A stretch of DNA of 64,000 nt from Hyphomicrobiales bacterium (GTDB lineage Bacteria > Pseudomonadota > Alphaproteobacteria > Rhizobiales > HXMU1428-3), in assembly GCA_021775425.1 (NCBI GenBank), contig JAJFHX010000036.1, positions 1 through 64,000 on the forward strand. The letters are read 5' to 3'. The notes under the pieces are model-generated. The model worked only from the letters and a program-made list of their open reading frames with translations. It made no database searches and was not told the origin of the DNA. Each line of letters opens with the position of its first letter. Within the stretch, counting starts at the first letter, position 1. The position numbers and the translations under genes were made by a program. Of the stretch, positions 1 to 64,000 are shown piece after piece.

Positions 1-59
1 GAGAGATTCGCAAATTCATGAGAAGGTTCATTGCGGATCATGATGAGAGGTCAAAGTGA
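1..59 (+). CDS. C-terminal tail of an unidentified gene (partial)
   Basis: One frame is open from the window edge to a TGA at 57-59 and reads as a short basic/acidic helix-like tail ending in ADHDERSK. The other two forward frames stop within 45 bases. It may be the end of a gene that starts before the window. It is too short to recognise, and it could be chance. Confidence 0.3.
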   Translation, partial: EIRKFMRRFIADHDERSK

Positions 60-111
60 ATTTCTCTCAACGCCACTGTAAAACAAAAACGTATGAAAGG
101 AGTCATTTTAC

Positions 112-228
112 ATGGCATCTAAAAAAGTTAAGTCACTGAAAAAAGAAATCAAATCAGTGAAAAAAACGATCAACAAACAAGAAACAAAATTGAAAAAAGC
201 AAAAAAAGCGCTGAAAAAAGCTGCTTAG
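112..228 (+). CDS. 38-residue lysine-rich small protein
   Basis: ATG at 112 follows a strong Shine-Dalgarno AAAGGAG at 96-102, and the frame ends with TAG at 226-228. The product has 38 residues, of which about 17 are Lys, spaced with hydrophobic Val, Leu and Ile. Repeated KSxKK and KKAxKK steps suggest a single amphipathic, strongly cationic helix or coiled coil. There is no signal peptide. A clean intrinsic terminator starts about 30 bases after the stop, so this is probably a monocistronic, well-expressed small gene. The composition resembles histone-H1-like or other nucleic-acid-binding tails. That function is only a guess; no family was recognised. Confidence 0.65.
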   Translation: MASKKVKSLKKEIKSVKKTINKQETKLKKAKKALKKAA

Positions 229-259
229 TACCAATACTGATTTTGCACCAAAACTAAAA

Positions 260-289
260 AAGGCCAGTTGATTCAAACTGGCCTTTTTT
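260..289 (+). terminator. intrinsic terminator after the 38-residue gene
   Basis: A 10-bp perfect stem (AAGGCCAGTT / AACTGGCCTT, arms 260-269 and 276-285) with a 6-base loop leads into a run of six T (284-289). In the minus direction it also lies just past the stop of the chemoreceptor at 318, with an A-run on the plus strand, so it may serve both genes. Confidence 0.85.
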
Positions 290-317
290 ATGAATTGCTT
301 GTTACCACATATACCTT

Positions 318-2201
318 TTATGCGGCAGCTGTCTCTGATAGCTCTTCTATTTCACCGGCCTGATTACGGCGATCAACACCATCATAATTCGGGTCTTCAT
401 TTTCGCGTCTGTCAGCCGGGCCATCTCTTAAGCCGGTTAAAAAGCGAGCAACTTCAGCTTCAAGCGTCTCAGTTTGCTTTGAAAGCTCAATTGCAGCATT
501 AGCCACACTGGCGATGGAATTTCCGGTTTCTTCAGCAGATCGGCTCACCACACGAATACCTTTGGTTACTTCATCTGTTCCCATTGCAGCTTCCTGCACA
601 TTCTTGGAAATTTCCTGCGTCGCAGAACCTTGTTGTTCCATCACGCTGGCAATATTTGAAGACGCATCATTCATGCTGCTAATGGCTTCACCAACCTGAT
701 CTACAGACAGAACGGAGCGGGAAATAGCTTCCTGAATTTCCTTGATATGCTCGACAATATCTTCTGTTGCCTTGGTTGTATCTTTGGCAAGTTCTTTTAC
801 TTCTGCGGCCACCACTGCAAAACCTTTTCCCGCATCACCGGCCCTGGCAGATTCAATCGTTGCATTCAAAGCCAGCAGGTTTGTCTGATCAGCGATGTCA
901 GAAATAAATGAAACAACCTCTTCAATCCGTTTCGCCGTTTCGGCGAGGCTGGACATCTGCTCAGTTGTATTCTTAGCGTCTTTCACAGCATTCTGGGTAA
1001 TAGCGGCAGAATCATTAATCTGACGATTAATTTCCTGAATAGAATAAGACATTTCTTCAGCTGCAGTCGCAACAGATTGAACATTATTGGAGGCCAGCTC
1101 AGAAGCGGAAGTCACTTCACTCGCCTTACCATTTGTGTCTTCAACAATTTCAGTAATATTCCCGGCAGTTGCACTCAGTTCTTCAGAAGTGCTGGCCATA
1201 ATTGTCACAATATGCCCGATGCTGTCTTCAAATTTCTGAGCAATATCAAGCATGGTTTGCTTTTTCTCGGCTTCAGCCTGTAGCTTCATTTCCTCTTGTT
1301 GCTCTCTGAATGCATGCGAAGCAATCAGGGTTTCCTTAAACTTCGCATAGGCCCTGGCAACCGCACCAATTTCATCATTAGAACGAACAGGCACATCAAC
1401 AGAAGTATCTTCTTTTGCGATCGCGTCTAACCCGCTCACAATTTCCGCCAATGGCTTTGAAATGCTCCGGGAAATGAAAATACTCGTAACAACGAGGCTG
1501 AAGAATAACGCACCAAGACCAAGCCCGATCAGCAATTTGGTAGCAAAGTTTCCATCCGCCTGCGCTAGTGACACGGCTTCAATGGAGAAGTTCTCAAAAA
1601 TAGTCACCAGTTCCGCAGTCGCTTCATCGACGACCTTTTGCTCTTTCAGTATTTTAGGAATGAGCATGAGAACAGCAAAAGAATTATTTTTCCGCAAATA
1701 ATCAATCGCTTTTATTGAATTTTGAAAATATTCATCCTGTTGGGAGGTAATAGAAGCCAGTTTCTCAAAAACACTGATAAAAAGGGTCTCTTCATTAGGA
1801 CTTTTGGCATCAGATAAAAGCGCAGAGAGCTGCACAGAGAGTTTTTGCAGCTCTTCAGTTACTTGTGCATTTTGATTTTGAAAGTCTTTTGCAATCTCTT
1901 CAAACTTACCAATCACAATCGGCTCGGTTTTGAGAAGGTTTCCATAACGCAGCAATCTCTGAAAGTTGATAGATTGCTCTAAACGTAGCGTGCTTAATTT
2001 TGAAAGAGATCTGGATAAGGGTAAGTTCCGGTCAGAGATCGTTGTTATCCCGTCGCCGATTTTATTCATCTGCCAGATACTAAATCCGGAAACAACCATC
2101 AGCATGTAAAGAACAATGCTTTCAATCCCAAAAACCTTTTGAGCAACAGATTGGTTAAAGGAAAATATTTCGGGTAGTTTAATCTTCAATTTTTCTCTCA
2201 T
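318..2201 (-). CDS. methyl-accepting chemotaxis protein
   Basis: This is a transmembrane chemoreceptor of 627 residues that signals to CheA/CheW. A first membrane helix lies near residues 25-45. A helical periplasmic region without a recognisable Cache fold (four-helix-bundle type) runs to about 220, followed by a second membrane helix near 220-243 and a HAMP linker ([16 protein letters not shown]...). The cytoplasmic coiled coil has the conserved hairpin tip with [18 protein letters not shown]. The C terminus is acidic (ELSETAAA) and lacks the NWETF-type CheR-docking pentapeptide. The ligand cannot be inferred. ATG at 2201 is preceded by AAGG and GGGTGAG. The gene stands alone, with 221 AT-rich bases between it and the next gene. 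It is one of three chemoreceptors in the window. Confidence 0.95.
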
Positions 2202-2422
2202 CTCACCCAGGCCTTATCCAAAAGTATAATAAATTATAAATTTTAAGAGCTACTCTGAGCAAACATGATGAAAATTAGGTTAAGTAATTCAATAAAATAT
2301 TAAATTTATTGTGAGGAAAACTTAAGATTATCAGTATTTAGCTAATTTCTATTCTATTACTGCCATTTCAGGCAATAAATTCAATAAATCAGACAAAGAG
2401 AACAAGAACAGAGCCCAAAATA

Positions 2423-3625
2423 CTATGAAACAGCCCCAAGTCGGTCAAAACCAAGGGAAAGATCATCAAACAGATCTTTCATGTCTTCATGTCCGACATG
2501 AAATCTGAGGGCAGGCCCTTCAAAAGGCCAGATAGTTGCTGATCTGTAAGGGCGCGGGTCAAACGGCAGAATTAGGCTTTCATACCCCCCCCATGACCAG
2601 CCCATCGAAAAGAGGCGCAGCCCGTCAATCATCGCTTCAAGAGCCTCATCAGAAACGGGTTTTAAAATCGCCGTAAACAGCCCCGTACTGCCAGAAAAAT
2701 CACGGCGAAATAATTCATGGTCCGGGTGAGAGGTAAGGGCTGGGTGCAGCACCGTTTCAACTTCGTCTCTTGTCTCAAGCCAGCGGGCAAGCTCAAGCGC
2801 CGCAGATTCGTGGTGTTTGAGCCGCACACCAAGTGTGCGCAAGCCACGCAGCGCAAGTTGAGTGTCTTCTGGCCCGGCACAGATACCAAGCGAATAAGCC
2901 GTTTTCCGGATCGCTTCAGCAGCCTTCCCATTCGAGCTGACGGTGCCAATCATCGCATCTGCATGACCAATAAAATATTTCGTTCCAGAATGAATGCTCA
3001 CATCCACCCCTTGTGTTAAGGGCTGATAAAAAAGCGGGGTCGCCCAGGTATTATCAATAACTGTGGTGATGTTTTTTGGCTGCGCGGCAGCCACAATTGC
3101 CGGCACATCCTGTATTTCAAAACTTTGCGATCCGGGGCTTTCCAGAAAAATCACTCTGGTATTGTCTTTTATCAGTCCTGCAATCCCGGCCCCCACGCGC
3201 GGGTCATAATAACTTGTCTCTACTCCCATCTGCCTGAGGGTCGTGTCACAAAAATTCCGGGTTGGCTGATAAACACTGTCAGTCACCAGCACATGGTCGC
3301 CCTGTTTTAACAACCCTAGCAATGCCGTGGTAATAGCAGAAAGCCCTGAAGGAGTGAGAATGCTGTCATCTGCCGCTTCAAGTTCATTGAGCGCACCTTC
3401 AAGTGCATCATAAGTCGGGCTGCCCTTGCGTCCGTACCAATATCCATAGCCACCATCCTTCATGGATTGAACCGTAGGGAACAAAACGGTTGAGCCTTTG
3501 TATAATGGTGGGTTCACAAACCCTTTAGACGCCTCATTGTCACGCCCGACATGTACAAGCCGGGTGTTTGTATGGGAGATATTATTCTGATTTTTGTTTT
3601 TTGATTGAGAGTATTGATCGTTCAT
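2423..3625 (-). CDS. metC: cystathionine beta-lyase (Cys/Met metabolism PLP enzyme)
   Basis: This PLP-dependent enzyme of the Cys/Met metabolism family would cleave cystathionine to homocysteine, pyruvate and ammonia in the cytosol. It has 400 residues from the chosen start. Visible features are the substrate/PLP tyrosine region GYWYGRKGSPT, the SGLSAI phosphate-binding turn, the DNTWATP strand with the PLP-ring aspartate, and the Schiff-base lysine in SGTKYFIGHAD (about K216). SGTKYF..HAD and WGGYESL are more typical of beta-lyases than of gamma-synthases. The longer ORF begins with TTG at 3664, but ATG at 3625 has AGGG about 9 bases upstream and gives the usual family length. It lies 86 bases beyond the phoX stop on the same strand and may have its own promoter. 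Confidence 0.92.
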   Translation of the reverse strand: MNDQYSQSKNKNQNNISHTNTRLVHVGRDNEASKGFVNPPLYKGSTVLFPTVQSMKDGGYGYWYGRKGSPTYDALEGALNELEAADDSILTPSGLSAITTALLGLLKQGDHVLVTDSVYQPTRNFCDTTLRQMGVETSYYDPRVGAGIAGLIKDNTRVIFLESPGSQSFEIQDVPAIVAAAQPKNITTVIDNTWATPLFYQPLTQGVDVSIHSGTKYFIGHADAMIGTVSSNGKAAEAIRKTAYSLGICAGPEDTQLALRGLRTLGVRLKHHESAALELARWLETRDEVETVLHPALTSHPDHELFRRDFSGSTGLFTAILKPVSDEALEAMIDGLRLFSMGWSWGGYESLILPFDPRPYRSATIWPFEGPALRFHVGHEDMKDLFDDLSLGFDRLGAVS

Positions 3626-3711
3626 TAAAACGGACCCTAAAGAAAGCTGAAAAGTTGAAAACAAGATGGGATTATGAACGGGCCGGTCCTGAATGTACAG
3701 AATTTGATTGC

Positions 3712-5628
3712 CTAACCAAACGGTTGCCCATCCTCCCGGCGAACAGCAACAACAGCAGAGCGCGGCAAATGCTCACCCATCAAAGGATAATGGCTCCCGC
3801 CCTTTTCGCCCGGGTGCTGAATGCCAACAAACAGCGTCGCTTTATCGGGTGACCAGCAAATCCCGGTCACTTCGCACTCCCGAGGCCCGACAAGAAACCG
3901 GCGGATTTCCCCTGTCTGTGTGTCGCCAACAAGCATCTGATTGTTGCCCATACCTTCAAAATCACCACTATCGGTATAGTTCCCATCCGTCTGTATCCAT
4001 AACCTGCCTTTTGAATCAAAAGACAAACCATCAGGCGCGTTAAACATATTCCCCGAATTGATCTTTCTTGATCCGGCCTTTTCATCAGAGTGTTTTTGTG
4101 GGTTTCCGGCCAGTGCAAATAATGACCACTGAAAACCGGAAGCCGTATGGTCGCCCTTATCAGGCTGCCATTTCAATATCTGGCCATAAACATTTTTGGC
4201 ACGCGGATTAGGCCCGCCAACTGTTTGCTCATCACCGCCCTTATTGGGTTTAACACCGCGTTGTTTATTATTTGTCAGAGCGCAGCAACATTCAGCTCTG
4301 TCTGGGTGCACCGCCACCCATTCAGGGCGGTCCATTGTCGTCGCCCCCACTTTTGAGGCCGCCAGTCTGGTATGGATACAAATTTCAGCCAGCGGCATGC
4401 CTGTTGTTTCCGGGGTGAGTGGCAGCCACGCCCCACGAAGGTCGTCATAAAACTTGGCAACATAAAGCACCCCCTTATTCAGCAGCTGAGACGTTGACAC
4501 ACCTTCAACGTATGTCCCGTCAGAGACATATTTATAAAGGAATTCACCGCGCTCATCATCGCCCATATAAACAACCACGTGTCCGTTTTCGGCAACAACA
4601 ACTTCAGCATTCTCATGTTTAAAGCGGCCAAGTGCTGTTCGTTTTTTAATGGCTCTTGCCGGGTCTTTAGGGTCAATCTCAACCACATAACCAAACCGAT
4701 TGGCTTCATTGGGCTCAAGTGAGATATCAAACCGCTCTTCAATCTTATTCCAGTCATAACCCCAGCCCTTCACGCCAATGCCATAGCGAGCAAATTCCGG
4801 GGTGACGTCAAAATCAGGGTCTGAAGAGGAAAAATAGCCATTAAAATTCTCTTCGCAGCTTAAATAAGTCCCCCACGGCGTCACCCCATTACCGCAATTG
4901 TTAAATGTGCCTAATACACTTAAACCCGCTGGGTCATCTCGGGTTTTTAACAGATCATGACCAGCAGCAGGGCCGGCAATTTCCATTTCAGTCATTGCCG
5001 TAATGCGCCTGTTAAACGGACTGTCAGAAATGAGCCTCCAGGCGCCGTCTATAAAGTCTATCTCACAAATTGAAACACCGTGAGCGGCCATGTTCTTCTG
5101 AAGGTCATCCTCAGTTTCAGCCTTCCCACTCTCCCTGTTATGAAAGAAAACTCTGTTATTTGTGTATTCATTATTCACCACGAGGAGCAACCGGCCTTCA
5201 TGGGTAAAAAGAGACATCCCGTCATTATTATCCCCAAAAGACTGGCGCTGCATTTCAGCCGTCAATGGGTTGGTTTCATCAAAGTTCGACACACCTGAAA
5301 ACAACGAGTCACCCCATTTCACAACAGGGCTGGCGACAAAACCATCAGGAACAGTCACGGTATCAAGACCATTGGCCACAACGGCATCAAATGCAAAGCT
5401 GTTGTTCATTTTGGTATCTTCTAAAGCGGTAAAATTCAAATGACTGTTTTTCGCGCTCGCAGATCTGGTGGATAATAAAAACTGGCCAAGTCCAAAACTA
5501 ATAACCCCGCCCATAAATTCACGCCGTGATAAAGCGCGCTCAATGATAAGGTCAAAGCCTGTGGTTTTGTCCCGGGGTGAGTTCCGCTCATCAAAGTCAT
5601 CAAAAGAAATATCATCGGCAATGTTCAT
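3712..5628 (-). CDS. phoX: PhoX-type alkaline phosphatase (TAT-exported)
   Basis: This is a DUF839/PhoX-family calcium- and iron-dependent alkaline phosphatase that would release phosphate from organic phosphoesters in the periplasm. It has 638 residues, typical for PhoX. The N-terminal SRREFMGG (twin arginines 35-36) and the following hydrophobic stretch form a TAT signal, consistent with export of a folded metalloprotein. The mature part shows repeated propeller-like blades: LSCEENFNGYF, GRFKHENAEVV, YMGDDERGEFLYKYVS, PDGLSFDSKGRLWIQTDG and VTGICWSPDKATLFVGIQHPGE. These are conserved PhoX regions. A Pho box lies 52-69 bases upstream of ATG 5628, which points to PhoB control under phosphate starvation. 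No phosphate transporter is adjacent. Confidence 0.95.
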   Translation of the reverse strand: MNIADDISFDDFDERNSPRDKTTGFDLIIERALSRREFMGGVISFGLGQFLLSTRSASAKNSHLNFTALEDTKMNNSFAFDAVVANGLDTVTVPDGFVASPVVKWGDSLFSGVSNFDETNPLTAEMQRQSFGDNNDGMSLFTHEGRLLLVVNNEYTNNRVFFHNRESGKAETEDDLQKNMAAHGVSICEIDFIDGAWRLISDSPFNRRITAMTEMEIAGPAAGHDLLKTRDDPAGLSVLGTFNNCGNGVTPWGTYLSCEENFNGYFSSSDPDFDVTPEFARYGIGVKGWGYDWNKIEERFDISLEPNEANRFGYVVEIDPKDPARAIKKRTALGRFKHENAEVVVAENGHVVVYMGDDERGEFLYKYVSDGTYVEGVSTSQLLNKGVLYVAKFYDDLRGAWLPLTPETTGMPLAEICIHTRLAASKVGATTMDRPEWVAVHPDRAECCCALTNNKQRGVKPNKGGDEQTVGGPNPRAKNVYGQILKWQPDKGDHTASGFQWSLFALAGNPQKHSDEKAGSRKINSGNMFNAPDGLSFDSKGRLWIQTDGNYTDSGDFEGMGNNQMLVGDTQTGEIRRFLVGPRECEVTGICWSPDKATLFVGIQHPGEKGGSHYPLMGEHLPRSAVVAVRREDGQPFG

Positions 5629-5997
5629 ATGGGGCTCATAAATAAAAGTTGAAATCCGGTCCTCACTTAAACGAGATCAGACACAGTTTCATGACAGAAT
5701 TTAGATTGAATAAGGCAAAATATTTCAAAAATTAATAAAGAAATTAGGGTTTTTTCCGGTAGCTAAATTAGCAATACTTTCAGCCTAAGTGACTAATTTT
5801 CAGTAGAAATTTATTTCGCGGAATTTGCAACATCTTGGCAGCATTTGTATGGGGAGTACGTAGAGTGGAGGGTGAGACAAAGCTCTGCCTCATTCAAGGC
5901 ATACATTAAATGAATTAACAACACGCCGCATCCACTATATAAGGTCAGTTATAGCAGACAGAGATAATCAGGTTATTGGGGCGAATGGGAGACGAAC
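5629..5997. other. intergenic region between phoX and a divergent secreted-protein gene
   Basis: This is 369 AT-rich bases with no supportable ORF. It carries the Pho box on the phoX side and must hold the promoter of the gene at 5998. No further repeats or RNA structures were seen. Confidence 0.6.
5680..5697 (-). promoter_or_regulatory. Pho box (PhoB operator) upstream of phoX
   Basis: Read on the minus strand the site is CTGTCAT-GAAA-CTGTGTC. The known Pho box is two direct 7-base repeats of CTGTCAT/C separated by 4 AT-rich bases. The first repeat is a perfect match and the second matches at 4 to 5 of 7. It lies on the coding strand 52 bases upstream of the phoX start, at a normal distance for PhoB activation. 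Confidence 0.75.
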
Positions 5998-6540
5998 ATG
6001 AAACACAGATTGATATACAGTTTGATTGTGGCAGCGTTAACATTGGCCTTGCTACCCCTGGATGGTATGACTTCACCAGCAATGGCTGGCAAGAAAACCA
6101 AAACAATTCTCGGCATTGCTGTAGGTGTTGCAGCTGGTGCGCTGATCCTGAATGAAGTATCGAAAGCCCACAAGAAGAAAAAATATAAAAAACGCCATCA
6201 CAAAAAGAGATACCACAAAAAGACCTACCAGAAAAAGAAGCACTACAAATCCAAAAAAGCAAAAAAAGCGGCTGTCCATTGCCACACAATCGGCAAAAGA
6301 CATTATCATAAAGAATTTAACGGCAAATTCCTTCATGCTCATGAAGCTGAGGAAGGCTGTGGTTCATATCGCCTGAATAAGAAACATAATGACGGTCCCG
6401 GCACCGGGGCATACAAACCCAAAAATGTGAATAGTGTAGATCCCTGGAAAAGATGCAAGCAGGACTTCTCATCTTTCTCAGATGATGGCACCTACCAGCC
6501 ACAGGGCAATGGCCCAAGAAAACTATGCCCTTACCTCTAA
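5998..6540 (+). CDS. exported Lys/His/Tyr-rich basic protein, unknown function
   Basis: The 180-residue product starts with a signal peptide (MKHRLIYSLIVAALTLALLP, then a possible SPAMA cleavage near residue 30). A second hydrophobic, glycine-rich segment follows (ILGIAVGVAAGALIL, about 38-52). It could be a membrane anchor or, with its GxxxG pattern, a glycine-zipper helix. Residues 55-92 are almost entirely Lys, His, Tyr and Arg in KKRHHKKRYHKK-like repeats. The C-terminal half contains HCH, HYHKEF and HAHEAEEGCG, with three to four Cys, and ends in a proline-rich tail. The His-rich stretches could bind metal or a polyanionic surface; this is inference. The gene is isolated, and no family was recognised. 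Confidence 0.75.
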   Translation: MKHRLIYSLIVAALTLALLPLDGMTSPAMAGKKTKTILGIAVGVAAGALILNEVSKAHKKKKYKKRHHKKRYHKKTYQKKKHYKSKKAKKAAVHCHTIGKRHYHKEFNGKFLHAHEAEEGCGSYRLNKKHNDGPGTGAYKPKNVNSVDPWKRCKQDFSSFSDDGTYQPQGNGPRKLCPYL

Positions 6541-6603
6541 TCAGATGTTTGGGGCATCATAAAGTCTCATATTAAGAAGGAAAATATTCCGTGTTGAATT
6601 AGA

Positions 6604-6627
6604 AACCACCCGTGAAAGCGGGTGGTT
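6604..6627. terminator. hairpin after the basic secreted protein gene
   Basis: A perfect 9-bp GC-rich stem (AACCACCCG / CGGGTGGTT, arms 6604-6612 and 6619-6627) closes a 6-base loop about 64 bases after the stop codon. No T-run follows, so it is a weak intrinsic terminator or an mRNA 3'-end stabilising hairpin. Confidence 0.5.
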
Positions 6628-6789
6628 AGTTGCTGCTAGCGTACCGAATAGTTAAATTTTCGTAGTAAATTTACAAAATTAACACTTTTACTTCATTCGA
6701 TAACTGATCATTAACCATAAAAAACTAGCATTCATCATTATTCAATTAAACAATTCAACTTTTGAATGAACGATCCAGGAATGAATGCA

Positions 6790-8505
6790 ATGAAGTTTAA
6801 CCTAAACAACCTCAAAATATCGACAGCAATATCGGCCGTCTCTGCCATATTAATCACAGTCGCTTTATTACTGCTTGGGTTGAACCTCTTTTCAATCTTG
6901 TCTGATGAAGTGGCCAGCCAGGCAACTGAGCGGCAAAACACCAGTTTAAAAACGGCAGCCACTATTGCCGGAAAAGAAGTGCCAGGGCTGGAAATTGTCT
7001 GGGGCAAAGATCAATCAATAGAGAAAGTCGTTCTGGATAAAATACCTGAATTTACATCCCATGAAATGATAGACCAGATCGGCCGCGCCACTGACGAAAC
7101 AGCAACCATTTTCATTTGGGATGAAAAGACCAAAGATTTCTGGAGAAAAACCACAAACATCGTCAAACCAGATGGCAAAAGAGCCATTGGCACACAGCTT
7201 GGTCAAAAAGGCGCAGTTTATCCTGTAGTAACAAAAGGACAAACATTCCGCGGCGAAGCCGTGATCCTCGGCCTCCCTTACTATACCGTCTATCAGCCTA
7301 TTTTCACCAAAACCGGTGACATTGTCGGCATTCTTTATGTCGGCGTGCAAAAAGATAAAATCACGTCCATGCTGAATGAAATCATGTTCAAATTTGGTAT
7401 TGCATTCATTGCCATGCTTGGCTTGTTCATTCTGGCAATGACATTCCTGACCCGCAAAATACTTGAGCCCCTCCCCGATCTGGCCGGTTTCACAAAAGAA
7501 ATTGCAGAAAACAATCTCGATGTTGAAATAAAATATACCGACAGAGAAAACGAAATTGGCAATCTGGCAAGGTCTGTAAATGTACTCAAGCAACGCAGTC
7601 AGGAACGGATGAAACTATCCGAAGAGCAAAGCAGACAGGATGCAGAGAAAAATACCCGCCAGCAAAAGATGGATGAGCTGGCAAAGAATTTCCGCTCTAA
7701 TATGCAGCAACTGATTACATCTGTTGCCGAAAAAGCAACCGGCATGGAAAATACAGCACGTAATTTAACTGGCATCACCAATAAAAATGCTGACCGCGCC
7801 AACCAGACTATGCAGGCAAGTGAAAACACAACTGGTAATGTGAATTCAGTAGCAAGTGCCGCTGAAGAATTATCCTCTTCAATTGCTGAAATCAGCCGGC
7901 AGGTTACGGATACAACAAGCATCGTCAGTTCAGCAACCGAAGGTGCAAGGTCCGCTAATGATAATGTATCCTCACTCGCTCAGGCAGTCAGCAAAATCGG
8001 TGAAGTGATTGGCTTAATTCAGGAAATTGCTGAGCAAACCAACCTGCTGGCGCTGAATGCCACCATCGAAGCAGCCCGTGCTGGTGAAATGGGCAAAGGT
8101 TTCTCAGTCGTTGCAGCCGAAGTGAAAGAACTTTCAACCCAGACATCTAAGGCAACTGATGAAATTCGCAGCCAGATTACGGCCATTCAGGAATCAACCA
8201 CAGATGCCGTAAATTCAATCCAGTCGATTACCAAAACGATGGATGAAGTCAATTCCTATACATCAGCAATTGCCTCTGCCGTTGAAGAGCAGGGCGCAGC
8301 AACCACTGAAATTTCTCAAAGTGTACAAAGAGCGGCTGATGGCAGTGGCACTGTTACACAAAATATGGGTCAGCTTTCAGAAACAGTTGGTGAAACAAAC
8401 CAGTCAGCACAAGAAGTGCTGGCAGCCGCAACTGATGTCAGTAAGAATACGGAAGAGTTATTAAACTTAGTGAATGAGTTTCTTGAAACTGTGAACGCGG
8501 CATAA
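6790..8505 (+). CDS. methyl-accepting chemotaxis protein with Cache sensor
   Basis: This chemoreceptor has 571 residues from the chosen start. It has a membrane helix near residues 10-36. A periplasmic sensor of the single-Cache 3 type follows (about 55-185, with [32 protein letters not shown] and [18 protein letters not shown]). Then come a second helix near 195-215, a HAMP domain ([20 protein letters not shown]) and the signalling hairpin with [19 protein letters not shown]. Related Cache 3 sensors often bind small carboxylates, but the ligand here is unknown. The ORF could begin at 6766 or 6781. ATG at 6790 is chosen because AGGA (6777-6780) is spaced 9 bases before it. It ends at a strong bidirectional terminator. 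Confidence 0.93.
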
Positions 8506-8533
8506 ATTCACTACCACCCATTTTTAAAACAAA

Positions 8534-8573
8534 AAAGCCCTCTGTCTCTTGATTGAGACAGAGGGCTTTCATT
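8534..8573. terminator. strong bidirectional intrinsic terminator
   Basis: A 15-bp perfect stem (AAAGCCCTCTGTCTC paired with 8555-8569) with loop TTGATT follows the plus-strand chemoreceptor and lies beyond the minus-strand gene ending at 8644. A/T tracts on both flanks allow use in both directions. Confidence 0.85.
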
Positions 8574-8643
8574 TATCTCTCTGAAAAAATCGGAAATGAA
8601 ATTGTCTTGTATTGAAGTCTGATCTTTAACAATCTGACCCGAA

Positions 8644-8991
8644 TTAAAAATTCACATTCTGGATCACATAACCACCGGCAAAAGCAATAAGGCCGGAAAT
8701 CACAATATATGGCAGCACAGCAACAAACGCACTCAGCAAACCAACAAACGCTTTAAACACCCCTTCAGCGGCACCCCATATCTGCCTCGCTGAGCTGTAA
8801 AGATAATAAGCAATGGCACCAAGCACAATCGCCAAAACGACCATCTTCCAGATTGGTAAAGCCTGCCAGTTAGATTGAAAAATATCTACAATTTGCCCAA
8901 ACGACCATGTCCAGACGATCTGTAAAAATTTCAGGATCGTCTCAATTCCATTCGTTAAAAACGTAACGATCTGCCTTATGATCTGTTCCAT
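8644..8991 (-). CDS. small membrane protein, unknown function
   Basis: The 115-residue product has an amphipathic N-terminal part (MEQIIRQIVTFLTNGIETIL) and two clear membrane helices near residues 48-66 (VVLAIVLGAIAYYLYSSA) and 80-108 (AFVGLLSAFVAVLPYIVISG). It has no Cys and no recognised motif. ATG at 8991 is preceded by GGGAGTG about 9 bases upstream. The gene ends near the bidirectional terminator and is separate from the glutathione S-transferase gene upstream (214 bases apart). No function is assigned. Confidence 0.75.
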   Translation of the reverse strand: MEQIIRQIVTFLTNGIETILKFLQIVWTWSFGQIVDIFQSNWQALPIWKMVVLAIVLGAIAYYLYSSARQIWGAAEGVFKAFVGLLSAFVAVLPYIVISGLIAFAGGYVIQNVNF

Positions 8992-9205
8992 AATGCACTC
9001 CCATCCCCATGAAAATTGAGCGTAAACAGAAAGTAACCCCTGTTACGCAGTATCCCGCTAACCCAACAATAGAATATTGGGCCACGCCGGTCCATAACAT
9101 TAAACCGGGCTCTTTCAGCGGTGAAATGAAACCATAACATGAAGAAAAGGATACACACAGAACCCGCAGGTTTTTCTGGCGCTGGGTGCTTCTGCCTGAA
9201 AAAGT

Positions 9206-9820
9206 CTAGCTATGCAATTTCATCACCGCCTCAACAGCAGGCCTGGCAGACATCGCCTTAAAGTGCTGTAATATTTTCGGGAACCGCTCAACATCAACAC
9301 CATCAGCATGAAGCCAAAGGCCAACAAGATATAAATACGGATCACAGATGGTGAAATGGTCTCCCATCACAAAAGGCCCCCTTAGATAGTGGTGTTCAAT
9401 CACCTCAGCGCAGTCTGTCATGTTTTCTGTGACTTTGGCAGTCATGGTCGCATGCGCAGCTTTATCATCAGACCAGCGCGAACCACGGTGTTTGTGAGCA
9501 TGGGCAACATGCACAGTTGCAGCAAGATAATTGTTAAATTCCTGCACCTGCGCAAATCTATATGGGTTTGTGGGAATGAGACCGGCATCAGGGTTCGTCT
9601 GCGCCAGATAAACCAGTATCGCAGGCGTCTCTGTCAGAATGCCGTCTGTAGTGAGCAATGCCGGCACTCGTGCTTTGGGGTTAACCGAAAGATACGCCTC
9701 AGATTTCTGTGCCTGTTGTGTAAAGTCTACCAGTTCAGTCTCATATGCGACACCGAGCTCTTCAAGCACGATATGCGGCGCAAGTGCAGCGGTACCTTTA
9801 AAGTAAAAAAGTTTATTCAT
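9206..9820 (-). CDS. glutathione S-transferase family protein
   Basis: This is a cytosolic GST of 204 residues. The N-terminal thioredoxin-like domain (residues 1-80) begins LFYFKGTAALAPHIVLEELG and has VPAL with cis-Pro followed by DGILTETPAILVYL, where E/T contact the glutathione gamma-Glu. An all-helical C-terminal domain follows (ATVHVAHAHKHRG ... FTICDPYLYLVGLW). The ACPH-like sequence is APHI, so there is no active-site Cys at the beta-class position. The long ORF starts at GTG 9832; ATG 9820 is preferred because AGGTG sits 9 bases before it. The substrate is unknown, and it stands alone. Confidence 0.9.
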   Translation of the reverse strand: MNKLFYFKGTAALAPHIVLEELGVAYETELVDFTQQAQKSEAYLSVNPKARVPALLTTDGILTETPAILVYLAQTNPDAGLIPTNPYRFAQVQEFNNYLAATVHVAHAHKHRGSRWSDDKAAHATMTAKVTENMTDCAEVIEHHYLRGPFVMGDHFTICDPYLYLVGLWLHADGVDVERFPKILQHFKAMSARPAVEAVMKLHS

Positions 9821-10198
9821 CTGGTGGGTCACCTGTAATTTGTAATTGTTCGTTGAAATTGGCCGGTATTCATTGTCACCGTCGCGGCGGACACATAAGT
9901 TTTAGAATTAAATCAGTTAGTTAAAATCAGTTATGAGCAAATTAATTATAAATAGGATACTTTGAACAGCCCAATAAACCAAAAACCAAGCAAAACAAAA
10001 TGTTACAATAATGGTTAGAATTTATGCCTTTGTGTTAGCAAAACTAGCGGATAAACTATAGCAGCATGGCTCAGAAAAAATGAATGTCAATAAGAATGAA
10101 CATCTGAGCAGCAACTATCAATGACGATAAATCTGCCATGATGAATTTCAGCATGCAGGCTGTAAGAATTAAGAGCAACTATTTCCTGGGAGGAAACA
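9821..10198. other. intergenic region upstream of the complex II-like operon
   Basis: 378 AT-rich bases between divergent genes. No credible ORF or hairpin was seen. It must hold promoters for the GST gene (-) and the dehydrogenase operon (+). The only clear signal is the GGGAGGAAAC Shine-Dalgarno sequence at about 10188-10197. Confidence 0.5.
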
Positions 10199-10942
10199 GT
10201 GTCAGCTGCCGGAGAAAAAACAAAGCTGAAGAATATAAATGTATCTGTCTGGCGCGGTGATAGTGCAGGCGGCACTTTCCAGAACTACGCCGTCCCTGCA
10301 CAGGAAAGTCAGACAATTCTCGATGTCGTCGCCTGGATTCAGCAAAATCAGGATCCCACACTGTCATACAGATATGCCTGCCGCGTCGGAATGTGCGGCT
10401 CATGCGCCATGATGGTCAACGGCCAACCTCGCTGGACCTGTCGCACCCATGTGCAGAAGGTCATCAAAAAAAATAAACTTGTCATCGCTCCATTACGTAA
10501 TCTGCCGGTCATCAAAGACCTTGCCACAAATATGGATGAATTTTTTGATAAATGGGTTAGAGCCGAAGGGGTGTTTCATCCCACCAGAACCCGCGATGAT
10601 GAGATAGAAAAAATCAACCCTGAAACGTCAAAACGCGCCAGGGCCAATGCCGCAATTGAATGTATTAATTGCGCTGTATGCTATGCCTCCTGCGATGTGG
10701 TGTCGTCCAATAAAGACTATCTCGGCCCGGCTGCCCTCAACCGCGCCTGGTCTCTGGTCAATGATGTACGTGATGGCGCGCTAGACCAAAGGCTTGATGC
10801 TGTCTCTAAATCGGGCGGGTGCCACAATTGTCATTCACAGCATGGCTGTGTGAAGTTCTGCCCGAATGAACTAAACCCGACAGCCGCCATCGCCGGCCTC
10901 AAGCTGGAAACGGCAAAAACCATGTTCAGACGCCGGAGGTAG
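10199..10942 (+). CDS. sdhB: succinate dehydrogenase/fumarate reductase-type iron-sulfur subunit
   Basis: This is the electron-transfer subunit of a complex II-type enzyme, 247 residues. It starts with GTG directly after GGGAGGAAAC. The plant-type [2Fe-2S] ligands are C61, C66, C69 (CRVGMCGSC) and C81. The C-terminal bacterial ferredoxin part has C155, C158, C161, C165 (CINCAVCYASC), C208, C211, C217 and C221 (CHNCHSQHGCVKFCP). These are enough for the [4Fe-4S] and [3Fe-4S] centres, with one extra Cys. It is first in the order B-C-D-A, unlike the C-D-A-B order of the housekeeping sdh operon, and is probably a paralogue of that enzyme. The next gene follows after 5 bases. Confidence 0.9.
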   Translation: MSAAGEKTKLKNINVSVWRGDSAGGTFQNYAVPAQESQTILDVVAWIQQNQDPTLSYRYACRVGMCGSCAMMVNGQPRWTCRTHVQKVIKKNKLVIAPLRNLPVIKDLATNMDEFFDKWVRAEGVFHPTRTRDDEIEKINPETSKRARANAAIECINCAVCYASCDVVSSNKDYLGPAALNRAWSLVNDVRDGALDQRLDAVSKSGGCHNCHSQHGCVKFCPNELNPTAAIAGLKLETAKTMFRRRR

Positions 10943-10947
10943 AGCTT

Positions 10948-11280
10948 ATGCTGGATTTAAGATTATACATGGCGCAGCGCCTCACCGCCCTCATCATGGT
11001 GCCGCTCACATTCGGCCATATCGCTGTGATGATATACGCCATCGAGGGGGGGCTTTCAGCAGCAGAAATTCTGAGCCGCACCAAGGGCAGCCTGGCCTGG
11101 GCCTTGTTTTACGGTACATTCGTTGTCGCCGTCTCTATTCACGGAGCCATTGGCCTGCGTGTTATCATGTTTGAAACCTTCGACCTGAAAGGCAGACCGC
11201 TTAGCATCTTTTCATGGGCTGTTTTTCTCAGCCTGCTTTACCTTGGGGCACGGGCAGTCTATGCCGTGACAACAACATGA
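10948..11280 (+). CDS. sdhC: complex II membrane anchor subunit (cytochrome b type, C)
   Basis: The 110-residue product has three membrane helices (about 10-30, 47-70 and 85-105). The N-terminal LYMAQRLTALIMVPLTFGHIAVMIYA and VSIHGAIGLR contain histidines placed as in haem-b ligands of SdhC/FrdC-type anchors. GGAGGT precedes the ATG by 6 bases. Its TGA overlaps the next ATG as ATGA, so the two anchors are translationally coupled. The symbol reflects position and fold; sequence identity to classical SdhC is likely low. Confidence 0.75.
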   Translation: MLDLRLYMAQRLTALIMVPLTFGHIAVMIYAIEGGLSAAEILSRTKGSLAWALFYGTFVVAVSIHGAIGLRVIMFETFDLKGRPLSIFSWAVFLSLLYLGARAVYAVTTT

Positions 11281-11615
11281 ACCGGCACCGCACACATACA
11301 CTATGGATCGCCTTTATTCTGCACCGCTTCTCGGGTGTAGCTCTGGTTTTATTTCTGCCACTGCATTTTTATCTGCTCTCCATGGTGCTGACAGATCCGG
11401 AAACGGTTGATCAGCTATTGCACTGGACCAAACATCCGCTAGTTAAAGTCGCTGAATTTGGGCTGGTATTTTTGCTTTCAGTACATATTTTCGGCGGTCT
11501 GCGCTTAATGGCCCTTGAATTTCTACCCTGGGCTTCCTGGCAAAAAACAATGGCCGCTTTTTCTGTTGCAGTTTCATTCCTGATTTCCTGCACTTTCTAT
11601 TTGAGCGCCGTTTAA
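11277..11615 (+). CDS. sdhD: complex II membrane anchor subunit (D)
   Basis: The 112-residue protein starts at the ATG overlapping the previous stop. It has three membrane helices (about 9-30, 55-78 and 88-110). LWIAFILHRFSGVALVLFLPLHF and LSVHIFGGLRLMALE match the anchor family: HRxSG is the quinone-site motif of SdhC-type anchors and H in LSVHIFGG is a likely haem ligand. The anchor with HRFSG could equally be called C and the preceding one D. With the neighbours it would form a membrane quinone-linked dehydrogenase or reductase. Confidence 0.75.
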   Translation: MNRHRTHTLWIAFILHRFSGVALVLFLPLHFYLLSMVLTDPETVDQLLHWTKHPLVKVAEFGLVFLLSVHIFGGLRLMALEFLPWASWQKTMAAFSVAVSFLISCTFYLSAV

Positions 11616-11638
11616 GAAACATGAGGAGTAGTAAATAT

Positions 11639-13402
11639 ATGACCACGCGCCAGAATATAGACCGGCACGATACTGACATCCTCATCCTTGGCACTGGCGG
11701 CGCCGGGCTGTTTGCCGCTCTTCATGCGCAAAGAACAGCGCCCGATAAAAAAATCACCATTGCTGTTAAAGGCTTAATCGGCAAATGTGGCTGCACCCGC
11801 ATGGTGCAGGGTGGGTATAACGTTGCCCTTGGGCAGGGCGACTCAGTTGAGCGCCATTTTATGGATACGATACAGGGCGGCAAATGGCTGCCAAATCAGG
11901 ACATGGCCTGGAAACTTTGTGAAACAGCCGTGGTTCGTGTGCGTGAACTGGAAAACGAAATCGGCTGTTTTTTTGACAGGAATGAAGACGGCACCCTTCA
12001 TCAGAAAGCCTTTGCCGGCCAGACTTTTGACAGAACCGTCCACAAAGGTGACCTCACCGGCATCGAAATTATCAACCGCCTGATGGAACAGGTCCTCTCA
12101 CGCCCAATAGAAAAACTACAGGAACACCGCGCCATTGGTCTCATCCCCTCAAAAGACGGCACAGCTCTGGCAGGTGTGTTATTTATCGATATGAGAACCG
12201 GCGGGTTCAGGTTCGTGCGCGCCAAAACAGTGCTGATGGCCACCGGCGGCGGCCCGACAATGTACAAATACCACACACCCTCAGGTGACAAAACCATGGA
12301 CGGTCTGGCCATGGCTTTAAGGCGCGGCTTGCCATTAAGAGACATGGAAATGGTCCAGTTCCACCCAACCGGGCTGCTTGGCGGCGCGGGGACAAAAATG
12401 ACCGGTACCGTTCTGGAAGAAGGCTTGCGCGGTGCAGGCGGCATCCTTCTGAATAACCATGAGCATCGCTTCATGTTTGATGTGGATGAGCGCGGCGAAC
12501 GAGCAACAAGAGACATCGTCAGCCGCGGTATCTATGCGGAAATGCGCAAGAACAACACATCCCCAAATGGCGGGGTTTACATTTCAATGAGCCATCTTGG
12601 GCCGGATAATGTCCGTAAAAAATTCCCCGGTATGGTCAAACGCTGCGCCGATAGTGGTTTCGATCTGGCGGGTGACAAGGTCGAGGTGGTGCCAACAGCA
12701 CATTATTTTATGGGCGGCGTTGTCGTCGACCCTGACACAAGAACCGATTTGCGCGGGCTTTATGTGGCTGGCGAAGATGCAGGCGGCGCACACGGCTCTA
12801 ACCGCCTTGGCGGCAATGGTGTTGCTAATTCTACCGTTTATGGCGGTGTCGCAGGTGACGTGATGGGCAAGGACATTCAGAGTTTCAACGCCCTTCATGA
12901 GCCGGATGAAACCATCCTTGATGAAGAAATATCAAGAGCCTTACACCCGCTTAGCAGAAAGCCAGCCAACATCCAGACTTTGCGAAACAGGCTGATGGAT
13001 GTAATGTGGGATGAAGTTGGCGTACTGCGCACCGAAAAGGGCATCCTTCGTGGGCTTGCGGCTTTGGATGACATCACCAGTGAATTAAGCGAACTTGGTG
13101 TCGATGGTGGCAACCTTGCTTTTAACCTGACCTGGCATGACTGGATCAACCTGCAAAGCCTTTGTGAAATTTCTAAAGTGATCGCCAGCGCCGCCTTATC
13201 GCGTGAAAATTCACGCGGCGCCCATTTCCGTGAAGATTTCCCCGAAAGCGGCAGCATGGAAAGTTCCTATTTCACCGTGGCCCGCCAAAAGGGTGACGAA
13301 CTCAACGTAGCAAGAGAACAGGTCGAGTTCACCATCGTGAAACCGGGTGAAACCCTCTTGAAAGACAATGAAGCCGAAAGCATGTTGGAGGCGATAAAAT
13401 GA
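11639..13402 (+). CDS. sdhA: succinate dehydrogenase/fumarate reductase-type flavoprotein lacking the FAD-linking histidine
   Basis: This is the catalytic FAD subunit, 587 residues from ATG 11639, which has GAGGAG 10 bases upstream; the longer ATG at 11621 lacks a site. It has a Rossmann dinucleotide motif (ILGTGGAGLFAALHA). Active-site regions of the family are present: QFHPTG, RATRDIVSR, PTAHYFMGG and SNRLGGNG. Where SdhA/FrdA have SHT..AQGG, with His carrying covalent FAD, this protein has GCTRMVQGG, with C52 in the His position. FAD is therefore probably not covalently bound, which usually shifts such enzymes away from succinate oxidation. The real substrate may be fumarate (reduction) or a succinate analogue. 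Its stop overlaps the next start (ATGA). Confidence 0.88.
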   Translation: MTTRQNIDRHDTDILILGTGGAGLFAALHAQRTAPDKKITIAVKGLIGKCGCTRMVQGGYNVALGQGDSVERHFMDTIQGGKWLPNQDMAWKLCETAVVRVRELENEIGCFFDRNEDGTLHQKAFAGQTFDRTVHKGDLTGIEIINRLMEQVLSRPIEKLQEHRAIGLIPSKDGTALAGVLFIDMRTGGFRFVRAKTVLMATGGGPTMYKYHTPSGDKTMDGLAMALRRGLPLRDMEMVQFHPTGLLGGAGTKMTGTVLEEGLRGAGGILLNNHEHRFMFDVDERGERATRDIVSRGIYAEMRKNNTSPNGGVYISMSHLGPDNVRKKFPGMVKRCADSGFDLAGDKVEVVPTAHYFMGGVVVDPDTRTDLRGLYVAGEDAGGAHGSNRLGGNGVANSTVYGGVAGDVMGKDIQSFNALHEPDETILDEEISRALHPLSRKPANIQTLRNRLMDVMWDEVGVLRTEKGILRGLAALDDITSELSELGVDGGNLAFNLTWHDWINLQSLCEISKVIASAALSRENSRGAHFREDFPESGSMESSYFTVARQKGDELNVAREQVEFTIVKPGETLLKDNEAESMLEAIK

Positions 13403-14361
13403 TATCAATAGATCTTATTCAGCAAACAGCGGAAACGCTGATGGATAAAGCGGCCATCGAAATTCCGGATGATTATCTGGATGGACTGAAAAAAACCGCC
13501 AGTCAGGAAGATGGAGACCTTTCATCATTCGTGCTGCAAGCAATGCTGGAAAATTATCAGGCCGCAAAAGAAGACCGACGCGCGATGTGCGGTGATACAG
13601 GTTGCCCACGCTGGTATGTAAAAATGGGCAATGAAGCACAAATCGAAGGCGGCGCCATAGCACTTGAAGCGGCCCTGCGCCGCGCAACGGCAAACGCAAC
13701 CAATGGCGTACCATTGCGGCCCAACCGCGTTCATCCTTTATGGCGCACAGACCATGATAACAATGTCGGTATCGGCGCACCCGAAATTGAATATGGCTTC
13801 GAGCCTGGTGGTGATTGGGTTGACCTCATCACCGTTCACAAAGGCGGTCTGTTCGGCACAGATTATCGCATGCTGTTCCCAAGTGATGGCATTGAAGGCA
13901 TCAAAAGATTTTATCTGGATTGCCTCGTTGCCTTTGGCAAAAGGGGGCTTGCCTGCCAGCCTGCTATCATTGGCATTGGCCTTGGTGGGTCAAAAGATAC
14001 CTGCATGGTACTTGGCAAACGAGCCGCCTGCCTGCGTGTGGTCGGTGACAAAAATCCTGATCCGAAAATAGCTGCACTTGAAGATGAATTTAAAGAATTG
14101 GGCAACAGCATCGGCATGGGTGCGATGGGCTTTGTGGGTAAATCCATGGTCATCGATTGCAACATCGAAGTTGGCTATTGCCACACAGGTGGCATGCAAA
14201 TGTCAGTTCATGCTTTTTGTCTCTCTTCAAGACGTGCCGTCGCCCGTGTTTTTGGCGATGGCCGTGTGGAATACAGAACAGACCCCGACTGGTTCACAGA
14301 TTATCAAAGAAGGGATACCGTTGAATGGAACATTCCGGAAAACCAAACAAAATCCGCTTAA
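13399..14361 (+). CDS. class I fumarate hydratase / L-tartrate dehydratase-type alpha subunit
   Basis: This is the iron-sulfur hydro-lyase large subunit, 320 residues. Family features are the CGDTGCPR segment (usually CQDTG, first cluster Cys), the PLRPNRVHPL and DHDNNVGIGAPEIEYGF region, KGGLFGTDYRM, and the GIGLGGSKDTCMVLGKRA loop preceded by a Cys-Gln-Pro. The SIGMGAMGF segment completes the active site. Such enzymes add or remove water across a trans-dicarboxylate double bond and carry an oxygen-sensitive [4Fe-4S] cluster. The split alpha/beta arrangement fits both two-subunit fumarases and tartrate dehydratase, and I cannot choose. It overlaps the flavoprotein gene by 4 bases and the beta subunit by 37. 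Confidence 0.85.
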   Translation: MISIDLIQQTAETLMDKAAIEIPDDYLDGLKKTASQEDGDLSSFVLQAMLENYQAAKEDRRAMCGDTGCPRWYVKMGNEAQIEGGAIALEAALRRATANATNGVPLRPNRVHPLWRTDHDNNVGIGAPEIEYGFEPGGDWVDLITVHKGGLFGTDYRMLFPSDGIEGIKRFYLDCLVAFGKRGLACQPAIIGIGLGGSKDTCMVLGKRAACLRVVGDKNPDPKIAALEDEFKELGNSIGMGAMGFVGKSMVIDCNIEVGYCHTGGMQMSVHAFCLSSRRAVARVFGDGRVEYRTDPDWFTDYQRRDTVEWNIPENQTKSA

Positions 14362-15002
14362 GCACCAACCCCACCAATGAAGCGCTAAGCAAACTGAAAA
14401 TCGGCGATATTGTTTATCTTGATGGTGTTGTGTACACAGGCCGCGAAGGCGTTTACATGCGCGCCATTGAAGATGGTGAACCCATCCCGATGGATCTTCC
14501 CGCTGAAAGTGCCGCGAATTTCCATTGCTCCCCCGCCGCCGTTCAGAATGAAGATGGTTCGTTTAACATGGGCGCGGTTACAGCCACGGCCTCATTCAGA
14601 TTTTCCAAATGGATTGGCGCCTGGTTTAAAATGTCAGGCGCAAAACTGATCCTTGGCAAAGGCGGCATGAGCCCGGAAGACTATAAAAAACACTTTGTCC
14701 CCAACGGCGCGATTTATCTGACAACAGTTGGCTATGGCACAGGTGCTTTGTTAGGCCGCGGCGTCAAACAGGTCAGAGCTTTACATTGGCGCAAAGAGCT
14801 TGGCCTCGCACAAGCCATCTGGGTCATTGAAGTTGAAAACTTCGGCCCTTTCATTGTGGAATCTGACCTTGAAGGCAACAGCCTGTTTGAGCGTGAAAAC
14901 GCCAAAATCGCGGAAAATCTCTCTAAAGCCTATGAAGGTACCAGACCTGCGGTGCTAAAACGGTTTGGAGAAACAGATGACCGAAAAGACGAACTGATAT
15001 AG
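14325..15002 (+). CDS. class I fumarate hydratase / L-tartrate dehydratase-type beta subunit
   Basis: The 225-residue swivelling C-terminal subunit is the partner of the preceding gene. It shows LKIGDIVYLDGVVYTGREGVYMRA and GAVTATASFRF, corresponding to the TAGPTTS-type region of the family. LILGKGGMSP and the YLTTVGYGTGALLGRGVKQV strand are also characteristic. ATG 14325 lies inside the alpha gene (37-base overlap) and has AGGGA 10 bases upstream. It has a distinct N-terminal extension before the conserved part (residues 1-18). The GTxTG motif is altered to VTATA. Together with the dehydrogenase it would turn a saturated dicarboxylate into its 2-hydroxy product through an unsaturated intermediate. 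Confidence 0.85.
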   Translation: MEHSGKPNKIRLSTNPTNEALSKLKIGDIVYLDGVVYTGREGVYMRAIEDGEPIPMDLPAESAANFHCSPAAVQNEDGSFNMGAVTATASFRFSKWIGAWFKMSGAKLILGKGGMSPEDYKKHFVPNGAIYLTTVGYGTGALLGRGVKQVRALHWRKELGLAQAIWVIEVENFGPFIVESDLEGNSLFERENAKIAENLSKAYEGTRPAVLKRFGETDDRKDELI

Positions 15003-15055
15003 CCTGAAAAAGTTCAGCTGTTTTTTATTGTCAAAATTAAAGGATTTCCAGTTAG

Positions 15056-16171
15056 ATGCCTGCCAACGACAATCCCGATATCATAAATCCATTTCTTGAT
15101 GCTTCCAATCGTGTTCATATTGAAGATGGCAGCTACATCAGAAATGAAGTTGACCTGGCCAACCGTAACTCAGGCCTGCTGCTGGAATTATTGTCTTGTG
15201 ACATCACCCCAATTGGCGCGCACTACCTCCTCAATCATTTTGACGTGCCGATATTAGACAGCAGCACGCATACGCTCGCTTTTGAAGGCGCCTTTGAAGC
15301 CCCTTATAAAATCACACTGGATGAAATTAAATCCCTGCCAAAAATCACCATGCCGGTAACGCTGGAGTGTTCCGGCAATGGCCGCGCCGGCGTTCAGCCA
15401 AGATCAAGATCAATGCCCTGGCTATATGAAGCCGTTGGCACGTCAGAATGGACCGGCACACCCCTAAAACCATTATTAGAACAAGCTGGCCCGTTGCAGG
15501 ATGCAATGGAGATTTGTTTTACAGGTGAAGATCGGGGGTTTGATAAAGCGATTGAACACAATTTTGCCCGCAGCCTGACCTTGAAACATCTGGAAAATCT
15601 TGAAGCACTACTTGTTTATGAAATGAACGGTCAACCATTATTACCCCAGCATGGCGCCCCCTTGCGGCTGATTGTGCCGGGTTGGTATGGCATGGCCAGT
15701 GTCAAATGGCTTTCAAATATCACCGCGTTGACTGAAGCCTTTGATGGCTATCAGCAGGTCGGCACCTATCATTACCGTAACGACCATGACGATCCGGGCA
15801 TCCCGGTTGAAGACATCCGCGTAAAATCACTGATGAAACCACCGGGTATCCCTGACTGGCAAACCCGCCAGCGATTGGTCGAGCAGGGCACAGTCCCCCT
15901 CATGGGCCGTGCCTGGTCTGGTGGTGGCCGCAACATCACAAAAGTTGAAGTCGGCATTGATGATCAGTGGCAGGAAGCCACACTGGATAGCAATCAGCAT
16001 GACTATGCCTGGGTCAGATGGCAGCATGAGTGGCAGGCAAAGCCGGGCCGTTATACCCTCCGTTGCCGGGCAACCGATAGCGAAGGCAATGTTCAGCCCC
16101 TTACCCCGCCGTGGGATACGTCAGGCTTTGGCAACAACAAATGCCAGGAAATCATCGTTTTCGTGAGATGA
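15056..16171 (+). CDS. sulfite oxidase-type molybdopterin enzyme (cytoplasmic)
   Basis: The 371-residue protein has the oxidoreductase molybdopterin domain (about 60-230) with the Mo-ligating cysteine in PVTLECSGNGR. Further family segments are EWTGTPL, LLVYEMNGQPLLPQHGAPLRL and PGWYGMASVKWL. A C-terminal Mo-co dimerisation (Ig-like) domain follows (about 250-371, RAWSGGGRNITKVEVGID). It has no signal peptide and no haem domain, so it resembles plant-type or other cytosolic sulfite oxidases rather than periplasmic SorA. It starts 53 bases after the hydro-lyase and has AAAGGA upstream. It is likely in the same transcript. With the TauE/SafE exporter nearby it hints at sulfite release in this pathway, but sulfite as substrate is not proven by sequence. 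Confidence 0.85.
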   Translation: MPANDNPDIINPFLDASNRVHIEDGSYIRNEVDLANRNSGLLLELLSCDITPIGAHYLLNHFDVPILDSSTHTLAFEGAFEAPYKITLDEIKSLPKITMPVTLECSGNGRAGVQPRSRSMPWLYEAVGTSEWTGTPLKPLLEQAGPLQDAMEICFTGEDRGFDKAIEHNFARSLTLKHLENLEALLVYEMNGQPLLPQHGAPLRLIVPGWYGMASVKWLSNITALTEAFDGYQQVGTYHYRNDHDDPGIPVEDIRVKSLMKPPGIPDWQTRQRLVEQGTVPLMGRAWSGGGRNITKVEVGIDDQWQEATLDSNQHDYAWVRWQHEWQAKPGRYTLRCRATDSEGNVQPLTPPWDTSGFGNNKCQEIIVFVR

Positions 16172-16196
16172 ATGTGCTCATCACGTCTAAGAAATG

Positions 16197-17378
16197 TCAT
16201 GTCTCATTCTGAGCGAGTGAAAGCGTTTGATATGGCATCAGCGCTTCCGGCAAGGCTTCAACACCAAGGCCAGCACTTTCACGAAGGTCCATCATCCCCT
16301 CACTGATTGATAAGTCAAACAGTTCCCGCAGCGGGTTGGGGTTGGCATCAACCTCAAGCCGTCCATCACCCCGTTCACCAAACCCGGCCGCCGCCAGCAA
16401 ATGAGCCGAAGCAAGAAGACCAATGCCGCCACCAAGAAAATGCGGACAATAGCGGATCTTTGCCTGAATGATAGCACGCGCCACTTGAAAACACCCCGTA
16501 AACCCGCCCCATTTCGCAAGATCAGGCTGCAATACTCCAAAATGCTGGCTTATAATCGCAGCTTCAAATTCCGCAAATCCGGCCATATTTTCCCCGCCGG
16601 CAAGAGGTACTGAACTGGCCTCAGAAAGCCGCTGCCAATCATCAAAAGGTGCGTCAGCAGCAAGCGGTTCTTCCAGCCATCCAATTTGAAGACCTTCCAT
16701 TCGTTCGGCAAATCTAATGGCTTCAGAAACACCCCAGGCCTGGTTCGCATCAGAAAAAAGCTGTTCTCCATCTGATAGAGAGCCACAAAGTGAGCGAAGC
16801 TGAGTGATGTCATTATCATGCCCAAAACCAATCTTCACTTTAAACGCGGTATAGCCAGCCTGACGGCAATCGCCAATCATCTCAGCCCCACGGTTGATAT
16901 GAATGCCGCTTGCGTAAACGGGTACAGTTTCATTCGCCGCCTCATTGAGATATATTCGCAAAGGCAAACCTTTTCGGCGAGCACAAAGGTCATAGGCCGC
17001 TATATCCAGACCGGCGATCACATGCCGAAACGGCCCCCATTCACCACACTGAAGCGCGCGGATATGGGTTTGGCTTTCAAGCTTGTGGAAAAAATCAGCA
17101 GGGCTTTCAAATTCGACCCCCAAAACCAGGTCAGCAATATCTTCCATCAGAAGTCTGGCCCGGTGTTCCGCACCAGCTGCTGGCCAGTTGGCAAAAATCT
17201 CACCAAATCCAAACGCTCCGTCACGGTCAGTCAGCTTGACAAACACAGCCGGCCTGTCACGCATAATGCCAAACGAAGTCGCAACCACCTTGGTGATCGG
17301 CACACGGTAAACAGAGCATTCTATTCGTGAGATGATGAAAGGGTCGTTCTGAGGCAAAGAAGAGTTGTCTGCTATCAT
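16197..17378 (-). CDS. mandelate racemase/muconate lactonizing enzyme family protein (enolase superfamily)
   Basis: The 393-residue enzyme has the N-terminal capping domain and C-terminal TIM-like barrel of the enolase superfamily. Visible residues are the KVK pair (K180, K182), Mg ligands D210 (SDANQAW), E236 (EEPL) and E263 (GGEN), and an Asp-His dyad D286 (QPDLAKWGG) with H313 (CPHFLGGG). This is the mandelate-racemase subgroup pattern, typical of acid-sugar dehydratases and racemases. The substrate is not predictable from these residues alone. It is the last gene of the lysR-exporter-enolase operon, starting 11 bases after the exporter stop. It converges on the molybdoenzyme gene with 25 bases between stops. 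Confidence 0.9.
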   Translation of the reverse strand: MIADNSSLPQNDPFIISRIECSVYRVPITKVVATSFGIMRDRPAVFVKLTDRDGAFGFGEIFANWPAAGAEHRARLLMEDIADLVLGVEFESPADFFHKLESQTHIRALQCGEWGPFRHVIAGLDIAAYDLCARRKGLPLRIYLNEAANETVPVYASGIHINRGAEMIGDCRQAGYTAFKVKIGFGHDNDITQLRSLCGSLSDGEQLFSDANQAWGVSEAIRFAERMEGLQIGWLEEPLAADAPFDDWQRLSEASSVPLAGGENMAGFAEFEAAIISQHFGVLQPDLAKWGGFTGCFQVARAIIQAKIRYCPHFLGGGIGLLASAHLLAAAGFGERGDGRLEVDANPNPLRELFDLSISEGMMDLRESAGLGVEALPEALMPYQTLSLAQNET

Positions 17379-17389
17379 ATTTACACCAG

Positions 17390-18127
17390 CTAAATCAGTT
17401 CTCTAATCATCAGCACCAGACCGGAAACCAGCATCAGCGCAATCAACAGCCTGCGAAACTGATCATCTTCAAGCCGCTTAAAAACCATAATGCCGATCTG
17501 AGCCGATACCATTGTCACGGGTAAAGCAACACCAATTATAATCAGCGTTTCTAAAGTATAAGCCCCCTGTAGTGCCAGCAGAAATGCTGATAGTGCAAGT
17601 ATGGTCACATTAAACGGTTGCAATACAGCACGTTGTTCTGCCTTTTGCCAGGGGCGCAGCGAACACCACATGGTCGGTAAAGCGCCAGAAAGACCAGCCG
17701 CCGCCCCAAGAATGCCACCTAAAAAACCAATCACCCCATCAATAATGGGTGTTGGCCGTGTCATTGTTGGCAAGTCTTTTCTGAAAGTAAAAAAGCCACC
17801 ATAAAGAATAAGAAACCCGGCAATGACCAGTTTTAAATATTTCGGGTCAAGAACTGTCAGAAGATATAACCCGAGCGGAATTCCGAAAATTGCCGGAACA
17901 AGAAAACGACCAAGCCGCGGCCAGTTGATAGATTGCCGAACCAGCACAACCCCCTGAATGCCACTGAAAACTGACATCGCCAGAACTATCGCAACCGCTT
18001 GAACCGGCGGCATAATCTGCAACCACCAGCCAAGCGCAAACAGGGAAGTACCAAACCCGGCAAGCCCGTTAATGAAACCTCCGGCCGCGGCACCCGCCAC
18101 CAGCAATAAAATAAATTCAAATGTCAT
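17390..18127 (-). CDS. TSUP family (TauE/SafE) membrane exporter
   Basis: The 245-residue membrane protein has about eight helices and the two internal repeats of the TauE/SafE family. The motif AGAAAGGFINGLAGFGTSLFA opens repeat one and GFLGGILGAAAGLSGALPTMW opens repeat two. Known members move sulfite, sulfoacetate, sulfolactate or other organic anions. Its place between a LysR regulator (6 bases) and an enolase-superfamily enzyme, and opposite a sulfite oxidase-type enzyme, suggests it handles an anion made or used by this pathway. The ligand is an inference. Confidence 0.9.
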   Translation of the reverse strand: MTFEFILLLVAGAAAGGFINGLAGFGTSLFALGWWLQIMPPVQAVAIVLAMSVFSGIQGVVLVRQSINWPRLGRFLVPAIFGIPLGLYLLTVLDPKYLKLVIAGFLILYGGFFTFRKDLPTMTRPTPIIDGVIGFLGGILGAAAGLSGALPTMWCSLRPWQKAEQRAVLQPFNVTILALSAFLLALQGAYTLETLIIIGVALPVTMVSAQIGIMVFKRLEDDQFRRLLIALMLVSGLVLMIRELI

Positions 18128-18132
18128 GTGAT

Positions 18133-19041
18133 TTAAGAGGCCTTTGCAACTGTTTCAGGGGTGCAATGGCCAATTTCAACGGCCCTTGCAAGCTTGCCAT
18201 AAACAGCATCAAGAACTCTGACTTTAACGGTATCATGTCTGTAAAGCAGACCAATCGTCCGCGAACAACCATTTTCACCAAGTGAAATCCGTTTAAGCGG
18301 AAGCGGGTTCGCCGCAGCAACACAGCGCTTGGGCACAATAGAAACCCCAAGGTTACAAAGCACCATGCTGGAAATTGATTCAAGGCTGACAAGTTCCATA
18401 CTGTCAGTCACTTTAATCTGTTTGGCCCGCAACCAGTTTTCAATTTTACCGCCAACAACCGCATCACGTGTAAAACGGATAAAAGGATTATTTTCAAGAA
18501 GATAGATAGGGTCGTCACTATCAGTCTCAAGCGAAGCCAGCAACTCCATCGGCTCAACCGCAATCTCCCGCCAGGATTGCACCGCTTGTAAAACATTTGG
18601 TTCCGTCACAATCGCGGCATCAACCGTACCGCGCTCAACCTGCAGCGCGAGATCAGTCGTCAACCCCGGCACCACAAACACATGCAAATCAGGATAATCA
18701 CGTTTCAGCATTGAAATGGCAAACGGCACCAGCCCGGTTAATGTGGTTGGCACAGCACCCAACACCAGATTACCGCTCAAGCCGTCATCACCAACAATCG
18801 AAGGCACGATATTATCATAGGCGTTGACAACTTCTCTTGCCTTAGCCACCAGCGCCCGGCCAACCGGCGTTAACTCCGGTGTCCGTTTGGTGCGATCAAA
18901 AATGCCGATGTTCCACTCTTCTTCAAGCGCTTTCATCTGCTGGCTTACCGCCGCATGCGTGACATAAATTTCATCCGCCGCAGCACTGAAGGTTCCGTTT
19001 TCAGCCACTGCAATCAGTGTTTTTAGCATTCTGATGGACAT
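18133..19041 (-). CDS. LysR family transcriptional regulator
   Basis: The 302-residue protein has an N-terminal winged helix-turn-helix (MLKTLIAVAENGTFSAAADEIYVTHAAVSQQMKALEEE, given here as residues 4-41) and a C-terminal periplasmic-binding-protein-like effector domain (about 90-290). It heads a minus-strand operon with the exporter and the enolase-family enzyme. It is divergent from tctC, the usual position for a LysR protein that controls both sides. The 174-base gap carries a GTAAG-G-CTTAC palindrome. The effector is probably the transported acid or a metabolite of it. Confidence 0.93.
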   Translation of the reverse strand: MSIRMLKTLIAVAENGTFSAAADEIYVTHAAVSQQMKALEEEWNIGIFDRTKRTPELTPVGRALVAKAREVVNAYDNIVPSIVGDDGLSGNLVLGAVPTTLTGLVPFAISMLKRDYPDLHVFVVPGLTTDLALQVERGTVDAAIVTEPNVLQAVQSWREIAVEPMELLASLETDSDDPIYLLENNPFIRFTRDAVVGGKIENWLRAKQIKVTDSMELVSLESISSMVLCNLGVSIVPKRCVAAANPLPLKRISLGENGCSRTIGLLYRHDTVKVRVLDAVYGKLARAVEIGHCTPETVAKAS

Positions 19042-19064
19042 AATCGATTTTCTATCTCTGTTAA

Positions 19065-19075
19065 GTAAGGCTTAC
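19065..19075. promoter_or_regulatory. candidate LysR operator in the lysR-tctC gap
   Basis: GTAAG-G-CTTAC is a perfect inverted repeat of 5-base arms and contains the T-N(x)-A core shape of LysR boxes. It lies 24 bases from the lysR start and 141 bases from tctC. A second loose inverted repeat (TGTTA...TAACA) follows a little downstream. The assignment rests on position and symmetry only. Confidence 0.4.
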
Positions 19076-19215
19076 ACAAAAAGTAATAATTTGTCGCTGT
19101 TATTAATATTCACTTAACAATAAAATTGTCAAGGAGCTAATAAAATATATACTAAGACCTGGTTTCGTTTCATAATTGAGTGAATAGATAATTCTAAACT
19201 TCTGGGAGGAAGAAA

Positions 19216-20202
19216 ATGAAAATCAAGATGATAGGTGCATTTTGCGCCTTGCTATCCGTAACTGTATCCGCCCCGCTAATGGCTGCTGAATATCCAGACC
19301 GTCCCGTTAATATGGTTATCCCATATGGTGCTGGTGGTGCAACTGATATATCAGCACGCACCATTGCAGAACCATTGACCAAAGCTGTTGGCCAGCCCCT
19401 TGTCATGGTCAACAAAAAAGGGGCAGGTGGTGCAATCGGTTCTGTAGCAGTTCAGAATGCCAAAAAAGATGGCTACACCCTTTTATTCGCTCGTGTTGGT
19501 TCCCACTCTGTCAGCCCAGCGATGAAAGCCACACTGCCGTACACACTTGAAGATTTCCGCTTTGTCGGTGTTTACGAAATCAATCCGGTGGCCTGCGCCG
19601 TTAAAGCTGATTCGGATATTAAATCGATGGCTGATCTGGTCAGCAAAGTAAAAGCCAAACCGGGCACAGTTTCTTACAGCTCTTCAGGTGTTGGCTCTAT
19701 GCTTCATCTCGCTGGTGCCATGGTTTTGAAAGAGTTTGGTATTGAAAAGCCATTGGAAGCTGCAGTGCATATTCCTAAAAAAGGTGGCGGTGCCGCCGCT
19801 GCTGCCGTGCTGAAAGGCACAGCGACTTTTATCTGCACAAATTCATCTGCTCTGGCAAGTTTTGTGAAAAACAAGCAATTGCGCCCGATTATGGTGACCA
19901 CAGCCAAACCAATTGTTGGGTTTGATGCCCCAACCTCAGTTGATCTTGGCAAACCAAATCTTCAGCAACTTGTAGGTTGGACAGGTGTTGCCGGTCCAAA
20001 AGGCATGAGTGATGAGATTGCAAAAAAATGGGGCGGTTACCTGAAGGAAGCCACCAGCAATGAAGAATTTGTAAAGAAGATGGAAGCCCGTGGTTCAATC
20101 ATCCGTTTGATGGAACCTCAAGAGTCTCAGGATTTCATCAATGGACAATACAAAATCTTCCGCGCCCTGGTTGATGAACTCGGTATGCGTATTAAAGGAT
20201 AA
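19216..20202 (+). CDS. tctC: tripartite tricarboxylate transporter substrate-binding protein
   Basis: This is the periplasmic solute receptor of a TTT (TctCBA) system, 328 residues, with a signal peptide (MKIKMIGAFCALLSVTVSAP, cleavage after LMA). The mature start EYPDRPVNMVIPYGAGGATDISARTIAEPL and the PGTVSYSSSGVGS region are hallmarks of the Bug/TctC family. GGGAGG precedes the ATG by 8 bases. Family members bind carboxylates such as citrate, tartrate, terephthalate or glutarate; which one here is unknown. It is the first gene of a long plus-strand transport and catabolic operon. Confidence 0.95.
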   Translation: MKIKMIGAFCALLSVTVSAPLMAAEYPDRPVNMVIPYGAGGATDISARTIAEPLTKAVGQPLVMVNKKGAGGAIGSVAVQNAKKDGYTLLFARVGSHSVSPAMKATLPYTLEDFRFVGVYEINPVACAVKADSDIKSMADLVSKVKAKPGTVSYSSSGVGSMLHLAGAMVLKEFGIEKPLEAAVHIPKKGGGAAAAAVLKGTATFICTNSSALASFVKNKQLRPIMVTTAKPIVGFDAPTSVDLGKPNLQQLVGWTGVAGPKGMSDEIAKKWGGYLKEATSNEEFVKKMEARGSIIRLMEPQESQDFINGQYKIFRALVDELGMRIKG

Positions 20203-20339
20203 TACGCTTAGCGACAGCGTGTTCGTATCTGAATAATTCTAATAACAACAAAACAACACGCTTCAAAAAATAATGAGAGCATTCTTCTGATAAAAATAAA
20301 AAAATATGCTCTAATTAAAAAAATCATATTTTGAGGAGT

Positions 20340-20370
20340 GAGGCACACTGTAAATATCACGGTGTGCCTC
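20340..20370 (+). promoter_or_regulatory. intercistronic mRNA hairpin between tctC and tctB
   Basis: GAGGCACAC (20340-20348) and GTGTGCCTC (20362-20370) form a 9-bp perfect stem, extended by a G-U and a G-C pair. No T-run follows, and the tctB Shine-Dalgarno sequence starts 5 bases later. It fits a 3'-end stabiliser or partial attenuator that keeps the binding protein more abundant than the membrane subunits. Confidence 0.6.
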
Positions 20371-20387
20371 AATCGGGAGGAAATTCC

Positions 20388-20969
20388 TTGCAGGATCAGA
20401 CCACCACCAAACTGCCAGGTGAAACCGCTTCAATCACAGATGATATACCAAATGGTAATCAGGATAGTGAAGCTGTAAAAAATACCAGAACCCAGACGAC
20501 TATTGGCATCTGCGCCATTATCTTTGCAGTTTTCACTTACTTCGTCGCTATACCATACGGTGTATCGACACCATCAAATGTATCGAATATTGTTTTGTCT
20601 CCCTTGTTCTGGCCCAATATAATTGCGGGCTTAACCGGGCTGGTCGGGCTAGGACTGATATTAACGGCGAAAACAAAAATAATGACCATCACGCAAAACG
20701 AACCACCTTTTAATTTTTATGCCAGTGGTGGCTGGCAGCGTCTTGGCATTTTTGCCGTGTTACTCATCATCTATATGGCCTCCATATCAAGGCTCGGAAT
20801 AGTATGGAGCTCAATGCTGGCCTTTATCAGTCTCGCATTAATAATCAAAACCAATCACAAAATCACAGCGCTCATCGTCGCTGTACTGATGCCACTGGCG
20901 CTTTATGCCTTCTTCGCCCATGTCGCCGGCATTGCACTCCCGCAAGGGTTATTCGTGAGATTGCCGTAA
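20388..20969 (+). CDS. tctB: tripartite tricarboxylate transporter small membrane subunit
   Basis: This 193-residue TctB-family protein has four membrane helices (about 32-52, 70-90, 110-130 and 145-180). The long ORF begins upstream inside the hairpin. TTG at 20388 is the best start, because GGGAGG (20375-20380) lies 7 bases before it. The N-terminal 30 residues are polar and probably cytoplasmic. TctB subunits are poorly conserved; identification rests on size, topology and the flanking tctC and tctA genes. Confidence 0.85.
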   Translation: MQDQTTTKLPGETASITDDIPNGNQDSEAVKNTRTQTTIGICAIIFAVFTYFVAIPYGVSTPSNVSNIVLSPLFWPNIIAGLTGLVGLGLILTAKTKIMTITQNEPPFNFYASGGWQRLGIFAVLLIIYMASISRLGIVWSSMLAFISLALIIKTNHKITALIVAVLMPLALYAFFAHVAGIALPQGLFVRLP

Positions 20970-21004
20970 ATGAAACCCAGAAAAATAAAAATTAAGAGGA
21001 AGTC

Positions 21005-22516
21005 ATGGATTTTCTAGGCGATGCATTCCTGCAGAATATTATGGCCGGATTTGCGCTTGTCGCTAATGTTGAGAGCATTGCTGCACTTGGCATAGGCGTG
21101 ACAGTTGGCGTTATCGCGGGTGCCATCCCCGGCATGTCAGCGACTATGGCAGTCGCGCTGACATTACCATTTACCTTCTCGATGACACCGATTACCGGCA
21201 TTTTGCTGCTTCTCGGCGTTTATAAAGGGGGCATTTTTGGCGGTTCTATTCCAGCCATCCTGATTAAAACGCCAGGCACTCCCGCTTCAAGCGCAACCGT
21301 GCTTGATGGCCACCCGATGGCTGAAAAAGGCCAGGCAGGCAAAGCACTGGGCATGGCGCTCTGGTCTTCATGTACCGCTGATCTGATCTCAAATCTCTCG
21401 CTGATTATGTTCGCGGGCTGGCTGGCCTCGTTTGCTCTCAGCTTTGGCCCGCCAGAATTTTTCACCCTCATTCTTTTTTCCCTGACTATCATAGCCGGCG
21501 TATCAGGTGGCAGCCTGCTGCTTGGCTTTCTCTCTGCAGCAATGGGGCTCTTACTGGCAACCATTGGTCTTGATCTGGTCTACGGCACCGGCCGGTTCAG
21601 TTTTAATGATACCAATCTTATGGGCGGCCTGAATTTCATTGCCGTGTTGATCGGTCTGTTCGCCATTCCAGAAATACTAACCATGGTCTGGGACCCTTCA
21701 CCAAAAACTGAGAAACGCACCAAGCTGGGTGATAACTGGGTCACGTTCAAAGAATATAAATCCTGTTTCAAATCCATTATTCGCGGCAGTTTCATCGGCG
21801 TGTTTTTGGGTAGCATTCCGGGCATTGGCGCAGCGCCATCGGCCTTTCTCTCTTATAGTGAGGCCCGCAGAAAATCACCCAATAAAGAAAATTTTGGCAA
21901 AGGCGAAATTGAAGGCGTGGCCGCCTCAGAAGCTGGAAATAATGGCGTCGCTGGAGCAACGCTGATCCCACTGTTGGCACTTGGCATCCCGGGCGATGTG
22001 ATAACGGCCATCATCATTGGTGCCTTCATGATCCACGGCCTCCAGCCCGGGCCGCTGATGTTTGTTACCAATGGGGATATAATCTACGGGCTGTTTATGG
22101 GCATGATCATCAGCTCAATTTTCTTGTTTTTCGTTGGCTCAGTGGCTATTCGCGCTTTCCGTTTTGTAGCTGATATTCCAAGAAGTTTATTGTTCCCAAC
22201 GATATTAATCCTTTGTGTTTACGGGTGCTATGCGGTCAACAACAGCATCTTTGATGTTGGTGTCATGTTCGTGATTGGCTGGATCGGTTTTGTCATGTTA
22301 CGATACAACATCCCGGCAGCTCCCTTCCTCATCGCCTTTATTCTCGGGCCATTGCTTGAAGATAATTTCCGCCAGGCCATGTTAATGTCAGGAAGTTCAG
22401 CTTCCATACTGGTGCGCGGGCCAATCACCTGGTTCTTCTGGACACTGACCATCATCACGGTCGTCGCCATCATCCGCGCCGGTATAAAAAACAGCAAAAC
22501 CACAGCAATTGAATAG
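21005..22516 (+). CDS. tctA: tripartite tricarboxylate transporter large membrane subunit
   Basis: The 503-residue permease has about eleven to twelve membrane helices and the two TctA signature regions: GAIPGMSATMAVALTLPF near residue 40 and GSIPGIGAAPSAFLSYSEA near 270. It forms the secondary transporter with TctB and TctC, usually driven by Na+ or H+. AGAGGAAG precedes the ATG. The GabD-like gene begins 11 bases after the stop. Confidence 0.95.
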   Translation: MDFLGDAFLQNIMAGFALVANVESIAALGIGVTVGVIAGAIPGMSATMAVALTLPFTFSMTPITGILLLLGVYKGGIFGGSIPAILIKTPGTPASSATVLDGHPMAEKGQAGKALGMALWSSCTADLISNLSLIMFAGWLASFALSFGPPEFFTLILFSLTIIAGVSGGSLLLGFLSAAMGLLLATIGLDLVYGTGRFSFNDTNLMGGLNFIAVLIGLFAIPEILTMVWDPSPKTEKRTKLGDNWVTFKEYKSCFKSIIRGSFIGVFLGSIPGIGAAPSAFLSYSEARRKSPNKENFGKGEIEGVAASEAGNNGVAGATLIPLLALGIPGDVITAIIIGAFMIHGLQPGPLMFVTNGDIIYGLFMGMIISSIFLFFVGSVAIRAFRFVADIPRSLLFPTILILCVYGCYAVNNSIFDVGVMFVIGWIGFVMLRYNIPAAPFLIAFILGPLLEDNFRQAMLMSGSSASILVRGPITWFFWTLTIITVVAIIRAGIKNSKTTAIE

Positions 22517-22527
22517 GACATTTTAAA

Positions 22528-23991
22528 ATGACTGCGAGTTTAAGCAACAACACGCTTTTTCGTGAACAAGCCTTTATGTCTGGCATCTGGCAGGACGCTG
22601 AAAATGGCGCCACCGTCGAGGTGATTAACCCAGCAACCGGAGAGCGCATCGGCAGCGTCCCAGCCCTCACCAACAGTCAGATCACAACAACCATTAAAGC
22701 GGCCGAACAGGCCTTTCAAAGCTGGCGCAAAACAACCGCCGCCGAGCGCGCAGAAAAAATGCGCAGCTGGCATAAACTGATTATTGAAAACAAAGAAGAC
22801 CTCGCCCGCCTGTTAACAATAGAGCAGGGCAAACCACTTGCTGAATCGAGAATTGAAATTGGTGGCACCGCGAATTTTATTGAGTGGTACGCGGAAGAAG
22901 CAAGAAGGGTCTATGGAGATATCATCCCATCACCTGTTAACAACAGACAAACTCTGGTGACCAAACAACCCGTTGGAGTCTGCGCTGCTGTCACCCCGTG
23001 GAATTTCCCTTCGTCTATGATCGGCCGCAAAGTCGCCCCGGCCATCGCCGCCGGTTGCTCAATGATCATCAAACCATCAGAGCACACACCATTCTCAGCA
23101 CTGGCTCTCGCCGTTCTGGCTGAGCAAGCCGGTTTCCCAAAAGGGTTGATAAGCGTTGTCACTGGGGATTCTAAAGAAATCGTCAAAGTGATAACTGACA
23201 GCAAAACCGTGCGCAAACTTTCTTTCACCGGTTCAACCACTGTTGGCAAGCTGCTCATTTCACAATGTGCAGATACCGTAAAGCGCATGTCAATGGAACT
23301 TGGCGGCAATGCACCTATCATCGTTTTTGAAGATGCGGATATGGATGCCGCCGTTGAGGGTGTCATCAATACCAAATTCAGAAACGCAGGCCAGACATGC
23401 ATCTGCGCCAACAGAATATTCGTTCAGAACTCCATTCGTGAAACTTTCATGGCCCGGCTCAAAGAAAATGTCGCCAAAATGAAAGTCGGCTCCGGCCTTG
23501 AAGAGGGAACTGTTATTGGTCCGATGATCCATAAAGAGGCCGCAGAGGAAATGACCAATATAATCAAAAAGGCAACAGATCAGGGCGCGAAAATTTTATT
23601 AGGCGGCAACCCACACGAAAAAGGCATCTGTTATTTCGAGCCGACCATCCTAGAACATGTGACCACAGATATGGATGTGGCAAAAAACGAAATTTTTGGT
23701 CCCATCGCACCTGTCATCGGCTTTGATACGGAACACGAAGTCATCGAAAAAGCAAATGATACAGATTATGGCCTCGCCTCATATCTTTATACAAGCGATC
23801 TCGGCCGTGCCTGGCGCATGTCCGATGAGCTGGACTATGGCATGGTCGGCATCAACGAAGTGGCAATTTCTAACGAAGTCGCACCATTTGGCGGTGTCAA
23901 ACAATCCGGCTTTGGCCGCGAAGGTTCTAAATACGGCATCGACGAATATCTGGATATCAAATATCGCTGCATGGCCGGGCTGGAAAGATAA
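22528..23991 (+). CDS. gabD: succinate-semialdehyde dehydrogenase-type aldehyde dehydrogenase
   Basis: This NAD(P)-dependent aldehyde dehydrogenase has 487 residues. It shows TPWNFPSSMIGRKVAPAIAAGC, the cofactor loop FTGSTTVGK, the general base Glu in MELGGNAP, and the catalytic Cys in NAGQTCICANR. The C-terminal GMVGINEVAISNEVAPFGG and GREGSKYGIDEYLDIKY are characteristic of GabD. The likely reaction is succinate semialdehyde to succinate, but close relatives oxidise glutarate or malonate semialdehydes. It lies in the transport operon, so its aldehyde is probably a product of the imported compound. Confidence 0.88.
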   Translation: MTASLSNNTLFREQAFMSGIWQDAENGATVEVINPATGERIGSVPALTNSQITTTIKAAEQAFQSWRKTTAAERAEKMRSWHKLIIENKEDLARLLTIEQGKPLAESRIEIGGTANFIEWYAEEARRVYGDIIPSPVNNRQTLVTKQPVGVCAAVTPWNFPSSMIGRKVAPAIAAGCSMIIKPSEHTPFSALALAVLAEQAGFPKGLISVVTGDSKEIVKVITDSKTVRKLSFTGSTTVGKLLISQCADTVKRMSMELGGNAPIIVFEDADMDAAVEGVINTKFRNAGQTCICANRIFVQNSIRETFMARLKENVAKMKVGSGLEEGTVIGPMIHKEAAEEMTNIIKKATDQGAKILLGGNPHEKGICYFEPTILEHVTTDMDVAKNEIFGPIAPVIGFDTEHEVIEKANDTDYGLASYLYTSDLGRAWRMSDELDYGMVGINEVAISNEVAPFGGVKQSGFGREGSKYGIDEYLDIKYRCMAGLER

Positions 23992-24117
23992 GTGCCCGCC
24001 ATGGAATGATGAATTCAACAAGCCCCAAACACTGGCCGGTTGAAACATCACAAGTTTCAAATTCAAAAAGACTCAACATAATAAACCACACCCAGTGGGC
24101 TAAAAAGAGGAAACATC

Positions 24118-25728
24118 ATGCGAGGGGCAGACCTTTTAATTCAAACTCTGGCCAAAGCCGGCGTAACAAAAATATTCAGCCTTTCGGGTAACCAGATCAT
24201 GCCGGTTTATGATGCCTGCATTGACGCGAAAATCGAAATCATCCACACCCGTCATGAAGCAGCCGCCATTTTTATGGCCGATGCCTGGGCTCAGCTCACA
24301 GGTGAAGTCGGTATCGCCATGATCACCGCCGCCCCCGGTTTCGCAAATGGCATGGGCCCGCTTTTCACAGCAAGATTATCTGAAAGCCCTGTCATTCTAT
24401 TATCAGGAGATTCGCCAATCAGTCAGGATGGAAAGGGAGCATTTCAGGAGCTGGATCAGGTCTCTATTTCCGCGCCCTTAACAAAAGCATCCTGGCGCGC
24501 CAGAAGTGCGGCAAATCTGGGAAATGATATCGCGCGTGCCATAAGAACAGCCACCTCAGGCAGACCAGGCCCGGTTCACATTGCCTTGCCGTTTGATGTT
24601 GTGGAAGATAAAATTGATGATGTCAGCCTGCCATCAGAAAACGCTTTTAAAAGAGAAACTCAGCAAGCAACCAAAAGAGACCTTGAGCAAATCCGCACGC
24701 TGGTCGAGCAAGCTGAAAAGCCTCTTATCTTAACTGGGCCGTTATTGAACAAAACCAGAGCGGGGCAACTCATAAATGAATTAGAGCAAAGTCTTGATGC
24801 CCCCGTTATCACCATGGAAAGCCCAAGGGGCTTAAAAGACCCGGCATTGGGCTCATTCGCGGAAGCTTTAATGCAGGCCGATCTGATACTAAATCTGGGC
24901 AAAGTGGTGGATTTCACACTGGGCTTTGGCAACACCTCTGTCTGCTCCCCATCCTGCAAATGGCTTCTGGTTGACCCAGACGCAGACATGCGTGACCGCG
25001 CTTTCCTTAATCTCGGCAGCAGGCTGGTGAAAACCATCGCGGCAGACACACGCTCAGTAGCAAGAGCCCTCATAGAGAATGGAAGCAGGGCAACCGACAG
25101 AGCCGAATGGCGCCAGCACACGGCTGAGCTCATCAGCAAAAGAACAACCAACACTGACAAACTGGTGGAAGGAAAAATCTCACCCGCCGCACTTTGTGAA
25201 GCCGTTCAAAGGCAGATCGAAAAATCAGAAAACAGCCTCGCCATTTGTGATGGCGGGGAATTTGGCCAATGGGCCCAGGCCGGCACAAATGCAAAAGATC
25301 GACTGATAAACGGCATATCCGGCGCGATTGGTGGATGTCTCTGCTATGCCGTTGGCGCTAAAAAAGCCCGCCCGGACGCGAGCATCTTTGCATTGATGGG
25401 CGATGGCACTGTCGGTTTTCATTTTGCAGAATTTGAAACCGCCGCGAGAGAAAACACGCCCTTTGTTGTTATCATCGGCAATGATGAATGCTGGAATGCC
25501 GAACACCAGATCCAATTGCGCAATTATGGACCTGACCGGCTCATTGGCTGCCAGCTGAGCGGTGCAAGATATGATAAGGCCGCCATCGGCCTTGGTTGTC
25601 ACGGTGAATATGTAACCGAACTGGCAGATCTGGATGCAGCACTTGAGCGGGCCGTGAGCTCTGGCAAACCAGCCTGCGTCAATGTGGAAATTGCCGGGCT
25701 TCCAGCCCCTGCCGGAAGTGGCCACTAG
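24118..25728 (+). CDS. thiamine pyrophosphate-dependent enzyme (acetolactate synthase-like)
   Basis: The 536-residue protein has the three domains of the ALS/benzoylformate decarboxylase family. The pyrimidine-binding domain (1-165) includes the TPP-activating Glu in TRHEAAA (E47). A central domain (about 190-320) follows, and then the pyrophosphate domain with GDGTVGFHFAEFETA and the distal N in IIGNDECWN. It is not the housekeeping AHAS: it lacks a small-subunit neighbour. Catabolic relatives decarboxylate 2-oxo acids to aldehydes, or split oxalyl- or sulfo-compounds. Next to a semialdehyde dehydrogenase, a 2-oxo acid decarboxylase role is plausible. AGAGG precedes the ATG by 9 bases. Confidence 0.85.
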   Translation: MRGADLLIQTLAKAGVTKIFSLSGNQIMPVYDACIDAKIEIIHTRHEAAAIFMADAWAQLTGEVGIAMITAAPGFANGMGPLFTARLSESPVILLSGDSPISQDGKGAFQELDQVSISAPLTKASWRARSAANLGNDIARAIRTATSGRPGPVHIALPFDVVEDKIDDVSLPSENAFKRETQQATKRDLEQIRTLVEQAEKPLILTGPLLNKTRAGQLINELEQSLDAPVITMESPRGLKDPALGSFAEALMQADLILNLGKVVDFTLGFGNTSVCSPSCKWLLVDPDADMRDRAFLNLGSRLVKTIAADTRSVARALIENGSRATDRAEWRQHTAELISKRTTNTDKLVEGKISPAALCEAVQRQIEKSENSLAICDGGEFGQWAQAGTNAKDRLINGISGAIGGCLCYAVGAKKARPDASIFALMGDGTVGFHFAEFETAARENTPFVVIIGNDECWNAEHQIQLRNYGPDRLIGCQLSGARYDKAAIGLGCHGEYVTELADLDAALERAVSSGKPACVNVEIAGLPAPAGSGH

Positions 25729-25744
25729 CAGGAATGAGACGCAA

Positions 25745-26704
25745 ATGAAGGCGGTCCGCTTTAAAGATAATCCGGTTATTCATCAGGCGCTCCATGCGGA
25801 AATCGGTGATAATATCAACGGAGCCTCACTGATCAGAGTGCCGGATTGGGTGAAAAATCCACTCGCCCGCTATTATCTCTATTTCGCCCACCATAAAGGC
25901 CGCTATATCCGCATGGCTTATGCCGACAATATCGAAGGCCCGTGGCTAATTCACAAACCGGGCGTGTTAAATGTCAGCGAAACTCAGTTTGAGAAAGAAG
26001 ACATCACCAGCCCCATAGAAGCAAAAGGTAGCTGGGCCAAAGCCACAGGCGGGCAGTTTCTATATGCCCATGTTGCGTCACCAGATGTGCATGTTGATGA
26101 AAAAGACCAGAAAATTCTGATGTATTATCACGGGCTGCTGGAAGATGGTGAGCAGAAAACCCGCCTCGCGGTATCAGATGATGCCCTCACATTCACTTCA
26201 CTGGAGCCACTCCTCGGCACACCCTATTTTCGTGCTTTTGCCTATCAGCAATATATCTACGCCTTTGCCTGGGGCGGGGCTTTGTTTCGCGCCGCAAACT
26301 GGCAAGGGCAATTTGAGCAGGGGCCGGATATTTTAGCCGCCTCAAACATCATTCCCGAAAACCAAACCATCCGTCATGTCGCGGTCCGGCTCAATTCATC
26401 TGAAAACCGTGAAAATGACCAACTCGAGCTGTTCTATAGCTGCATCGGCGATAATCCTGAAAGCATTTACCGTTCAGTCATTCAACTGAGTGACAACTGG
26501 CACAATTGGCAGATAGGAAAACCTGAATTAATTCTCCGCCCGGAATTAAACTGGGAAGGCGCTGATCTACCAGAAAATCCATCAAAAGTCGGGGCGGCAG
26601 AGGGACCAGAAAACGGCTTGAGAGACCCCTGCATCTTTAAGGACAATCTGTTTTATTGCGGCGCCGGGGAAACGGCCATAGGCTTTGCAAAACTCACTGA
26701 GTAA
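25745..26704 (+). CDS. five-bladed beta-propeller protein, GH43-like
   Basis: The 319-residue protein has blade-like repeats seen in arabinanase-type propellers: LARYYLYFAHHKGRYIRMAYADNIEGPW given here as about residues 34-61, DKDQKILMYYHG-like segment near 115, LELFYSCIGD near 230 and LRDPCIFKDN near 300. GH43-type proteins use Asp/Glu triads in such positions. Candidates here are D in the first blade, D in the HVDEKDQK region and E near AAEGPENG, but I cannot confirm catalysis. No signal peptide, so it is cytoplasmic. ATG 25745 has AGGA 11 bases upstream and lies 16 bases after the TPP gene stop. A glycosidase-like protein in an organic-acid operon is odd. Confidence 0.65.
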   Translation: MKAVRFKDNPVIHQALHAEIGDNINGASLIRVPDWVKNPLARYYLYFAHHKGRYIRMAYADNIEGPWLIHKPGVLNVSETQFEKEDITSPIEAKGSWAKATGGQFLYAHVASPDVHVDEKDQKILMYYHGLLEDGEQKTRLAVSDDALTFTSLEPLLGTPYFRAFAYQQYIYAFAWGGALFRAANWQGQFEQGPDILAASNIIPENQTIRHVAVRLNSSENRENDQLELFYSCIGDNPESIYRSVIQLSDNWHNWQIGKPELILRPELNWEGADLPENPSKVGAAEGPENGLRDPCIFKDNLFYCGAGETAIGFAKLTE

Positions 26705-26755
26705 AAGAAAAACGTGCAAACCCGAAGAAAATCAAAATAGGATAAATGAATTGAA

Positions 26756-27871
26756 ATGAGTGCTGTTGATCATGTTCAGACGGTTATCATAGGCGCAGGC
26801 GTTGTCGGCCTTGCCATTGCAAGAAAATTAGCGCGCCGCGGTCATGAAGTAATCATACTTGAAGAAGAACCTCTCATTGGCCAGCACACCAGCTCTCACA
26901 ATTCAGAAGTGATCCATGCCGGAATGTACTATCCGGAAAATTCGCTCCGCGCCAGATACTGCGTGAAGGGGCGTGAGATGATGTATGATTATTGCAAAAC
27001 GCGCCATATCAATCATCAGGCAATAGGCAAATTAATTGTCGCGACGCAGGATGATCAGATCAATCGCATTCATGAACTTGAAAGCCTTGGCCAAAAAAAC
27101 GGCATCAACGATTTAAAACAACTGTCTGCAACGGAAGCAAAAGAGCTGGAACCAGAGCTGACATGCAAAAAGGCATTGCTCTCACCCTCAACTGGAATTG
27201 TCGACGCCTCACACCTGATGCTCTCACTATTAGGTGAAGCTGAAGCCGAAGGGGCGGTGCTGGCCTGTAACACCAGATTGAAATCAACAGATATAAAAGA
27301 CAGCAAATTCATCCTCTATATGGATGATGACGAGACGGTCATTTCCTGCACCAATCTGATTAATGCGGCTGGGCTTGGTGCCTGGGATGTGGCAAGGAAT
27401 ATGCAGTACTACCCAGAGCAAAAGATCCCAACCCAGAATATGACCAAAGGCAACTACTTTGTGTTGCAAGGTGCAAAGCCACCCTTTACGCGTTTAATCT
27501 ATCCCGTTCCTTATGATAAATCCTTAGGGGTTCATTATTTAAGAGACCTTGGCGGTCAGGTGAAATTCGGCCCCGATGTCGAGCAGCTCAAAGAACAACA
27601 AATTGATTATAAAGTCGATCCCGCCCGCAAAGCGTCATTTGAGCAGAAAATTCGCCTGTTCTGGCCAGAACTGCCAGATAATGCACTGGTCCCGGATATG
27701 TGCGGCATCAGGCCAAGAATTTCTGCGCCGAAAGAAAAGATGGCAGACTTTCTGATTGAAGCGGAGGCTGATCACGGCATCAAAGGTCTGGTCCAGCTAT
27801 TTGGTATTGAATCGCCCGGACTCACTTCGTCCCTTGCCATCGCCGAATATGTCGGCTCTCTTTATGAGTGA
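26756..27871 (+). CDS. lhgO: FAD-dependent oxidoreductase, L-2-hydroxyglutarate oxidase-like
   Basis: This D-amino-acid-oxidase-fold flavoprotein has 371 residues. It has the FAD motif VIIGAGVVGLAIARKLARRGHEV and the segment SSHNSEVIHAGMYYP, which is typical of L-2-hydroxyglutarate dehydrogenase/oxidase. Further family segments are LINAAGLGAWDVAR, KGNYFVL and the C-terminal GIESPGLTSSLAIAEYV. It would oxidise an L-2-hydroxy acid to the 2-oxo acid and pass electrons to quinone or oxygen. This fits upstream of the TPP decarboxylase in a hydroxy-acid route. It is the last gene of the tct operon. Confidence 0.85.
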   Translation: MSAVDHVQTVIIGAGVVGLAIARKLARRGHEVIILEEEPLIGQHTSSHNSEVIHAGMYYPENSLRARYCVKGREMMYDYCKTRHINHQAIGKLIVATQDDQINRIHELESLGQKNGINDLKQLSATEAKELEPELTCKKALLSPSTGIVDASHLMLSLLGEAEAEGAVLACNTRLKSTDIKDSKFILYMDDDETVISCTNLINAAGLGAWDVARNMQYYPEQKIPTQNMTKGNYFVLQGAKPPFTRLIYPVPYDKSLGVHYLRDLGGQVKFGPDVEQLKEQQIDYKVDPARKASFEQKIRLFWPELPDNALVPDMCGIRPRISAPKEKMADFLIEAEADHGIKGLVQLFGIESPGLTSSLAIAEYVGSLYE

Positions 27872-27907
27872 GGGACAATCCTATTCACGCTGCTCATTAC
27901 CAACTGT

Positions 27908-28813
27908 TCATTGCTCATCTGGGTGAGAAAACAAAGCCCTGTTTTGCTTGACCAGAGCGGCGATGAAGTTCGCCACCGTCTTAATCCTTAATACATCACT
28001 TTGAGAACTGTGCCAGGCAATCCAGTATGGTCGTGTGATTTTCTTAGCTGCCAGAATGGGTAAAAGATCATTCATCCCGTAAACCATAAAATCATGCAAA
28101 ATACCAATGCCCGCCCCGGCTCTGATCGCTTCGAGCTGGCCAACAGAGCTGGCAATTTCAATGGTTGAGCGCCATCCCTGTAAAAAGTCCTGCACATAAT
28201 TGAGCGATGGCGTCGCATTGAGATCATCCACATAGCCAAGAAGACTATGATCATTCAAATCTTTCAACTGTTGAGGGGTGCCAAACCGGCGGATATAGTC
28301 CTTAGAGGCATAAAGACCAAGTGTGTAATCGGTCAGTTTCTTTCCGGTCAACCGGCCCTTAACAGGCCGCCCGACCAGAATAGCAATATCAGCCTCGCGC
28401 TGGGAAAGAGAGAAACTGCGCTGGATCGGTACCAGTTGAATATGAAGATCCGGGTGCTGGCGGCTCAACTCCCCAATCCGGGGCGCAAGAAACGAAATCC
28501 CAAACCCGTCCGGCGCGCCGATTCTGACAGTGCCAGTCAGTCTGGTCTCGGTTTTATCCTGCTGCATTTGTACTTTTAAAAAGGCAGCTTCAATTTGCTC
28601 AAACTCCGGCAGTAAAGCCCGCCCCGCTTCAGTCATCTCACACCCGTGCGTGCGCCTGATAAGCAGTTTCTGATTAAGCGAGGTCTCAAGCGCAGTAATC
28701 CGCCGGCTAAGCGTAGCCTGGCTCACACCAATGCGTTTAGCTGCCCCAAGCATCTGCCCGGCCCGCGCAACTGCCAGAAAATATTTCACATCATCCCAAT
28801 CCAAAACTATCAT
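27908..28813 (-). CDS. LysR family transcriptional regulator
   Basis: The 301-residue regulator has an N-terminal winged helix-turn-helix (WDDVKYFLAVARAGQMLGAA, then GVSQATLSRRITALETSL) and a LysR effector domain from about 90. It is divergent from mmsA with 138 bases between starts, so mmsA is its likely target. Its stop converges on the flavoprotein gene with 36 bases between. Effector unknown. Confidence 0.92.
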   Translation of the reverse strand: MIVLDWDDVKYFLAVARAGQMLGAAKRIGVSQATLSRRITALETSLNQKLLIRRTHGCEMTEAGRALLPEFEQIEAAFLKVQMQQDKTETRLTGTVRIGAPDGFGISFLAPRIGELSRQHPDLHIQLVPIQRSFSLSQREADIAILVGRPVKGRLTGKKLTDYTLGLYASKDYIRRFGTPQQLKDLNDHSLLGYVDDLNATPSLNYVQDFLQGWRSTIEIASSVGQLEAIRAGAGIGILHDFMVYGMNDLLPILAAKKITRPYWIAWHSSQSDVLRIKTVANFIAALVKQNRALFSHPDEQ

Positions 28814-28951
28814 CCGTTCAGTTATTCAAAAATGCATAACAGTTCATCATTATATTATCTTGTTATACAGAAAATGATATGCAATTTTGTCGGCAACAGA
28901 AAGAAAAAATATAAAATTAGCGGACAATTTATGGCGAGCAAGGAGCCAACT

Positions 28952-30454
28952 ATGACACAGATAGGACATTTCATCAGCAATCAGCAGCAGGTTGGTACAT
29001 CAGGGCGGGAGCAACCGGTTTTTAATCCGGCAACAGGTCAGTCAGAAAACAGCGTGGCTCTTGCATCTGTTGAAGAAGTCAACACAGCCGTTGCAGCGGC
29101 AAAAGAAGCCTGGCCAGCATGGAGCAAAACACCACCCCTTCGCCGCGCCAGAATTCTGGATAAATTCAAAACCATTCTCTGGGAACGGGCAGATGAACTG
29201 GCCGAAATAATCTCTTCAGAGCATGGCAAGGTTCATGATGATGCCGTGGGCGAAGTCACCAGAGGGCTTGAAGTTGTTGAGTTTGCTGTTGGCGCTCCGA
29301 CCTTCCTTAAAGGCGAGTTTTCAGAAAATGTCGGCTCTGACGTAGACAGTCATTCTATTCGCCAGAGCCTGGGCGTCGTCGCTGGCATCACACCGTTTAA
29401 TTTTCCGGCCATGGTGCCAATGTGGATGTTCCCGGTTGCCCTTGCTTGCGGCAACACCTTTATTCTGAAACCATCAGAGCGCGACCCGTCAGCCAGCTTG
29501 AAAATGGCCGAGTGGCTGAAAGAAGCGGGCTTGCCTGATGGAGTCTTTAACGTCGTGCAGGGTGATAAAGAAGCTGTTGACGCTTTGCTTGATCATCAAG
29601 ACGTGAAAGCCATCTCTTTTGTTGGCTCAACACCGATTGCTCAGTACATCCATCAGCGCGGCACTGCGAACGGAAAACGCGTTCAGGCACTCGGCGGCGC
29701 AAAAAACCACATGGTCATCATGCCTGATGCGGATCTTGACATGGCTACTAACGCATTGATGGGCGCAGCCTTTGGTTCCGCTGGTGAGCGCTGCATGGCC
29801 ATCTCTGTGGCTGTTCCGGTGACAGATCAGGTCGCTGACGCCTTGATTGAAAAGCTGGTGCCAAAAATTGAAGCCCTGAAAATCGGCCCGGCGACCGACA
29901 AAGCCTCTGAAATGGGCCCGCTGATCACCAAAGAGCATATGGAAAAAGTAAAAGGATATATTGATAGCGGTGAGCAGGAAGGCGCTAAAATCATCACGGA
30001 TGGCCGCAGTTTCAGGCAGGAAAAACAAGGCTATGAAAACGGCTTTTACGTTGGTGGCACGCTGATCGATCAGGTCTCACCAGAAATGAAAATCTGGAAA
30101 GAGGAAATCTTTGGCCCCGTTCTGTCAATTGTCAGGCGGCAGTCTTACAAAGATGCCGTTGACCTGATCCATTCATGTGAATACGCCAATGGCACAGCCG
30201 TTTTCACCCGCGATGGTGATACAGCCAGAGCCTTTAGTCAGGATATTGAAGTTGGCATGGTTGGTGTGAATGTACCGATACCTGTGCCGATGGCATTTCA
30301 TAGTTTTGGCGGCTGGAAAGCGTCTATCTTCGGTGATCATCACATGCATGGTATGGAAGGGGTGCGTTTTTTCACTCGCATTAAGACCACAACCACCAGA
30401 TGGCCTTCCGGTCAGCGTGATGACCCGCAGTTTTCAATGCCAACTCTTGGCTAA
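28952..30454 (+). CDS. mmsA: CoA-acylating methylmalonate-semialdehyde dehydrogenase
   Basis: This enzyme oxidises methylmalonate or malonate semialdehyde to propionyl-CoA or acetyl-CoA, in valine, beta-alanine and inositol breakdown. It has 500 residues, the usual length. Visible are GVVAGITPFNFPAMVPMWMF, ILKPSERDPS, FVGSTPIAQYI, GAKNHMVIMPDADLD (no catalytic Glu, as expected of the CoA-acylating class) and the nucleophile in GSAGERCMAIS. The longest ORF runs back to 28646 through the divergent regulator. ATG 28952 is chosen because AGGAG lies 6 bases upstream. It supports the idea that the neighbouring island makes a semialdehyde. Confidence 0.94.
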   Translation: MTQIGHFISNQQQVGTSGREQPVFNPATGQSENSVALASVEEVNTAVAAAKEAWPAWSKTPPLRRARILDKFKTILWERADELAEIISSEHGKVHDDAVGEVTRGLEVVEFAVGAPTFLKGEFSENVGSDVDSHSIRQSLGVVAGITPFNFPAMVPMWMFPVALACGNTFILKPSERDPSASLKMAEWLKEAGLPDGVFNVVQGDKEAVDALLDHQDVKAISFVGSTPIAQYIHQRGTANGKRVQALGGAKNHMVIMPDADLDMATNALMGAAFGSAGERCMAISVAVPVTDQVADALIEKLVPKIEALKIGPATDKASEMGPLITKEHMEKVKGYIDSGEQEGAKIITDGRSFRQEKQGYENGFYVGGTLIDQVSPEMKIWKEEIFGPVLSIVRRQSYKDAVDLIHSCEYANGTAVFTRDGDTARAFSQDIEVGMVGVNVPIPVPMAFHSFGGWKASIFGDHHMHGMEGVRFFTRIKTTTTRWPSGQRDDPQFSMPTLG

Positions 30455-30588
30455 TCAAAAAAGCCAACTCACTGTTAAGCTACGGAATGAACTTTATAAT
30501 TATTTAGAAAATCAATTGAGCCGGTTCACAAAACTGTCAGTGGCTTAAAAAGCTGAATGCTTTAAGTTAAAACAAAATAAAACAAATA

Positions 30589-30616
30589 AATGGCCACTCT
30601 ATTCAGAGTGGCCATT
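30589..30616 (+). promoter_or_regulatory. leader hairpin before the peroxiredoxin-like gene
   Basis: AATGGCCACTCT (30589-30600) and its perfect complement (30605-30616) form a 12-bp stem with loop ATTC. No T-run follows, and the Shine-Dalgarno GGGGAAGGAG starts 6 bases later. It may be the mmsA transcript end or a leader element of the next gene. Confidence 0.55.
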
Positions 30617-30639
30617 ATCATGGGGAAGGAGTGTCAATC

Positions 30640-31176
30640 ATGATAATGCCAAGAGAAAAAACACCAGACCTTAACCTGCCAATGGTGGCGGGTGGTCAGT
30701 TTGTCCTGAGTGAAGAAAAAGCTGAGCGGGGCACGCTGGTCTGTTTTTACAGAGGGCTCCATTGCCCGATATGTGCAAATTATCTGAAAGAATTAGAAAA
30801 ACAAACTGAAGCATTTGCAGAACGTGGGTTTAACACCATCGCTATCAGTTCAGATAGCGAAGAGCGGGCCAAATCAATGGCTGAAAAAGTTGAGGCCAGC
30901 AATCTACGCTTTGCATATGGGTTAGATCTTAAGCTCGCAAGAGACTGGGGGCTCTATATTTCTGCTGGAAGAGGGCTGACATCCATCAACATTGAGGAAC
31001 CGGCTTTGTTCTCTGAGCCCGGCCTGTTTATCGTCAACAACGACCAGACTTTATATTACGCCTCAGTGCAGACAATGCCATTTTCCCGACCACATTTTTC
31101 TGAACTGGTCGGCGCACTTGATTTTGTCATTAAAAATGATTATCCCGCACGCGGTGAATTTACCGGGGCCGTTTAA
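30640..31176 (+). CDS. peroxiredoxin-like (AhpC/TSA family) protein
   Basis: The 178-residue thioredoxin-fold protein has the motif FYRGLHCPICANYLKELEK with C42 and C45. This CPxC pattern resembles thioredoxin-like peroxidases and differs from the single peroxidatic PTxxC of classical peroxiredoxins. It would reduce peroxides or act as a disulfide reductase in the cytosol; no signal peptide is present. GTG 30631 overlaps the Shine-Dalgarno sequence, so ATG 30640 with AAGGAG 8 bases upstream is chosen. It stands alone. Confidence 0.85.
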   Translation: MIMPREKTPDLNLPMVAGGQFVLSEEKAERGTLVCFYRGLHCPICANYLKELEKQTEAFAERGFNTIAISSDSEERAKSMAEKVEASNLRFAYGLDLKLARDWGLYISAGRGLTSINIEEPALFSEPGLFIVNNDQTLYYASVQTMPFSRPHFSELVGALDFVIKNDYPARGEFTGAV

Positions 31177-31245
31177 AACCGATCCATTAAACAGCGACAC
31201 GCTAATTTTGAATTTATTTACTGAGCAAAATTAGTGGGTTGCTGA

Positions 31246-31632
31246 TTAACCCTGCCGTGACCTGCAAAACAGGCCGGCCATCCCAAGCAAAGCCCAGGAA
31301 GCAATCAGCGTCATCCCGCCAAAAGGAGCAAAGCCGGTAAGGTTTGGCATCTTCAGTAAAACAGATAAGTAAATACTAAAGCAAAAAACAACCACACCAG
31401 CAATAAAACCCAGCCCGGCTATGCGAAGCCAGTTAGAGCGGGCAAAATCAGTTTTCCCAAACTGAGCCAGACCAATAGCGACAATCACCGCCGCATGAAT
31501 AAGATTATAGCGAAGCGCCGTTTCTATCATGCTGAATGTTTCAGGTTGTATCGATGCTTTCAGACCATGCTCAGCATAAGCGCCAAACCCAACAGCAAAA
31601 CAACCAAGCAATGCACCAGCAAACAGGATCAT
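31246..31632 (-). CDS. DUF423 family membrane protein
   Basis: The 128-residue protein has four membrane helices and the DUF423 (YgdD) pattern: GALLGCFAVGFGAYAEHGLK at the N terminus, TALRYNLIHAAVIVAIG, and GFAPFGGMTLIASWALLG at the end. The function of the family is unknown. It is a monocistronic minus-strand gene. Confidence 0.9.
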   Translation of the reverse strand: MILFAGALLGCFAVGFGAYAEHGLKASIQPETFSMIETALRYNLIHAAVIVAIGLAQFGKTDFARSNWLRIAGLGFIAGVVVFCFSIYLSVLLKMPNLTGFAPFGGMTLIASWALLGMAGLFCRSRQG

Positions 31633-31754
31633 AAAACCAGCCTCTTAAATCAATTGGAAGATAGATTTGTGATGGTCAATTAAGTTATAAAGAACTTAGA
31701 CTTCATTACAAAAGAATATCAAAGCGCACAAATTATTTATTTAGCCGCAACTGA

Positions 31755-34019
31755 TCATGCTGCATTATTTAATACGCGTTTCTGGCAATGCTCATTAATC
31801 TTTTGAATTAACTGGTCAATATCAATCGGTTTTGAAAGATACTCATTCGCACCAAGTTCCATATATTCATCAATCGCTTCTTTTAGCGCATTAGCGGAAA
31901 GAATGATAATCGGTATATCTTTATAAGTTTGATCAGACCTGCGAATTCGTTTAATCGCCTCATCGCCGCTCATCTTTGGCATCTGAATATCCATCAACAC
32001 AATATCAAAAGCACGCTGATCAAGCTGCGCCAGTGCTTCGAGGCCATTGTTGACCATGACCAGTTCAATGCCCTCATCGTTTAAAGCTTCAGAGATAACC
32101 ATCTGATTAACGAGATTATCTTCAGCCAGAAGAATTTGCAAACGACTGTCGGATGAAAGTCGCTCAGGTGTTTTGAGGTCCTTCTGTATTTCATCAGCAG
32201 TGAGGTCATCACTCAATACAGCTGGAATGGTAAACCAGAAAGTCGAGCCATTGCCAGGTGTGCTGTGAACACCGATTTCACCGCCCATAAGATGACAGAG
32301 ATCTTTTGAAATAGTCAGGCCAAGGCCACTCCCCCCATGCGAACGCTGGTCTGTATTATCCACCTGGCTGAAGCGATCAAAAATTTTAAGTTGATTAATT
32401 GCCGTAATGCCCGGGCCAGTATCATTGATTTTAAACAGCAGTTTTCCGTCATGGTTTTTTTCGACCAGCACACTTATTTCACCGCTATCAGTAAACTTAA
32501 CAGCATTGCCAAGCATATTGATCAACACTTGCCTGATGCGTTTCGGATCGCCTGTATAATTTTCTAGGCAATCCTCATTAATCTGATAACGAATGTTGAG
32601 GCCCTTATTCACTGCAATTCCGGAAACCGTATTGACAGCGATTTTCACAAGCTCTTCAACATCATACTCTTCTTCCCAAAGCTCAATCAGGCCCGCTTCA
32701 ATTTTGGAAATGTCCAGCACATCTTCGATGATTGTTAAAAGTGATGTACTCGAAGAACATATGGTTTTGACATAATCTTTTTGCGTTTCATTCAGCTCAG
32801 TCCGCCCAAGCAATTGAGCCATCCCCATCACACCATTTAAAGGAGTTCTGATTTCATGGCTCATATTGGCAAGAAAACTGCTTTTGAGTTTATTGGCATT
32901 TTCAGCATTCAGTTTTGCCGCGTTCAGCTCACCCAGTTGCAGCTGGTAACTCTCAGTGACTTTTTCCGTAAGTGTGATGGCCCGTCTGTTGGATCGGGTC
33001 AGCAGAATAAACAGAATAAATAACAACGTATCAATGGATATCCCACCAAACAGAATAATCCATGGCTGGTTATTGCTGTATAGCGCACGGAAAGACTTAG
33101 CACTTTGTATTTTAAAATTCCACGTTCTACCATAAGCGGTGAGCGGCACAGATTTTGTCAGCTGTGGGTCAGGGTCATAATCAGCGTTTGTTGGCTTTAG
33201 TTCATCATAAAGCGGAACCGTACCGTCGGTCACTCTGATGCTGACATGGCGGTTTTTCTGATGCAGCGTCCCGGCCATTAGTTTGCTCATTACAAAGGGA
33301 GCATAAACAAGCCCGGTAAAGTTTTGCTGCCGTAGAGCCAGACTTTTATCAAGACCATTTTTATAAAAGGGCGTATAGAACAGAAATCCAGGTGTTTTGG
33401 CTGCATCCTGAACCAGAGTAATCGGCCCGGTAATTTGAGCTTTGCCAGTGTCTCTCGCCTTTAATGCGGCTCTATAGCGGTTCGTTTCATGCGCCAGATC
33501 AAGGCCAATCGCCTGCTGATTGTCCATAAAGGGTTCAATATAAGTGATGGGTAAATATTCTTTGCGTATCCGTTTTGGATGCACATCAAAATAAGCTCGC
33601 TCAGCCTTTTTTTGAAACAGGTATTGATCTAACTTCAATGTGGTTGGCAAATAATGCACCACACCAATGCCATTGATACCCGGATATTTAACATTCAGAT
33701 GCAAGCGATTGGAAAAAGTACGCCAATGCTGATTATCAGTATTACCACCATTAGCTTCAATGACGGCAACCCCGCTCCAGAGTGCATCTTCATATTTTTG
33801 CATTCGTTCAGAAACAAGTTTGACAACCTGCGAAACTTCGCGATCAAACTTCAGCATGGTCTTTTCTTCAATTTGCAGCTTGGCAAAATACCAGGCCCCA
33901 AAAGTTAGCACAAGTGACCCGGCAAGAACGCACCAATGAACCCAATGTAGCGCAGCACCATCATGAATGTCTTCCAGCTCATTGCTGATTTCCTGATAGT
34001 CGGTCTGGTATTTACTCAT
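31755..34019 (-). CDS. hybrid sensor histidine kinase with CHASE domain
   Basis: The 754-residue sensor kinase has a membrane helix near residues 28-46. A CHASE extracytoplasmic sensor follows (about 80-285, with GINGIGVVHYLP, YLPITYIEPFMDNQQAIGLDL and TPGFLFYTPFYKNG) and a second helix near 320-340. The HisKA domain has phospho-His in NMSHEIRTPLNGVMG. The ATPase domain has NAVKFTDSGEI, NDTGPGI and GGSGLGLTI. A C-terminal receiver domain (about 625-745) has phospho-Asp in VLMDIQMPKMSG. No Hpt domain is fused, so phosphotransfer to another protein is expected. It is divergent from the NarL-type regulator at 34445, the most likely partner. Confidence 0.94.
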   Translation of the reverse strand: MSKYQTDYQEISNELEDIHDGAALHWVHWCVLAGSLVLTFGAWYFAKLQIEEKTMLKFDREVSQVVKLVSERMQKYEDALWSGVAVIEANGGNTDNQHWRTFSNRLHLNVKYPGINGIGVVHYLPTTLKLDQYLFQKKAERAYFDVHPKRIRKEYLPITYIEPFMDNQQAIGLDLAHETNRYRAALKARDTGKAQITGPITLVQDAAKTPGFLFYTPFYKNGLDKSLALRQQNFTGLVYAPFVMSKLMAGTLHQKNRHVSIRVTDGTVPLYDELKPTNADYDPDPQLTKSVPLTAYGRTWNFKIQSAKSFRALYSNNQPWIILFGGISIDTLLFILFILLTRSNRRAITLTEKVTESYQLQLGELNAAKLNAENANKLKSSFLANMSHEIRTPLNGVMGMAQLLGRTELNETQKDYVKTICSSSTSLLTIIEDVLDISKIEAGLIELWEEEYDVEELVKIAVNTVSGIAVNKGLNIRYQINEDCLENYTGDPKRIRQVLINMLGNAVKFTDSGEISVLVEKNHDGKLLFKINDTGPGITAINQLKIFDRFSQVDNTDQRSHGGSGLGLTISKDLCHLMGGEIGVHSTPGNGSTFWFTIPAVLSDDLTADEIQKDLKTPERLSSDSRLQILLAEDNLVNQMVISEALNDEGIELVMVNNGLEALAQLDQRAFDIVLMDIQMPKMSGDEAIKRIRRSDQTYKDIPIIILSANALKEAIDEYMELGANEYLSKPIDIDQLIQKINEHCQKRVLNNAA

Positions 34020-34444
34020 GGTACTGATACTTCTTACTTAGTTACTGGATACAAAAAAACACCGTAACAAATAAGTATAAGCATTCAGTTAAATAGAAAT
34101 TAGAAAAGTCAAATGTGCGAATGTGAGGCATCCATAGAGGCTCCTTCTTAAACCTCAGGAGCCAAAAATCAGCCAACTGATAAATGCAGCACTGCTGACC
34201 CAACAATTTTGGTTGATTGAGACATCACATCCCAAATTGCAATCAGGAAGAATTGCTTAAAATTGCAGCTTTAACAGCAATTTATGCGATTATAATGCAT
34301 CACATTGTAAGAGTTTTTAAAATTAATAACAATTCCAGCTTTATAAATCTCTGTAACAAATTTAAGATATAATTTATATTAGTAGAATTGCACCGCAATA
34401 GTATACGTCAGCGTAATGTGCTCATCAGAATTGAATGGCAACAT
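34020..34444. other. divergent promoter region of the kinase/regulator pair
   Basis: 425 AT-rich bases without an ORF. It holds a possible 7-bp hairpin (GGCTCCT 34139-34145 with AGGAGCC 34157-34163). It also holds a cluster of AATTGC hexamers at 34235, 34251 and 34261, followed by the inverted copy GCAATT at 34277-34282. These could be operator half-sites for an autoregulating response regulator. Confidence 0.45.
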
Positions 34445-35113
34445 ATGACAAATGCACTTCAAATAGCGGTAGTTGATAACCAGCCGATATACCGCCAGGG
34501 CATCGAGTACTTACTTCGATCAGCACCTGATTATTGCCTTGTCGCTGAGGGAGAGAACCTTAGTCAGGCCGTAGATATTTCCGTAAATAGCAAACCTGAC
34601 ATCATGCTCATTGATCTGAATATTCCAGGGGGTGGGTTAAACGCTCTGAGGCAAATTCTGAGTCAGAACAACGCCATTAAGATGGTTGTGCTGACAGATG
34701 TGAATTGTGAAACCCAGTTCCTTGAAACATTTAAATCTGGCGCGAAAGGCTTTATCGCCAAAGCGGTTGAAGGTCAGAAACTGTTACGCATCCTGAAAAC
34801 CATAGGTACAGGCGGCACCTATGCGGAACCGTCACTCGCCAGTTCATGCATTTCACATCAGTTTTACGGCAGTAATGAAAAAAAGCGTATGCTTGAATTG
34901 CTGACCAATCGGGAGCAGGAAATTTTGGAACTGGTAGCTGAAGGCAAAACCAACAAAGAGATAGCCATCTTCTATAAAATTACAGAGAGAACGGTCAAAT
35001 ATTTTATGACCAACATTTTACAAAAGCTGAATGTTCGTAACCGCGTTGAAGCGGCTCTCGTCGCTGATAAATACCGCCAGAAAAATGAAGACTTTTCGTT
35101 TCGACTGAATTAA
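34445..35113 (+). CDS. NarL/LuxR-type response regulator
   Basis: The 222-residue regulator has a receiver domain (residues 5-120) with acidic D11, phospho-acceptor D57 in LIDLNIPGGG and the switch Lys in GFIAKAV. A LuxR-type helix-turn-helix follows (about 150-215, with LTNREQEILELVAEGKTN and NILQKLNVRNRVEA). The acidic pair is D11-N12 where many receivers have DD, which can change metal binding. The longer frame starts at a TTG at 34388 without a ribosome site. ATG 34445 is chosen because it places the receiver domain at the N terminus. It is likely the output of the divergent CHASE kinase and may control the secretion locus downstream. Confidence 0.9.
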   Translation: MTNALQIAVVDNQPIYRQGIEYLLRSAPDYCLVAEGENLSQAVDISVNSKPDIMLIDLNIPGGGLNALRQILSQNNAIKMVVLTDVNCETQFLETFKSGAKGFIAKAVEGQKLLRILKTIGTGGTYAEPSLASSCISHQFYGSNEKKRMLELLTNREQEILELVAEGKTNKEIAIFYKITERTVKYFMTNILQKLNVRNRVEAALVADKYRQKNEDFSFRLN

Positions 35114-35144
35114 CGGTTCGGCCGGGCCAAAATTAACAGGCCGC

Positions 35145-35684
35145 CTATTCATCACCTTCTTTGAAAGAGCGCACCTCAATCCCATCCTTCACACTGGCGC
35201 GATAGTAAACGGTTTTCCCGGAAAATTCTTTCTCGCGTAAGCCCGTGAGCAAAGGTGTTAAAAATCGTTGAGGGCCAACAGCATCGATAATCCAGTAATT
35301 ATCACCGCTTTTCCATTCTTCATTCTTGAGGGAATAGTCAGTTTTGCTTTCATCAAGCAAATGCGTATGAATTTCATCAGAAACAGCAGCCCAGATAATC
35401 ACACCAACAGGAATGGTCTGACCACTACCTTCTTTATGTGCTTCAGCCAGGCGGTATTGATTATAGAGAAATGGCGGCACAACACGTTCATGTAGTTCTT
35501 TAAGTGTTATCTGCTGATGAGCCGCGCTCTGCATCAGGATCGTTACGATATTCCCGAACTTGGCGGCGACCAGCTGACCATTTAGATAATCAATCTGCGC
35601 CTTACTGGGAGCGACTCTCTCTTCAGTGTTCGCGTCAGTCGTGGTTTTTGTTTTTTGATCGTCAGTTGTTTCAATCGTACTCAT
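35145..35684 (-). CDS. HlyC-type toxin-activating lysine acyltransferase
   Basis: The 179-residue protein matches the RTX toxin acyltransferase family, which moves a fatty acid from acyl-ACP to lysines of an RTX protein before secretion. Aligning by eye with HlyC gives GNIVTILMQSAAHQQ with the catalytic His (H56), VGVIIWAAVSDEI (HlyC: YCSWANLS), and WKSGDNYWIIDAVGP (HlyC: WTSGDRKWFIDWIAP) with the conserved Asp (D128). A 30-residue Thr/Asp-rich N-terminal extension is unusual. ATG 35684 has AAGGA about 10 bases upstream; the longer ORF begins with TTG. It is divergent from the giant RTX peroxidase gene, the obvious candidate substrate, and it converges on the response regulator. Confidence 0.85.
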   Translation of the reverse strand: MSTIETTDDQKTKTTTDANTEERVAPSKAQIDYLNGQLVAAKFGNIVTILMQSAAHQQITLKELHERVVPPFLYNQYRLAEAHKEGSGQTIPVGVIIWAAVSDEIHTHLLDESKTDYSLKNEEWKSGDNYWIIDAVGPQRFLTPLLTGLREKEFSGKTVYYRASVKDGIEVRSFKEGDE

Positions 35685-36129
35685 GATCCAAACGTCCTTC
35701 CCTGGCAAAGCTCCCTAATTCAAGGGCAACAGAAAAAACTTCGCTGATTAACACTAAGTATCGCCTCTGAATGTGTCAATTTATCAGACTGTTAATCGGT
35801 CAACAGGGTTAAATCGAGCAATGTTCAGAGTGGATGTTTATTGAGAGGACGTCAGTAATTCGCCAGCACCTGTCCATAAGTACAGGCTCTTTTGATCATA
35901 AGTACAGGAAATAGACTGGCTTCAGGTACAGGCCATGTTCAGCCTATTGGTACGTTACGCGAATATTCATTTAGATTTAAAATAAATCCAGAAGAGGTGT
36001 GCCTGCACATGCGCTCATCTCGTAGTAAAATCAGATAACCCGCTGAATTATCTGCATAAAAAGTTCGCTGCTTTTATCTCATAGAAATTACATCTACTGG
36101 TCAGATATGGCGGCGATGGGGAGTTCAAA
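35685..36129. other. intergenic region between the acyltransferase and the giant RTX peroxidase gene
   Basis: 445 bases without an ORF. It must hold the promoters of both divergent genes. The middle carries three GTACAGG repeats (listed separately). A GGGGAG Shine-Dalgarno sequence at 36117-36123 lies 6 bases before the giant gene's ATG. Confidence 0.55.
35869..35932. promoter_or_regulatory. three GTACAGG repeats, candidate operator array
   Basis: GTACAGG occurs at 35880-35886, 35902-35908 and 35926-35932. The first two lie inside the longer repeat CATAAGTACAGG (35875 and 35897). Spacings are 22 and 24 bases, about two helical turns, so a protein would bind on one face. CCTGT at 35869-35873 makes the first copy an inverted repeat as well. 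The array is about 200 bases upstream of the giant gene's start and 185 from the acyltransferase's. Confidence 0.6.
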
Positions 36130-39100
36130 ATGGTCGCATTCACAAAACATGATTTACAATTCATTCTGGATGGCATCACTGTCTCAGAAACTCACGCAAG
36201 TTCAACAAACACCATCATCACCACAATCAATGGTGATGTCTGGACTGTCGCAGACCTTGAAACCAGCCGTCAGATTTTACTGGACCTGGTTCCAAATTCC
36301 CTGGAGCCGATTGGCATGCGCACCATCACTGGTGAGCTTAACAATCTGGTTATCGGACAAGAAGATTTTGGCGCCCTTGGCGAATTCCCCCGCCTGCTGG
36401 ACCCCGACTATAGAGATGACGCAACCACCGGCAACACAGAAACTCCTTTTGGCTTTGGACCGATGGGTCCTTTCGTGACAAACACAGATTATGCAAATAG
36501 TGATGGTGATAGTTTCAACGGCGCACCAGGTCCTGTTTCAAATGGAGATGTTGTCGATAGCGACCCTCGCATCATCTCAAATCTAATCGTTGACCAGACA
36601 ACAAACAATCCTGTTGCCGTATATGCCGCTGGCCTGAACGATGGATCAGAATTAAATGGAGACCTGTTCTTCATTCCGAACGTCGCTCCTGACGAAGGCC
36701 TTTCAGCTCCTTTCAATTCATGGATGACCCTGTTTGGTCAGTTTTTCGATCACGGTCTTGACCTCGTCAACAAAGGTGGCAGCGGCACAGTTTACATGCC
36801 GCTTCAGCCAGATGACCCGCTTTATGTGGAAGGCGGATTTACCAATTTCATGGTCTTAACACGCGCCTCTGTTGATCCGGGCCCCGATGGTGTGATCGGC
36901 ACTGATGACGATGTCTCTGACGCTGTCAACAAAACCTCTCCCTTCGTTGATCAGAACCAGACATACACCTCCCACCCTTCGCACCAGATTTTCGTTCGTG
37001 AATATGAACTAGAAGACAGAGGTGATGGCCTTCGCCCTTATTCTACAGGTGCACTGATTGAAGGCGCTGGCGGCGGCATGGCCACCTGGGGTGAAGTAAA
37101 AGAACAAGCCCGTGATCTCCTCGGCTTTGAACTGACTGACCGCGAAGGCCTTGACATTCCGCTTTTCGCCGTTGATCAGTATGGCGAATTCATAAGAGGA
37201 GCCAATGGCTTACCTCAAATCGTCATGGCTGATGGCACCCTTGTTGAAGGCAATCTGACAACACCGGTTGTCATAGATAGCTCAGCCGGGGCACCAGGCA
37301 CAATTGACGGCGCCGAAATTGCGCCAAGAACAGGCTTCTCATTCCTGCTGGATATCGCACATGAAGCCAACCCGATTGACAGTCAGACAGGGGCATTCCT
37401 AAGCGCTGACACAGACACAGAAGTCGGCCTGAGTGAACCGGGCGCTTATGATAATGAGCTCTTGGATGCCCACTTTATTGCAGGTGATGGCCGTGCTAAC
37501 GAAAATATTGGCCTTACAGCCGTTCACCATGTTTTCCATCAGGAACATAACCGTCTGGTTGAGCAAACAAAAGAGGTGCTTCTTTCATCCCTAAACAATG
37601 CTGATCTGGGCACCGTAGGTGATGAAGATGGTGCCATTGCCGCACTAGAAGTTTTAAACGGCTATCTTGAGGTCCCTGTTACTGCTATCCCAACAACACA
37701 GGCTCAGATTGACGCCCTTATATGGGACGGTGACCGTTTATTCCAGGCAGCTAAATTCGGTACAGAGATGCAATATCAGCATCTTGTTTTTGAAGAGTTC
37801 GCCAGAAAAGTACAACCACTTGTTGACCTGTTCGCAAGTTATGAAACCAGCATTGACGCAAAAATTGTCGCTGAATTTGCCCATACTGTTTATCGTTTTG
37901 GTCACTCTATGCTGACAGAAACAGTTGATCTGATGGATACCGAAGGCAATCTCACAGAAGTCGGTCTCATAGAGGCTTTCCTTAATCCTTTCGGCTTTAA
38001 CCAGGCCGTAAATGAGATGGGCCAGGTATCCGAAGCTGATATTCTGGCGCAGGATTCATCAATAGCAGCCGGTGCCATCATCCGCGGTATGACACGGCAG
38101 ACCGGCAATGAAATTGATGAATTCGTTACAGAAGCGCTGCGTAATAATCTTCTTGGTTTACCGCTTGACCTTGCGGCCATTAACATCGCCCGCGGCCGTG
38201 ATACTGGCATCCCGACACTGAATGATGCCCGTGCTGATTTTTATGCAGGCACTGGTGATACAAAATTAAAACCATATGATGACTGGGTAGATTTTGCTCA
38301 GAATATGAAACATGGTGGCGCCTCAATTGTTAATTTCATAGCCGCCTATGGCCAGCATAGCCTTGTTCTTAGTGCTACATCTGTTGAACAAAAGAGAGCC
38401 GCCGCTCTCGCCATCACAACAGGGGTTGATCAATCTGGCACAGACAGCCTTGGCAATGCTTATAACTTTGTCGCCCCGACAGACAGGCTTGAATTCTTAA
38501 ACAGCACCGGTGCCTGGGAAACAGCTGAAACCGGTCTCAATCTGGTAGATTTCTGGATTGGCGGTCTTGCTGAAGCCATAGAACCATTTGGCGGCATGCT
38601 CGGCTCAACATTTAACTTTGTCTTTGAGCAACAGCTGGAAGATCTTCAGGATGGTGACCGTTTCTATTATCTTGGCCGCGTGGCAGGACTTAACTTCCTC
38701 AGCCAGTTGGAGCAAAACTCCCTCGCCAACATGATCATCCGCAATACAGACATTGGAGACAATGGCGGTGACCACTTACCGGGTGATATTTTCTCAACCC
38801 CCGCCTTTATTCTTGAAGTTGACCAGTCACTACAAATCACCGGATTGCCAAGCCCGGATGTCGCGATTATGGAATCCGGCACCGTTATGGTAGAAAATGC
38901 AGACGGTGCAACATGGCAAACCATCACATTTGATCAACCCATTGAAAACGCAGTTGTTTCAATGATGATTAATACTTTGTCAGATATTGACCCCGCCACC
39001 ATACGTGTGCGCAACATTACAGATACTGGCTTTGAATTCCAGATTGATGAATATGATTATCTTGATGGCATTCACGGCACAGAAACAATCAGCTGGGTTG

Positions 39101-42100
39101 CCGTTGCAGCCGGCGAACATGTCCTCTCTGACGGAACAATCATTAAGGCAGGTACTGTTGAGGAAGACGCTGCCGGCAATAGCAATGTTGCATTTGGTGG
39201 CACAGAAACATTCTCTGGTGCTCCCATTGTGTTAACCCAGGTTTCAACAGTAAACGAAGACACAGCAATACTCACCCGCGTTCAGACAATTGATGCAAAT
39301 GGCTTTAATCTGCGCTTGTCTGAGCAGGAAGCTGGCGCTGGTGTCAATGGTGGCACACATGCGACTGAAACTGTAGGCTGGATTGCCATTGAGGCGGGCG
39401 ACGGAACACTGCTGAGCACCGGCCTGACAGGAGATGGTGTCAATCACAATACAGCAAATATTACGCATAATGGTGGCTTTGCAAACACCGTATTCATTGC
39501 CCAGATGCAAACCCGTGATGGTGGTGACCCGGCAACGGTGCGCGGTGTCAGTTTTGACGGAACAAATGCAAGCCTCTTTATTGAAGAAGAAGCCTCTGCA
39601 GATGCAGAAACCAACCACACCGGTGAAAATGTCGGCTATCTGGTGCTGCCAACAGGTGTCATCACAACACCCGGCGCACTTAATGCTGACCCGGTCAATG
39701 ATCCGCTCGCACCAGGCGAAGTAAACCCCTTCCTTGACATTGGCGGCAACTCACTTGTCATCCGCGAAGATCTGGATAATGACGGTGACAATGACCTGCT
39801 TCACTATACAGGCGGAGATCATGTCGTCCTTGGCGGCACAGAAGAAAATGACACCATCATTGGCAGCATCGGCGATGATACCCTATGGGGTGACGGCGGT
39901 GATGATAACCTTGAAGGCGGTGATGGCGGTGACATCATCCTCGGTGGTGATGGTGATGATGTGATCACTGATATCGGCGGCGTCAACAACCTGCAAGGAC
40001 AGGATGGTAATGATGCCATTTCAGCCGGTCCGGGTGAGGCGCTTATCCTTGCTGGTGCTGGTAAAGACTTTGTCTTACAAGGTGCTGATTTAGCTGAAAC
40101 ATTCGGCGGGCTTGGGGATGACTTTATCCATGCCGGAACAGAATCAAACATCCTCTTTGGTAATGAGGGCAATGACTGGCTCGAAGGCGGCGGCGGTAAT
40201 AACCTTCTGGTTGGTGACAATGGCGACCCCTTCCTTAACAGTACATCTGGCGGTCATGATGTCTTTATTTCTGGACAGGGTGATGATGATTATGACAGTG
40301 AAGGCGGCGACGACATCATGGAAGGCGCTGATGGCATTCAGCGCTTTGAAGGGCTAAACGGCTTTGACTGGGCAACATATAAAGATGTTGATCAGGGTGT
40401 GAGCGCAGATATGCTCCTTCGCGCCTTTGATGAAACACCACTACCCCCCTCAAATGTTTCCATTCAGGACAGGTTCGATTCAGTTGAAGGTCTCTCTGGT
40501 GGGCGCGGCGGTGATATTCTTCGCGGCAGTAACCAGACAGCTGTGGAAATTGCGACTATTAATAACGGCAATAACAGTGTGCTGCGGAATTTTGATCTAA
40601 TTCAGGGCTTGAGAGAAGGTGATTTTGGCGGCGCCTTTGATGGCAATACAATTTTTGATGCCGCTACAACAGAATGGGGCGAGGGTGATATCATCCTCGG
40701 CGGCGCTGGTAGTGACATTATAGAAGGCCGTGAAGGTAATGATATTATCGATGGTGACCTCAAACTGGATGTCCGCCTGCTTATTAGAGATAGTGGCGGT
40801 GCTCCAATCGCCACTGCCTTTAAAATGCTTGGTGATTTGTACGCGGTAGATGCCAATGGCACCCCCTTAACAGATATTAATGGCGATTACATCCCCGCAC
40901 CTCTCGGGCCAAATGGTGAATACGCATCTTTGAATGATGCCGTTTTCAACCGGGCTGTTAATCCTGGCAATATCGAAATTTTGAGAGAAATCATCGATGA
41001 AAGTGAAATGAGTGATTTTGATACGGCTCAGTTCTCAGATGTTTTCGCCAATTATACGATTGACCTTACACCAAATGCAGAAGGCTTTATTCGTATTCAG
41101 CATGATTCAGTCGCTGGCGCTAATGATGGCCTTGGCATTGATGGAACCGATCTGGTACGAGGCATTGAGCGTCTGCAATTCGCTGACCAGGTAATCAACC
41201 TGAGTGCAAATAATACAGTTGCAACAGGCATGCCTCAAATCGTAGATCCGGTTTCTGGGCTGCCAGTCACAACACCGGCCATCGGACAGGAAGTGCGCGC
41301 AACGCAGGGCGATATTTTTGATGCAGATGGAACTACCACATCCACCTTTGTCTATACCTGGCAAATGGAAGAATCACCAGGTGAGGGTGACTGGGTCGAT
41401 ATCATTATATTAACGGTTTCTGGTGATGACGCCCCACTTACAGGTGAAGTGGTGACATTACCTGATGAAGTGCTGGGCCTCGCCATTCGTGTGGTTGCCT
41501 CCTTCCAGGATGACGCTGGCGTCATAGAGCAGGTTGTCTCACTGCCAACTGATCTTGTTGGCAATTCGGTTGCGCCCACAGGAACAGCAGGAGCCGATAT
41601 CCTTCTTGGTACACCATTTGATGATGTCATTAATGGCGGCGCTGGCAATGATGAAATATTTGGGCTTGCCGGGAATGATGTGCTGCGCGGTCAGGCTGAT
41701 GATGACGTGATTGAAGGCGGTCTAGGTAATGACATTATCTCTGGCGGCGGCGGCCTTGATGAGCTCTTCGGTGGCGACGGTATGGATACCATAGACGGTA
41801 ATGGCGGCGCAGACCTGCTAGACGGCGGTGATGGGAATGATCTGCTGCGTGGTGGCGGCGGTGCTGACGAGCTGCTTGGCGGAGCAGGCGATGATGATCT
41901 GCGCGGAAATGCCGGTGCAGATGAGATATCTGGTGGCACTGGAAATGACGACATCCGCGGCGGTGGCGGTAATGATGAAATCCTCTGGGTCGCAGGAGAT
42001 GGCCGTGACACAGTCGATGGCGGTGGCGGCAATGCCGACGTCTTCGATATCACGGGCGATGCAGCCATAGCTGAAACCTTCCGTATTATCGCGGTAACAC

Positions 42101-45100
42101 CGCCGAACCCTGACCCGGGCCTCGGGCCAATTGCCGCTGGCACAGAAATTATCGTCACCAGAAATGACGGAAGCGGTGAAACCATCATCGCAGAGCTGCA
42201 AAGAATTGAAGAACTGGTGATAAATGGCGTCGACGTGGACGCAAATGGCGGCGCAGCAGTTGGTGATACCATCCTGGTTTCAGGTGATTTCACCAACACA
42301 AGCCTCGCCCTCAACACAATCACAATCAACGGCACCACAGGTGATGACACGGTTGATATAACGGGGCTCTCTTCAGCCCACCGCATTGTCTTCCGCACCA
42401 ATGGTGGTCAGGACATGGTCGTCGGTCAGCTTCGCGCACAAGATGTGATTGAAGTCGCACCAGGCCTTACCCCAGCTGATTATGACGCACCGGTTTATGA
42501 TAGCAACACCGGGTTATGGACCATCACTCAGACAGGTGGCGGGCATTCAATTTCATACCCCGGCACACCAACCAGTGACCAGCCAATGCTTGGGTCTTCA
42601 ACCAGCAACACAGATAATTTTGAATTCACAGTTGATGATGTCCGCGAGCTTAAAAATCTGGTCCGCGGTCTGCCATCAGAAAATCTGGATGATGACACAG
42701 CCCATGCAACAGGCATTCGTGATCTTGAGGGTACCGGCAACAATGTCGCCAATCCTGACTATGGCTCATCAGATCAGCCTTTCATCAGACTAACGGATGC
42801 CCATTACGGTGCCTATGATGTAAGCATTGGCAATTTCTCTGTCAACCCGATCTTTAACGGGCTTGATGCGAGAGAAATCAGTAACATTCTTGGTGATCAG
42901 GAAGCAGGCTTAGCCAAATCAGAAGAAGAAACAAACATCTTCTTCATGGCCTTTGGTCAGTATTTTGATCACGGTCTTGATTTCCTCCCCAAAGGGGGCA
43001 ATGGCGTGCTTGAAATCGGCACAGGGGCCGAAGCGGGCTTTGCAGACTTAACCCGCGGGTCAGTGCATGGCTTTGACGAAAACGGCGTGCCGGAACACCT
43101 CAATAAAGCTTCGCCATTTGTTGATCAGAACCAGGCCTATGGCTCCAATGAACTGGTTGGCCAGTTCCTGCGTGAAAGCATTAAACTGAGCCCAACGGAT
43201 GATCACGGCGTCGCTGGTGCAAGATTGTTTGCCGGCATACCAGACCCGTCGAACCCAGCATTCAATCTCTTGCCATCTATGCGCGAGCTGATCCAGCACC
43301 ATTGGGAAATGGACACCATGTTTGTCCATGAAACACTTCCCGGTGGTCAGATGTCATTCCGTGAATATTTCACAGATTGGCCTTATGCAGACGCAAATGC
43401 ACCGGGCGGCGTGGCAGTTGGCACACTGGTTGATGAGTTTGGTGTCATCAACGAAGCCATGATTCCGGCCTTTAACGGTGACTTCATGGGCAGCGGCTAC
43501 ATTCTGGTTGGTGATGCCAATCCGTTTATTAATCTGCTTGACCACTATGTGGCTGGTGATTTGCGGGCAAATGAAAATTATACCCTCACATCAATCCACA
43601 CCATCTGGGCCCGCAACCACAACTACCATGTTGAAAAACTATTGGATGCCGGTTTTGATGGAACTGCAGAAGAACTGTTCCAGGCCGCAAAAATTGTCAA
43701 CGAAGTTGAATATCAGCGCGTTGTCTTTGATGAGTTCGCAGATGTTCTGCTCGGCGGTTTGAAAGGCAGTGGCCAGCACGGCTTTGATGACTACAACCCT
43801 GATGTTGACGCCCGCATCTCGCATGAATTTGCAGGCGCGGCTTACCGCTTCGGCCATTCACTGATCAGTCAGACCATTGAAATCATAGATGAAAACGGTC
43901 AGGTAAAAGAAGTGTCACTTGTCGATGTGTTCCTCAACCCGACAAATGACGCCGAAGCCTTCACAGCACCTCTGCCTCCAGGGTATGTACCACAACCAGG
44001 TTATGAGCAGATTGGTGTTGATCCTGTAATCGCAGGTATCACCAACCAGCAATCAGAAGAGGTTGACTTTAACCTCGTAGATGCGGTTCGCAACGACCTG
44101 GTCGCCATTCGGGCTGATCTGTTTGCCTTTAACGTCTCTCGTGGCTGGGATCTTGGCCTTGGTACCTTAAACCAGATCCGCGCTGACCTTCTGGCGTCTG
44201 AAGATCCTTACGTGAAGGAAGCCGTTGACCGTGTTGGTGAAGACCTTGATCCATACACGTCATGGGAAGATTTCCAAGAGCGTAATGAACTGAGTGATGC
44301 TGTCATCGCGCAGTTTATGGCAGCCTATCCTGATCTGGTCCTCAACACACCAGAAGAGATTGCAGAATTTGTTGCAGCCAATCCGAACATCCAGCTAACA
44401 GGTGCCAATAACAATATCGTTAAAGGTATCGACAGAGTTGACTTCTGGGTCGGTGGTCTTGCTGAAGAACATGTCAACGGCGGTGTCGTTGGCTCCACCT
44501 TCTGGGTTGTGCTGCATGAGCAGTTTGACCGTCTTCAGGAAGGTGACCGGTTCTATTATCTTGATCGTGCTGATGAATTTGACTTCTACGACTTCGCAAG
44601 AGATGAAGGCTTTGCCGGTATTATTGAGCGCAACACAGGCCTTGAAGGCCTTCCGGAAGATATCTTTGAAGTCAATGGAGACGGTGCCAACGATAATGAC
44701 AACGATGATGATGACGACACAGATGATGATGACAACGACAATGGGAATAATACCGGTGAGTTTATCTATACTGATGATGACGTAGCCGAGTTGCTCAATC
44801 TGGTTCGTGGTCTGCCTTCAGAAAATCTGGATGATGACACAGCCCATGCCACAGGCATTCGTGACCTTGAAGGCACCGGCAACAATGTCGCCAATCCTGA
44901 TTTTGGCTCATCAGATCAGCCATTCATCCGGTTAACGGATGCCCATTACGGTGAATTTAACTCAAGTATAAACAACTTTGACATCAACCCGATTTTTGAC
45001 GGGCTGGATGCAAGAGAAATAAGCAACATCCTTGGCGATCAGGAAGAAGGCTTAGAGAAGTCAGAACAACAGACAAGCATCTTCTTCATGGCCTTTGGTC

Positions 45101-47835
45101 AGTATTTCGATCACGGTCTTGATTTCCTCCCCAAAGGAGGTAATGGCGTGCTTGAAATCGGCACAGGGGCCGAAGCGGGCTTTGCAGACTTAACCCGCGG
45201 CTCTGTTGATGGCTTTGACGAAAACGGCGTGCCTGAACACCTCAATAAAGCCTCGCCTTTTGTTGATCAGAACCAGGCCTATGGCTCCAATGAACTGGTT
45301 GGCCAGTTCCTGCGTGAAAGCGTCAAACTGAACCCAACGGATGATCACGGCGTCGCTGGTGCAAGATTGTTTGCCGGCATGCCTGATCCTGACAATCCAG
45401 AATTCAATCTCCTGCCAAACATGCGTGAGCTGATCATGCATCACTGGGAAATGGACACCATGTTTGTTCATGAAACTCTTCCCGGTGGTCAGATGTCATT
45501 CCGTGAATATTTCACAGATTGGCCTTATGAAGATGCAAATGCACCGGGCGGCGTGGCTGTTGGCACACTGGTTGATGAGTTTGGTGTCATCAACGAAGCC
45601 ATGATCCCCTCCTTTAATGGTGACTTCATGGACAGCGGCTATATTCTGGTTGGCGATGCCAATCCGTTTATTAATCTGCTTGACCATTATGTGGCTGGTG
45701 ATTTGCGGGCAAATGAAAATGTCACGCTGACATCCATCCACACCATCTGGGCCAGAAACCACAACTACCATGTTGAAAAACTACTCGAAGCAGGCTTTGC
45801 CGGTAACGTGGAAGAGCTGTTCCAGGCCGCAAAAATTGTCAACGAAGTTGAATATCAGCGCGTTGTGTTTGACGAGTTCGCTGATGTTCTGCTTGGTGGC
45901 CTGAAAGGCAGTGGCAACCACGGCTTTGATGAATACAACCCCGATGTTGATGCCCGCATCTCGCATGAGTTTGCTGGTGCCGCGTACCGCTTCGGTCATT
46001 CACTGATCAGCCAGACCATTGAAATTCTGGATGAAAATGGCAACCCGCAGGAAGTCTCTCTGGTAGATGTGTTCCTTAATCCAACCAATGATAATGAGGC
46101 GTTCACAACACCGCTGCCTCCAGGCTTTATACCCCAGCCGGGTTATGAGCAGGTCGGTGTTGATCCGATCATCGGTGGCATACTGAACCAGCAATCAGAA
46201 GAGGTTGACTTTAACCTCGTAGATGCGGTTCGCAACGACCTGGTCGCCATTCGGGCTGATCTGTTTGCCTTTAACGTCTCTCGTGGCTGGGACCTTGGCC
46301 TTGGCACCTTGAACCAGATCCGTGCTGACCTTCTGGCATCAGATGATCCTTACGTGAAGGAAGCCGTTGACCGGGTTGGCGAAGACCTTGATCCCTATAC
46401 GTCATGGGATGACTTTAAAAATCGCAACGGGCTAAGCAATGCTGTGATCGCACAGTTCATGGCCGCTTATCCTGATCTGGTCCTCAATACTCAGGAAGAA
46501 ATAGATGCCTTCATGGCAGCCAATCCAAACATCCAGCTCACTGGTGCCAATAATAATATTGTTAAAGGCATCGACAGAGTTGACTTCTGGGTCGGTGGTC
46601 TTGCTGAAGAACATGTCAACGGCGGTGTCGTTGGCTCCACCTTCTGGGTTGTGCTGCATGAGCAGTTTGACCGCTTGCAGGAAGGTGACCGCTTCTATTA
46701 TCTCGATCGCGCCAAAGACTTTGACTTCTATGACTTTGTAAAAGACGAAGGCTTTGCCGGTATCATTGAGCGTAACACAGGCCTTGAAGGCCTGCCGGAA
46801 GATATCTTTGAAGTCAGCGATGAAATTGCTGATGCCAATGATAACAGCAATGATGATGACGACGACGATGACGATGATGATGACACCGATACATCAGATG
46901 ATAATGATGATAGCGGTTCAAACTCCAATGATGACACCGTTGACGGGGCAACTTCACTGGTAGCTCTAACCTTAACCGGTACCGAGCTTAGCGATACGCT
47001 CATCGGCCAGGGTGGCGCAGATGTTCTTGCCGGTATGGCTGGCGACGATACTCTGATTGCCGGTGACGGAGACGACACAGTCTCTGGTGGTGATGGAAAT
47101 GATCAGATTGTCGGCAACGATGGCAATGACCTTCTGCTTGGCGGTGATGGTGAAGACCTTATTATCGCTGGTGATGGTAATGACACCATCTTCTCAGGAG
47201 ATGATAATGATCACATCATTGCTGGTGACGGAGATGATCTGGTCAATGCCGGCGCTGGAGACGACTTTGTCGATTTAGGAGCGGGTGATGACACAGTCTT
47301 CGCAGCCCTGAATGATGGCAATGACGTTTATATCGGTGGCGAAGGCGCAGGTGATACGCTTGATTTCTCCTCCATCACAGCAGATGTAACAGTTGATCTC
47401 GGAAATGGCAGCTTTGGCTCAGCCGCCAGCAGCCAGACCGGAACAGACACCATCAGTGGCTTTGAAGATGCCATCGGTGGCGCTGGCAACGATACATTCA
47501 TTGCTAATAATGCCCAGAATTCATTCGCCGGCGGCATTGGCGACGATATGTTCGTCTTTAACTCAGCCACAGCCGCAAATGGTGATCAGATCACAGATTT
47601 CACCTCAGGTGATAAAATTGATCTGACCGGCATTGAAGCTGCAAACAGCTTTGGCGGTGACGGTAAATTTGACCTGTTGGGTGATGCAGCAGTGTTCACA
47701 GCGGCCGGTCAGTTAATCGTCAGGGCAGAGGGAGAAAGCTTAAGATTAGAGGGCAATGTGGATAATGATCTGGATGCAGATTTCTCAATCCTCATATCAG
47801 GTAAATCTGAGCTTGATTCATCAGACTTCAGTTAA
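36130..47835 (+). CDS. giant secreted RTX protein with three animal-type haem peroxidase modules (MopA-like)
   Basis: The 3901-residue protein has no N-terminal signal and ends in a type I secretion tail (DFSILISGKSELDSSDFS). Module 1 (about 55-900) has distal FGQFFDHG (H208; D207 is the haem-ester Asp position), RANENIGL (R455, E458) and proximal YRFGHS (H592). Two lectin-like beta modules follow (about 920-1175), then RTX repeats (1235-1366), an Ig-like segment, and more RTX repeats (1818-1973). Peroxidase modules 2 and 3 have distal His 2281 and 2995 and proximal His 2576 and 3290. RTX repeats at 3617-3746 complete it. The Ca-ligand Asp after the distal His is Gly in all three. Animal haem peroxidases oxidise halides, Mn(II) or organics. 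MopA of Aurantimonas and Erythrobacter, linked to Mn(II) oxidation, has this architecture. The activity here is inferred. The type I secretion genes follow directly. Confidence 0.92.
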   Translation: MVAFTKHDLQFILDGITVSETHASSTNTIITTINGDVWTVADLETSRQILLDLVPNSLEPIGMRTITGELNNLVIGQEDFGALGEFPRLLDPDYRDDATTGNTETPFGFGPMGPFVTNTDYANSDGDSFNGAPGPVSNGDVVDSDPRIISNLIVDQTTNNPVAVYAAGLNDGSELNGDLFFIPNVAPDEGLSAPFNSWMTLFGQFFDHGLDLVNKGGSGTVYMPLQPDDPLYVEGGFTNFMVLTRASVDPGPDGVIGTDDDVSDAVNKTSPFVDQNQTYTSHPSHQIFVREYELEDRGDGLRPYSTGALIEGAGGGMATWGEVKEQARDLLGFELTDREGLDIPLFAVDQYGEFIRGANGLPQIVMADGTLVEGNLTTPVVIDSSAGAPGTIDGAEIAPRTGFSFLLDIAHEANPIDSQTGAFLSADTDTEVGLSEPGAYDNELLDAHFIAGDGRANENIGLTAVHHVFHQEHNRLVEQTKEVLLSSLNNADLGTVGDEDGAIAALEVLNGYLEVPVTAIPTTQAQIDALIWDGDRLFQAAKFGTEMQYQHLVFEEFARKVQPLVDLFASYETSIDAKIVAEFAHTVYRFGHSMLTETVDLMDTEGNLTEVGLIEAFLNPFGFNQAVNEMGQVSEADILAQDSSIAAGAIIRGMTRQTGNEIDEFVTEALRNNLLGLPLDLAAINIARGRDTGIPTLNDARADFYAGTGDTKLKPYDDWVDFAQNMKHGGASIVNFIAAYGQHSLVLSATSVEQKRAAALAITTGVDQSGTDSLGNAYNFVAPTDRLEFLNSTGAWETAETGLNLVDFWIGGLAEAIEPFGGMLGSTFNFVFEQQLEDLQDGDRFYYLGRVAGLNFLSQLEQNSLANMIIRNTDIGDNGGDHLPGDIFSTPAFILEVDQSLQITGLPSPDVAIMESGTVMVENADGATWQTITFDQPIENAVVSMMINTLSDIDPATIRVRNITDTGFEFQIDEYDYLDGIHGTETISWVAVAAGEHVLSDGTIIKAGTVEEDAAGNSNVAFGGTETFSGAPIVLTQVSTVNEDTAILTRVQTIDANGFNLRLSEQEAGAGVNGGTHATETVGWIAIEAGDGTLLSTGLTGDGVNHNTANITHNGGFANTVFIAQMQTRDGGDPATVRGVSFDGTNASLFIEEEASADAETNHTGENVGYLVLPTGVITTPGALNADPVNDPLAPGEVNPFLDIGGNSLVIREDLDNDGDNDLLHYTGGDHVVLGGTEENDTIIGSIGDDTLWGDGGDDNLEGGDGGDIILGGDGDDVITDIGGVNNLQGQDGNDAISAGPGEALILAGAGKDFVLQGADLAETFGGLGDDFIHAGTESNILFGNEGNDWLEGGGGNNLLVGDNGDPFLNSTSGGHDVFISGQGDDDYDSEGGDDIMEGADGIQRFEGLNGFDWATYKDVDQGVSADMLLRAFDETPLPPSNVSIQDRFDSVEGLSGGRGGDILRGSNQTAVEIATINNGNNSVLRNFDLIQGLREGDFGGAFDGNTIFDAATTEWGEGDIILGGAGSDIIEGREGNDIIDGDLKLDVRLLIRDSGGAPIATAFKMLGDLYAVDANGTPLTDINGDYIPAPLGPNGEYASLNDAVFNRAVNPGNIEILREIIDESEMSDFDTAQFSDVFANYTIDLTPNAEGFIRIQHDSVAGANDGLGIDGTDLVRGIERLQFADQVINLSANNTVATGMPQIVDPVSGLPVTTPAIGQEVRATQGDIFDADGTTTSTFVYTWQMEESPGEGDWVDIIILTVSGDDAPLTGEVVTLPDEVLGLAIRVVASFQDDAGVIEQVVSLPTDLVGNSVAPTGTAGADILLGTPFDDVINGGAGNDEIFGLAGNDVLRGQADDDVIEGGLGNDIISGGGGLDELFGGDGMDTIDGNGGADLLDGGDGNDLLRGGGGADELLGGAGDDDLRGNAGADEISGGTGNDDIRGGGGNDEILWVAGDGRDTVDGGGGNADVFDITGDAAIAETFRIIAVTPPNPDPGLGPIAAGTEIIVTRNDGSGETIIAELQRIEELVINGVDVDANGGAAVGDTILVSGDFTNTSLALNTITINGTTGDDTVDITGLSSAHRIVFRTNGGQDMVVGQLRAQDVIEVAPGLTPADYDAPVYDSNTGLWTITQTGGGHSISYPGTPTSDQPMLGSSTSNTDNFEFTVDDVRELKNLVRGLPSENLDDDTAHATGIRDLEGTGNNVANPDYGSSDQPFIRLTDAHYGAYDVSIGNFSVNPIFNGLDAREISNILGDQEAGLAKSEEETNIFFMAFGQYFDHGLDFLPKGGNGVLEIGTGAEAGFADLTRGSVHGFDENGVPEHLNKASPFVDQNQAYGSNELVGQFLRESIKLSPTDDHGVAGARLFAGIPDPSNPAFNLLPSMRELIQHHWEMDTMFVHETLPGGQMSFREYFTDWPYADANAPGGVAVGTLVDEFGVINEAMIPAFNGDFMGSGYILVGDANPFINLLDHYVAGDLRANENYTLTSIHTIWARNHNYHVEKLLDAGFDGTAEELFQAAKIVNEVEYQRVVFDEFADVLLGGLKGSGQHGFDDYNPDVDARISHEFAGAAYRFGHSLISQTIEIIDENGQVKEVSLVDVFLNPTNDAEAFTAPLPPGYVPQPGYEQIGVDPVIAGITNQQSEEVDFNLVDAVRNDLVAIRADLFAFNVSRGWDLGLGTLNQIRADLLASEDPYVKEAVDRVGEDLDPYTSWEDFQERNELSDAVIAQFMAAYPDLVLNTPEEIAEFVAANPNIQLTGANNNIVKGIDRVDFWVGGLAEEHVNGGVVGSTFWVVLHEQFDRLQEGDRFYYLDRADEFDFYDFARDEGFAGIIERNTGLEGLPEDIFEVNGDGANDNDNDDDDDTDDDDNDNGNNTGEFIYTDDDVAELLNLVRGLPSENLDDDTAHATGIRDLEGTGNNVANPDFGSSDQPFIRLTDAHYGEFNSSINNFDINPIFDGLDAREISNILGDQEEGLEKSEQQTSIFFMAFGQYFDHGLDFLPKGGNGVLEIGTGAEAGFADLTRGSVDGFDENGVPEHLNKASPFVDQNQAYGSNELVGQFLRESVKLNPTDDHGVAGARLFAGMPDPDNPEFNLLPNMRELIMHHWEMDTMFVHETLPGGQMSFREYFTDWPYEDANAPGGVAVGTLVDEFGVINEAMIPSFNGDFMDSGYILVGDANPFINLLDHYVAGDLRANENVTLTSIHTIWARNHNYHVEKLLEAGFAGNVEELFQAAKIVNEVEYQRVVFDEFADVLLGGLKGSGNHGFDEYNPDVDARISHEFAGAAYRFGHSLISQTIEILDENGNPQEVSLVDVFLNPTNDNEAFTTPLPPGFIPQPGYEQVGVDPIIGGILNQQSEEVDFNLVDAVRNDLVAIRADLFAFNVSRGWDLGLGTLNQIRADLLASDDPYVKEAVDRVGEDLDPYTSWDDFKNRNGLSNAVIAQFMAAYPDLVLNTQEEIDAFMAANPNIQLTGANNNIVKGIDRVDFWVGGLAEEHVNGGVVGSTFWVVLHEQFDRLQEGDRFYYLDRAKDFDFYDFVKDEGFAGIIERNTGLEGLPEDIFEVSDEIADANDNSNDDDDDDDDDDDTDTSDDNDDSGSNSNDDTVDGATSLVALTLTGTELSDTLIGQGGADVLAGMAGDDTLIAGDGDDTVSGGDGNDQIVGNDGNDLLLGGDGEDLIIAGDGNDTIFSGDDNDHIIAGDGDDLVNAGAGDDFVDLGAGDDTVFAALNDGNDVYIGGEGAGDTLDFSSITADVTVDLGNGSFGSAASSQTGTDTISGFEDAIGGAGNDTFIANNAQNSFAGGIGDDMFVFNSATAANGDQITDFTSGDKIDLTGIEAANSFGGDGKFDLLGDAAVFTAAGQLIVRAEGESLRLEGNVDNDLDADFSILISGKSELDSSDFS
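39832..40227 (+). repeat. RTX calcium-binding nonapeptide block 1
   Basis: Codes for GGxGxDxUx repeats (GDDTLWGDGGDDNLEGGDGG and similar), regular in the first third and degenerate later. A short further patch lies at about 40681-40764 (ILGGAGSDIIEGREGNDII). Such repeats fold into a beta-roll on Ca2+ outside the cell. Confidence 0.85.
41581..42048 (+). repeat. RTX calcium-binding nonapeptide block 2
   Basis: The longest regular RTX array of the gene, about 15 nonapeptides (for example NGGAGNDEIFGLAGNDVLRG), between the Ig-like segment and peroxidase module 2. It separates the diverged first peroxidase from the duplicated pair. Confidence 0.9.
42634..44673 (+). repeat. tandem duplication, copy A (peroxidase module 2)
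   Basis: A 2040-base in-frame unit from the DDV before the LVRGLPSENLDDD segment to LPEDIFEV. It is repeated 2142 bases downstream with very high protein identity and long identical DNA stretches, for example around the FGQYFDHGLDF and RNDLVAIRADLFAF segments. Its motifs are described under the parent gene. Confidence 0.93.
44685..44760 (+). repeat. Asp/Asn-rich linker codons between modules 2 and 3
   Basis: GAT/GAC/AAT-rich low-complexity DNA encoding an acidic linker (NDNDDDDDTDDDD). A similar acidic tract (46845-46935, with eleven consecutive Asp) follows module 3. They probably act as flexible, Ca2+-responsive spacers. Confidence 0.8.
44776..46815 (+). repeat. tandem duplication, copy B (peroxidase module 3)
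   Basis: Second copy of the 2040-base unit. It is joined to copy A by a 102-base Asp/Asn-rich linker. Differences are concentrated at module edges, for example YGAYDVSIGNFSVN in A against YGEFNSSINNFDIN in B. All haem-contact motifs are identical. Confidence 0.93.
46978..47368 (+). repeat. RTX calcium-binding nonapeptide block 3
   Basis: About 13 GGDGNDxU-type repeats close to the C terminus (for example GDDTLIAGDGDDTVSGGDGN), followed by the RTX C-terminal region and secretion signal. This is the usual position for the folding nucleus of a type I secreted protein. Confidence 0.9.
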
Positions 47836-47846
47836 GGCTAAACCAA

Positions 47847-47882
47847 TGTGGCCCCTTTACAATAATTGTTAAAGGGGCCACA
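47847..47882 (+). terminator. hairpin between the giant RTX gene and its secretion genes
   Basis: A 13-bp perfect GC-containing stem (TGTGGCCCCTTTA / TAAAGGGGCCACA, arms 47847-47859 and 47870-47882) begins 12 bases after the stop. Only a short, interrupted T-rich stretch follows, so partial termination (attenuation) is likely. That would keep the exporter genes expressed at a lower level than the substrate. Confidence 0.7.
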
Positions 47883-47948
47883 ATAAGCCTTTGTTAAGCA
47901 TACTTGGTCTGGAGATCGTTATTAGTAATTAGATCATGGGGTAATCGG

Positions 47949-49694
47949 ATGCCGAATGTTAAGAGTAAAGGCACCAATGGGGATAAAACACCAATTAATG
48001 TGATGGGTGGGATGAAGGGAATTATCTTATTCCTGTTTATCTTGTCTGGTGTTGTCAATGTGCTGGCACTGACAGGTGCCATCTATATGCTTCAAATCTA
48101 TGATCGGGCATTAACCAGCCAGAGCATTCCCACATTGCTCGCGCTTTCCTTTTTAGCCATTGGTCTCTATTTATTTCAGGGCACACTTGATGTCGTTAGG
48201 TCTCAGATTCTTGTTCGTCTGGGCGCTAAATTTGATGAAGGCCTCGCCCCTCTCACCCATAAAGTCACCATCGACATGCCCCGTTTCGGTTTTTCACTCG
48301 CTGAAGCCAAAGAGCGCAGCCGCGATGTGGATACAGTCCGCTCATTTATGTCCGGTCAGGGGCCGCAGGCCTTGTTTGATCTACCCTGGATGCCGCTTTA
48401 TATTGCGTTCATCTATTTTCTCCATCCCCTGCTTGGCACCATCACCATCCTCGGTGCCATTGTACTGGCCACCCTCACCATCATCACAGAAATACTGACC
48501 AAAAAACACGCCCAGGAAGCGAACCAGTCTGAAGTTCATCGCGCAAATATTGCCAATGCGCACACAAACAATTCAGACATCATCAGAGCGATGGGGATTT
48601 CAGAACGAGCCGTTAAAAGATTTGAAGAAATTAATGACAGACACCTGAAAATTCACACCAGACTAAATGACATTTCCGGCACCTTAACAGGCCTTTCCAA
48701 AGTTCTCCGCATGATGTTGCAATCAGCTGTGCTGGGCTTGGGGGCTTATCTTACAATTCAGGGGCATTTAACCGCCGGTGCAATTATCGCCGCATCAGTC
48801 GCAGCCGCAAGAGCTCTTGCCCCGGTTGATCTGGCCATCAGCCAGTGGAAAAGCCTTGTCATCGCCCGCCGCAGCTACGCCCGCCTGAAAGAAACCCTCG
48901 CCGCGATGGATGATGATACTCAAATGGTGGAATTACCAGCCCCTGCTTCATCCGTCCAGATTGAAAATATCACAGTCGCAGCACCCGGCAGCGGGGCAGT
49001 TGTCCTTTCAGATATGAGCCTTTCCTTAAACAGTGGACAGGCCCTTGGTCTGGTCGGTGCAACAGGCGGTGGTAAATCAACATTTGCAAAAGCCGTCACT
49101 GGTGTCTGGCCATTGGTGCGCGGTACAGTCAGATTTGACAATGCCGATATCAAACAGTGGCGCCCCGAAGAACTTGGCAGGCATATGGGCTATCTGCCGC
49201 AGGATGTCTCACTGATGGATGGCACAATTTCAGAAAATATCTGCCGGTTTGACCCTGAACCATCGAGTGAAAAAATTATCGCAGCCGCAAAAGCCGCTGG
49301 CGTGCATGAGCTTATCGTCAGATTGCCAAATGGCTATCAGACCGAACTCGGTCCAAATGGCATGTCACTTTCAGGCGGCCAGAGGCAGCGCATTGGTCTT
49401 GCCCGCGCGCTTTATGATGAACCGTTTTTAATTGTCCTTGATGAGCCAAATTCCAACCTTGATCTGGAAGGCGATCAGGCCCTCACCAATGCAATTAATT
49501 CGGTCAAACAAAGAGGTGGCATTGTCATTGTGATCGCCCACCGCCCAAGCGCGATATCCGCCTGTGACACGGTTGGAATTATCAAACAGGGTCAGCTGGT
49601 AGCCCTTGGTCCGAAAGATGAGATTTTAGAAGATTTAACCCGCCAGAGTTTGAAGCCGGTCGCCAAATCAGAACCGCAAAAACAGGCAGGTTAA
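47949..49694 (+). CDS. type I secretion system ATPase/permease (PrtD family)
   Basis: This inner-membrane ABC exporter would move the RTX proteins out of the cell. It has 581 residues from ATG 47949; the TTG start at 47904 of the long ORF has no support. Six membrane helices occupy about 15-300. The ATPase domain has Walker A GATGGGKST, signature LSGGQRQRIGLARAL, Walker B FLIVLDEPNSNLD and switch His in IAHRPSA. There is no N-terminal C39-like domain, which places it with PrtD/LipB-type exporters. It starts 114 bases after the giant gene. The outer-membrane TolC partner is not in the window. Confidence 0.95.
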   Translation: MPNVKSKGTNGDKTPINVMGGMKGIILFLFILSGVVNVLALTGAIYMLQIYDRALTSQSIPTLLALSFLAIGLYLFQGTLDVVRSQILVRLGAKFDEGLAPLTHKVTIDMPRFGFSLAEAKERSRDVDTVRSFMSGQGPQALFDLPWMPLYIAFIYFLHPLLGTITILGAIVLATLTIITEILTKKHAQEANQSEVHRANIANAHTNNSDIIRAMGISERAVKRFEEINDRHLKIHTRLNDISGTLTGLSKVLRMMLQSAVLGLGAYLTIQGHLTAGAIIAASVAAARALAPVDLAISQWKSLVIARRSYARLKETLAAMDDDTQMVELPAPASSVQIENITVAAPGSGAVVLSDMSLSLNSGQALGLVGATGGGKSTFAKAVTGVWPLVRGTVRFDNADIKQWRPEELGRHMGYLPQDVSLMDGTISENICRFDPEPSSEKIIAAAKAAGVHELIVRLPNGYQTELGPNGMSLSGGQRQRIGLARALYDEPFLIVLDEPNSNLDLEGDQALTNAINSVKQRGGIVIVIAHRPSAISACDTVGIIKQGQLVALGPKDEILEDLTRQSLKPVAKSEPQKQAG

Positions 49695-49741
49695 TAAAGC
49701 CAGCAATAAAGATTATTAACAGTAAGAACAGGTCGTAAGCC

Positions 49742-51691
49742 ATGAGGCAGATTGAAACCATCAGAGAGGATCAGATTGGCCCCGATGGTAAGCCTTTGCG
49801 TAAATATGAATTTATTGACGGGCAAACTGGCGCGACAGGTCTGAAATTCGCGATAGGTCTTGTAATTGTCAATGTCGTTCTTGTCTTTAAAGACTTGTTT
49901 TTTTCGGCTTCTAAAGCGGATGATAAAAATAATCTGAATAACGGAAACGATGAACAACAACAAAAAGAAATCATCACCCAAAAAGCGGCAGCCCTGCCAG
50001 AACTGGTTCAGGAAACAGAGACAAAAGAAAAGAATGAAGTGCCGTCAGACGTTACCAGTTCCGGTTCTTCCAAACGCTACTTTGCCGGTAAAACTGAAAG
50101 CCTGTTTGATGAAGCTCCAAAAAATTCAGGCACGGCCTATAGTTTTGAGCAGAAATTAAATACAGGCTCTCACGCAACCAGCAACCCGTTTGAAAACGTC
50201 ATTCAATTCCCCGGTGTTTTCCGCGTCACCCCGCTTAATTCTGGCCCGGATTTAGGAGGAGGAGCCGGATCATCAGGCCCTGTCAATCAGAACAACAACT
50301 CTGAAGATGATGATACGACCAGCGATGACACAGCCGAGCGCAACAGACTGCCCATGCTGAACGGCGCGGTTGTCTTTTCATCGCTCTACGTGAACCAGTC
50401 AATCATTTTGGCTGAAGCTGATTTTCTCCGCGGGGCCTATGATCTGGATGAAGACGCCCTTGCGATCAATAATCTGATCGCCAGTAGAGGGACAATCGAA
50501 GAGCTTGAAGACGGAAAATGGCAATTTATCCCGGACCCTTATGATCTGACAGACATCACGTTTCATTATGAAATCTCAGACGGAACAGGCGCAGTCCAGC
50601 AGATTGCTCATCTGTCATACACAGAACTGCCCGGCGGGGATTTTGTCGGCACTGAAGAAAATGACGTCATCGTCGGCAGTGGAGGCAGAGATAAAATTGA
50701 AGGCCTGAGCGGTAATGATACCATCCTCTCACGAGAAGCAGCCGACCTTATTGACGCTGGCCCGGGGGATGATCGCATAGTCGCCGGAGAGGGTGATGAT
50801 GTCATATACGCTGGCTTGGGCAATGATGTTGTATTTGGCGGCACGGGTAACGATCTGATTTTTGGCGGCGCAGGTGATGACGTCCTGATGGGGGAAGAGG
50901 GCGATGATGAGATTTTTGGTGATGCGGGCAATGATCAGATCTTCGGTGGCATAGGAAATGATAAAGCGCTTGGCGGCCTGGATAATGATAAACTTGAAGG
51001 CAATGAGGGCAACGATTTTCTCGATGGAGAACAGGGCGCCGATGAAATTTCAGGCGGCAGCGGAAATGACATTCTGATCGGTGGCACAGGTGATGACAAT
51101 GTCAAAGGTGATAGCGGAGATGATCTCTTCATAGCTCTCAGCAATGATGGAGATGACCATTATGATGGCGGCGACGATGTCGACACTTTAGACCTGAGCG
51201 CCATAACATCAGATACTGACATTAACCTGGCGACTGGCACCGCAAGCGGTGCGGAAATTGGCACAGATGAAGTGCTTAATTTTGAAAATGTCGTGGCTGG
51301 TCGTGGCAATGATACAATCACCGCCAATGAAAACGTCAATTCCCTTTGGGGTAATTTCGGTGAGGACATTTTTGTGTTTCTCTCTGGCAATAACAGCGGC
51401 AAGGGAAGTGGGCATAGAGATCGTATTGAAGATTTTGAAGTAGGTGACAAAATCGATATTTCACTGATGGATGGAAATCAGGGTGAAGACGGATTGCAAA
51501 GATTGAGCTTCAAATATGATCAGGCCGAATTCGATGGCGTCGGCCAGGTGCTCTATAAATATGAGAATAATGACACAACTGAATTCACTCTGCTGCGTTT
51601 TAAATATGATGAAGATGATCTCGACGAAGCCGATTTTGAAATAGAAATCACCGGCAGACATGTCTTTACAGAAGACAACCTCATCACCTGA
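49742..51691 (+). CDS. RTX repeat protein with N-terminal membrane helix
   Basis: The 649-residue protein has an N-terminal cytoplasmic stretch (1-37) and one hydrophobic helix (about 38-57, FAIGLVIVNVVLVFKDLFF) with no obvious cleavage site. A polar linker (60-200) and a cadherin/Ig-like segment (about 205-300, FIPDPYDLTDITFHYEISDG) follow. A long RTX array covers about 303-487, and the final region resembles other RTX C termini (IEDFEVGDKIDISLMDG). The RTX C terminus suggests type I secretion, while the membrane helix suggests anchoring. Both together are unusual. It sits between the ATPase (47 bases) and the adaptor (40 bases), so it is made with the exporter. Confidence 0.85.
   Translation: MRQIETIREDQIGPDGKPLRKYEFIDGQTGATGLKFAIGLVIVNVVLVFKDLFFSASKADDKNNLNNGNDEQQQKEIITQKAAALPELVQETETKEKNEVPSDVTSSGSSKRYFAGKTESLFDEAPKNSGTAYSFEQKLNTGSHATSNPFENVIQFPGVFRVTPLNSGPDLGGGAGSSGPVNQNNNSEDDDTTSDDTAERNRLPMLNGAVVFSSLYVNQSIILAEADFLRGAYDLDEDALAINNLIASRGTIEELEDGKWQFIPDPYDLTDITFHYEISDGTGAVQQIAHLSYTELPGGDFVGTEENDVIVGSGGRDKIEGLSGNDTILSREAADLIDAGPGDDRIVAGEGDDVIYAGLGNDVVFGGTGNDLIFGGAGDDVLMGEEGDDEIFGDAGNDQIFGGIGNDKALGGLDNDKLEGNEGNDFLDGEQGADEISGGSGNDILIGGTGDDNVKGDSGDDLFIALSNDGDDHYDGGDDVDTLDLSAITSDTDINLATGTASGAEIGTDEVLNFENVVAGRGNDTITANENVNSLWGNFGEDIFVFLSGNNSGKGSGHRDRIEDFEVGDKIDISLMDGNQGEDGLQRLSFKYDQAEFDGVGQVLYKYENNDTTEFTLLRFKYDEDDLDEADFEIEITGRHVFTEDNLIT
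50648..51200 (+). repeat. RTX calcium-binding nonapeptide array
   Basis: About 18 nonapeptides encoded in a row (for example GGTGNDLIFGGAGDDVLMGE) inside the membrane-helix RTX protein. It is more regular than blocks 1-3 of the giant protein. Confidence 0.9.
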
Positions 51692-51731
51692 ATACGGAAA
51701 ATAATAGTACAACCTAAAGGTCACTTAAATA

Positions 51732-53060
51732 ATGAACCAGCCGCAAAACAATAACGCAGCTACAAACCAGAAAAAGAAAAAATCTTTTTCTATTCATAAG
51801 CATGTGTTTTTCGGAATCTTCACCATGAGTGTACTGATCTTTGGCATTGGCGCATGGGCCGCAACAGCTGAACTCTCAGGCGCGGTGATTTCACAAGGAC
51901 TGATCGTTGTTGATAAAAACGTCAAAAAAGTTCAGCACCGTGATGGTGGCATCGTGTCAGTTATCAATGTGAAAAATGGCGACCGCGTCAAAGCTGGTGA
52001 CGTTTTACTGAAACTGGAAGACACACAATTAAAATCTGAGCTGGGTGTAATTCAGGCCCAATTGATAGAACTGGCCGCCCGCGGAGCCAGGTTGACAGCA
52101 GAAATCAACAGTGAAGATAAAATTGAATTTCCTGAAAATTTTGCAGCCAATGGCCCCCATGCTTTAAAAGTGATGAAAGCCGAAAAGCGCTTGCTCGATA
52201 TTTCCATCTCTCACAAAAACAGTCAGAAAGAACAACTGACTTCGCAAATAGAGCAGTTAAAAGAAGAAATCACCGGCATCATTTCCCAAAGGGATTCCAA
52301 ACAAAACCAGCTGAAGCTGATCAAAAAAGAGCTAAAGCAGATCAAATTTCTGCATGATAAAAAATTGACCTCCATCACCAGAGTTTATTCTCTCGAGCGT
52401 GAAGAAAAACGGCTTGATGGTGAATATGGCGGCCTGGTGTCCCAAATCGCCAGAACCAAGGGCAAAATCAGTGAAATCAAAATGCAGATTTTATCCATCG
52501 ATGAAGGCGCACGCCTGCAAGCACATAAAGACCTGCGCGCTTCAGAGGCAAGAATAGCTGAGCTCGAAGAAAGAAAAATCGCAGCGATTGATCGTTTAAG
52601 CAGAACAGAATTAATCGCACCGCAGCCCGGCATTGTGCATGAATTGACAGTCCACACAATTGGCGGCGTTATTACCTCAGCTGAAACGGTGCTGGTAATC
52701 GTGCCGGTACATGAAAATATGAAAATTGAAGCCAAAATCAACACAACCGATATCGACCAGGTCTTTGTTGGCAGAGACGCAAAATTACGCTTCTCAGCAT
52801 TCAGCCAGCAATCCACACCTGAATTGGACGGAAGAGTAATTCAGGTTTCAGCCGATGCATCAACAGACCCGAAAACAGCACAACCCTATTATCTCGCAGA
52901 AATTGAGGTCAAGCCGGAATCCAAATCACAGTTGAAAAATCTCAGTCTTGTCCCCGGCATGCCGGTTGAAATATTTATTTCAACCGGAGAGCGTACAGCT
53001 CTCTCATATTTGACAAAACCGATAAGAGATCAACTGCAACGTGCGTTCCGGGAAGAATGA
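51732..53060 (+). CDS. type I secretion membrane fusion protein (HlyD/PrtE family)
   Basis: The 442-residue adaptor links the ABC exporter to the outer-membrane channel. It has a short cytoplasmic N terminus (1-24), a membrane helix (about 25-47, FFGIFTMSVLIFGIGAWAA), a lipoyl half-motif GLIVVDKNVKKVQHRDGGIV, and a long coiled coil (about 130-290). The second lipoyl half (ELIAPQPGIVHELTVHTIGG) and the beta-barrel region with the C-terminal LVPGMPVEIFISTGERT complete it. It is the last of the three exporter-operon genes. Confidence 0.94.
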   Translation: MNQPQNNNAATNQKKKKSFSIHKHVFFGIFTMSVLIFGIGAWAATAELSGAVISQGLIVVDKNVKKVQHRDGGIVSVINVKNGDRVKAGDVLLKLEDTQLKSELGVIQAQLIELAARGARLTAEINSEDKIEFPENFAANGPHALKVMKAEKRLLDISISHKNSQKEQLTSQIEQLKEEITGIISQRDSKQNQLKLIKKELKQIKFLHDKKLTSITRVYSLEREEKRLDGEYGGLVSQIARTKGKISEIKMQILSIDEGARLQAHKDLRASEARIAELEERKIAAIDRLSRTELIAPQPGIVHELTVHTIGGVITSAETVLVIVPVHENMKIEAKINTTDIDQVFVGRDAKLRFSAFSQQSTPELDGRVIQVSADASTDPKTAQPYYLAEIEVKPESKSQLKNLSLVPGMPVEIFISTGERTALSYLTKPIRDQLQRAFREE

Positions 53061-53242
53061 CAAGGCGTGAAACGTTTGTCTTTCATCAGAAAATGCTGTT
53101 TCAAATCAATAACCCAGTCAATATTGCTCATTCATTAAATAAATCAATAAAATTGGTTGTATTACGTAAAGATTCAACCAAAATTTAACTTCTTCCCCTT
53201 CAATGTGATTATTAATTCTTATTGCACGAAGGGGTGTTTCTT

Positions 53243-54259
53243 ATGAAGCGGGTAATATTTTGCGTCGTCTCAGTTGTTGTTTATGCGCTGGGGCTAACAT
53301 CCGGAGTTTATGCTTCGGACAAACAGATGGAGACTTTAAAGCAGCTATATAAAAGGCCGCTCTACATTCCATTTCCAAAGTCAGCCCCTTATTCACCTCA
53401 ATTGGCGACCCTTGGCAAAAAGCTGTTTTTTGACCCAAGACTCTCTGGCGCCAAAAACATGAACTGCGCCAGCTGCCATAACCCCTCCTTTGGTTTTGAA
53501 ACACCCGTAGCGCTGGCTGTAGGTGCCGCAAATGCAAAACTGGGAAGGCACGCGCCAACAACTCTGAATATGGCCTGGGTAAAGCCGTTTTTCTGGGATG
53601 GTCGTGCCAAAACCCTTGAAGATCAAGCCGAAGGCCCCTTGACGGCTGAAGTAGAAATGAATGGCAAATTCAGTGAGATCGTGCCCGAACTAAAAGAAAT
53701 TGCTGAATATCAAAAATGGTTTGACCATCTTTTCCCGGGCAAAGGAATTACAAGGGAAACAATCCTGACCGCCATCGCCACCTATGAAAGAACCATAGTT
53801 TCGAACTGGTCTCCATTTGATCGCTGGGTCGAAGGAAATGAAACGGCCATTAGTGAAAGCGCAAAAAAGGGCTTCGTGTTGTTTAATGGCAAGGCCAACT
53901 GTGTCGCCTGCCACACAGGCTGGAATTTTACTGATAATAAATTCCATGATATCGGAGCCGACACTGAGGATATTGGCCGCGCTAAATTTGAGCCAAACAA
54001 TCCAAAAGCGATGCATGCCTTTAAAACACCCGGTCTGAGAAACCTGACACAACGCGCTCCGTTTACCCATAATGGATCACTGAGCAATCTTGAAGCAATC
54101 GTCCTGCATTATGAAACAGGTGGCATCAACCGCCCCTCAAGATCAGTCGACATGATACCTTTTACCCTCTCTGATACAGAGCGCGAAGATCTGATTAATT
54201 TTTTAATCTCACTGACAGCAGATAAATCTGAAGTGGCAATGCCGGTATTACCAAATTGA
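53243..54259 (+). CDS. di-haem cytochrome c peroxidase / MauG family protein
   Basis: The 338-residue periplasmic protein has a signal peptide (1-24, cleavage after YA). The two haem c sites are CASCH (C75, C78, H79) and CVACH (C220, C223, H224). The family region FDPRLSGAKNMNCASCH, TLNMAWVKPFFWDGR and FKTPGLRNL..RAPFTHNG support di-haem peroxidase/MauG. It would reduce H2O2 with electrons from a c-type cytochrome, or oxidise a protein partner as MauG does. The long ORF starts with TTG 53222; ATG 53243 with GAAGGGG 8 bases upstream is chosen. It follows the secretion operon after 182 bases and may have its own promoter. Confidence 0.93.
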   Translation: MKRVIFCVVSVVVYALGLTSGVYASDKQMETLKQLYKRPLYIPFPKSAPYSPQLATLGKKLFFDPRLSGAKNMNCASCHNPSFGFETPVALAVGAANAKLGRHAPTTLNMAWVKPFFWDGRAKTLEDQAEGPLTAEVEMNGKFSEIVPELKEIAEYQKWFDHLFPGKGITRETILTAIATYERTIVSNWSPFDRWVEGNETAISESAKKGFVLFNGKANCVACHTGWNFTDNKFHDIGADTEDIGRAKFEPNNPKAMHAFKTPGLRNLTQRAPFTHNGSLSNLEAIVLHYETGGINRPSRSVDMIPFTLSDTEREDLINFLISLTADKSEVAMPVLPN

Positions 54260-54275
54260 TTTCAAGGAAAATAAA

Positions 54276-55932
54276 ATGTCTATAAAATATAAAATACTCA
54301 TACCCATTATCGGTGCCTTGCTGTTTGGATTTATGTTATCTGGAGCTGTTGCCTGGATGGCCCTCAACCAGGGTAATAAAATGTCGACAATCAGCCAGGA
54401 GGCACTGGCAGAAGACCAGTTGGGAGCTGAGCTTCGTGAAAAGTTTTCTGTGGCGACAGGGTTTATTAACAAAGTCACCTCTATGGCAGATTTTGTCGAT
54501 GAGCAGGAAATCAAGAAAAACTACAGTACGGTGATTGAGCCCATTGACCAAAACATCACAGATATGGAACAGCTGGTCCATAGTGATACTTTGATTGAAC
54601 AAGCTAAAAACTCTGAGAACTGAATTTCAGAGTTGGATGGTCGATGTGAAACTCATTCTCGGTTTGGAAAAAGGTAATAATATTCCCACCATTGAAGCAA
54701 TCGATCGCAAAAAAATCACCATTGATCAATTAATTTCTGACATCAGCAGTATTGTCTCAAGTGAAACAAAAACCTCACTGGAGAATTCAAAACAATCTAT
54801 GAATACCGCCATGTTCTGGGCGATGCTATTGTCTTTTGCTTTTGTTCTTGTTGGTAGTGCAGTTTCACTATTTCTCGTCAATGGTATTTGTCAGCCATTG
54901 GTTGATCTGGTCAGGGCTGCTGAGCGGTTAAACGCAGGTGAAACCAGCATCACATTTGCAGGTTTAGAGAGAAAAGATGAAGTCGGAGCCGTTTCACGCG
55001 CAATCGCCGGTTTTAAAGATGGTGTTGCCAAACGCGGTGAACTCGAAGCTCAGGCCAACCTCGATCATCAACAACAACGCGACAGACAACGCTCAATCGA
55101 AACTTTAATCAGTGAGTTTCAGGAAAGTTCAAATCAGATTCTTGTCTCCGTCGATGATAAAATGAAAATTATGGAACAGTCAGCGCTGTCCCTGGCTTCA
55201 TTGACCGAAGAAACATCAGGAAAATCCCTGAATGCATCTGACGCCTCCAATATTGCTTCGTCCAGTGTGCAGTCAGCCGCATCTGCTGCGGAAGAAATGT
55301 CAGCATCAATTAATGAGATTGTCTCTCAGGTCAATCAGACAACTGCGATTGTTCAGAAAGCGACCGATATGGCGCATCAGACAGATCAGGAAGTAAAAGA
55401 ACTGTCAGACGCCACCTCAAAAATTGGAGATATCAGTTCTTTAATTCAGGAAATCGCCGAACAGACCAATCTCCTCGCCTTGAATGCAACCATCGAAGCG
55501 GCAAGAGCTGGCGAGTCAGGTAAAGGTTTCGCCGTTGTTGCTCAGGAAGTGAAATCCCTTGCAACCCAGACAGCCAAAGCCACGTCTGACATTTCAGAGC
55601 AGATCAAGATGATCCAGAGCGCATCTGGCAATACAGCCGGGGCCATCAAGCAGATTGTGGAAACAATGAACGAAGTCAACAGCTATGCCACAGCTATTAA
55701 CGGAGCCATGGAACAGCAGGGTGAAGCAACAACTGAAATTAGTACCAGTGTCATGAGAGCATCAAACGGAACAAAAGAAGTAGATCAGAACATTTCCAGC
55801 GTCAGCGAAGCGGCGACAGAAACCAGCCAGACAGCCAACAATGTGGTCAAGATCACAAGAGAAGCCTCTGAGGAAACCGCAGAGTTAAACAAGATTGTGC
55901 AAAAGTTTCTTGAAAAGGTAGCTACAGCCTGA
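54276..55932 (+). pseudogene. methyl-accepting chemotaxis protein interrupted by a frameshift
   Basis: Two overlapping frames together make one complete chemoreceptor. The first (54276-54623) holds the membrane helix (KILIPIIGALLFGFMLSGAVAW) and the start of the periplasmic helical sensor, ending with ...[10 protein letters not shown]. The second, shifted by +1, continues with [15 protein letters not shown], a second membrane helix, HAMP, and the signalling hairpin [18 protein letters not shown]. The join falls in a run of five A (54606-54610), and one extra base there explains it. It may be a genuine mutation, phase variation, or a sequencing/assembly error. Without the N-terminal part the second frame would lack the first helix, so the gene is listed as broken. 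Confidence 0.8.
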
Positions 55933-56122
55933 TGGTGAATTTAATCGCTAATCACAATCTCATACCACTTTGGGTGAGAATCAGCTAATATGGCGTGACT
56001 TTTAAGTTACTCTGAAAGGGATTTTGGAGGCAGCTATCAATTTCATTGTTTATAAGATAGCAATCTTACGTTGTGTGAGAGTGACCAATCATATATAAAG
56101 TTCACTAGTTAGTTTGATACGG

Positions 56123-56136
56123 ACCAGTGTACTGGT
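56123..56136. promoter_or_regulatory. palindrome upstream of the BcsS-like gene
   Basis: ACCAGT-GT-ACTGGT is a perfect 6-base inverted repeat, 50 bases before the start codon at 56187. The size and position suit a dimeric regulator or promoter-overlapping operator. No regulator gene is adjacent. Confidence 0.45.
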
Positions 56137-56186
56137 ATAGCGTTTTATAGTTTTATGTCCGTTTTTTTTATATTCCGGGGGTTATC

Positions 56187-56969
56187 ATGAAACGACTAAA
56201 ATGCTTAAAAGCACTGACTTTAATGTTATGTGCATTCATCTACATAAATTCTTCCACCACACCAGCTTTAGCAGAAGATCCTTCTGACGCTTACGTATTC
56301 CCGTTTGCCTCTGTCTCTGGCACAGAAGTTTTCAAAGATAATTACGAAAGCTATGTCGGCGGATATGTTGCCTTGAATGGTGATCTGGATAAGAACGGCC
56401 TCATCCTGCGGCTTCTGTTTTCATATGGTGAGTATGATTTTCATGATGGGACAAATGCCATCGACGCAGATTATAGACAAGGCGATATCATGCTTGGTTA
56501 CCAGGTCATTCGCGACGATGTGAATTATAGCTTGCTTGTCGGTATTGATTATGAAAAACACGATCTCACCCCAGACTCGCCAAACTTTAAATTACGCGGG
56601 TCTGACATCGGCTTTAAAGTAGCCTGGGGGGCTGAAACTGAAAGATACAAACAGTCACCATTATACTGGGCGATCCGCGGTGATTACACCACAGCATACG
56701 ATACTTATTATTCTATCTTCCGTCTCGGCTATGATGTCGGCCGTGTAGTCATTGGTCCTGAAGGCTGGGTCCTTGGTGATGAAACTGGCGATGCAGCACG
56801 GATTGGTGCCTTTGCACTTTACGATATCAACTTAGGAAATAAAGTCGGCACAATCTCTGTCTCAGGTGGTTATCAGTTTGTGGACAATGCTGATGCTATA
56901 AATGGAAACAACTTTGGTGAAGAAAGTGCATATGGAACAGTTAAGTTCACCATGGGCTTCGGGCACTAA
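56187..56969 (+). CDS. bcsS: BcsS-like outer-membrane beta-barrel protein
   Basis: The 260-residue protein has a signal peptide (1-30, cleavage near ALA). The mature part shows alternating polar/hydrophobic strands typical of a small barrel and ends in a C-terminal aromatic-type strand (YGTVKFTMGFGH). The pattern YVALNGDLDKNGLILRLLFSYGEY, MLGYQV, LLVGIDYEKHDLTPDSPNFKLRG and GPEGWVLGD resembles alphaproteobacterial BcsS (cellulose biosynthesis). No cellulose synthase genes are in the window, so the link to cellulose is uncertain. Preceded by a palindrome and followed by a strong terminator. Confidence 0.65.
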   Translation: MKRLKCLKALTLMLCAFIYINSSTTPALAEDPSDAYVFPFASVSGTEVFKDNYESYVGGYVALNGDLDKNGLILRLLFSYGEYDFHDGTNAIDADYRQGDIMLGYQVIRDDVNYSLLVGIDYEKHDLTPDSPNFKLRGSDIGFKVAWGAETERYKQSPLYWAIRGDYTTAYDTYYSIFRLGYDVGRVVIGPEGWVLGDETGDAARIGAFALYDINLGNKVGTISVSGGYQFVDNADAINGNNFGEESAYGTVKFTMGFGH

Positions 56970-57016
56970 TTTTTCTGCCATCTGATATACTGATAACCGG
57001 ACAGAATATCTAAAAT

Positions 57017-57052
57017 AAAATGGGCCGCTCTTTGATAAGAGCGACCCATTTT
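57017..57052. terminator. bidirectional intrinsic terminator
   Basis: A 16-bp stem with one C-A mismatch (arms 57017-57032 and 57037-57052) around TGGG.CGCTCTT, loop TGAT, flanked by A- and T-tracts. It separates the BcsS-like gene (+) from the small gene ending at 57106 (-). Confidence 0.85.
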
Positions 57053-57105
57053 ATAATTTTGGATTAGCCACAAATTACTTTGATTGCTAACACGTTAAGT
57101 TAGGT

Positions 57106-57312
57106 CTAGTGCTGAGTGAAGCTCTCTGATTTAGAACGGACAGGCTCAGAACAAGTATCACTAAGCACGTCTTCAACGCTCACCTCTTCCAGAGAGAAAC
57201 CAAAGTCCTTAATCAACTTATGATCGTAGTGGGAAAGCTGCGGCTGCCAGCCTTTCACGATCCATCCTCTTTTAACATCACCAAGTTGGTCTTTAAGTAC
57301 AAACGCTTTCAT
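57106..57312 (-). CDS. 68-residue protein, unknown function
   Basis: ATG 57312 has AAGG 8 bases upstream; a GTG at 57318 also fits the frame. The product starts MKAFVLKDQLGDVKRGWIVKG, looks like a small beta-rich domain, and has an acidic tail (SVEDVLSDTCSEPVRS) with one Cys. No membrane segment or signal. It follows the VOC-fold gene after 23 bases on the same strand and is probably co-transcribed. No family recognised. Confidence 0.6.
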   Translation of the reverse strand: MKAFVLKDQLGDVKRGWIVKGWQPQLSHYDHKLIKDFGFSLEEVSVEDVLSDTCSEPVRSKSESFTQH

Positions 57313-57335
57313 AATCACGGCCTTTTCATATCTGT

Positions 57336-57971
57336 TTAATTACGAATGCTAGATTTGCAATCATCAGTACCGGCCGGCTTAACCACACCAAAAGTATTCT
57401 GGTTAGGGTCACGGATAATCGCAATCTGGTGCCCACCAGCTATTTCAAATGGCCTTTGCAAGATTGTGCCGCCCGCTTTTTCTGCAGCCTCTACCGCATC
57501 TCTGACATTCTCAACCTGAAAATAAATCAGCCAGCCTTTACTTTTGATTGTCTGATTATCAAGTTGAGTTTCATTCATCATCCCGGCAACTTCCTGATCA
57601 CCAGACATAAAAATAGTATACTTATCGTCTTCTGAAACAGGCGTACTGTTCAGTTCATTCAGGCCGACGAACTTGCTTTTCCAGCCGAAAACATTGGCAT
57701 AAAATTTCCCAATCGCAGCTGGTTCAGGGGCCAGCAATTCATTCCACCAGATAGAGCCAACAACAGGGCATTCCGAGTTGGAGGTTGTAAGCTTGGTGTT
57801 GGTCGAAATTTCAGCGGCTTGAACTGAACTGCTTACAACTGGTGAACTAATCACAACAGCCAGAGCCACAGCAGCCCCCGCTATCACTTTAAGGTGGTCA
57901 GACCAGCTTGAGTTGAATTGGAAATTGAATTCAGGACGGACAAAGAATCCGTTAAATGATTTCTTTGACAT
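57336..57971 (-). CDS. exported VOC-fold (glyoxalase/bleomycin-resistance-like) protein
   Basis: The 211-residue protein has a long positively charged N terminus followed by a hydrophobic segment (about 30-53, VIAGAAVALAVVISSPVVSS) and AxA (VQAAE), which looks like a signal peptide or anchor. The VOC domain occupies about 70-205: SIWWNELLAPEPAAIGKFYA, WLIYFQVENVRDAVEAAE and GGTILQRPFEIAGGHQIAII. VOC proteins of this type are usually cytosolic, so export is unusual. Metal-ligand His/Glu positions are incomplete, so no enzyme activity is assigned. ATG 57971 has GGGAG 6 bases upstream; the longer ORF start lacks support. Confidence 0.8.
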   Translation of the reverse strand: MSKKSFNGFFVRPEFNFQFNSSWSDHLKVIAGAAVALAVVISSPVVSSSVQAAEISTNTKLTTSNSECPVVGSIWWNELLAPEPAAIGKFYANVFGWKSKFVGLNELNSTPVSEDDKYTIFMSGDQEVAGMMNETQLDNQTIKSKGWLIYFQVENVRDAVEAAEKAGGTILQRPFEIAGGHQIAIIRDPNQNTFGVVKPAGTDDCKSSIRN

Positions 57972-58276
57972 TTTGTTCTCCCACAAATAGCAAAAAACAT
58001 AAGTTGAATATTTGATTGTCGTTATTTGCACTTAATAATACAGGGAGCTGATTTGACTGAAAAATCATATCAAACATTAAGGTTACTTGTAGACATTAAT
58101 GGAGCTCTTATGAAAACTTGCTATAAAAATTCACCCTCAATTGGCTGAGAATTTCTTCCGTTGAATACGAGCTATGAATTAATTAAATGATTTGTGTTTT
58201 AATCTGCAAAAACCAGCCTGCATCAGGTTCTGGAAAAACAGAGATTTAACAACTCAAATGAAAAAGGATTGGGTTC
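57972..58276. other. intergenic region between divergent genes
   Basis: 305 AT-rich bases. It must hold the promoters of the VOC-fold gene (-) and the hydrolase gene (+). No ORF, clear hairpin or repeat was seen. Confidence 0.5.
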
Positions 58277-59272
58277 TTGAATGTTTTAAGCAGAAAACAA
58301 TTGGTCTGTTTTCTTCTCGTTGCTCTCATAGCAGCATTTAGCAGTATTGTTTGTTACTCCAATTCACATGATAAAACCTATACAGTTGAAGACGTTGTCT
58401 TCAACACCAATGTCGTGCCGGATACAACCAATGACAAACCTCTCGATGTAAAGTCGAAACTTTATCTGCCTCGAAACCGGAAAGACCCGGTATCCGCCGT
58501 TATCATATCCCCATCAAGTGGCGGAGTTGAAAAAGAAAGAGAACTCTATTACGCCAGAAATCTTGCTAAATCCGGCATTGCCGTATTGATAGTAGATAGT
58601 TTTAAATCACGCGGCTTAACCAATTCCGTCTATGATCAAAGTGTCCTCGAGACCTGGCAAATGGTGAATGACGCGATTGGTGGCTTAAAGTTTCTAAGTA
58701 AAGACAACCGTATAAACAGCAAGAAAATCGGCATCATGGGCGTCTCAAAAGGCGGGTCAGTCGCCATGGATACAGCTCATACTATTGTTGGCAGATGGGC
58801 AGGTGTAATAGGCATCAGGTTCGCTGCTCACATCGCCATCTCGCCTGATTGTAACTGGACCTTCCGTTCAAACAAAACAACAGGCGCACCGATATATTTT
58901 ATGCTGGCAGAGCTGGATGATCAGACACTGGTCAGCGCCTGCGTTAATAAGGCCAAAAGGTTGAGTGAAGCTGGCAATAAGTTCGTGAAAACCACAATCT
59001 ATAAAGGCGCTCACCATGCATGGGAAGAACTGGGCAAAGAACCGGAATTTGATTCGAATGTCGAGAATTTCTCGGAGTGCCGCGTCTGGGTTGAAAATAA
59101 TGGCAAAATGAGATCAGCAGATACCAACGAAATCATTGATGATGAGGACTGGTATGGCTGGGCATCTGAGAACTGCAAAAAATTAGGCGCGACATGCTGC
59201 GGCGGCACCAGAGAACAAAAACAAAAAGCCATGCAGGATATAATTACGTTTCTTAGATGGTATGACTTTTAA
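58277..59272 (+). CDS. exported alpha/beta hydrolase, dienelactone hydrolase-like
   Basis: The 331-residue protein has an N-terminal hydrophobic signal (about 8-27, LVCFLLVALIAAFSSIV). The hydrolase fold covers about 50-325: SSGGVEKERELYYARNLAKS, nucleophile Ser in GVSKGGSVA, acid candidate in LAELDDQTL and His in GAHHAWE. DLH family members have Cys rather than Ser, so it is closer to the Ser-type members. Its substrate is unknown. The start is TTG at 58277 with AGGA 8 bases upstream, because no ATG lies in a better position. Several Cys in the C-terminal part (CRVW, NCKKLG, TCCGG) suggest periplasmic disulfides. Confidence 0.8.
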   Translation: MNVLSRKQLVCFLLVALIAAFSSIVCYSNSHDKTYTVEDVVFNTNVVPDTTNDKPLDVKSKLYLPRNRKDPVSAVIISPSSGGVEKERELYYARNLAKSGIAVLIVDSFKSRGLTNSVYDQSVLETWQMVNDAIGGLKFLSKDNRINSKKIGIMGVSKGGSVAMDTAHTIVGRWAGVIGIRFAAHIAISPDCNWTFRSNKTTGAPIYFMLAELDDQTLVSACVNKAKRLSEAGNKFVKTTIYKGAHHAWEELGKEPEFDSNVENFSECRVWVENNGKMRSADTNEIIDDEDWYGWASENCKKLGATCCGGTREQKQKAMQDIITFLRWYDF

Positions 59273-59295
59273 AACGATTTAGATATGAAATCAAA

Positions 59296-59333
59296 AAGAA
59301 CTGCGCAGTTAGAAAACTGCGCAGTTCTTTTTT
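59296..59333. terminator. strong intrinsic terminator
   Basis: A 15-bp perfect stem (AAGAACTGCGCAGTT / its complement, arms 59296-59310 and 59315-59329) with loop AGAA, followed by a T-run to 59333. It follows the hydrolase gene. In the minus direction it lies past the kamA stop at 59388. Confidence 0.9.
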
Positions 59334-59387
59334 AAAAACCAGTATTCTAAAATTCAGCAAGAAACTAAATTTCAGAATGACCTCGGG

Positions 59388-60698
59388 TTATTCAGCAGCA
59401 AGCCGCATTAAATTCCCCAAGCCAAGTTCGGCAAGAATAGCCTCATGCCCCCCAGGTTTCAGCCATTCCTTTTGAATGTCAGCTGTAAGCGAGCGAAGCG
59501 GGTCAAAATAATAATAAGTTTTTAAAGGGTCGATACACGGTGATCGATAACCGATAATTCCATATTCCTCATTTTGATACTCAAAGCTATGCACATCTCG
59601 TTTGCCACCACCACCAGGCGCATCCACCACAAATAACGGCGTATTAAATCCAGCCGTCGCTCCGCGAATTTCACGTTCCAGATATTGAATTTCCTGAACC
59701 GGTACTCTGAAATGCTCGATGCTCTTGACCATATCGCAGGCATAAACATAATAAGGCTGGATGTTAACCCGCCCCAGTTTTTTATTGAGTTTAATAAGTG
59801 TTCCCGGGTCATCATTCACACCCCGAAGCAACACGGTCTGATTGCGAACATAAATGCCTTCAGCATGTAAACGGCGCATCGCTAGTTCCACTAGCGGCGT
59901 CACTTCATTCGGGTGGTTAAAGTGGCTGTGAATATAAACATTTTTAAAGAGCGCCCGGCCATAATTAGCGACATCAACAATGGTGCGGAACCAGTTCTCA
60001 TCAGAAAAGAATTTCATCGGTTGAACTGATAGGGCTTTCGTCGCAAAACGGATGCGACGCACATGCTCAATGTCAAGCAATGCCGTGCCGATTTTTTTAA
60101 TCATGGCGGGTTTCAAGCGGGCAATATCACCACCAGAAACCACGACATCTTCAATGACAGGGTGTGAGCGGATATATTCAATCGCATCATCCCAGTATTT
60201 CGGGCTGGAAACATTGTCCTTTTTAACCGTTTCTGTGTCCTGTCCAACCGCATAACTTCTGGTACAGAACTGACAATAAACCGGACAAACCGAAGTCACC
60301 AGAAACAAAACTTTATCAGGGTATCTGTGCACCAGGTTGGGAACCGGCGATGTTTCACGTTCACCAAGCGAGTCAATTGTCATCGCTGGGTGGTCCGGCT
60401 CAATTTCAGAGAGCATAGGTAGGAATTGTCGGCGGATTGGGTCGGTTTCAAAACGATCCCATTCGATCATTTCCATAATATAAGGGTTGATACGAACCGA
60501 CATACCAACCTTCTTCAGCCCTTCTTTCACCTCCGTGAGAGTTGAAGGTTTGAGAAAAGAACCTGCAATCATTTCTAGCTGGTTCACATTATTGACCGAA
60601 GATCTGTCCTGCCATTTATGGTTTAGGAAATCAGACCGGGCAATTGTTTCATATGGACTTGATGACTTTCCAAAATGGAACAAATTCGTTTCAGCCAT
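59388..60698 (-). CDS. kamA: lysine 2,3-aminomutase (radical SAM, PLP)
   Basis: This enzyme would convert L-alpha-lysine to beta-lysine (3,6-diaminohexanoate), using S-adenosylmethionine and PLP. It has 436 residues. The radical SAM cluster motif is CPVYCQFC (C138, C142, C145). The PLP lysine lies in DAPGGGGK (K366). The two acidic residues that bind the lysine side chain in the clostridial enzyme (D293 and D330) correspond by spacing to D322 and D359; glutamate aminomutases carry other residues there. This supports a lysine substrate. ATG 60698 has GGAGGTG upstream; the ORF from 60713 is less likely. Length and PGGGGK also distinguish it from EpmB. It is divergent from the peptide synthetase gene. 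Confidence 0.93.
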   Translation of the reverse strand: MAETNLFHFGKSSSPYETIARSDFLNHKWQDRSSVNNVNQLEMIAGSFLKPSTLTEVKEGLKKVGMSVRINPYIMEMIEWDRFETDPIRRQFLPMLSEIEPDHPAMTIDSLGERETSPVPNLVHRYPDKVLFLVTSVCPVYCQFCTRSYAVGQDTETVKKDNVSSPKYWDDAIEYIRSHPVIEDVVVSGGDIARLKPAMIKKIGTALLDIEHVRRIRFATKALSVQPMKFFSDENWFRTIVDVANYGRALFKNVYIHSHFNHPNEVTPLVELAMRRLHAEGIYVRNQTVLLRGVNDDPGTLIKLNKKLGRVNIQPYYVYACDMVKSIEHFRVPVQEIQYLEREIRGATAGFNTPLFVVDAPGGGGKRDVHSFEYQNEEYGIIGYRSPCIDPLKTYYYFDPLRSLTADIQKEWLKPGGHEAILAELGLGNLMRLAAE

Positions 60699-60951
60699 GA
60701 TACACCTCCGCACTATTTATTAATTTATAGTTACAGAGGCGCAATTGATGTGCCGCAGAGGGTCAGTTTCTATCGTGAATACTTATTAACCTTAACATTC
60801 GTCAATCTTTACGAAGAAAAGCACTCGTGAATACTGTGGCATGAGCATTGCTTCTCACTGACCAACAAAGACGAATTGCGGCGAACTGCATGCGCGAACT
60901 TATTTTGAATTTCCGCGCAAGTTCGTTAGAATTTTAAGGCACTGAGAAAAC
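60699..60951. promoter_or_regulatory. divergent promoter region kamA / Pls-like gene, with repeats
   Basis: 253 bases between the two start codons. GCGAACT occurs twice in the same direction (60881-60887 and 60894-60900), 13 bases apart. CGAACTT (60895-60901) is also mirrored by AAGTTCG (60919-60925). This could be a shared operator, close to the synthetase start. No ORF is present. Confidence 0.45.
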
Positions 60952-63900
60952 ATGTTTCGACAAAAAAATATCACACCCGCTACCAGTGAACGGTGCGGCG
61001 AAGGGCAAAACCTTCTTTCGAAAAACAGTGCCGAGAGAACTTCACCTAAACAATCAGCACTTTATGCTGCCTTGCCAGCGGCACAGCGTTCCACACTAAG
61101 TGAACGACTGGAAGCTCTGGAATGGCATCATCATCAGGAAAAAGCAGGCCGCACTCAATCAGATCTTACCCCAACGTGCCTACATGAAATATTTGAACAA
61201 AGTGCCGCAAAAACACCGCTGAAAATTGCTCTGGAGTGCGCAGAACGCCGCTGGAGCTATGCAGAAGTAGATGCTGTAGCAAATCGCCTGGCTCGGTTTA
61301 TAAGGCAAAAAGGCGTCATCAAAGATACTTTCGTTGGCCTCACACTTACCCGTTCAGAATGGCCGATCATTTCTATTCTCGCAATCCTCAAGGCCGGGGC
61401 AGCCTATGTCCCGCTAGAGCCCTCCATGCCGACGGATCGGAAAAGATACATCGCCGAAGAAGTCGGCTTTAAACTGATCCTGACAGACAGCGAAAATCTG
61501 GAATCTGTCCGGCAGTACACCAGTGGCGACATCGCCGTACTGGAGGAGTTTGAGAGCAATAAATTTACATATGAAACGAAGTCGCTACCACAGGATCACC
61601 TTTCAGCAGCGCCCAATTCAGTTTGCTACACACTGTTCACATCCGGTACAACCGGCCGCCCGAAAGGTGTCGTAACAGAACACAGAAATACCGTCCATTT
61701 TGTAAATGCCTTTAACAAAGTCTGCACAACCAACGGGAATGACAGAATTTTTCAGGGCTTTTCACTAGGTTTTGATGGCTCAGTTGAAGAAATGTGGATG
61801 GCATTTTCAAACGGAGCAACTCTGGTTTGCGGCGAACAATACACGCCGCAATTTGGCGCTGAGCTCGGCACATTTCTGGATCAGCAAAAAATCAGCTTTT
61901 TCTCAACCGTTCCAACATTGCTTTCAACCCTGCCGAATGATTTACCGCATATCCGTCAGTTGGTTGTTAGCGGTGAAGCCTGCCCGCCTGATCTGGTAAA
62001 CAGATGGGCGACAGAAGACCGGGATATGTTAAATGTCTATGGGCCAACTGAAGCCACAGTCAACACAACCGCCGGTAAATTGCAAAAAGGTAAAGACGTG
62101 ACCATCGGTCGCCCCTTGCCCGGATATGATCTTTACATTTTGGATGAGAAGTTAGCCCCAGTTGCAAAAGGTGAAAAGGGAGAACTATATATCGCCGGTT
62201 CCGGTATTTCTCGCGGTTATTTAAACCAGCAGGATTTAACTAGAAAAACTTATATCACCTGGCACAATCAGGAACTGAGCAATGCGAATGCCGCCACACC
62301 TGAACCCGGCACCCGGCTTTATAAAACCGGTGATCTGGTGAGGTGGAATGAAGAGCAGGAGCTTGAATTTTTCGGCCGTATAGACAGCCAGATCAAACTG
62401 CGCGGCTTTCGTATTGAATTGTCAGAGATCGAAGCCGTTTTACTTGAACATGAAAACATCACAGCAGCAGCTGTGAAGCTCTGTGAAGTCAATCAGTTGC
62501 AGCATTTGGCAGCCTATGTGCTGGTCAAAGATAAAACGATGAATATAGATCGCACAGACCTCCTTGCAATGATGCGCGATAAATTACCGGCTTATATGAT
62601 CCCGTCTTTCTTAGATGTGCTGGATACATTTCCAAGAGTGGCAAGCGGTAAAGTCAACATGTCACTGTTGCCAGAACCTGCGCAGCATCTTGTCAGTGAA
62701 AAACCAGCAGCCGATCAAGAGTTCACAGAACCTGAAAATGAATATGAAGCCGCCATTGCCAGCATTTGGGCCGGGCAGTTTGGTGTTGAAAGGGTCGGCC
62801 TTGATCAGAATTATTTCACAGACCTCGGCGGGCACTCACTTCTTGCCGCGCAAATGGTCACCAGCCTTTATAAAAGCCTGAACCTTAGTGTCTCTGTGCG
62901 TGATATTTATAAATTCCCAACAATTGAGAAACTAGCGGCACATTGCGGCGAGCTGGCCGAAGCTGTGTGTAAGACTGAAAACGAAAATGGTGGACGAAAA
63001 AACAGTCCAAAACAAAAATCATTAAAAGCCTGGCCCTGGTCAACGGTCATCCTTCAGATAATCTATTTCCTGATAATCGTTCCTTTGCTAACACTGCCTC
63101 TGGTATTAATCCTGCCATTGGCGATTGAGACCATGCAAAGCCAGTCGACCCCGGTCATCCTGTTGGTCTTGAGTTTCGCACTTGCCGGCGGCACATGGGC
63201 CGCCTTGCTGATTATGGCCATCGCTGCAAAATGGCTTTTAATCGGCAGATATAAGCCCGGTCGATATCCTCTATGGGGCAGTTTTTATATCAGGTGGTGG
63301 ATAGCCTCACGCCTGCAATATCTGAGCTTTATTTCAGCATTTAATGGCACACCCTTTATGTCGTTAATTCTTCGTGCCATGGGGGCAAAGGTTGGCCATC
63401 ATTGCTGGCTTAACCCAAGTGTGATCTATGCCTGGGATTGTATCACGATTGGTGATCATGTCAGCATCGGCAAAGACACCCAGATGCCTTGCCTCAGAGT
63501 AGAAGACGGACACATGATCGTCGGCAGCCTTACAATCGGTGACAGATGTTTTGTCGGTAATCATTCATCACTTGGTTTAAACGCTGAAATGGAAGATGAC
63601 GCGCGACTGGACGATCAGTCTCTATTGCCGGATGATTTTAAAGCCACGAAAGCCTGCCAATATAGAGGGTCTCCACCTGAAAAAAGTCAGGTACCTGCGC
63701 CAGATGGCGAGATGCTCGTGCCGGGGCATTTCAAACTGGCCCTGTTTGGCTTCCTGCAAACCATCTCCGCAACAATCGTCACTGCCGTGACCCTCGCCCC
63801 TCTGGCACTGGCGACCTGGTTTGTCTCAATTCTGGTGCTGCATTATTCAGCCATGATATCGATCACGGCTTTTGTCATTTCAGTACCGCTGACACTATTC

Positions 63901-64000
63901 ATTTTCACATTCTGGTCAGCTCTGTGTAAAAAACTAGTCCACCCAAACCCGAAACCCGGTGTTTACCAGCTCTATTCGATGGAATATCTGCGCCACTGGC
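60952..64000 (+). CDS. Pls/PosA-type non-ribosomal peptide synthetase (partial, runs off the window)
   Basis: The first 1016 residues are visible. An adenylation domain (about 80-590) has SGTTGRPKG, YGPTE, KTGDLVRW and KLRGFRIE-type motifs. A thiolation domain has phosphopantetheine Ser in DLGGHSLLAAQ (about S629). The membrane part begins near 694, with several helices and a left-handed beta-helix-like segment (ITIGDHVSIGKD, LTIGDRCFVGNHSSLG). This order is that of epsilon-poly-lysine synthetase (Pls) and PosA, which polymerise a cationic amino acid across the membrane. The hand-aligned pocket code begins D-G-E-S; lysine pockets such as that of bacitracin synthetase have D-A-E-S. With kamA opposite, beta-lysine is a plausible substrate. 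No release domain is visible so far. Confidence 0.88.
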   Translation, partial: MFRQKNITPATSERCGEGQNLLSKNSAERTSPKQSALYAALPAAQRSTLSERLEALEWHHHQEKAGRTQSDLTPTCLHEIFEQSAAKTPLKIALECAERRWSYAEVDAVANRLARFIRQKGVIKDTFVGLTLTRSEWPIISILAILKAGAAYVPLEPSMPTDRKRYIAEEVGFKLILTDSENLESVRQYTSGDIAVLEEFESNKFTYETKSLPQDHLSAAPNSVCYTLFTSGTTGRPKGVVTEHRNTVHFVNAFNKVCTTNGNDRIFQGFSLGFDGSVEEMWMAFSNGATLVCGEQYTPQFGAELGTFLDQQKISFFSTVPTLLSTLPNDLPHIRQLVVSGEACPPDLVNRWATEDRDMLNVYGPTEATVNTTAGKLQKGKDVTIGRPLPGYDLYILDEKLAPVAKGEKGELYIAGSGISRGYLNQQDLTRKTYITWHNQELSNANAATPEPGTRLYKTGDLVRWNEEQELEFFGRIDSQIKLRGFRIELSEIEAVLLEHENITAAAVKLCEVNQLQHLAAYVLVKDKTMNIDRTDLLAMMRDKLPAYMIPSFLDVLDTFPRVASGKVNMSLLPEPAQHLVSEKPAADQEFTEPENEYEAAIASIWAGQFGVERVGLDQNYFTDLGGHSLLAAQMVTSLYKSLNLSVSVRDIYKFPTIEKLAAHCGELAEAVCKTENENGGRKNSPKQKSLKAWPWSTVILQIIYFLIIVPLLTLPLVLILPLAIETMQSQSTPVILLVLSFALAGGTWAALLIMAIAAKWLLIGRYKPGRYPLWGSFYIRWWIASRLQYLSFISAFNGTPFMSLILRAMGAKVGHHCWLNPSVIYAWDCITIGDHVSIGKDTQMPCLRVEDGHMIVGSLTIGDRCFVGNHSSLGLNAEMEDDARLDDQSLLPDDFKATKACQYRGSPPEKSQVPAPDGEMLVPGHFKLALFGFLQTISATIVTAVTLAPLALATWFVSILVLHYSAMISITAFVISVPLTLFIFTFWSALCKKLVHPNPKPGVYQLYSMEYLRHW

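Follow-up and report, generated by a model that had tools for sequence, protein, structure and literature searches.

Does a complex II paralogue encoded together with a class I hydro-lyase serve housekeeping succinate and fumarate metabolism, or do the two enzymes act on some other succinate-like acid? The question is raised by a locus of a Hyphomicrobiales bacterium that lies in a 64,000-nucleotide stretch of DNA (assembly GCA_021775425.1, contig JAJFHX010000036.1, positions 1 to 64,000), referred to here as the window. We find that the locus is distinct from the housekeeping enzymes of the genome, and the genes around it and its relatives suggest that it very likely serves the catabolism of organosulfonates in general.

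The six-gene unit and its enzymes

The unit consists of the following genes.

10199..10942, + strand: iron-sulfur subunit, SdhB/FrdB-like (247 aa, GTG start after GGAGG; TIGR00384 199 bits, cut-off 88; Fer2_3)
10948..11280, + strand: membrane anchor (Sdh_cyt; 110 aa, three hydrophobic segments, His65)
11277..11615, + strand: cytochrome b subunit, SdhC-like (112 aa, three hydrophobic segments; TIGR02970 61.7 bits, cut-off 52.3; Sdh_cyt)
11639..13402, + strand: flavoprotein (587 aa; FAD_binding_2 and Succ_DH_flav_C)
13399..14361, + strand: class I hydro-lyase alpha subunit (320 aa, 4Fe-4S type; Fumerase domain)
14325..15002, + strand: class I hydro-lyase beta subunit (225 aa; Fumerase_C domain)

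The gene order is thus sdhB, anchor, sdhC, sdhA, class I hydratase alpha and beta. A first-pass annotation had bound the six genes into one unit on the strength of the order B-C-D-A, ATGA overlaps and a 37-base overlap, and the sequence confirms this: ATGA joints stand at 11277 (anchor and SdhC-like subunit) and 13399 (flavoprotein and hydratase alpha), the hydratase subunits overlap by 37 bases, and a sequence check found no internal stops in the six reading frames. At least 580 homologous genome loci were found, and the best 80 served for comparison; these are all near relatives of the window locus and of one another, so that counts of loci are not independent. All six genes are found in 70 of the best 80, and in 70 of these 70 the order is identical and the genes share a strand, which argues that the arrangement is more than chance. 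Gene content and order, the clade and residue changes described below, and the neighbourhood and co-occurrence statistics were all observed directly.

A check for separate housekeeping enzymes found both of them: a second, canonical SDH (Fer2_3/FAD_binding_2) on contig C24 and a FumC-type (class II) fumarase on contig C43. The operon is therefore not the only sdh/fumarase set of the genome, and a housekeeping SDH/fumarase identity is ruled out. The class I fumarase C-terminal domain occurs in a single copy in the genome, in the hydratase beta subunit of this operon.

The first-pass annotation had proposed a phylogeny of the flavoprotein against complex II paralogues, and in that tree the protein falls into a clade of its own (11 of 20 rows, support 97/100), which is separate and widespread, with members in Pseudomonadota, Rhodococcus and haloarchaea. 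Its best NCBIfam match is the TfrA model at 492 bits, below the equivalog cut-off of 718, and it meets no equivalog cut-off among the NCBIfam models. Cys52 had been held to replace the FAD-linking His of SdhA/FrdA. The loss of the His is borne out, as it is absent at or beside the site in all family rows (sets of 19, 27 and 11), and Cys52 is present without exception, in 19 of 19 members of one alignment (A1, with 11 of the 14 flavoproteins from related genomes and 8 from plasmids) and 27 of 27 of another (A2, with 12 of those 14 and 15 from the best 80 loci); A1 and A2 have 11 rows in common, namely the window and ten relatives. The column-for-column match of Cys52 to the flavinylation His is ambiguous by one residue. 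The family has one extra residue before a conserved Thr relative to SdhA/FrdA; MAFFT places Gly51 in the His column and treats Cys52 as a one-residue insertion, whereas an alignment anchored on the following Thr puts Cys52 at the His position.

The catalytic His/Arg/His/Arg set is kept (H242, R291, H355 and R389). Where the substrate-binding Thr is expected there is E260, and all 11 of the 11 clade rows share this Glu. At the same position, that of Thr244 (E. coli FrdA numbering), the Thr that binds the substrate carboxylate, 8 outgroup rows could be compared, 7 of them with Thr and 1 with Ser. The clade also has a lengthened loop with Lys/Arg and Thr residues. E260 would set an acidic residue close to a doubly charged anion, a point against the reading proposed below. 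In the AlphaFold model of the flavoprotein (mean pLDDT 76, pTM 0.83), pLDDT is below 50 at residues 50-69, 238-249, 251-257 and 388-392, stretches that lie at the active site and at Cys52.

In the hydratase, C64, C186 and C261 of the alpha subunit each match a Cys in the alignment to the solved enzyme 7xky_A, and the cluster Cys and the GKGGM motif are both conserved (90 alpha and 88 beta rows, kept if more than 85% of the query was covered without stops). The substrate loop of the beta subunit reads TATASFR in the family, in place of GPTTSAR. The alpha subunit scores above the cut-off of the tartrate/fumarate domain model TIGR00722 and below the fumarase and tartrate dehydratase equivalog cut-offs (PRK06246, 197.5 against 276; PRK08230, 147 against 365), and beta is below the cut-off of every model that it matched, including TIGR00723 (122 against 145). 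In about ten loci the genes of the two hydratase subunits are separated by one for a class III CoA-transferase, whose third-best NCBIfam match, below cut-off, is succinyl-CoA:mesaconate CoA-transferase. The scheme proposed below does not account for this gene, which counts against it.

Sulfur genes around the operon and its homologues

Downstream of the unit, the window encodes the following.

15056..16171, + strand: sulfite oxidase-like molybdenum protein (starts 53 bases after the hydratase; without evident signal peptide)
16197..17378, - strand: enolase-superfamily (MR_MLE) protein (in 5 of the best 80 loci)
17390..18127, - strand: TauE/SafE-family exporter, predicted for sulfite or sulfonate (family match)
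18133..19041, - strand: LysR-family regulator (LysR in 52 of the best 80 loci)
19216..22516, + strand: tripartite tricarboxylate transporter (TctC 19216-20202, TctB 20331-20969, TctA 21005-22516; TctA in 27 of the best 80 loci)
22528..23991, + strand: succinate-semialdehyde-type aldehyde dehydrogenase (TIGR01780 660 bits, cut-off 646)
24118..25728, + strand: thiamine-diphosphate enzyme (near 2-hydroxyacyl-CoA lyase, acetolactate synthase and benzaldehyde lyase)

Predicted sulfite disposal genes thus adjoin the operon (15056-18127). The sulfite oxidase-like gene, which reaches 179.6 bits with the SorA model (cut-off 600) and has homologues in 9 of the best 80 loci, is probably the last gene of the operon unit. 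For the thiamine enzyme, models and PDB matches fit a lyase, synthase or decarboxylase alike; it was found in just 8 of 15 carrier genomes searched (E <= 1e-100) and so is not essential. An MmsA homologue also lies downstream in the window.

Sulfur genes recur around the homologues. TauE is found near 48 of the best 80 loci, where about 0.034 per locus would be expected by chance (5 TauE in 3.19 Mb), and 52 of them have one or more sulfite or sulfolactate genes nearby. Among the 53 of these 80 that are longer than 21 kb, 40 have at least one sulfur gene nearby; the sulfur genes searched for were absent near 28 of the best 80 and 13 of the 53, which speaks against the reading proposed below. 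YeiH and sulfite dehydrogenases also recur, and on named plasmids SuyAB, ComC, SlcC, SorA or YeiH adjoin the operon together with TauE. Because SuyAB adjoins it in only 2 of the best 80 genome loci, sulfolactate as the product rests mainly on co-occurrence at the level of the genome.

Among related genomes, 101 were compared, 14 with the flavoprotein and 87 without. SuyB-like proteins are encoded by 9 of the 14 against 14 of the 87 (p = 4e-4), Xsc by 13 against 19 (p = 5e-7), and one or the other by all 14 against 27; a general "sulfonate eater" lifestyle could be another source of this association. The present genome carries suyA-suyB-tct-slcC-comC-yeiH-like genes on contig C48, separate from the operon, and also encodes Xsc, so a putative sulfolactate desulfonation system is present in the same genome. 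The SuyAB and SuyB-like names are taken from gene order, the NCBIfam match being only a sub-threshold one to galactarate dehydratase.

The haloarchaea retain the flavoprotein, the Fe-S subunit, SuyAB-like proteins and TauE, in one case with an Ldh-family dehydrogenase as well. Where the class I hydratase would be, their loci encode an ArgH-like protein with a further match to XcbC, an enzyme of coenzyme M synthesis. A literature search found nothing on argininosuccinate lyase with sulfolactate in haloarchaea, nor anything joining sulfoacrylic acid to coenzyme M.

A proposed route through sulfolactate, and its alternatives

3-Sulfopropanoate is an analogue of succinate with a sulfonate in place of one carboxylate. 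We propose, with a probability of about 0.6, that the operon encodes a 3-sulfopropanoate:quinone oxidoreductase and a sulfoacrylate hydratase that feed sulfolactate desulfonation; the substrate, the direction and each catalytic step we infer from sequence and genomic context. TctABC, a probable uptake system, would bring the substrate into the cell, and the SSADH-like enzyme is a candidate 3-sulfopropanal dehydrogenase that could supply 3-sulfopropanoate from homotaurine or 3-hydroxypropanesulfonate. The membrane-bound, quinone-linked complex II paralogue would oxidise 3-sulfopropanoate to 3-sulfoacrylate, to which the class I 4Fe-4S hydro-lyase would add water to give 3-sulfolactate. After racemisation by SlcC/ComC, the SuyAB sulfo-lyase, likewise encoded elsewhere in this genome, would yield pyruvate and sulfite; other carriers would desulfonate sulfolactate via sulfopyruvate, sulfoacetaldehyde and Xsc. 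TauE and the sulfite oxidase-like protein would handle the released sulfite.

The first-pass annotation had suggested that the dehydrogenase and hydratase turn a succinate-like acid (methyl-, sulfo- or hydroxy-substituted) into a 2-hydroxy acid. The core of this idea is supported, for a non-housekeeping pair, and of the three options the sulfo one is favoured; with 3-sulfopropanoate as the likely substrate, the acid would probably not be a substituted succinate.

Part of the chemistry has a precedent. According to a passage in PMC11489063 (2024), a thesis by Mayer describes the conversion of homotaurine to 3-sulfopropanoate, sulfoacrylate and sulfolactate in Roseovarius nubinhibens ISM, and the genome of this strain carries the operon. 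That passage names no genes; the source describes bacterial 3-sulfopropionate degradation as unreported except in a thesis, and poses as a question whether sulfonate respirers of the gut use this route too. A Paracoccus cluster labelled "fumarate and tartrate metabolism", which includes a TauE homologue and according to PMC12421959 rises on sulfofucose, is probably this operon. Our literature search found no paper tying these genes to 3-sulfopropanoate. Should the reading hold, a marine sulfur cycle step known to date only in chemical outline would gain its genes, and the gene set would make the 3-sulfopropanoate step testable and searchable in genomes.

A more elaborate version of the scheme, which we regard as doubtful, has a sulfonate-dedicated complex II with FAD on Cys52 or non-covalent and a hydratase recruited twice (class I in bacteria, ArgH/XcbC-like in haloarchaea), while in some carriers the class III CoA-transferase would form sulfolactyl-CoA and the thiamine enzyme would cleave this to give formyl-CoA along with sulfoacetaldehyde for Xsc. 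The sulfolactyl-CoA idea is weakened by the finding that CoA-transferase and thiamine enzyme occur together in only 2 of the best 80 loci.

Among the alternatives, sulfosuccinate could be oxidised to sulfofumarate and hydrated at the sulfonated carbon, giving the bisulfite adduct of oxaloacetate and hence oxaloacetate and sulfite, released by the pair alone. This leaves the complex II/fumarase-like pair with a C4 dicarboxylate as substrate, suits TctABC and DctA-type transporters as well as the frequent TauE, and needs no SuyAB, in line with its rarity beside the operon. It is nevertheless unlikely, as it leaves both the company of sulfolactate genes (SuyAB, ComC, SlcC) or Xsc and the thesis pathway in R. 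nubinhibens unaccounted for.

Class I fumarases accept mesaconate, and the CoA-transferase between the hydratase subunits, with its sub-threshold mesaconate match, would fit a carbon-only acid (methylsuccinate to mesaconate to citramalate, or similar) with sulfur genes as mere neighbours. The frequency of TauE, the Xsc or SuyB-like proteins in every related carrier and the SuyAB-like genes at haloarchaeal loci make this very unlikely. Hydration of sulfoacrylate at C3 is similarly improbable: it would give malonate semialdehyde and sulfite directly, with an MmsA-type dehydrogenase leading to acetyl-CoA. In Pseudomonas sp. MPC6 a gene for a CoA-acylating methylmalonate-semialdehyde dehydrogenase (TIGR01722 695 bits, cut-off 448.5) does abut the hydratase with no gap, SuyB and Xsc are both absent from that MPC6 plasmid, the replicon searched, and the window has its own MmsA homologue; however, MmsA is near none of the best 80 genome loci, sulfolactate genes co-occur with the operon, and class I fumarases add water next to a carboxylate.

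An ordinary alternative succinate dehydrogenase/fumarase, or a fumarate reductase with malate or tartrate as its supply, which the first-pass annotation had also allowed, draws on family-level similarity (the sub-cut-off TfrA match, TIGR00722 for hydratase alpha) and is hardly credible beside the separate SDH and FumC, the missed equivalog cut-offs, the substrate Thr replaced across the whole clade and the recurrent sulfite exporters, sulfite oxidases and sulfolactate enzymes. Fumarate reduction with tartrate or malate is rejected on account of these sulfonate-type neighbourhoods.

Comparison with known systems

Like complex II (SdhABCD/FrdABCD), the operon encodes a flavoprotein, an Fe-S subunit and membrane anchors together: four subunits with the same Pfam domains, two three-segment anchors and equivalents of the catalytic His242/Arg291/His355/Arg389. 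It differs in its order (B-anchor-C-A), in its own clade, and in a flavoprotein that lacks the flavin-linking His (8-alpha-N3-histidyl FAD) and has the invariant Cys52 and a Glu for the substrate Thr. The thiol:fumarate reductase TfrA of methanogens, the best NCBIfam match of the flavoprotein, binds FAD non-covalently. The operon flavoprotein falls short of the TfrA equivalog cut-off, and the operon has membrane anchors, so that electrons would be passed on to quinone, whereas those of TfrA come from CoM/CoB. The hydratase resembles class I fumarase and L-tartrate dehydratase (FumA, TtdAB) in its two-subunit 4Fe-4S build, Fumerase and Fumerase_C domains, cluster Cys and GKGGM motif, and departs from them in the TATASFR loop and in a beta subunit below the TIGR00723 cut-off. 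The 3-sulfopropanoate route of R. nubinhibens ISM, as outlined in the passage cited above, matches the proposed route in both chemistry and organism. Finally, the SlcC/ComC/SuyAB system of sulfolactate degradation, as set out in PMC12421959, has a homologous cluster on C48, with suyA-suyB first and slcC-comC after; that system acts downstream and is without the dehydrogenase and hydratase of the operon.

Operon layout and active-site residues

The operon comprises six core genes:
10199-15002, plus strand: sdhB-like, anchor, sdhC-like, flavoprotein, class I hydratase alpha and class I hydratase beta

The first-pass annotation had bound these genes into one unit, and the sequence bears this out: neighbouring genes meet in ATGA at 11277 and at 13399, while alpha and beta overlap by 37 bases. 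It had also called for a check on whether a separate sdh and fumarase exist. In this genome of 3.19 Mb (50 contigs, 94% complete), contig C24 carries a second SDH and contig C43 a class II fumarase; the operon is a non-housekeeping SDH/fumarase set. The same reference proteins, run against 20 kb around the canonical sdhA, matched nothing there but the two SDH subunits.

Alignments of the flavoprotein to the solved structures of FrdA, SdhA and L-aspartate oxidase span its length, and it reaches none of the equivalog cut-offs. In a 20-row tree, whose backbone is partly unresolved and some of whose outgroup branches are long, it forms a clade with homologues found in Pseudomonadota, Rhodococcus and haloarchaea (support 97/100), apart from FrdA, SdhA and NadB. 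Cys52 is invariant in two alignments of the family (19/19 and 27/27). The proposal that Cys52 replaces the flavin-linking His stands in part: the His is absent from every family member examined, but because the family has one extra residue ahead of the conserved Thr relative to SdhA/FrdA, Cys52 may occupy either the His position or the adjacent one. The catalytic residues His242, Arg291, His355 and Arg389 are retained. The equivalent of T244 of FrdA, the Thr that binds substrate, is Glu260 in 11/11 family rows, whereas the 8 comparable outgroup rows have Thr (7) or Ser (1) (a ninth, own_C29, was left out as too distant); ahead of Glu260 lies a loop with T252, K/R253 and T255. Taken together, these aligned residues point to a changed substrate without loss of dehydrogenase chemistry.

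The alpha and beta subunits match class I fumarase/tartrate dehydratase families. In alignments with the solved 7xky enzyme, alpha shares three Cys and beta the GKGGM motif, whereas the 7xky substrate loop, like that of its kin, reads GPTTSAR, as opposed to TATASFR in the operon hydratase family (at least 98% across 88 rows).

Distribution and gene neighbourhoods

The genome collection holds at least 580 relatives. Carriers are 14 of 101 related genomes, 11 of 398 genomes in a sample of the phylum, none of seven other species of the same genus that were searched, and plasmids from Paracoccus, Sulfitobacter, Methylobacterium, Cupriavidus and Pseudomonas. This distribution is patchy, and the operon looks horizontally moved. 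One locus labelled Oceanobacillus sp. HTM 045 (L100) has the operon, with a flavoprotein 76% identical to that of the window, in apparently high-GC DNA; its label or assembly looks doubtful.

In the window, a gene for a sulfite-oxidase-like molybdenum protein begins 53 bases past hydratase beta. Facing it are genes for an enolase-superfamily protein, a TauE-family exporter and a LysR regulator, beyond which lie a TctC-B-A transporter, an SSADH-type aldehyde dehydrogenase and a thiamine-diphosphate enzyme (24118-25728). The last, whose nearest solved structures are benzaldehyde lyase/formolase and 2-hydroxyacyl-CoA lyase, travels with the operon, being near 19 of the best 80 of the at least 580 loci. 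It adjoins a 340-aa protein (25682-26704) without Pfam or NCBIfam matches. Further on, 36130-47835 forms a single frame of 3901 aa that contains RTX calcium-binding repeats as well as several stretches of the animal haem peroxidase type, by its looks a giant secreted peroxidase.

Of these best 80 loci, all six genes are present in 70, in the same order each time (70/70). TauE is near 48, versus about 0.034 expected per locus, as derived from the 5 TauE genes of the window's genome. One or more of TauE, YeiH, sulfite dehydrogenase, SuyA/B, ComC and SlcC lie near 52, and none of these was found at 28; among the 53 loci over 21 kb, 40 have at least one sulfur gene of the searched set. The Paracoccus versutus locus has YeiH, TauE and ComC/SlcC-like genes, that of Methylobacterium oryzae has SuyAB-, SlcC-, ComC- and SorA-like genes plus YeiH, and those of Natribaculum and Haloarcula have TauE and SuyAB-like genes. 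A SAR116 locus (L093) without the window-type TauE has two genes that best match sulfopyruvate decarboxylase alpha and beta, in both cases below cut-off. A small NIPSNAP-family protein is next to the operon in 10 of the 80 (e.g. L033, 16458-16772), and a nitroreductase-family gene lies upstream in 13 (e.g. L108, 7610-8470). In about ten loci, Roseovarius nubinhibens included, a class III (CaiB/BaiF) CoA-transferase gene sits between the hydratase genes:
L063, about 12756-13886: CoA-transferase
L105, 12714-13868: CoA-transferase
L088, L078, L127, L087, L075, L069, L114, L089: CoA-transferase (in L087 after alpha, with beta off the contig; in L089 a fragment only)

Desulfonation genes and the proposed pathway

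Among the 101 related genomes, which are mostly of different genera yet not independent, flavoprotein carriers exceeded non-carriers in SuyB-like proteins (9/14 versus 14/87, p = 3.7e-4), Xsc (13/14 versus 19/87, p = 4.8e-7) and either of the two (14/14 versus 27/87, p = 6.9e-7). Eleven genomes drawn from the loci and the window gave a SuyB-like protein at 73% or more in 8 and Xsc over cut-off in the remaining 3. Four plasmid records searched likewise gave SuyB-like matches of 77% in one, 34% in one and none in two, and Xsc over cut-off in none. The window's genome has both a SuyB-like protein and Xsc; its contig C48 reads suyA-suyB-tctC-tctA-tctB-slcC-comC-yeiH-like, where SuyA and SuyB are named from gene order and mutual similarity, with no NCBIfam model confirming the names.

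We propose that the flavoprotein complex, for which subunits and residues are in place, would convert 3-sulfopropanoate and quinone to 3-sulfoacrylate and quinol, and that the hydratase would add water to sulfoacrylate to give sulfolactate. By known chemistry for which genes are present, sulfolactate could then yield pyruvate and sulfite or, alternatively, pass through sulfopyruvate and sulfoacetaldehyde to acetyl phosphate and sulfite; genes are also present by which sulfite could be exported or oxidised. It is possible instead that the substrate is sulfosuccinate, that malonate semialdehyde is released directly, or that the substrate is a carbon-only acid.

For the proposed hydration of sulfoacrylate, the haloarchaeal loci offer a second candidate. 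The search used found no class I hydratase gene there, and an ArgH-like gene adjoins the flavoprotein, as in two plasmid-borne cases:
L039, 10218-11720: ArgH-like protein
L150, 6293-7795: ArgH-like protein

This protein may be a true argininosuccinate lyase, since it passes the ArgH cut-off (323 bits versus 279.5). Against XcbC of bacterial coenzyme M synthesis, whose product is sulfoacrylate, it scores 260 bits (cut-off 575). It may be a mis-annotated sulfoacrylate hydratase, in which case the same step would have been filled twice.

Relation to known sulfonate metabolism

PMC11489063 describes 3-sulfopropionate degradation as unreported, except in homotaurine breakdown by Roseovarius nubinhibens ISM, for which it cites a thesis giving a route through 3-sulfopropionate, sulfoacrylate and sulfolactate. 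This strain carries the operon (L063) and Xsc; a SuyB-like match was not found in it. In Paracoccus onubensis (L085), TauE is the seventh gene, following the six core genes. PMC12421959 describes a Paracoccus 'fumarate and tartrate metabolism' cluster with a TauE homologue, raised on sulfofucose, which is probably the same as this operon.

Follow-up and report, generated by a model that had tools for sequence, protein, structure and literature searches.

A kamA–pls gene pair that probably specifies epsilon-poly-beta-lysine in Alphaproteobacteria and Planctomycetes

The adjoining kamA and pls genes of a Hyphomicrobiales bacterium very probably constitute a two-gene pathway for epsilon-poly-beta-lysine, as judged from sequence comparison. 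The kamA gene encodes a KamA-family aminomutase, and pls encodes a synthetase of the Pls/PosA type. The sequence-only reading of this DNA had proposed that KamA supplies beta-lysine to a polymerising Pls-type synthetase. That proposal is well supported by the pocket code of the synthetase, the recurring pairing of the two genes, and the absence of alternative partners. The same reading had taken a beta-lysine polymer to be undescribed for Pls-type enzymes, which is wrong. Epsilon-poly-L-beta-lysine and its synthetase were reportedly described in 2022 from the soil actinomycete Streptoalloteichus hindustanus NBRC 15115; it was a kamA gene next to the gene of a Pls that led to the synthetase (Yamanaka et al., ACS Chem Biol 17:171-180, pmid 34886659; PMC10522769, PMC9606270). 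A Methylomarinum enzyme with the same code as the beta-lysine synthetase is listed in PMC10522769, so a presence outside actinomycetes was already hinted at. A search of the open-access literature found no report of the kamA–pls pair in Alphaproteobacteria or Planctomycetes. The polymer chemistry is thus already known; new are the spread of the pair to these two groups, four matched loci, and candidate companion hydrolases.

The DNA analysed (the window) makes up the first 64 kb of a contig of 91.9 kb, in a genome of 3.2 Mb. The genome is 94% complete, which makes absences in it good, not final, evidence. Genes kamA and pls are both intact and stand back to back, 253 bp apart. Promoter consensus matches between them were no more than expected by chance. 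The GC content of the kamA–pls stretch falls inside the range of the window, so that composition gives no sign of recent transfer. The features of the locus are as follows.

58277..59272, + strand: DLH-family alpha/beta hydrolase gene adjoining kamA; conserved in genome G220 with 56% identity
59293..59332: terminator-like stem-loop of 18 pairs between the convergent kamA and DLH-family genes (consensus match only)
59388..60698, - strand: kamA, KamA-family radical SAM/PLP aminomutase, probable lysine 2,3-aminomutase, 436 aa (TIGR00238, 2A5H alignment)
60699..60951: intergenic region between the divergent kamA and pls
60952..64000, + strand: pls, N-terminal 1016 of 1391 aa, continuing to window-equivalent 65127 (contig C30, L002:1952-6127)
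61180..62679, + strand: adenylation domain of pls, aa 77-576 (PF00501 and PF13193), with pocket residues at aa 275, 276, 279, 318, 338, 340, 362, 370, 371 and 567
62752..62943, + strand: carrier (PP-binding) domain of pls, aa 601-664, GGHS at 626, Ser629 (PF00550)
63052..64000, + strand: start of the membrane-embedded terminal region of pls, aa 701 onward (TIGR02353 aa 701-1385, hydrophobic segments)

The kamA reading frame is intact at nt 59388-60713 of the minus strand and open to a GTG at 60713. A Shine-Dalgarno-like GGAGG precedes the ATG at codon 6, so the gene likely starts at 60698 and yields 436 residues. The alignment with clostridial lysine 2,3-aminomutase 2A5H bears out the earlier statement that KamA keeps D322, D359 and the PLP and cluster motifs. 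KamA has the cluster cysteines (CPVYCQFC), the PLP lysine and the two aspartates that bind lysine; D322, D359 and K366, counted from the ATG, are D327, D364 and K371 in the numbering of the reading frame. The same six residues are retained in every KamA homolog checked, including generic ones of 30–40% identity, and are thus non-discriminating for lysine. D322 and D359 were accordingly rejected as a sign of lysine specificity.

KamA resembles the clostridial enzyme in its catalytic and substrate-contact residues, yet the detected similarity stops at residue 374 and the last ~67 residues are unmatched. It passes the KamA-family model TIGR00238 with 230.2 bits against a cut-off of 199.2. A further difference from the clostridial enzyme is that KamA falls below the AblA equivalog cut-off (TIGR03820; 271.2 against 525.4 bits). 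It also lies below that of EpmB (TIGR03821; 178.7 against 369.3 bits). No second KamA-family gene was found in the source genome. By sequence, KamA probably converts L-lysine to beta-lysine.

The full synthetase frame, nt 60952-65127 on the plus strand, encodes 1391 residues, the remainder having been recovered from contig C30 beyond the window. The earlier estimate that only a third to half of it was visible was too low, as the window holds 73% of the protein. The full protein passes the NCBIfam Pls/PosA model TIGR02353 (543.2 against 423.1 bits) over model positions 2-694 of 695. By Pfam it has one adenylation and one carrier domain before the membrane region, without a condensation or thioesterase domain. 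Its hydrophobic segments form three clusters, at residues 693-760, 929-993 and 1179-1241. This result, with the pocket alignment below, confirms the claimed divergent Pls/PosA-type synthetase with a D-G-E-S pocket start.

In the proposed pathway, KamA would shift the alpha-amino group of lysine to C3 by radical SAM/PLP chemistry, giving beta-lysine. Asp275 and Glu279 would contact the two amino groups of beta-lysine as the adenylation domain of Pls activates it, and the carrier domain would receive the activated unit. Units would then be linked via the side-chain amine by the membrane-embedded terminal region, giving a cationic isopeptide homopolymer. What we infer in this scheme is that KamA acts on lysine and that beta-lysine is the monomer, together with the epsilon linkage, the length of the chains and a surface or antimicrobial role.

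Activation of the carrier domain in trans probably falls to a PPTase-family protein encoded on contig C49 of the source genome. That gene (L078 6434-7261, + strand) lies beside a second, distant Pls (L078 557-4624, - strand) and could serve the carrier domain of pls. The pocket of the second Pls reads DFECLSVVTK; like DAB/DAP enzymes, it has Phe at position 2. By its gene content, the source genome may make two cationic polymers.

The ten specificity positions were read for all Pls by alignment to the window protein. The pocket positions were set from the GrsA numbering. The window synthetase reads DGESVSVVNK in this alignment. As a calibration, PosA of Acinetobacter was read the same way and gave DMEHNGTVSK, exactly its published code. 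The epsilon-poly-L-beta-lysine synthetase of S. hindustanus has the code DGESISVVNK (PMC10522769). The two codes are identical at 9 of 10 positions, the beta-lysine criterion being a single characterised enzyme compared by its published code. The one change is conservative, Val for Ile at the fifth position, a residue that makes no substrate contact in PosA structures (PMC10522769). The actinomycete and window systems share a kamA beside a Pls-type gene and nearly the whole pocket code, and they differ in this one residue and in the alphaproteobacterial host of the window pair.

Position 2 of the pocket has been tied to substrate length, with Phe in DAP/DAB, Met in ornithine and Ala in lysine enzymes, and Gly in the beta-lysine enzyme (PMC10522769). 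Positions 2, 6, 7 or 9 set the window code apart from those of the alpha-lysine-like, ornithine and DAB/DAP-like types, and it fits the beta-lysine enzyme instead. It had been suggested that the Asp235 position often shifts in beta-specific pockets; the equivalent residue here is not shifted, and is the same as in the published beta-lysine code.

Characterised relatives show the same distinction. The epsilon-poly-L-lysine synthetase Pls of Streptomyces (PDB 7WEW) shares the adenylation domain, carrier domain and membrane terminal region. A Streptomyces Pls reads DAESIGTVVK, however, and no aminomutase is needed. The delta-poly-L-ornithine synthetase PosA of Acinetobacter baumannii (PMC10522769) has the same domain plan, and the Asp and Glu that contact the substrate amino groups. 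It differs in the pocket, DMEHNGTVSK, and is 32% identical to the window synthetase.

The recurrence of the pair was examined in 297 genomes of the order, searched for KamA and the Pls terminal region, and in a scan of GTDB genomes. Close KamA relatives (66% identity) occur in 2 other genomes of the order, G220 and G002, which belong to two other families. In both, a Pls gene stands beside the close kamA, divergent as in the window. The GTDB scan gave one further pair, in a Planctomycetaceae MAG, where kamA and pls run in the same direction and overlap. The planctomycete kamA carries an in-frame TGA (L004 1915-1917) where its relatives have tryptophan, which points either to a disrupted gene or to an error in the sequencing of the MAG. 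With three other genomes carrying it, the pairing is not unique to the source genome. At all four loci, in two phyla, kamA adjoins a Pls with the exact code DGESVSVVNK. No further close KamA was found in 385 class-level and 299 phylum-level genomes, and the seq­uences of 7 same-genus genomes in the sample gave no KamA or Pls match at the thresholds used.

The Pls terminal region is present in 45 of the 297 genomes, and 34 Pls of the order have readable pocket codes. Three of them read DGESVSVVNK, and these are the three beside a close KamA. The other 31 read DAESVGTVVK, DMEHNGTVTK, DLED(I/L/V)G(S/T)VVK, DFEALGTVTK or DFECLSVVTK, and none has a close kamA beside it. A match of 3/3 against 0/31 would arise by chance about once in 6000 if relatedness is ignored.

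None of the 27 generic KamA loci examined in the order has a Pls within 1.5 kb. In some f24 genomes (G069, G136, G209), a generic KamA gene and a Pls with another type of pocket lie within a few kb of each other. This second pairing was judged a coincidence of neighbourhood, because the KamA is of the generic 30–33% type, the Pls pocket is DFEALGTVTK, and a transposase-like ORF lies between the genes in G136. In G209, a PPTase-like ORF stands beside the Pls with the DFEALGTVTK pocket.

KamA relatives of 43–50% identity also occur without a Pls beside them in the stretch read. A kamA gene alone was therefore rejected as a marker of the polymer pathway, because such relatives are carried by plasmids of Rhizobium, Sinorhizobium and Klebsiella and by five genomes of Planctomycetota. 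The Rhizobium and Sinorhizobium genes (L038, L039, L040; 44–50%) lie among transposase, aminotransferase and other genes. On a conjugative plasmid of Klebsiella pneumoniae (L041 8013-11909), a KamA-family gene (43%) adjoins genes for a class I tRNA-ligase-like protein and an MFS transporter; this locus looks like a different, possibly undescribed pathway.

The four Pls with DGESVSVVNK fall into a single clade (SH-aLRT 99), and the DAESVGTVVK clade is sister to it. The three sister-clade genomes (G030, G139, G190; L047-L049) gave no KamA match at E 1e-40. With their alpha-lysine-like pocket code, they are possible producers of epsilon-poly-L-lysine outside actinomycetes. In the KamA tree, the three alphaproteobacterial partners cluster, and the planctomycete partner joins planctomycete KamAs (93/93). 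One KamA clade for all four partners was not rejected by the AU test (p = 0.106). Repeated recruitment of the KamA partner is a possibility.

A block of genes is common to the window and G220, a member of another family. It comprises BcsS-like, glyoxalase-like and DLH-like hydrolase genes (the three at window 56187-59272), kamA and pls, with identities of 39, 43, 56, 67 and 58%, respectively; the outer flanks differ. A C45-family (AAT, PF03417) hydrolase gene lies near kamA–pls in 3 of the 4 loci, those of G220, G002 and the Planctomycetaceae MAG, and was not found in the source genome. The C45 genes are at the following positions.

L036 7525-8541: C45-family hydrolase gene
L037 3256-4296: C45-family hydrolase gene
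L004 7076-8080: C45-family hydrolase gene

Among the members of the C45 family are enzymes that act on beta-aminoacyl amides, for instance carcinine, and cleave them. A role of this Ntn-type hydrolase in cleaving the polymer is thus no more than a reasonable guess. A fuller history can be drawn only tentatively, and we regard it as doubtful: the beta-lysine pocket might have arisen once from an alpha-lysine-like Pls, the aminomutase might have been recruited more than once, and the C45 hydrolase might be a dedicated poly-beta-lysine hydrolase or protection enzyme.

The downstream aldehyde dehydrogenase and DUF779 genes were rejected as pathway genes, the former being an ExaC-type acetaldehyde dehydrogenase equivalog. 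At window 36130-53060, a 3901-aa ORF precedes a 596-aa ORF and the genes of an RTX-repeat protein and an HlyD-type membrane-fusion protein; the region looks like a type I secretion locus.

Three other explanations of the pair can be weighed against the poly-beta-lysine pathway. Pls might make an ordinary alpha-diamino acid homopolymer (epsilon-poly-L-lysine, delta-poly-L-ornithine, poly-DAB or poly-DAP) with kamA as an unrelated neighbour. Most characterised members of the family do use alpha-amino acids (PMC10522769), and the DGES clade is sister to one with an alpha-lysine-like code. However, the pocket departs from each of the alpha-amino acid codes as described above, and kamA adjoins all four Pls with DGESVSVVNK, whereas the other 31 Pls of the order have no close relative of it next to them. 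We hold this explanation to be very unlikely. Still less likely is that the pair makes short beta-lysine chains on another molecule and no free homopolymer, in the manner of the streptothricin stand-alone adenylation enzymes, which build 1–7-mers of beta-lysine on an acceptor (PMC9606270). Conserved hydrolase genes beside the pair (C45 family at three loci, DLH family at two) would be in keeping with it. Against it, the complete Pls/PosA terminal region is present, characterised enzymes with that region make homopolymers (PMC10522769), and acceptor-building genes are not adjacent to the pair.

The least likely explanation is that kamA is next to pls by chance and serves formation of the osmolyte N-acetyl-beta-lysine, modification of EF-P or degradation of lysine. 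Its basis is the five Planctomycetota KamA relatives that have no Pls in the stretch read (one contig being only 3.3 kb), at least one of which adjoins an AblB above cut-off and degradation-type genes. In the source genome, AblB was not found with controls working, and no EpmA exceeded the cut-off. These results weaken the osmolyte and EF-P readings, as does the low EpmB score of KamA. No lysine-degradation gene occurs among the neighbours on the contig; kamA was found with neither osmolyte nor degradation genes, and the same pairing in three other genomes speaks against chance. The planctomycete gene beside AblB belongs to the same wider clade as KamA, which suggests that lysine is the substrate of KamA and that some members of this wider group are lysine 2,3-aminomutases.

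The poly-beta-lysine pathway is thus the reading that we prefer, although the AblA score below cut-off, the KamA relatives that lack a Pls and the small number of paired loci (four) weigh against it. The polymer of the kamA–pls pair is probably cationic and antimicrobial. Antimicrobial activity is known for related cationic isopeptides, and one of them, epsilon-poly-lysine, is approved for preserving food (PMC8117764). The four loci offer a small natural set on the shift from an alpha- to a beta-lysine pocket, with Ala to Gly at position 2 and changes at positions 6, 7 and 9. The two kinds of conserved hydrolase neighbour, C45 and DLH, are candidate polymer-cleaving enzymes. Together, the pocket code and the recurring pair predict epsilon-poly-beta-lysine in Alphaproteobacteria and Planctomycetes too.
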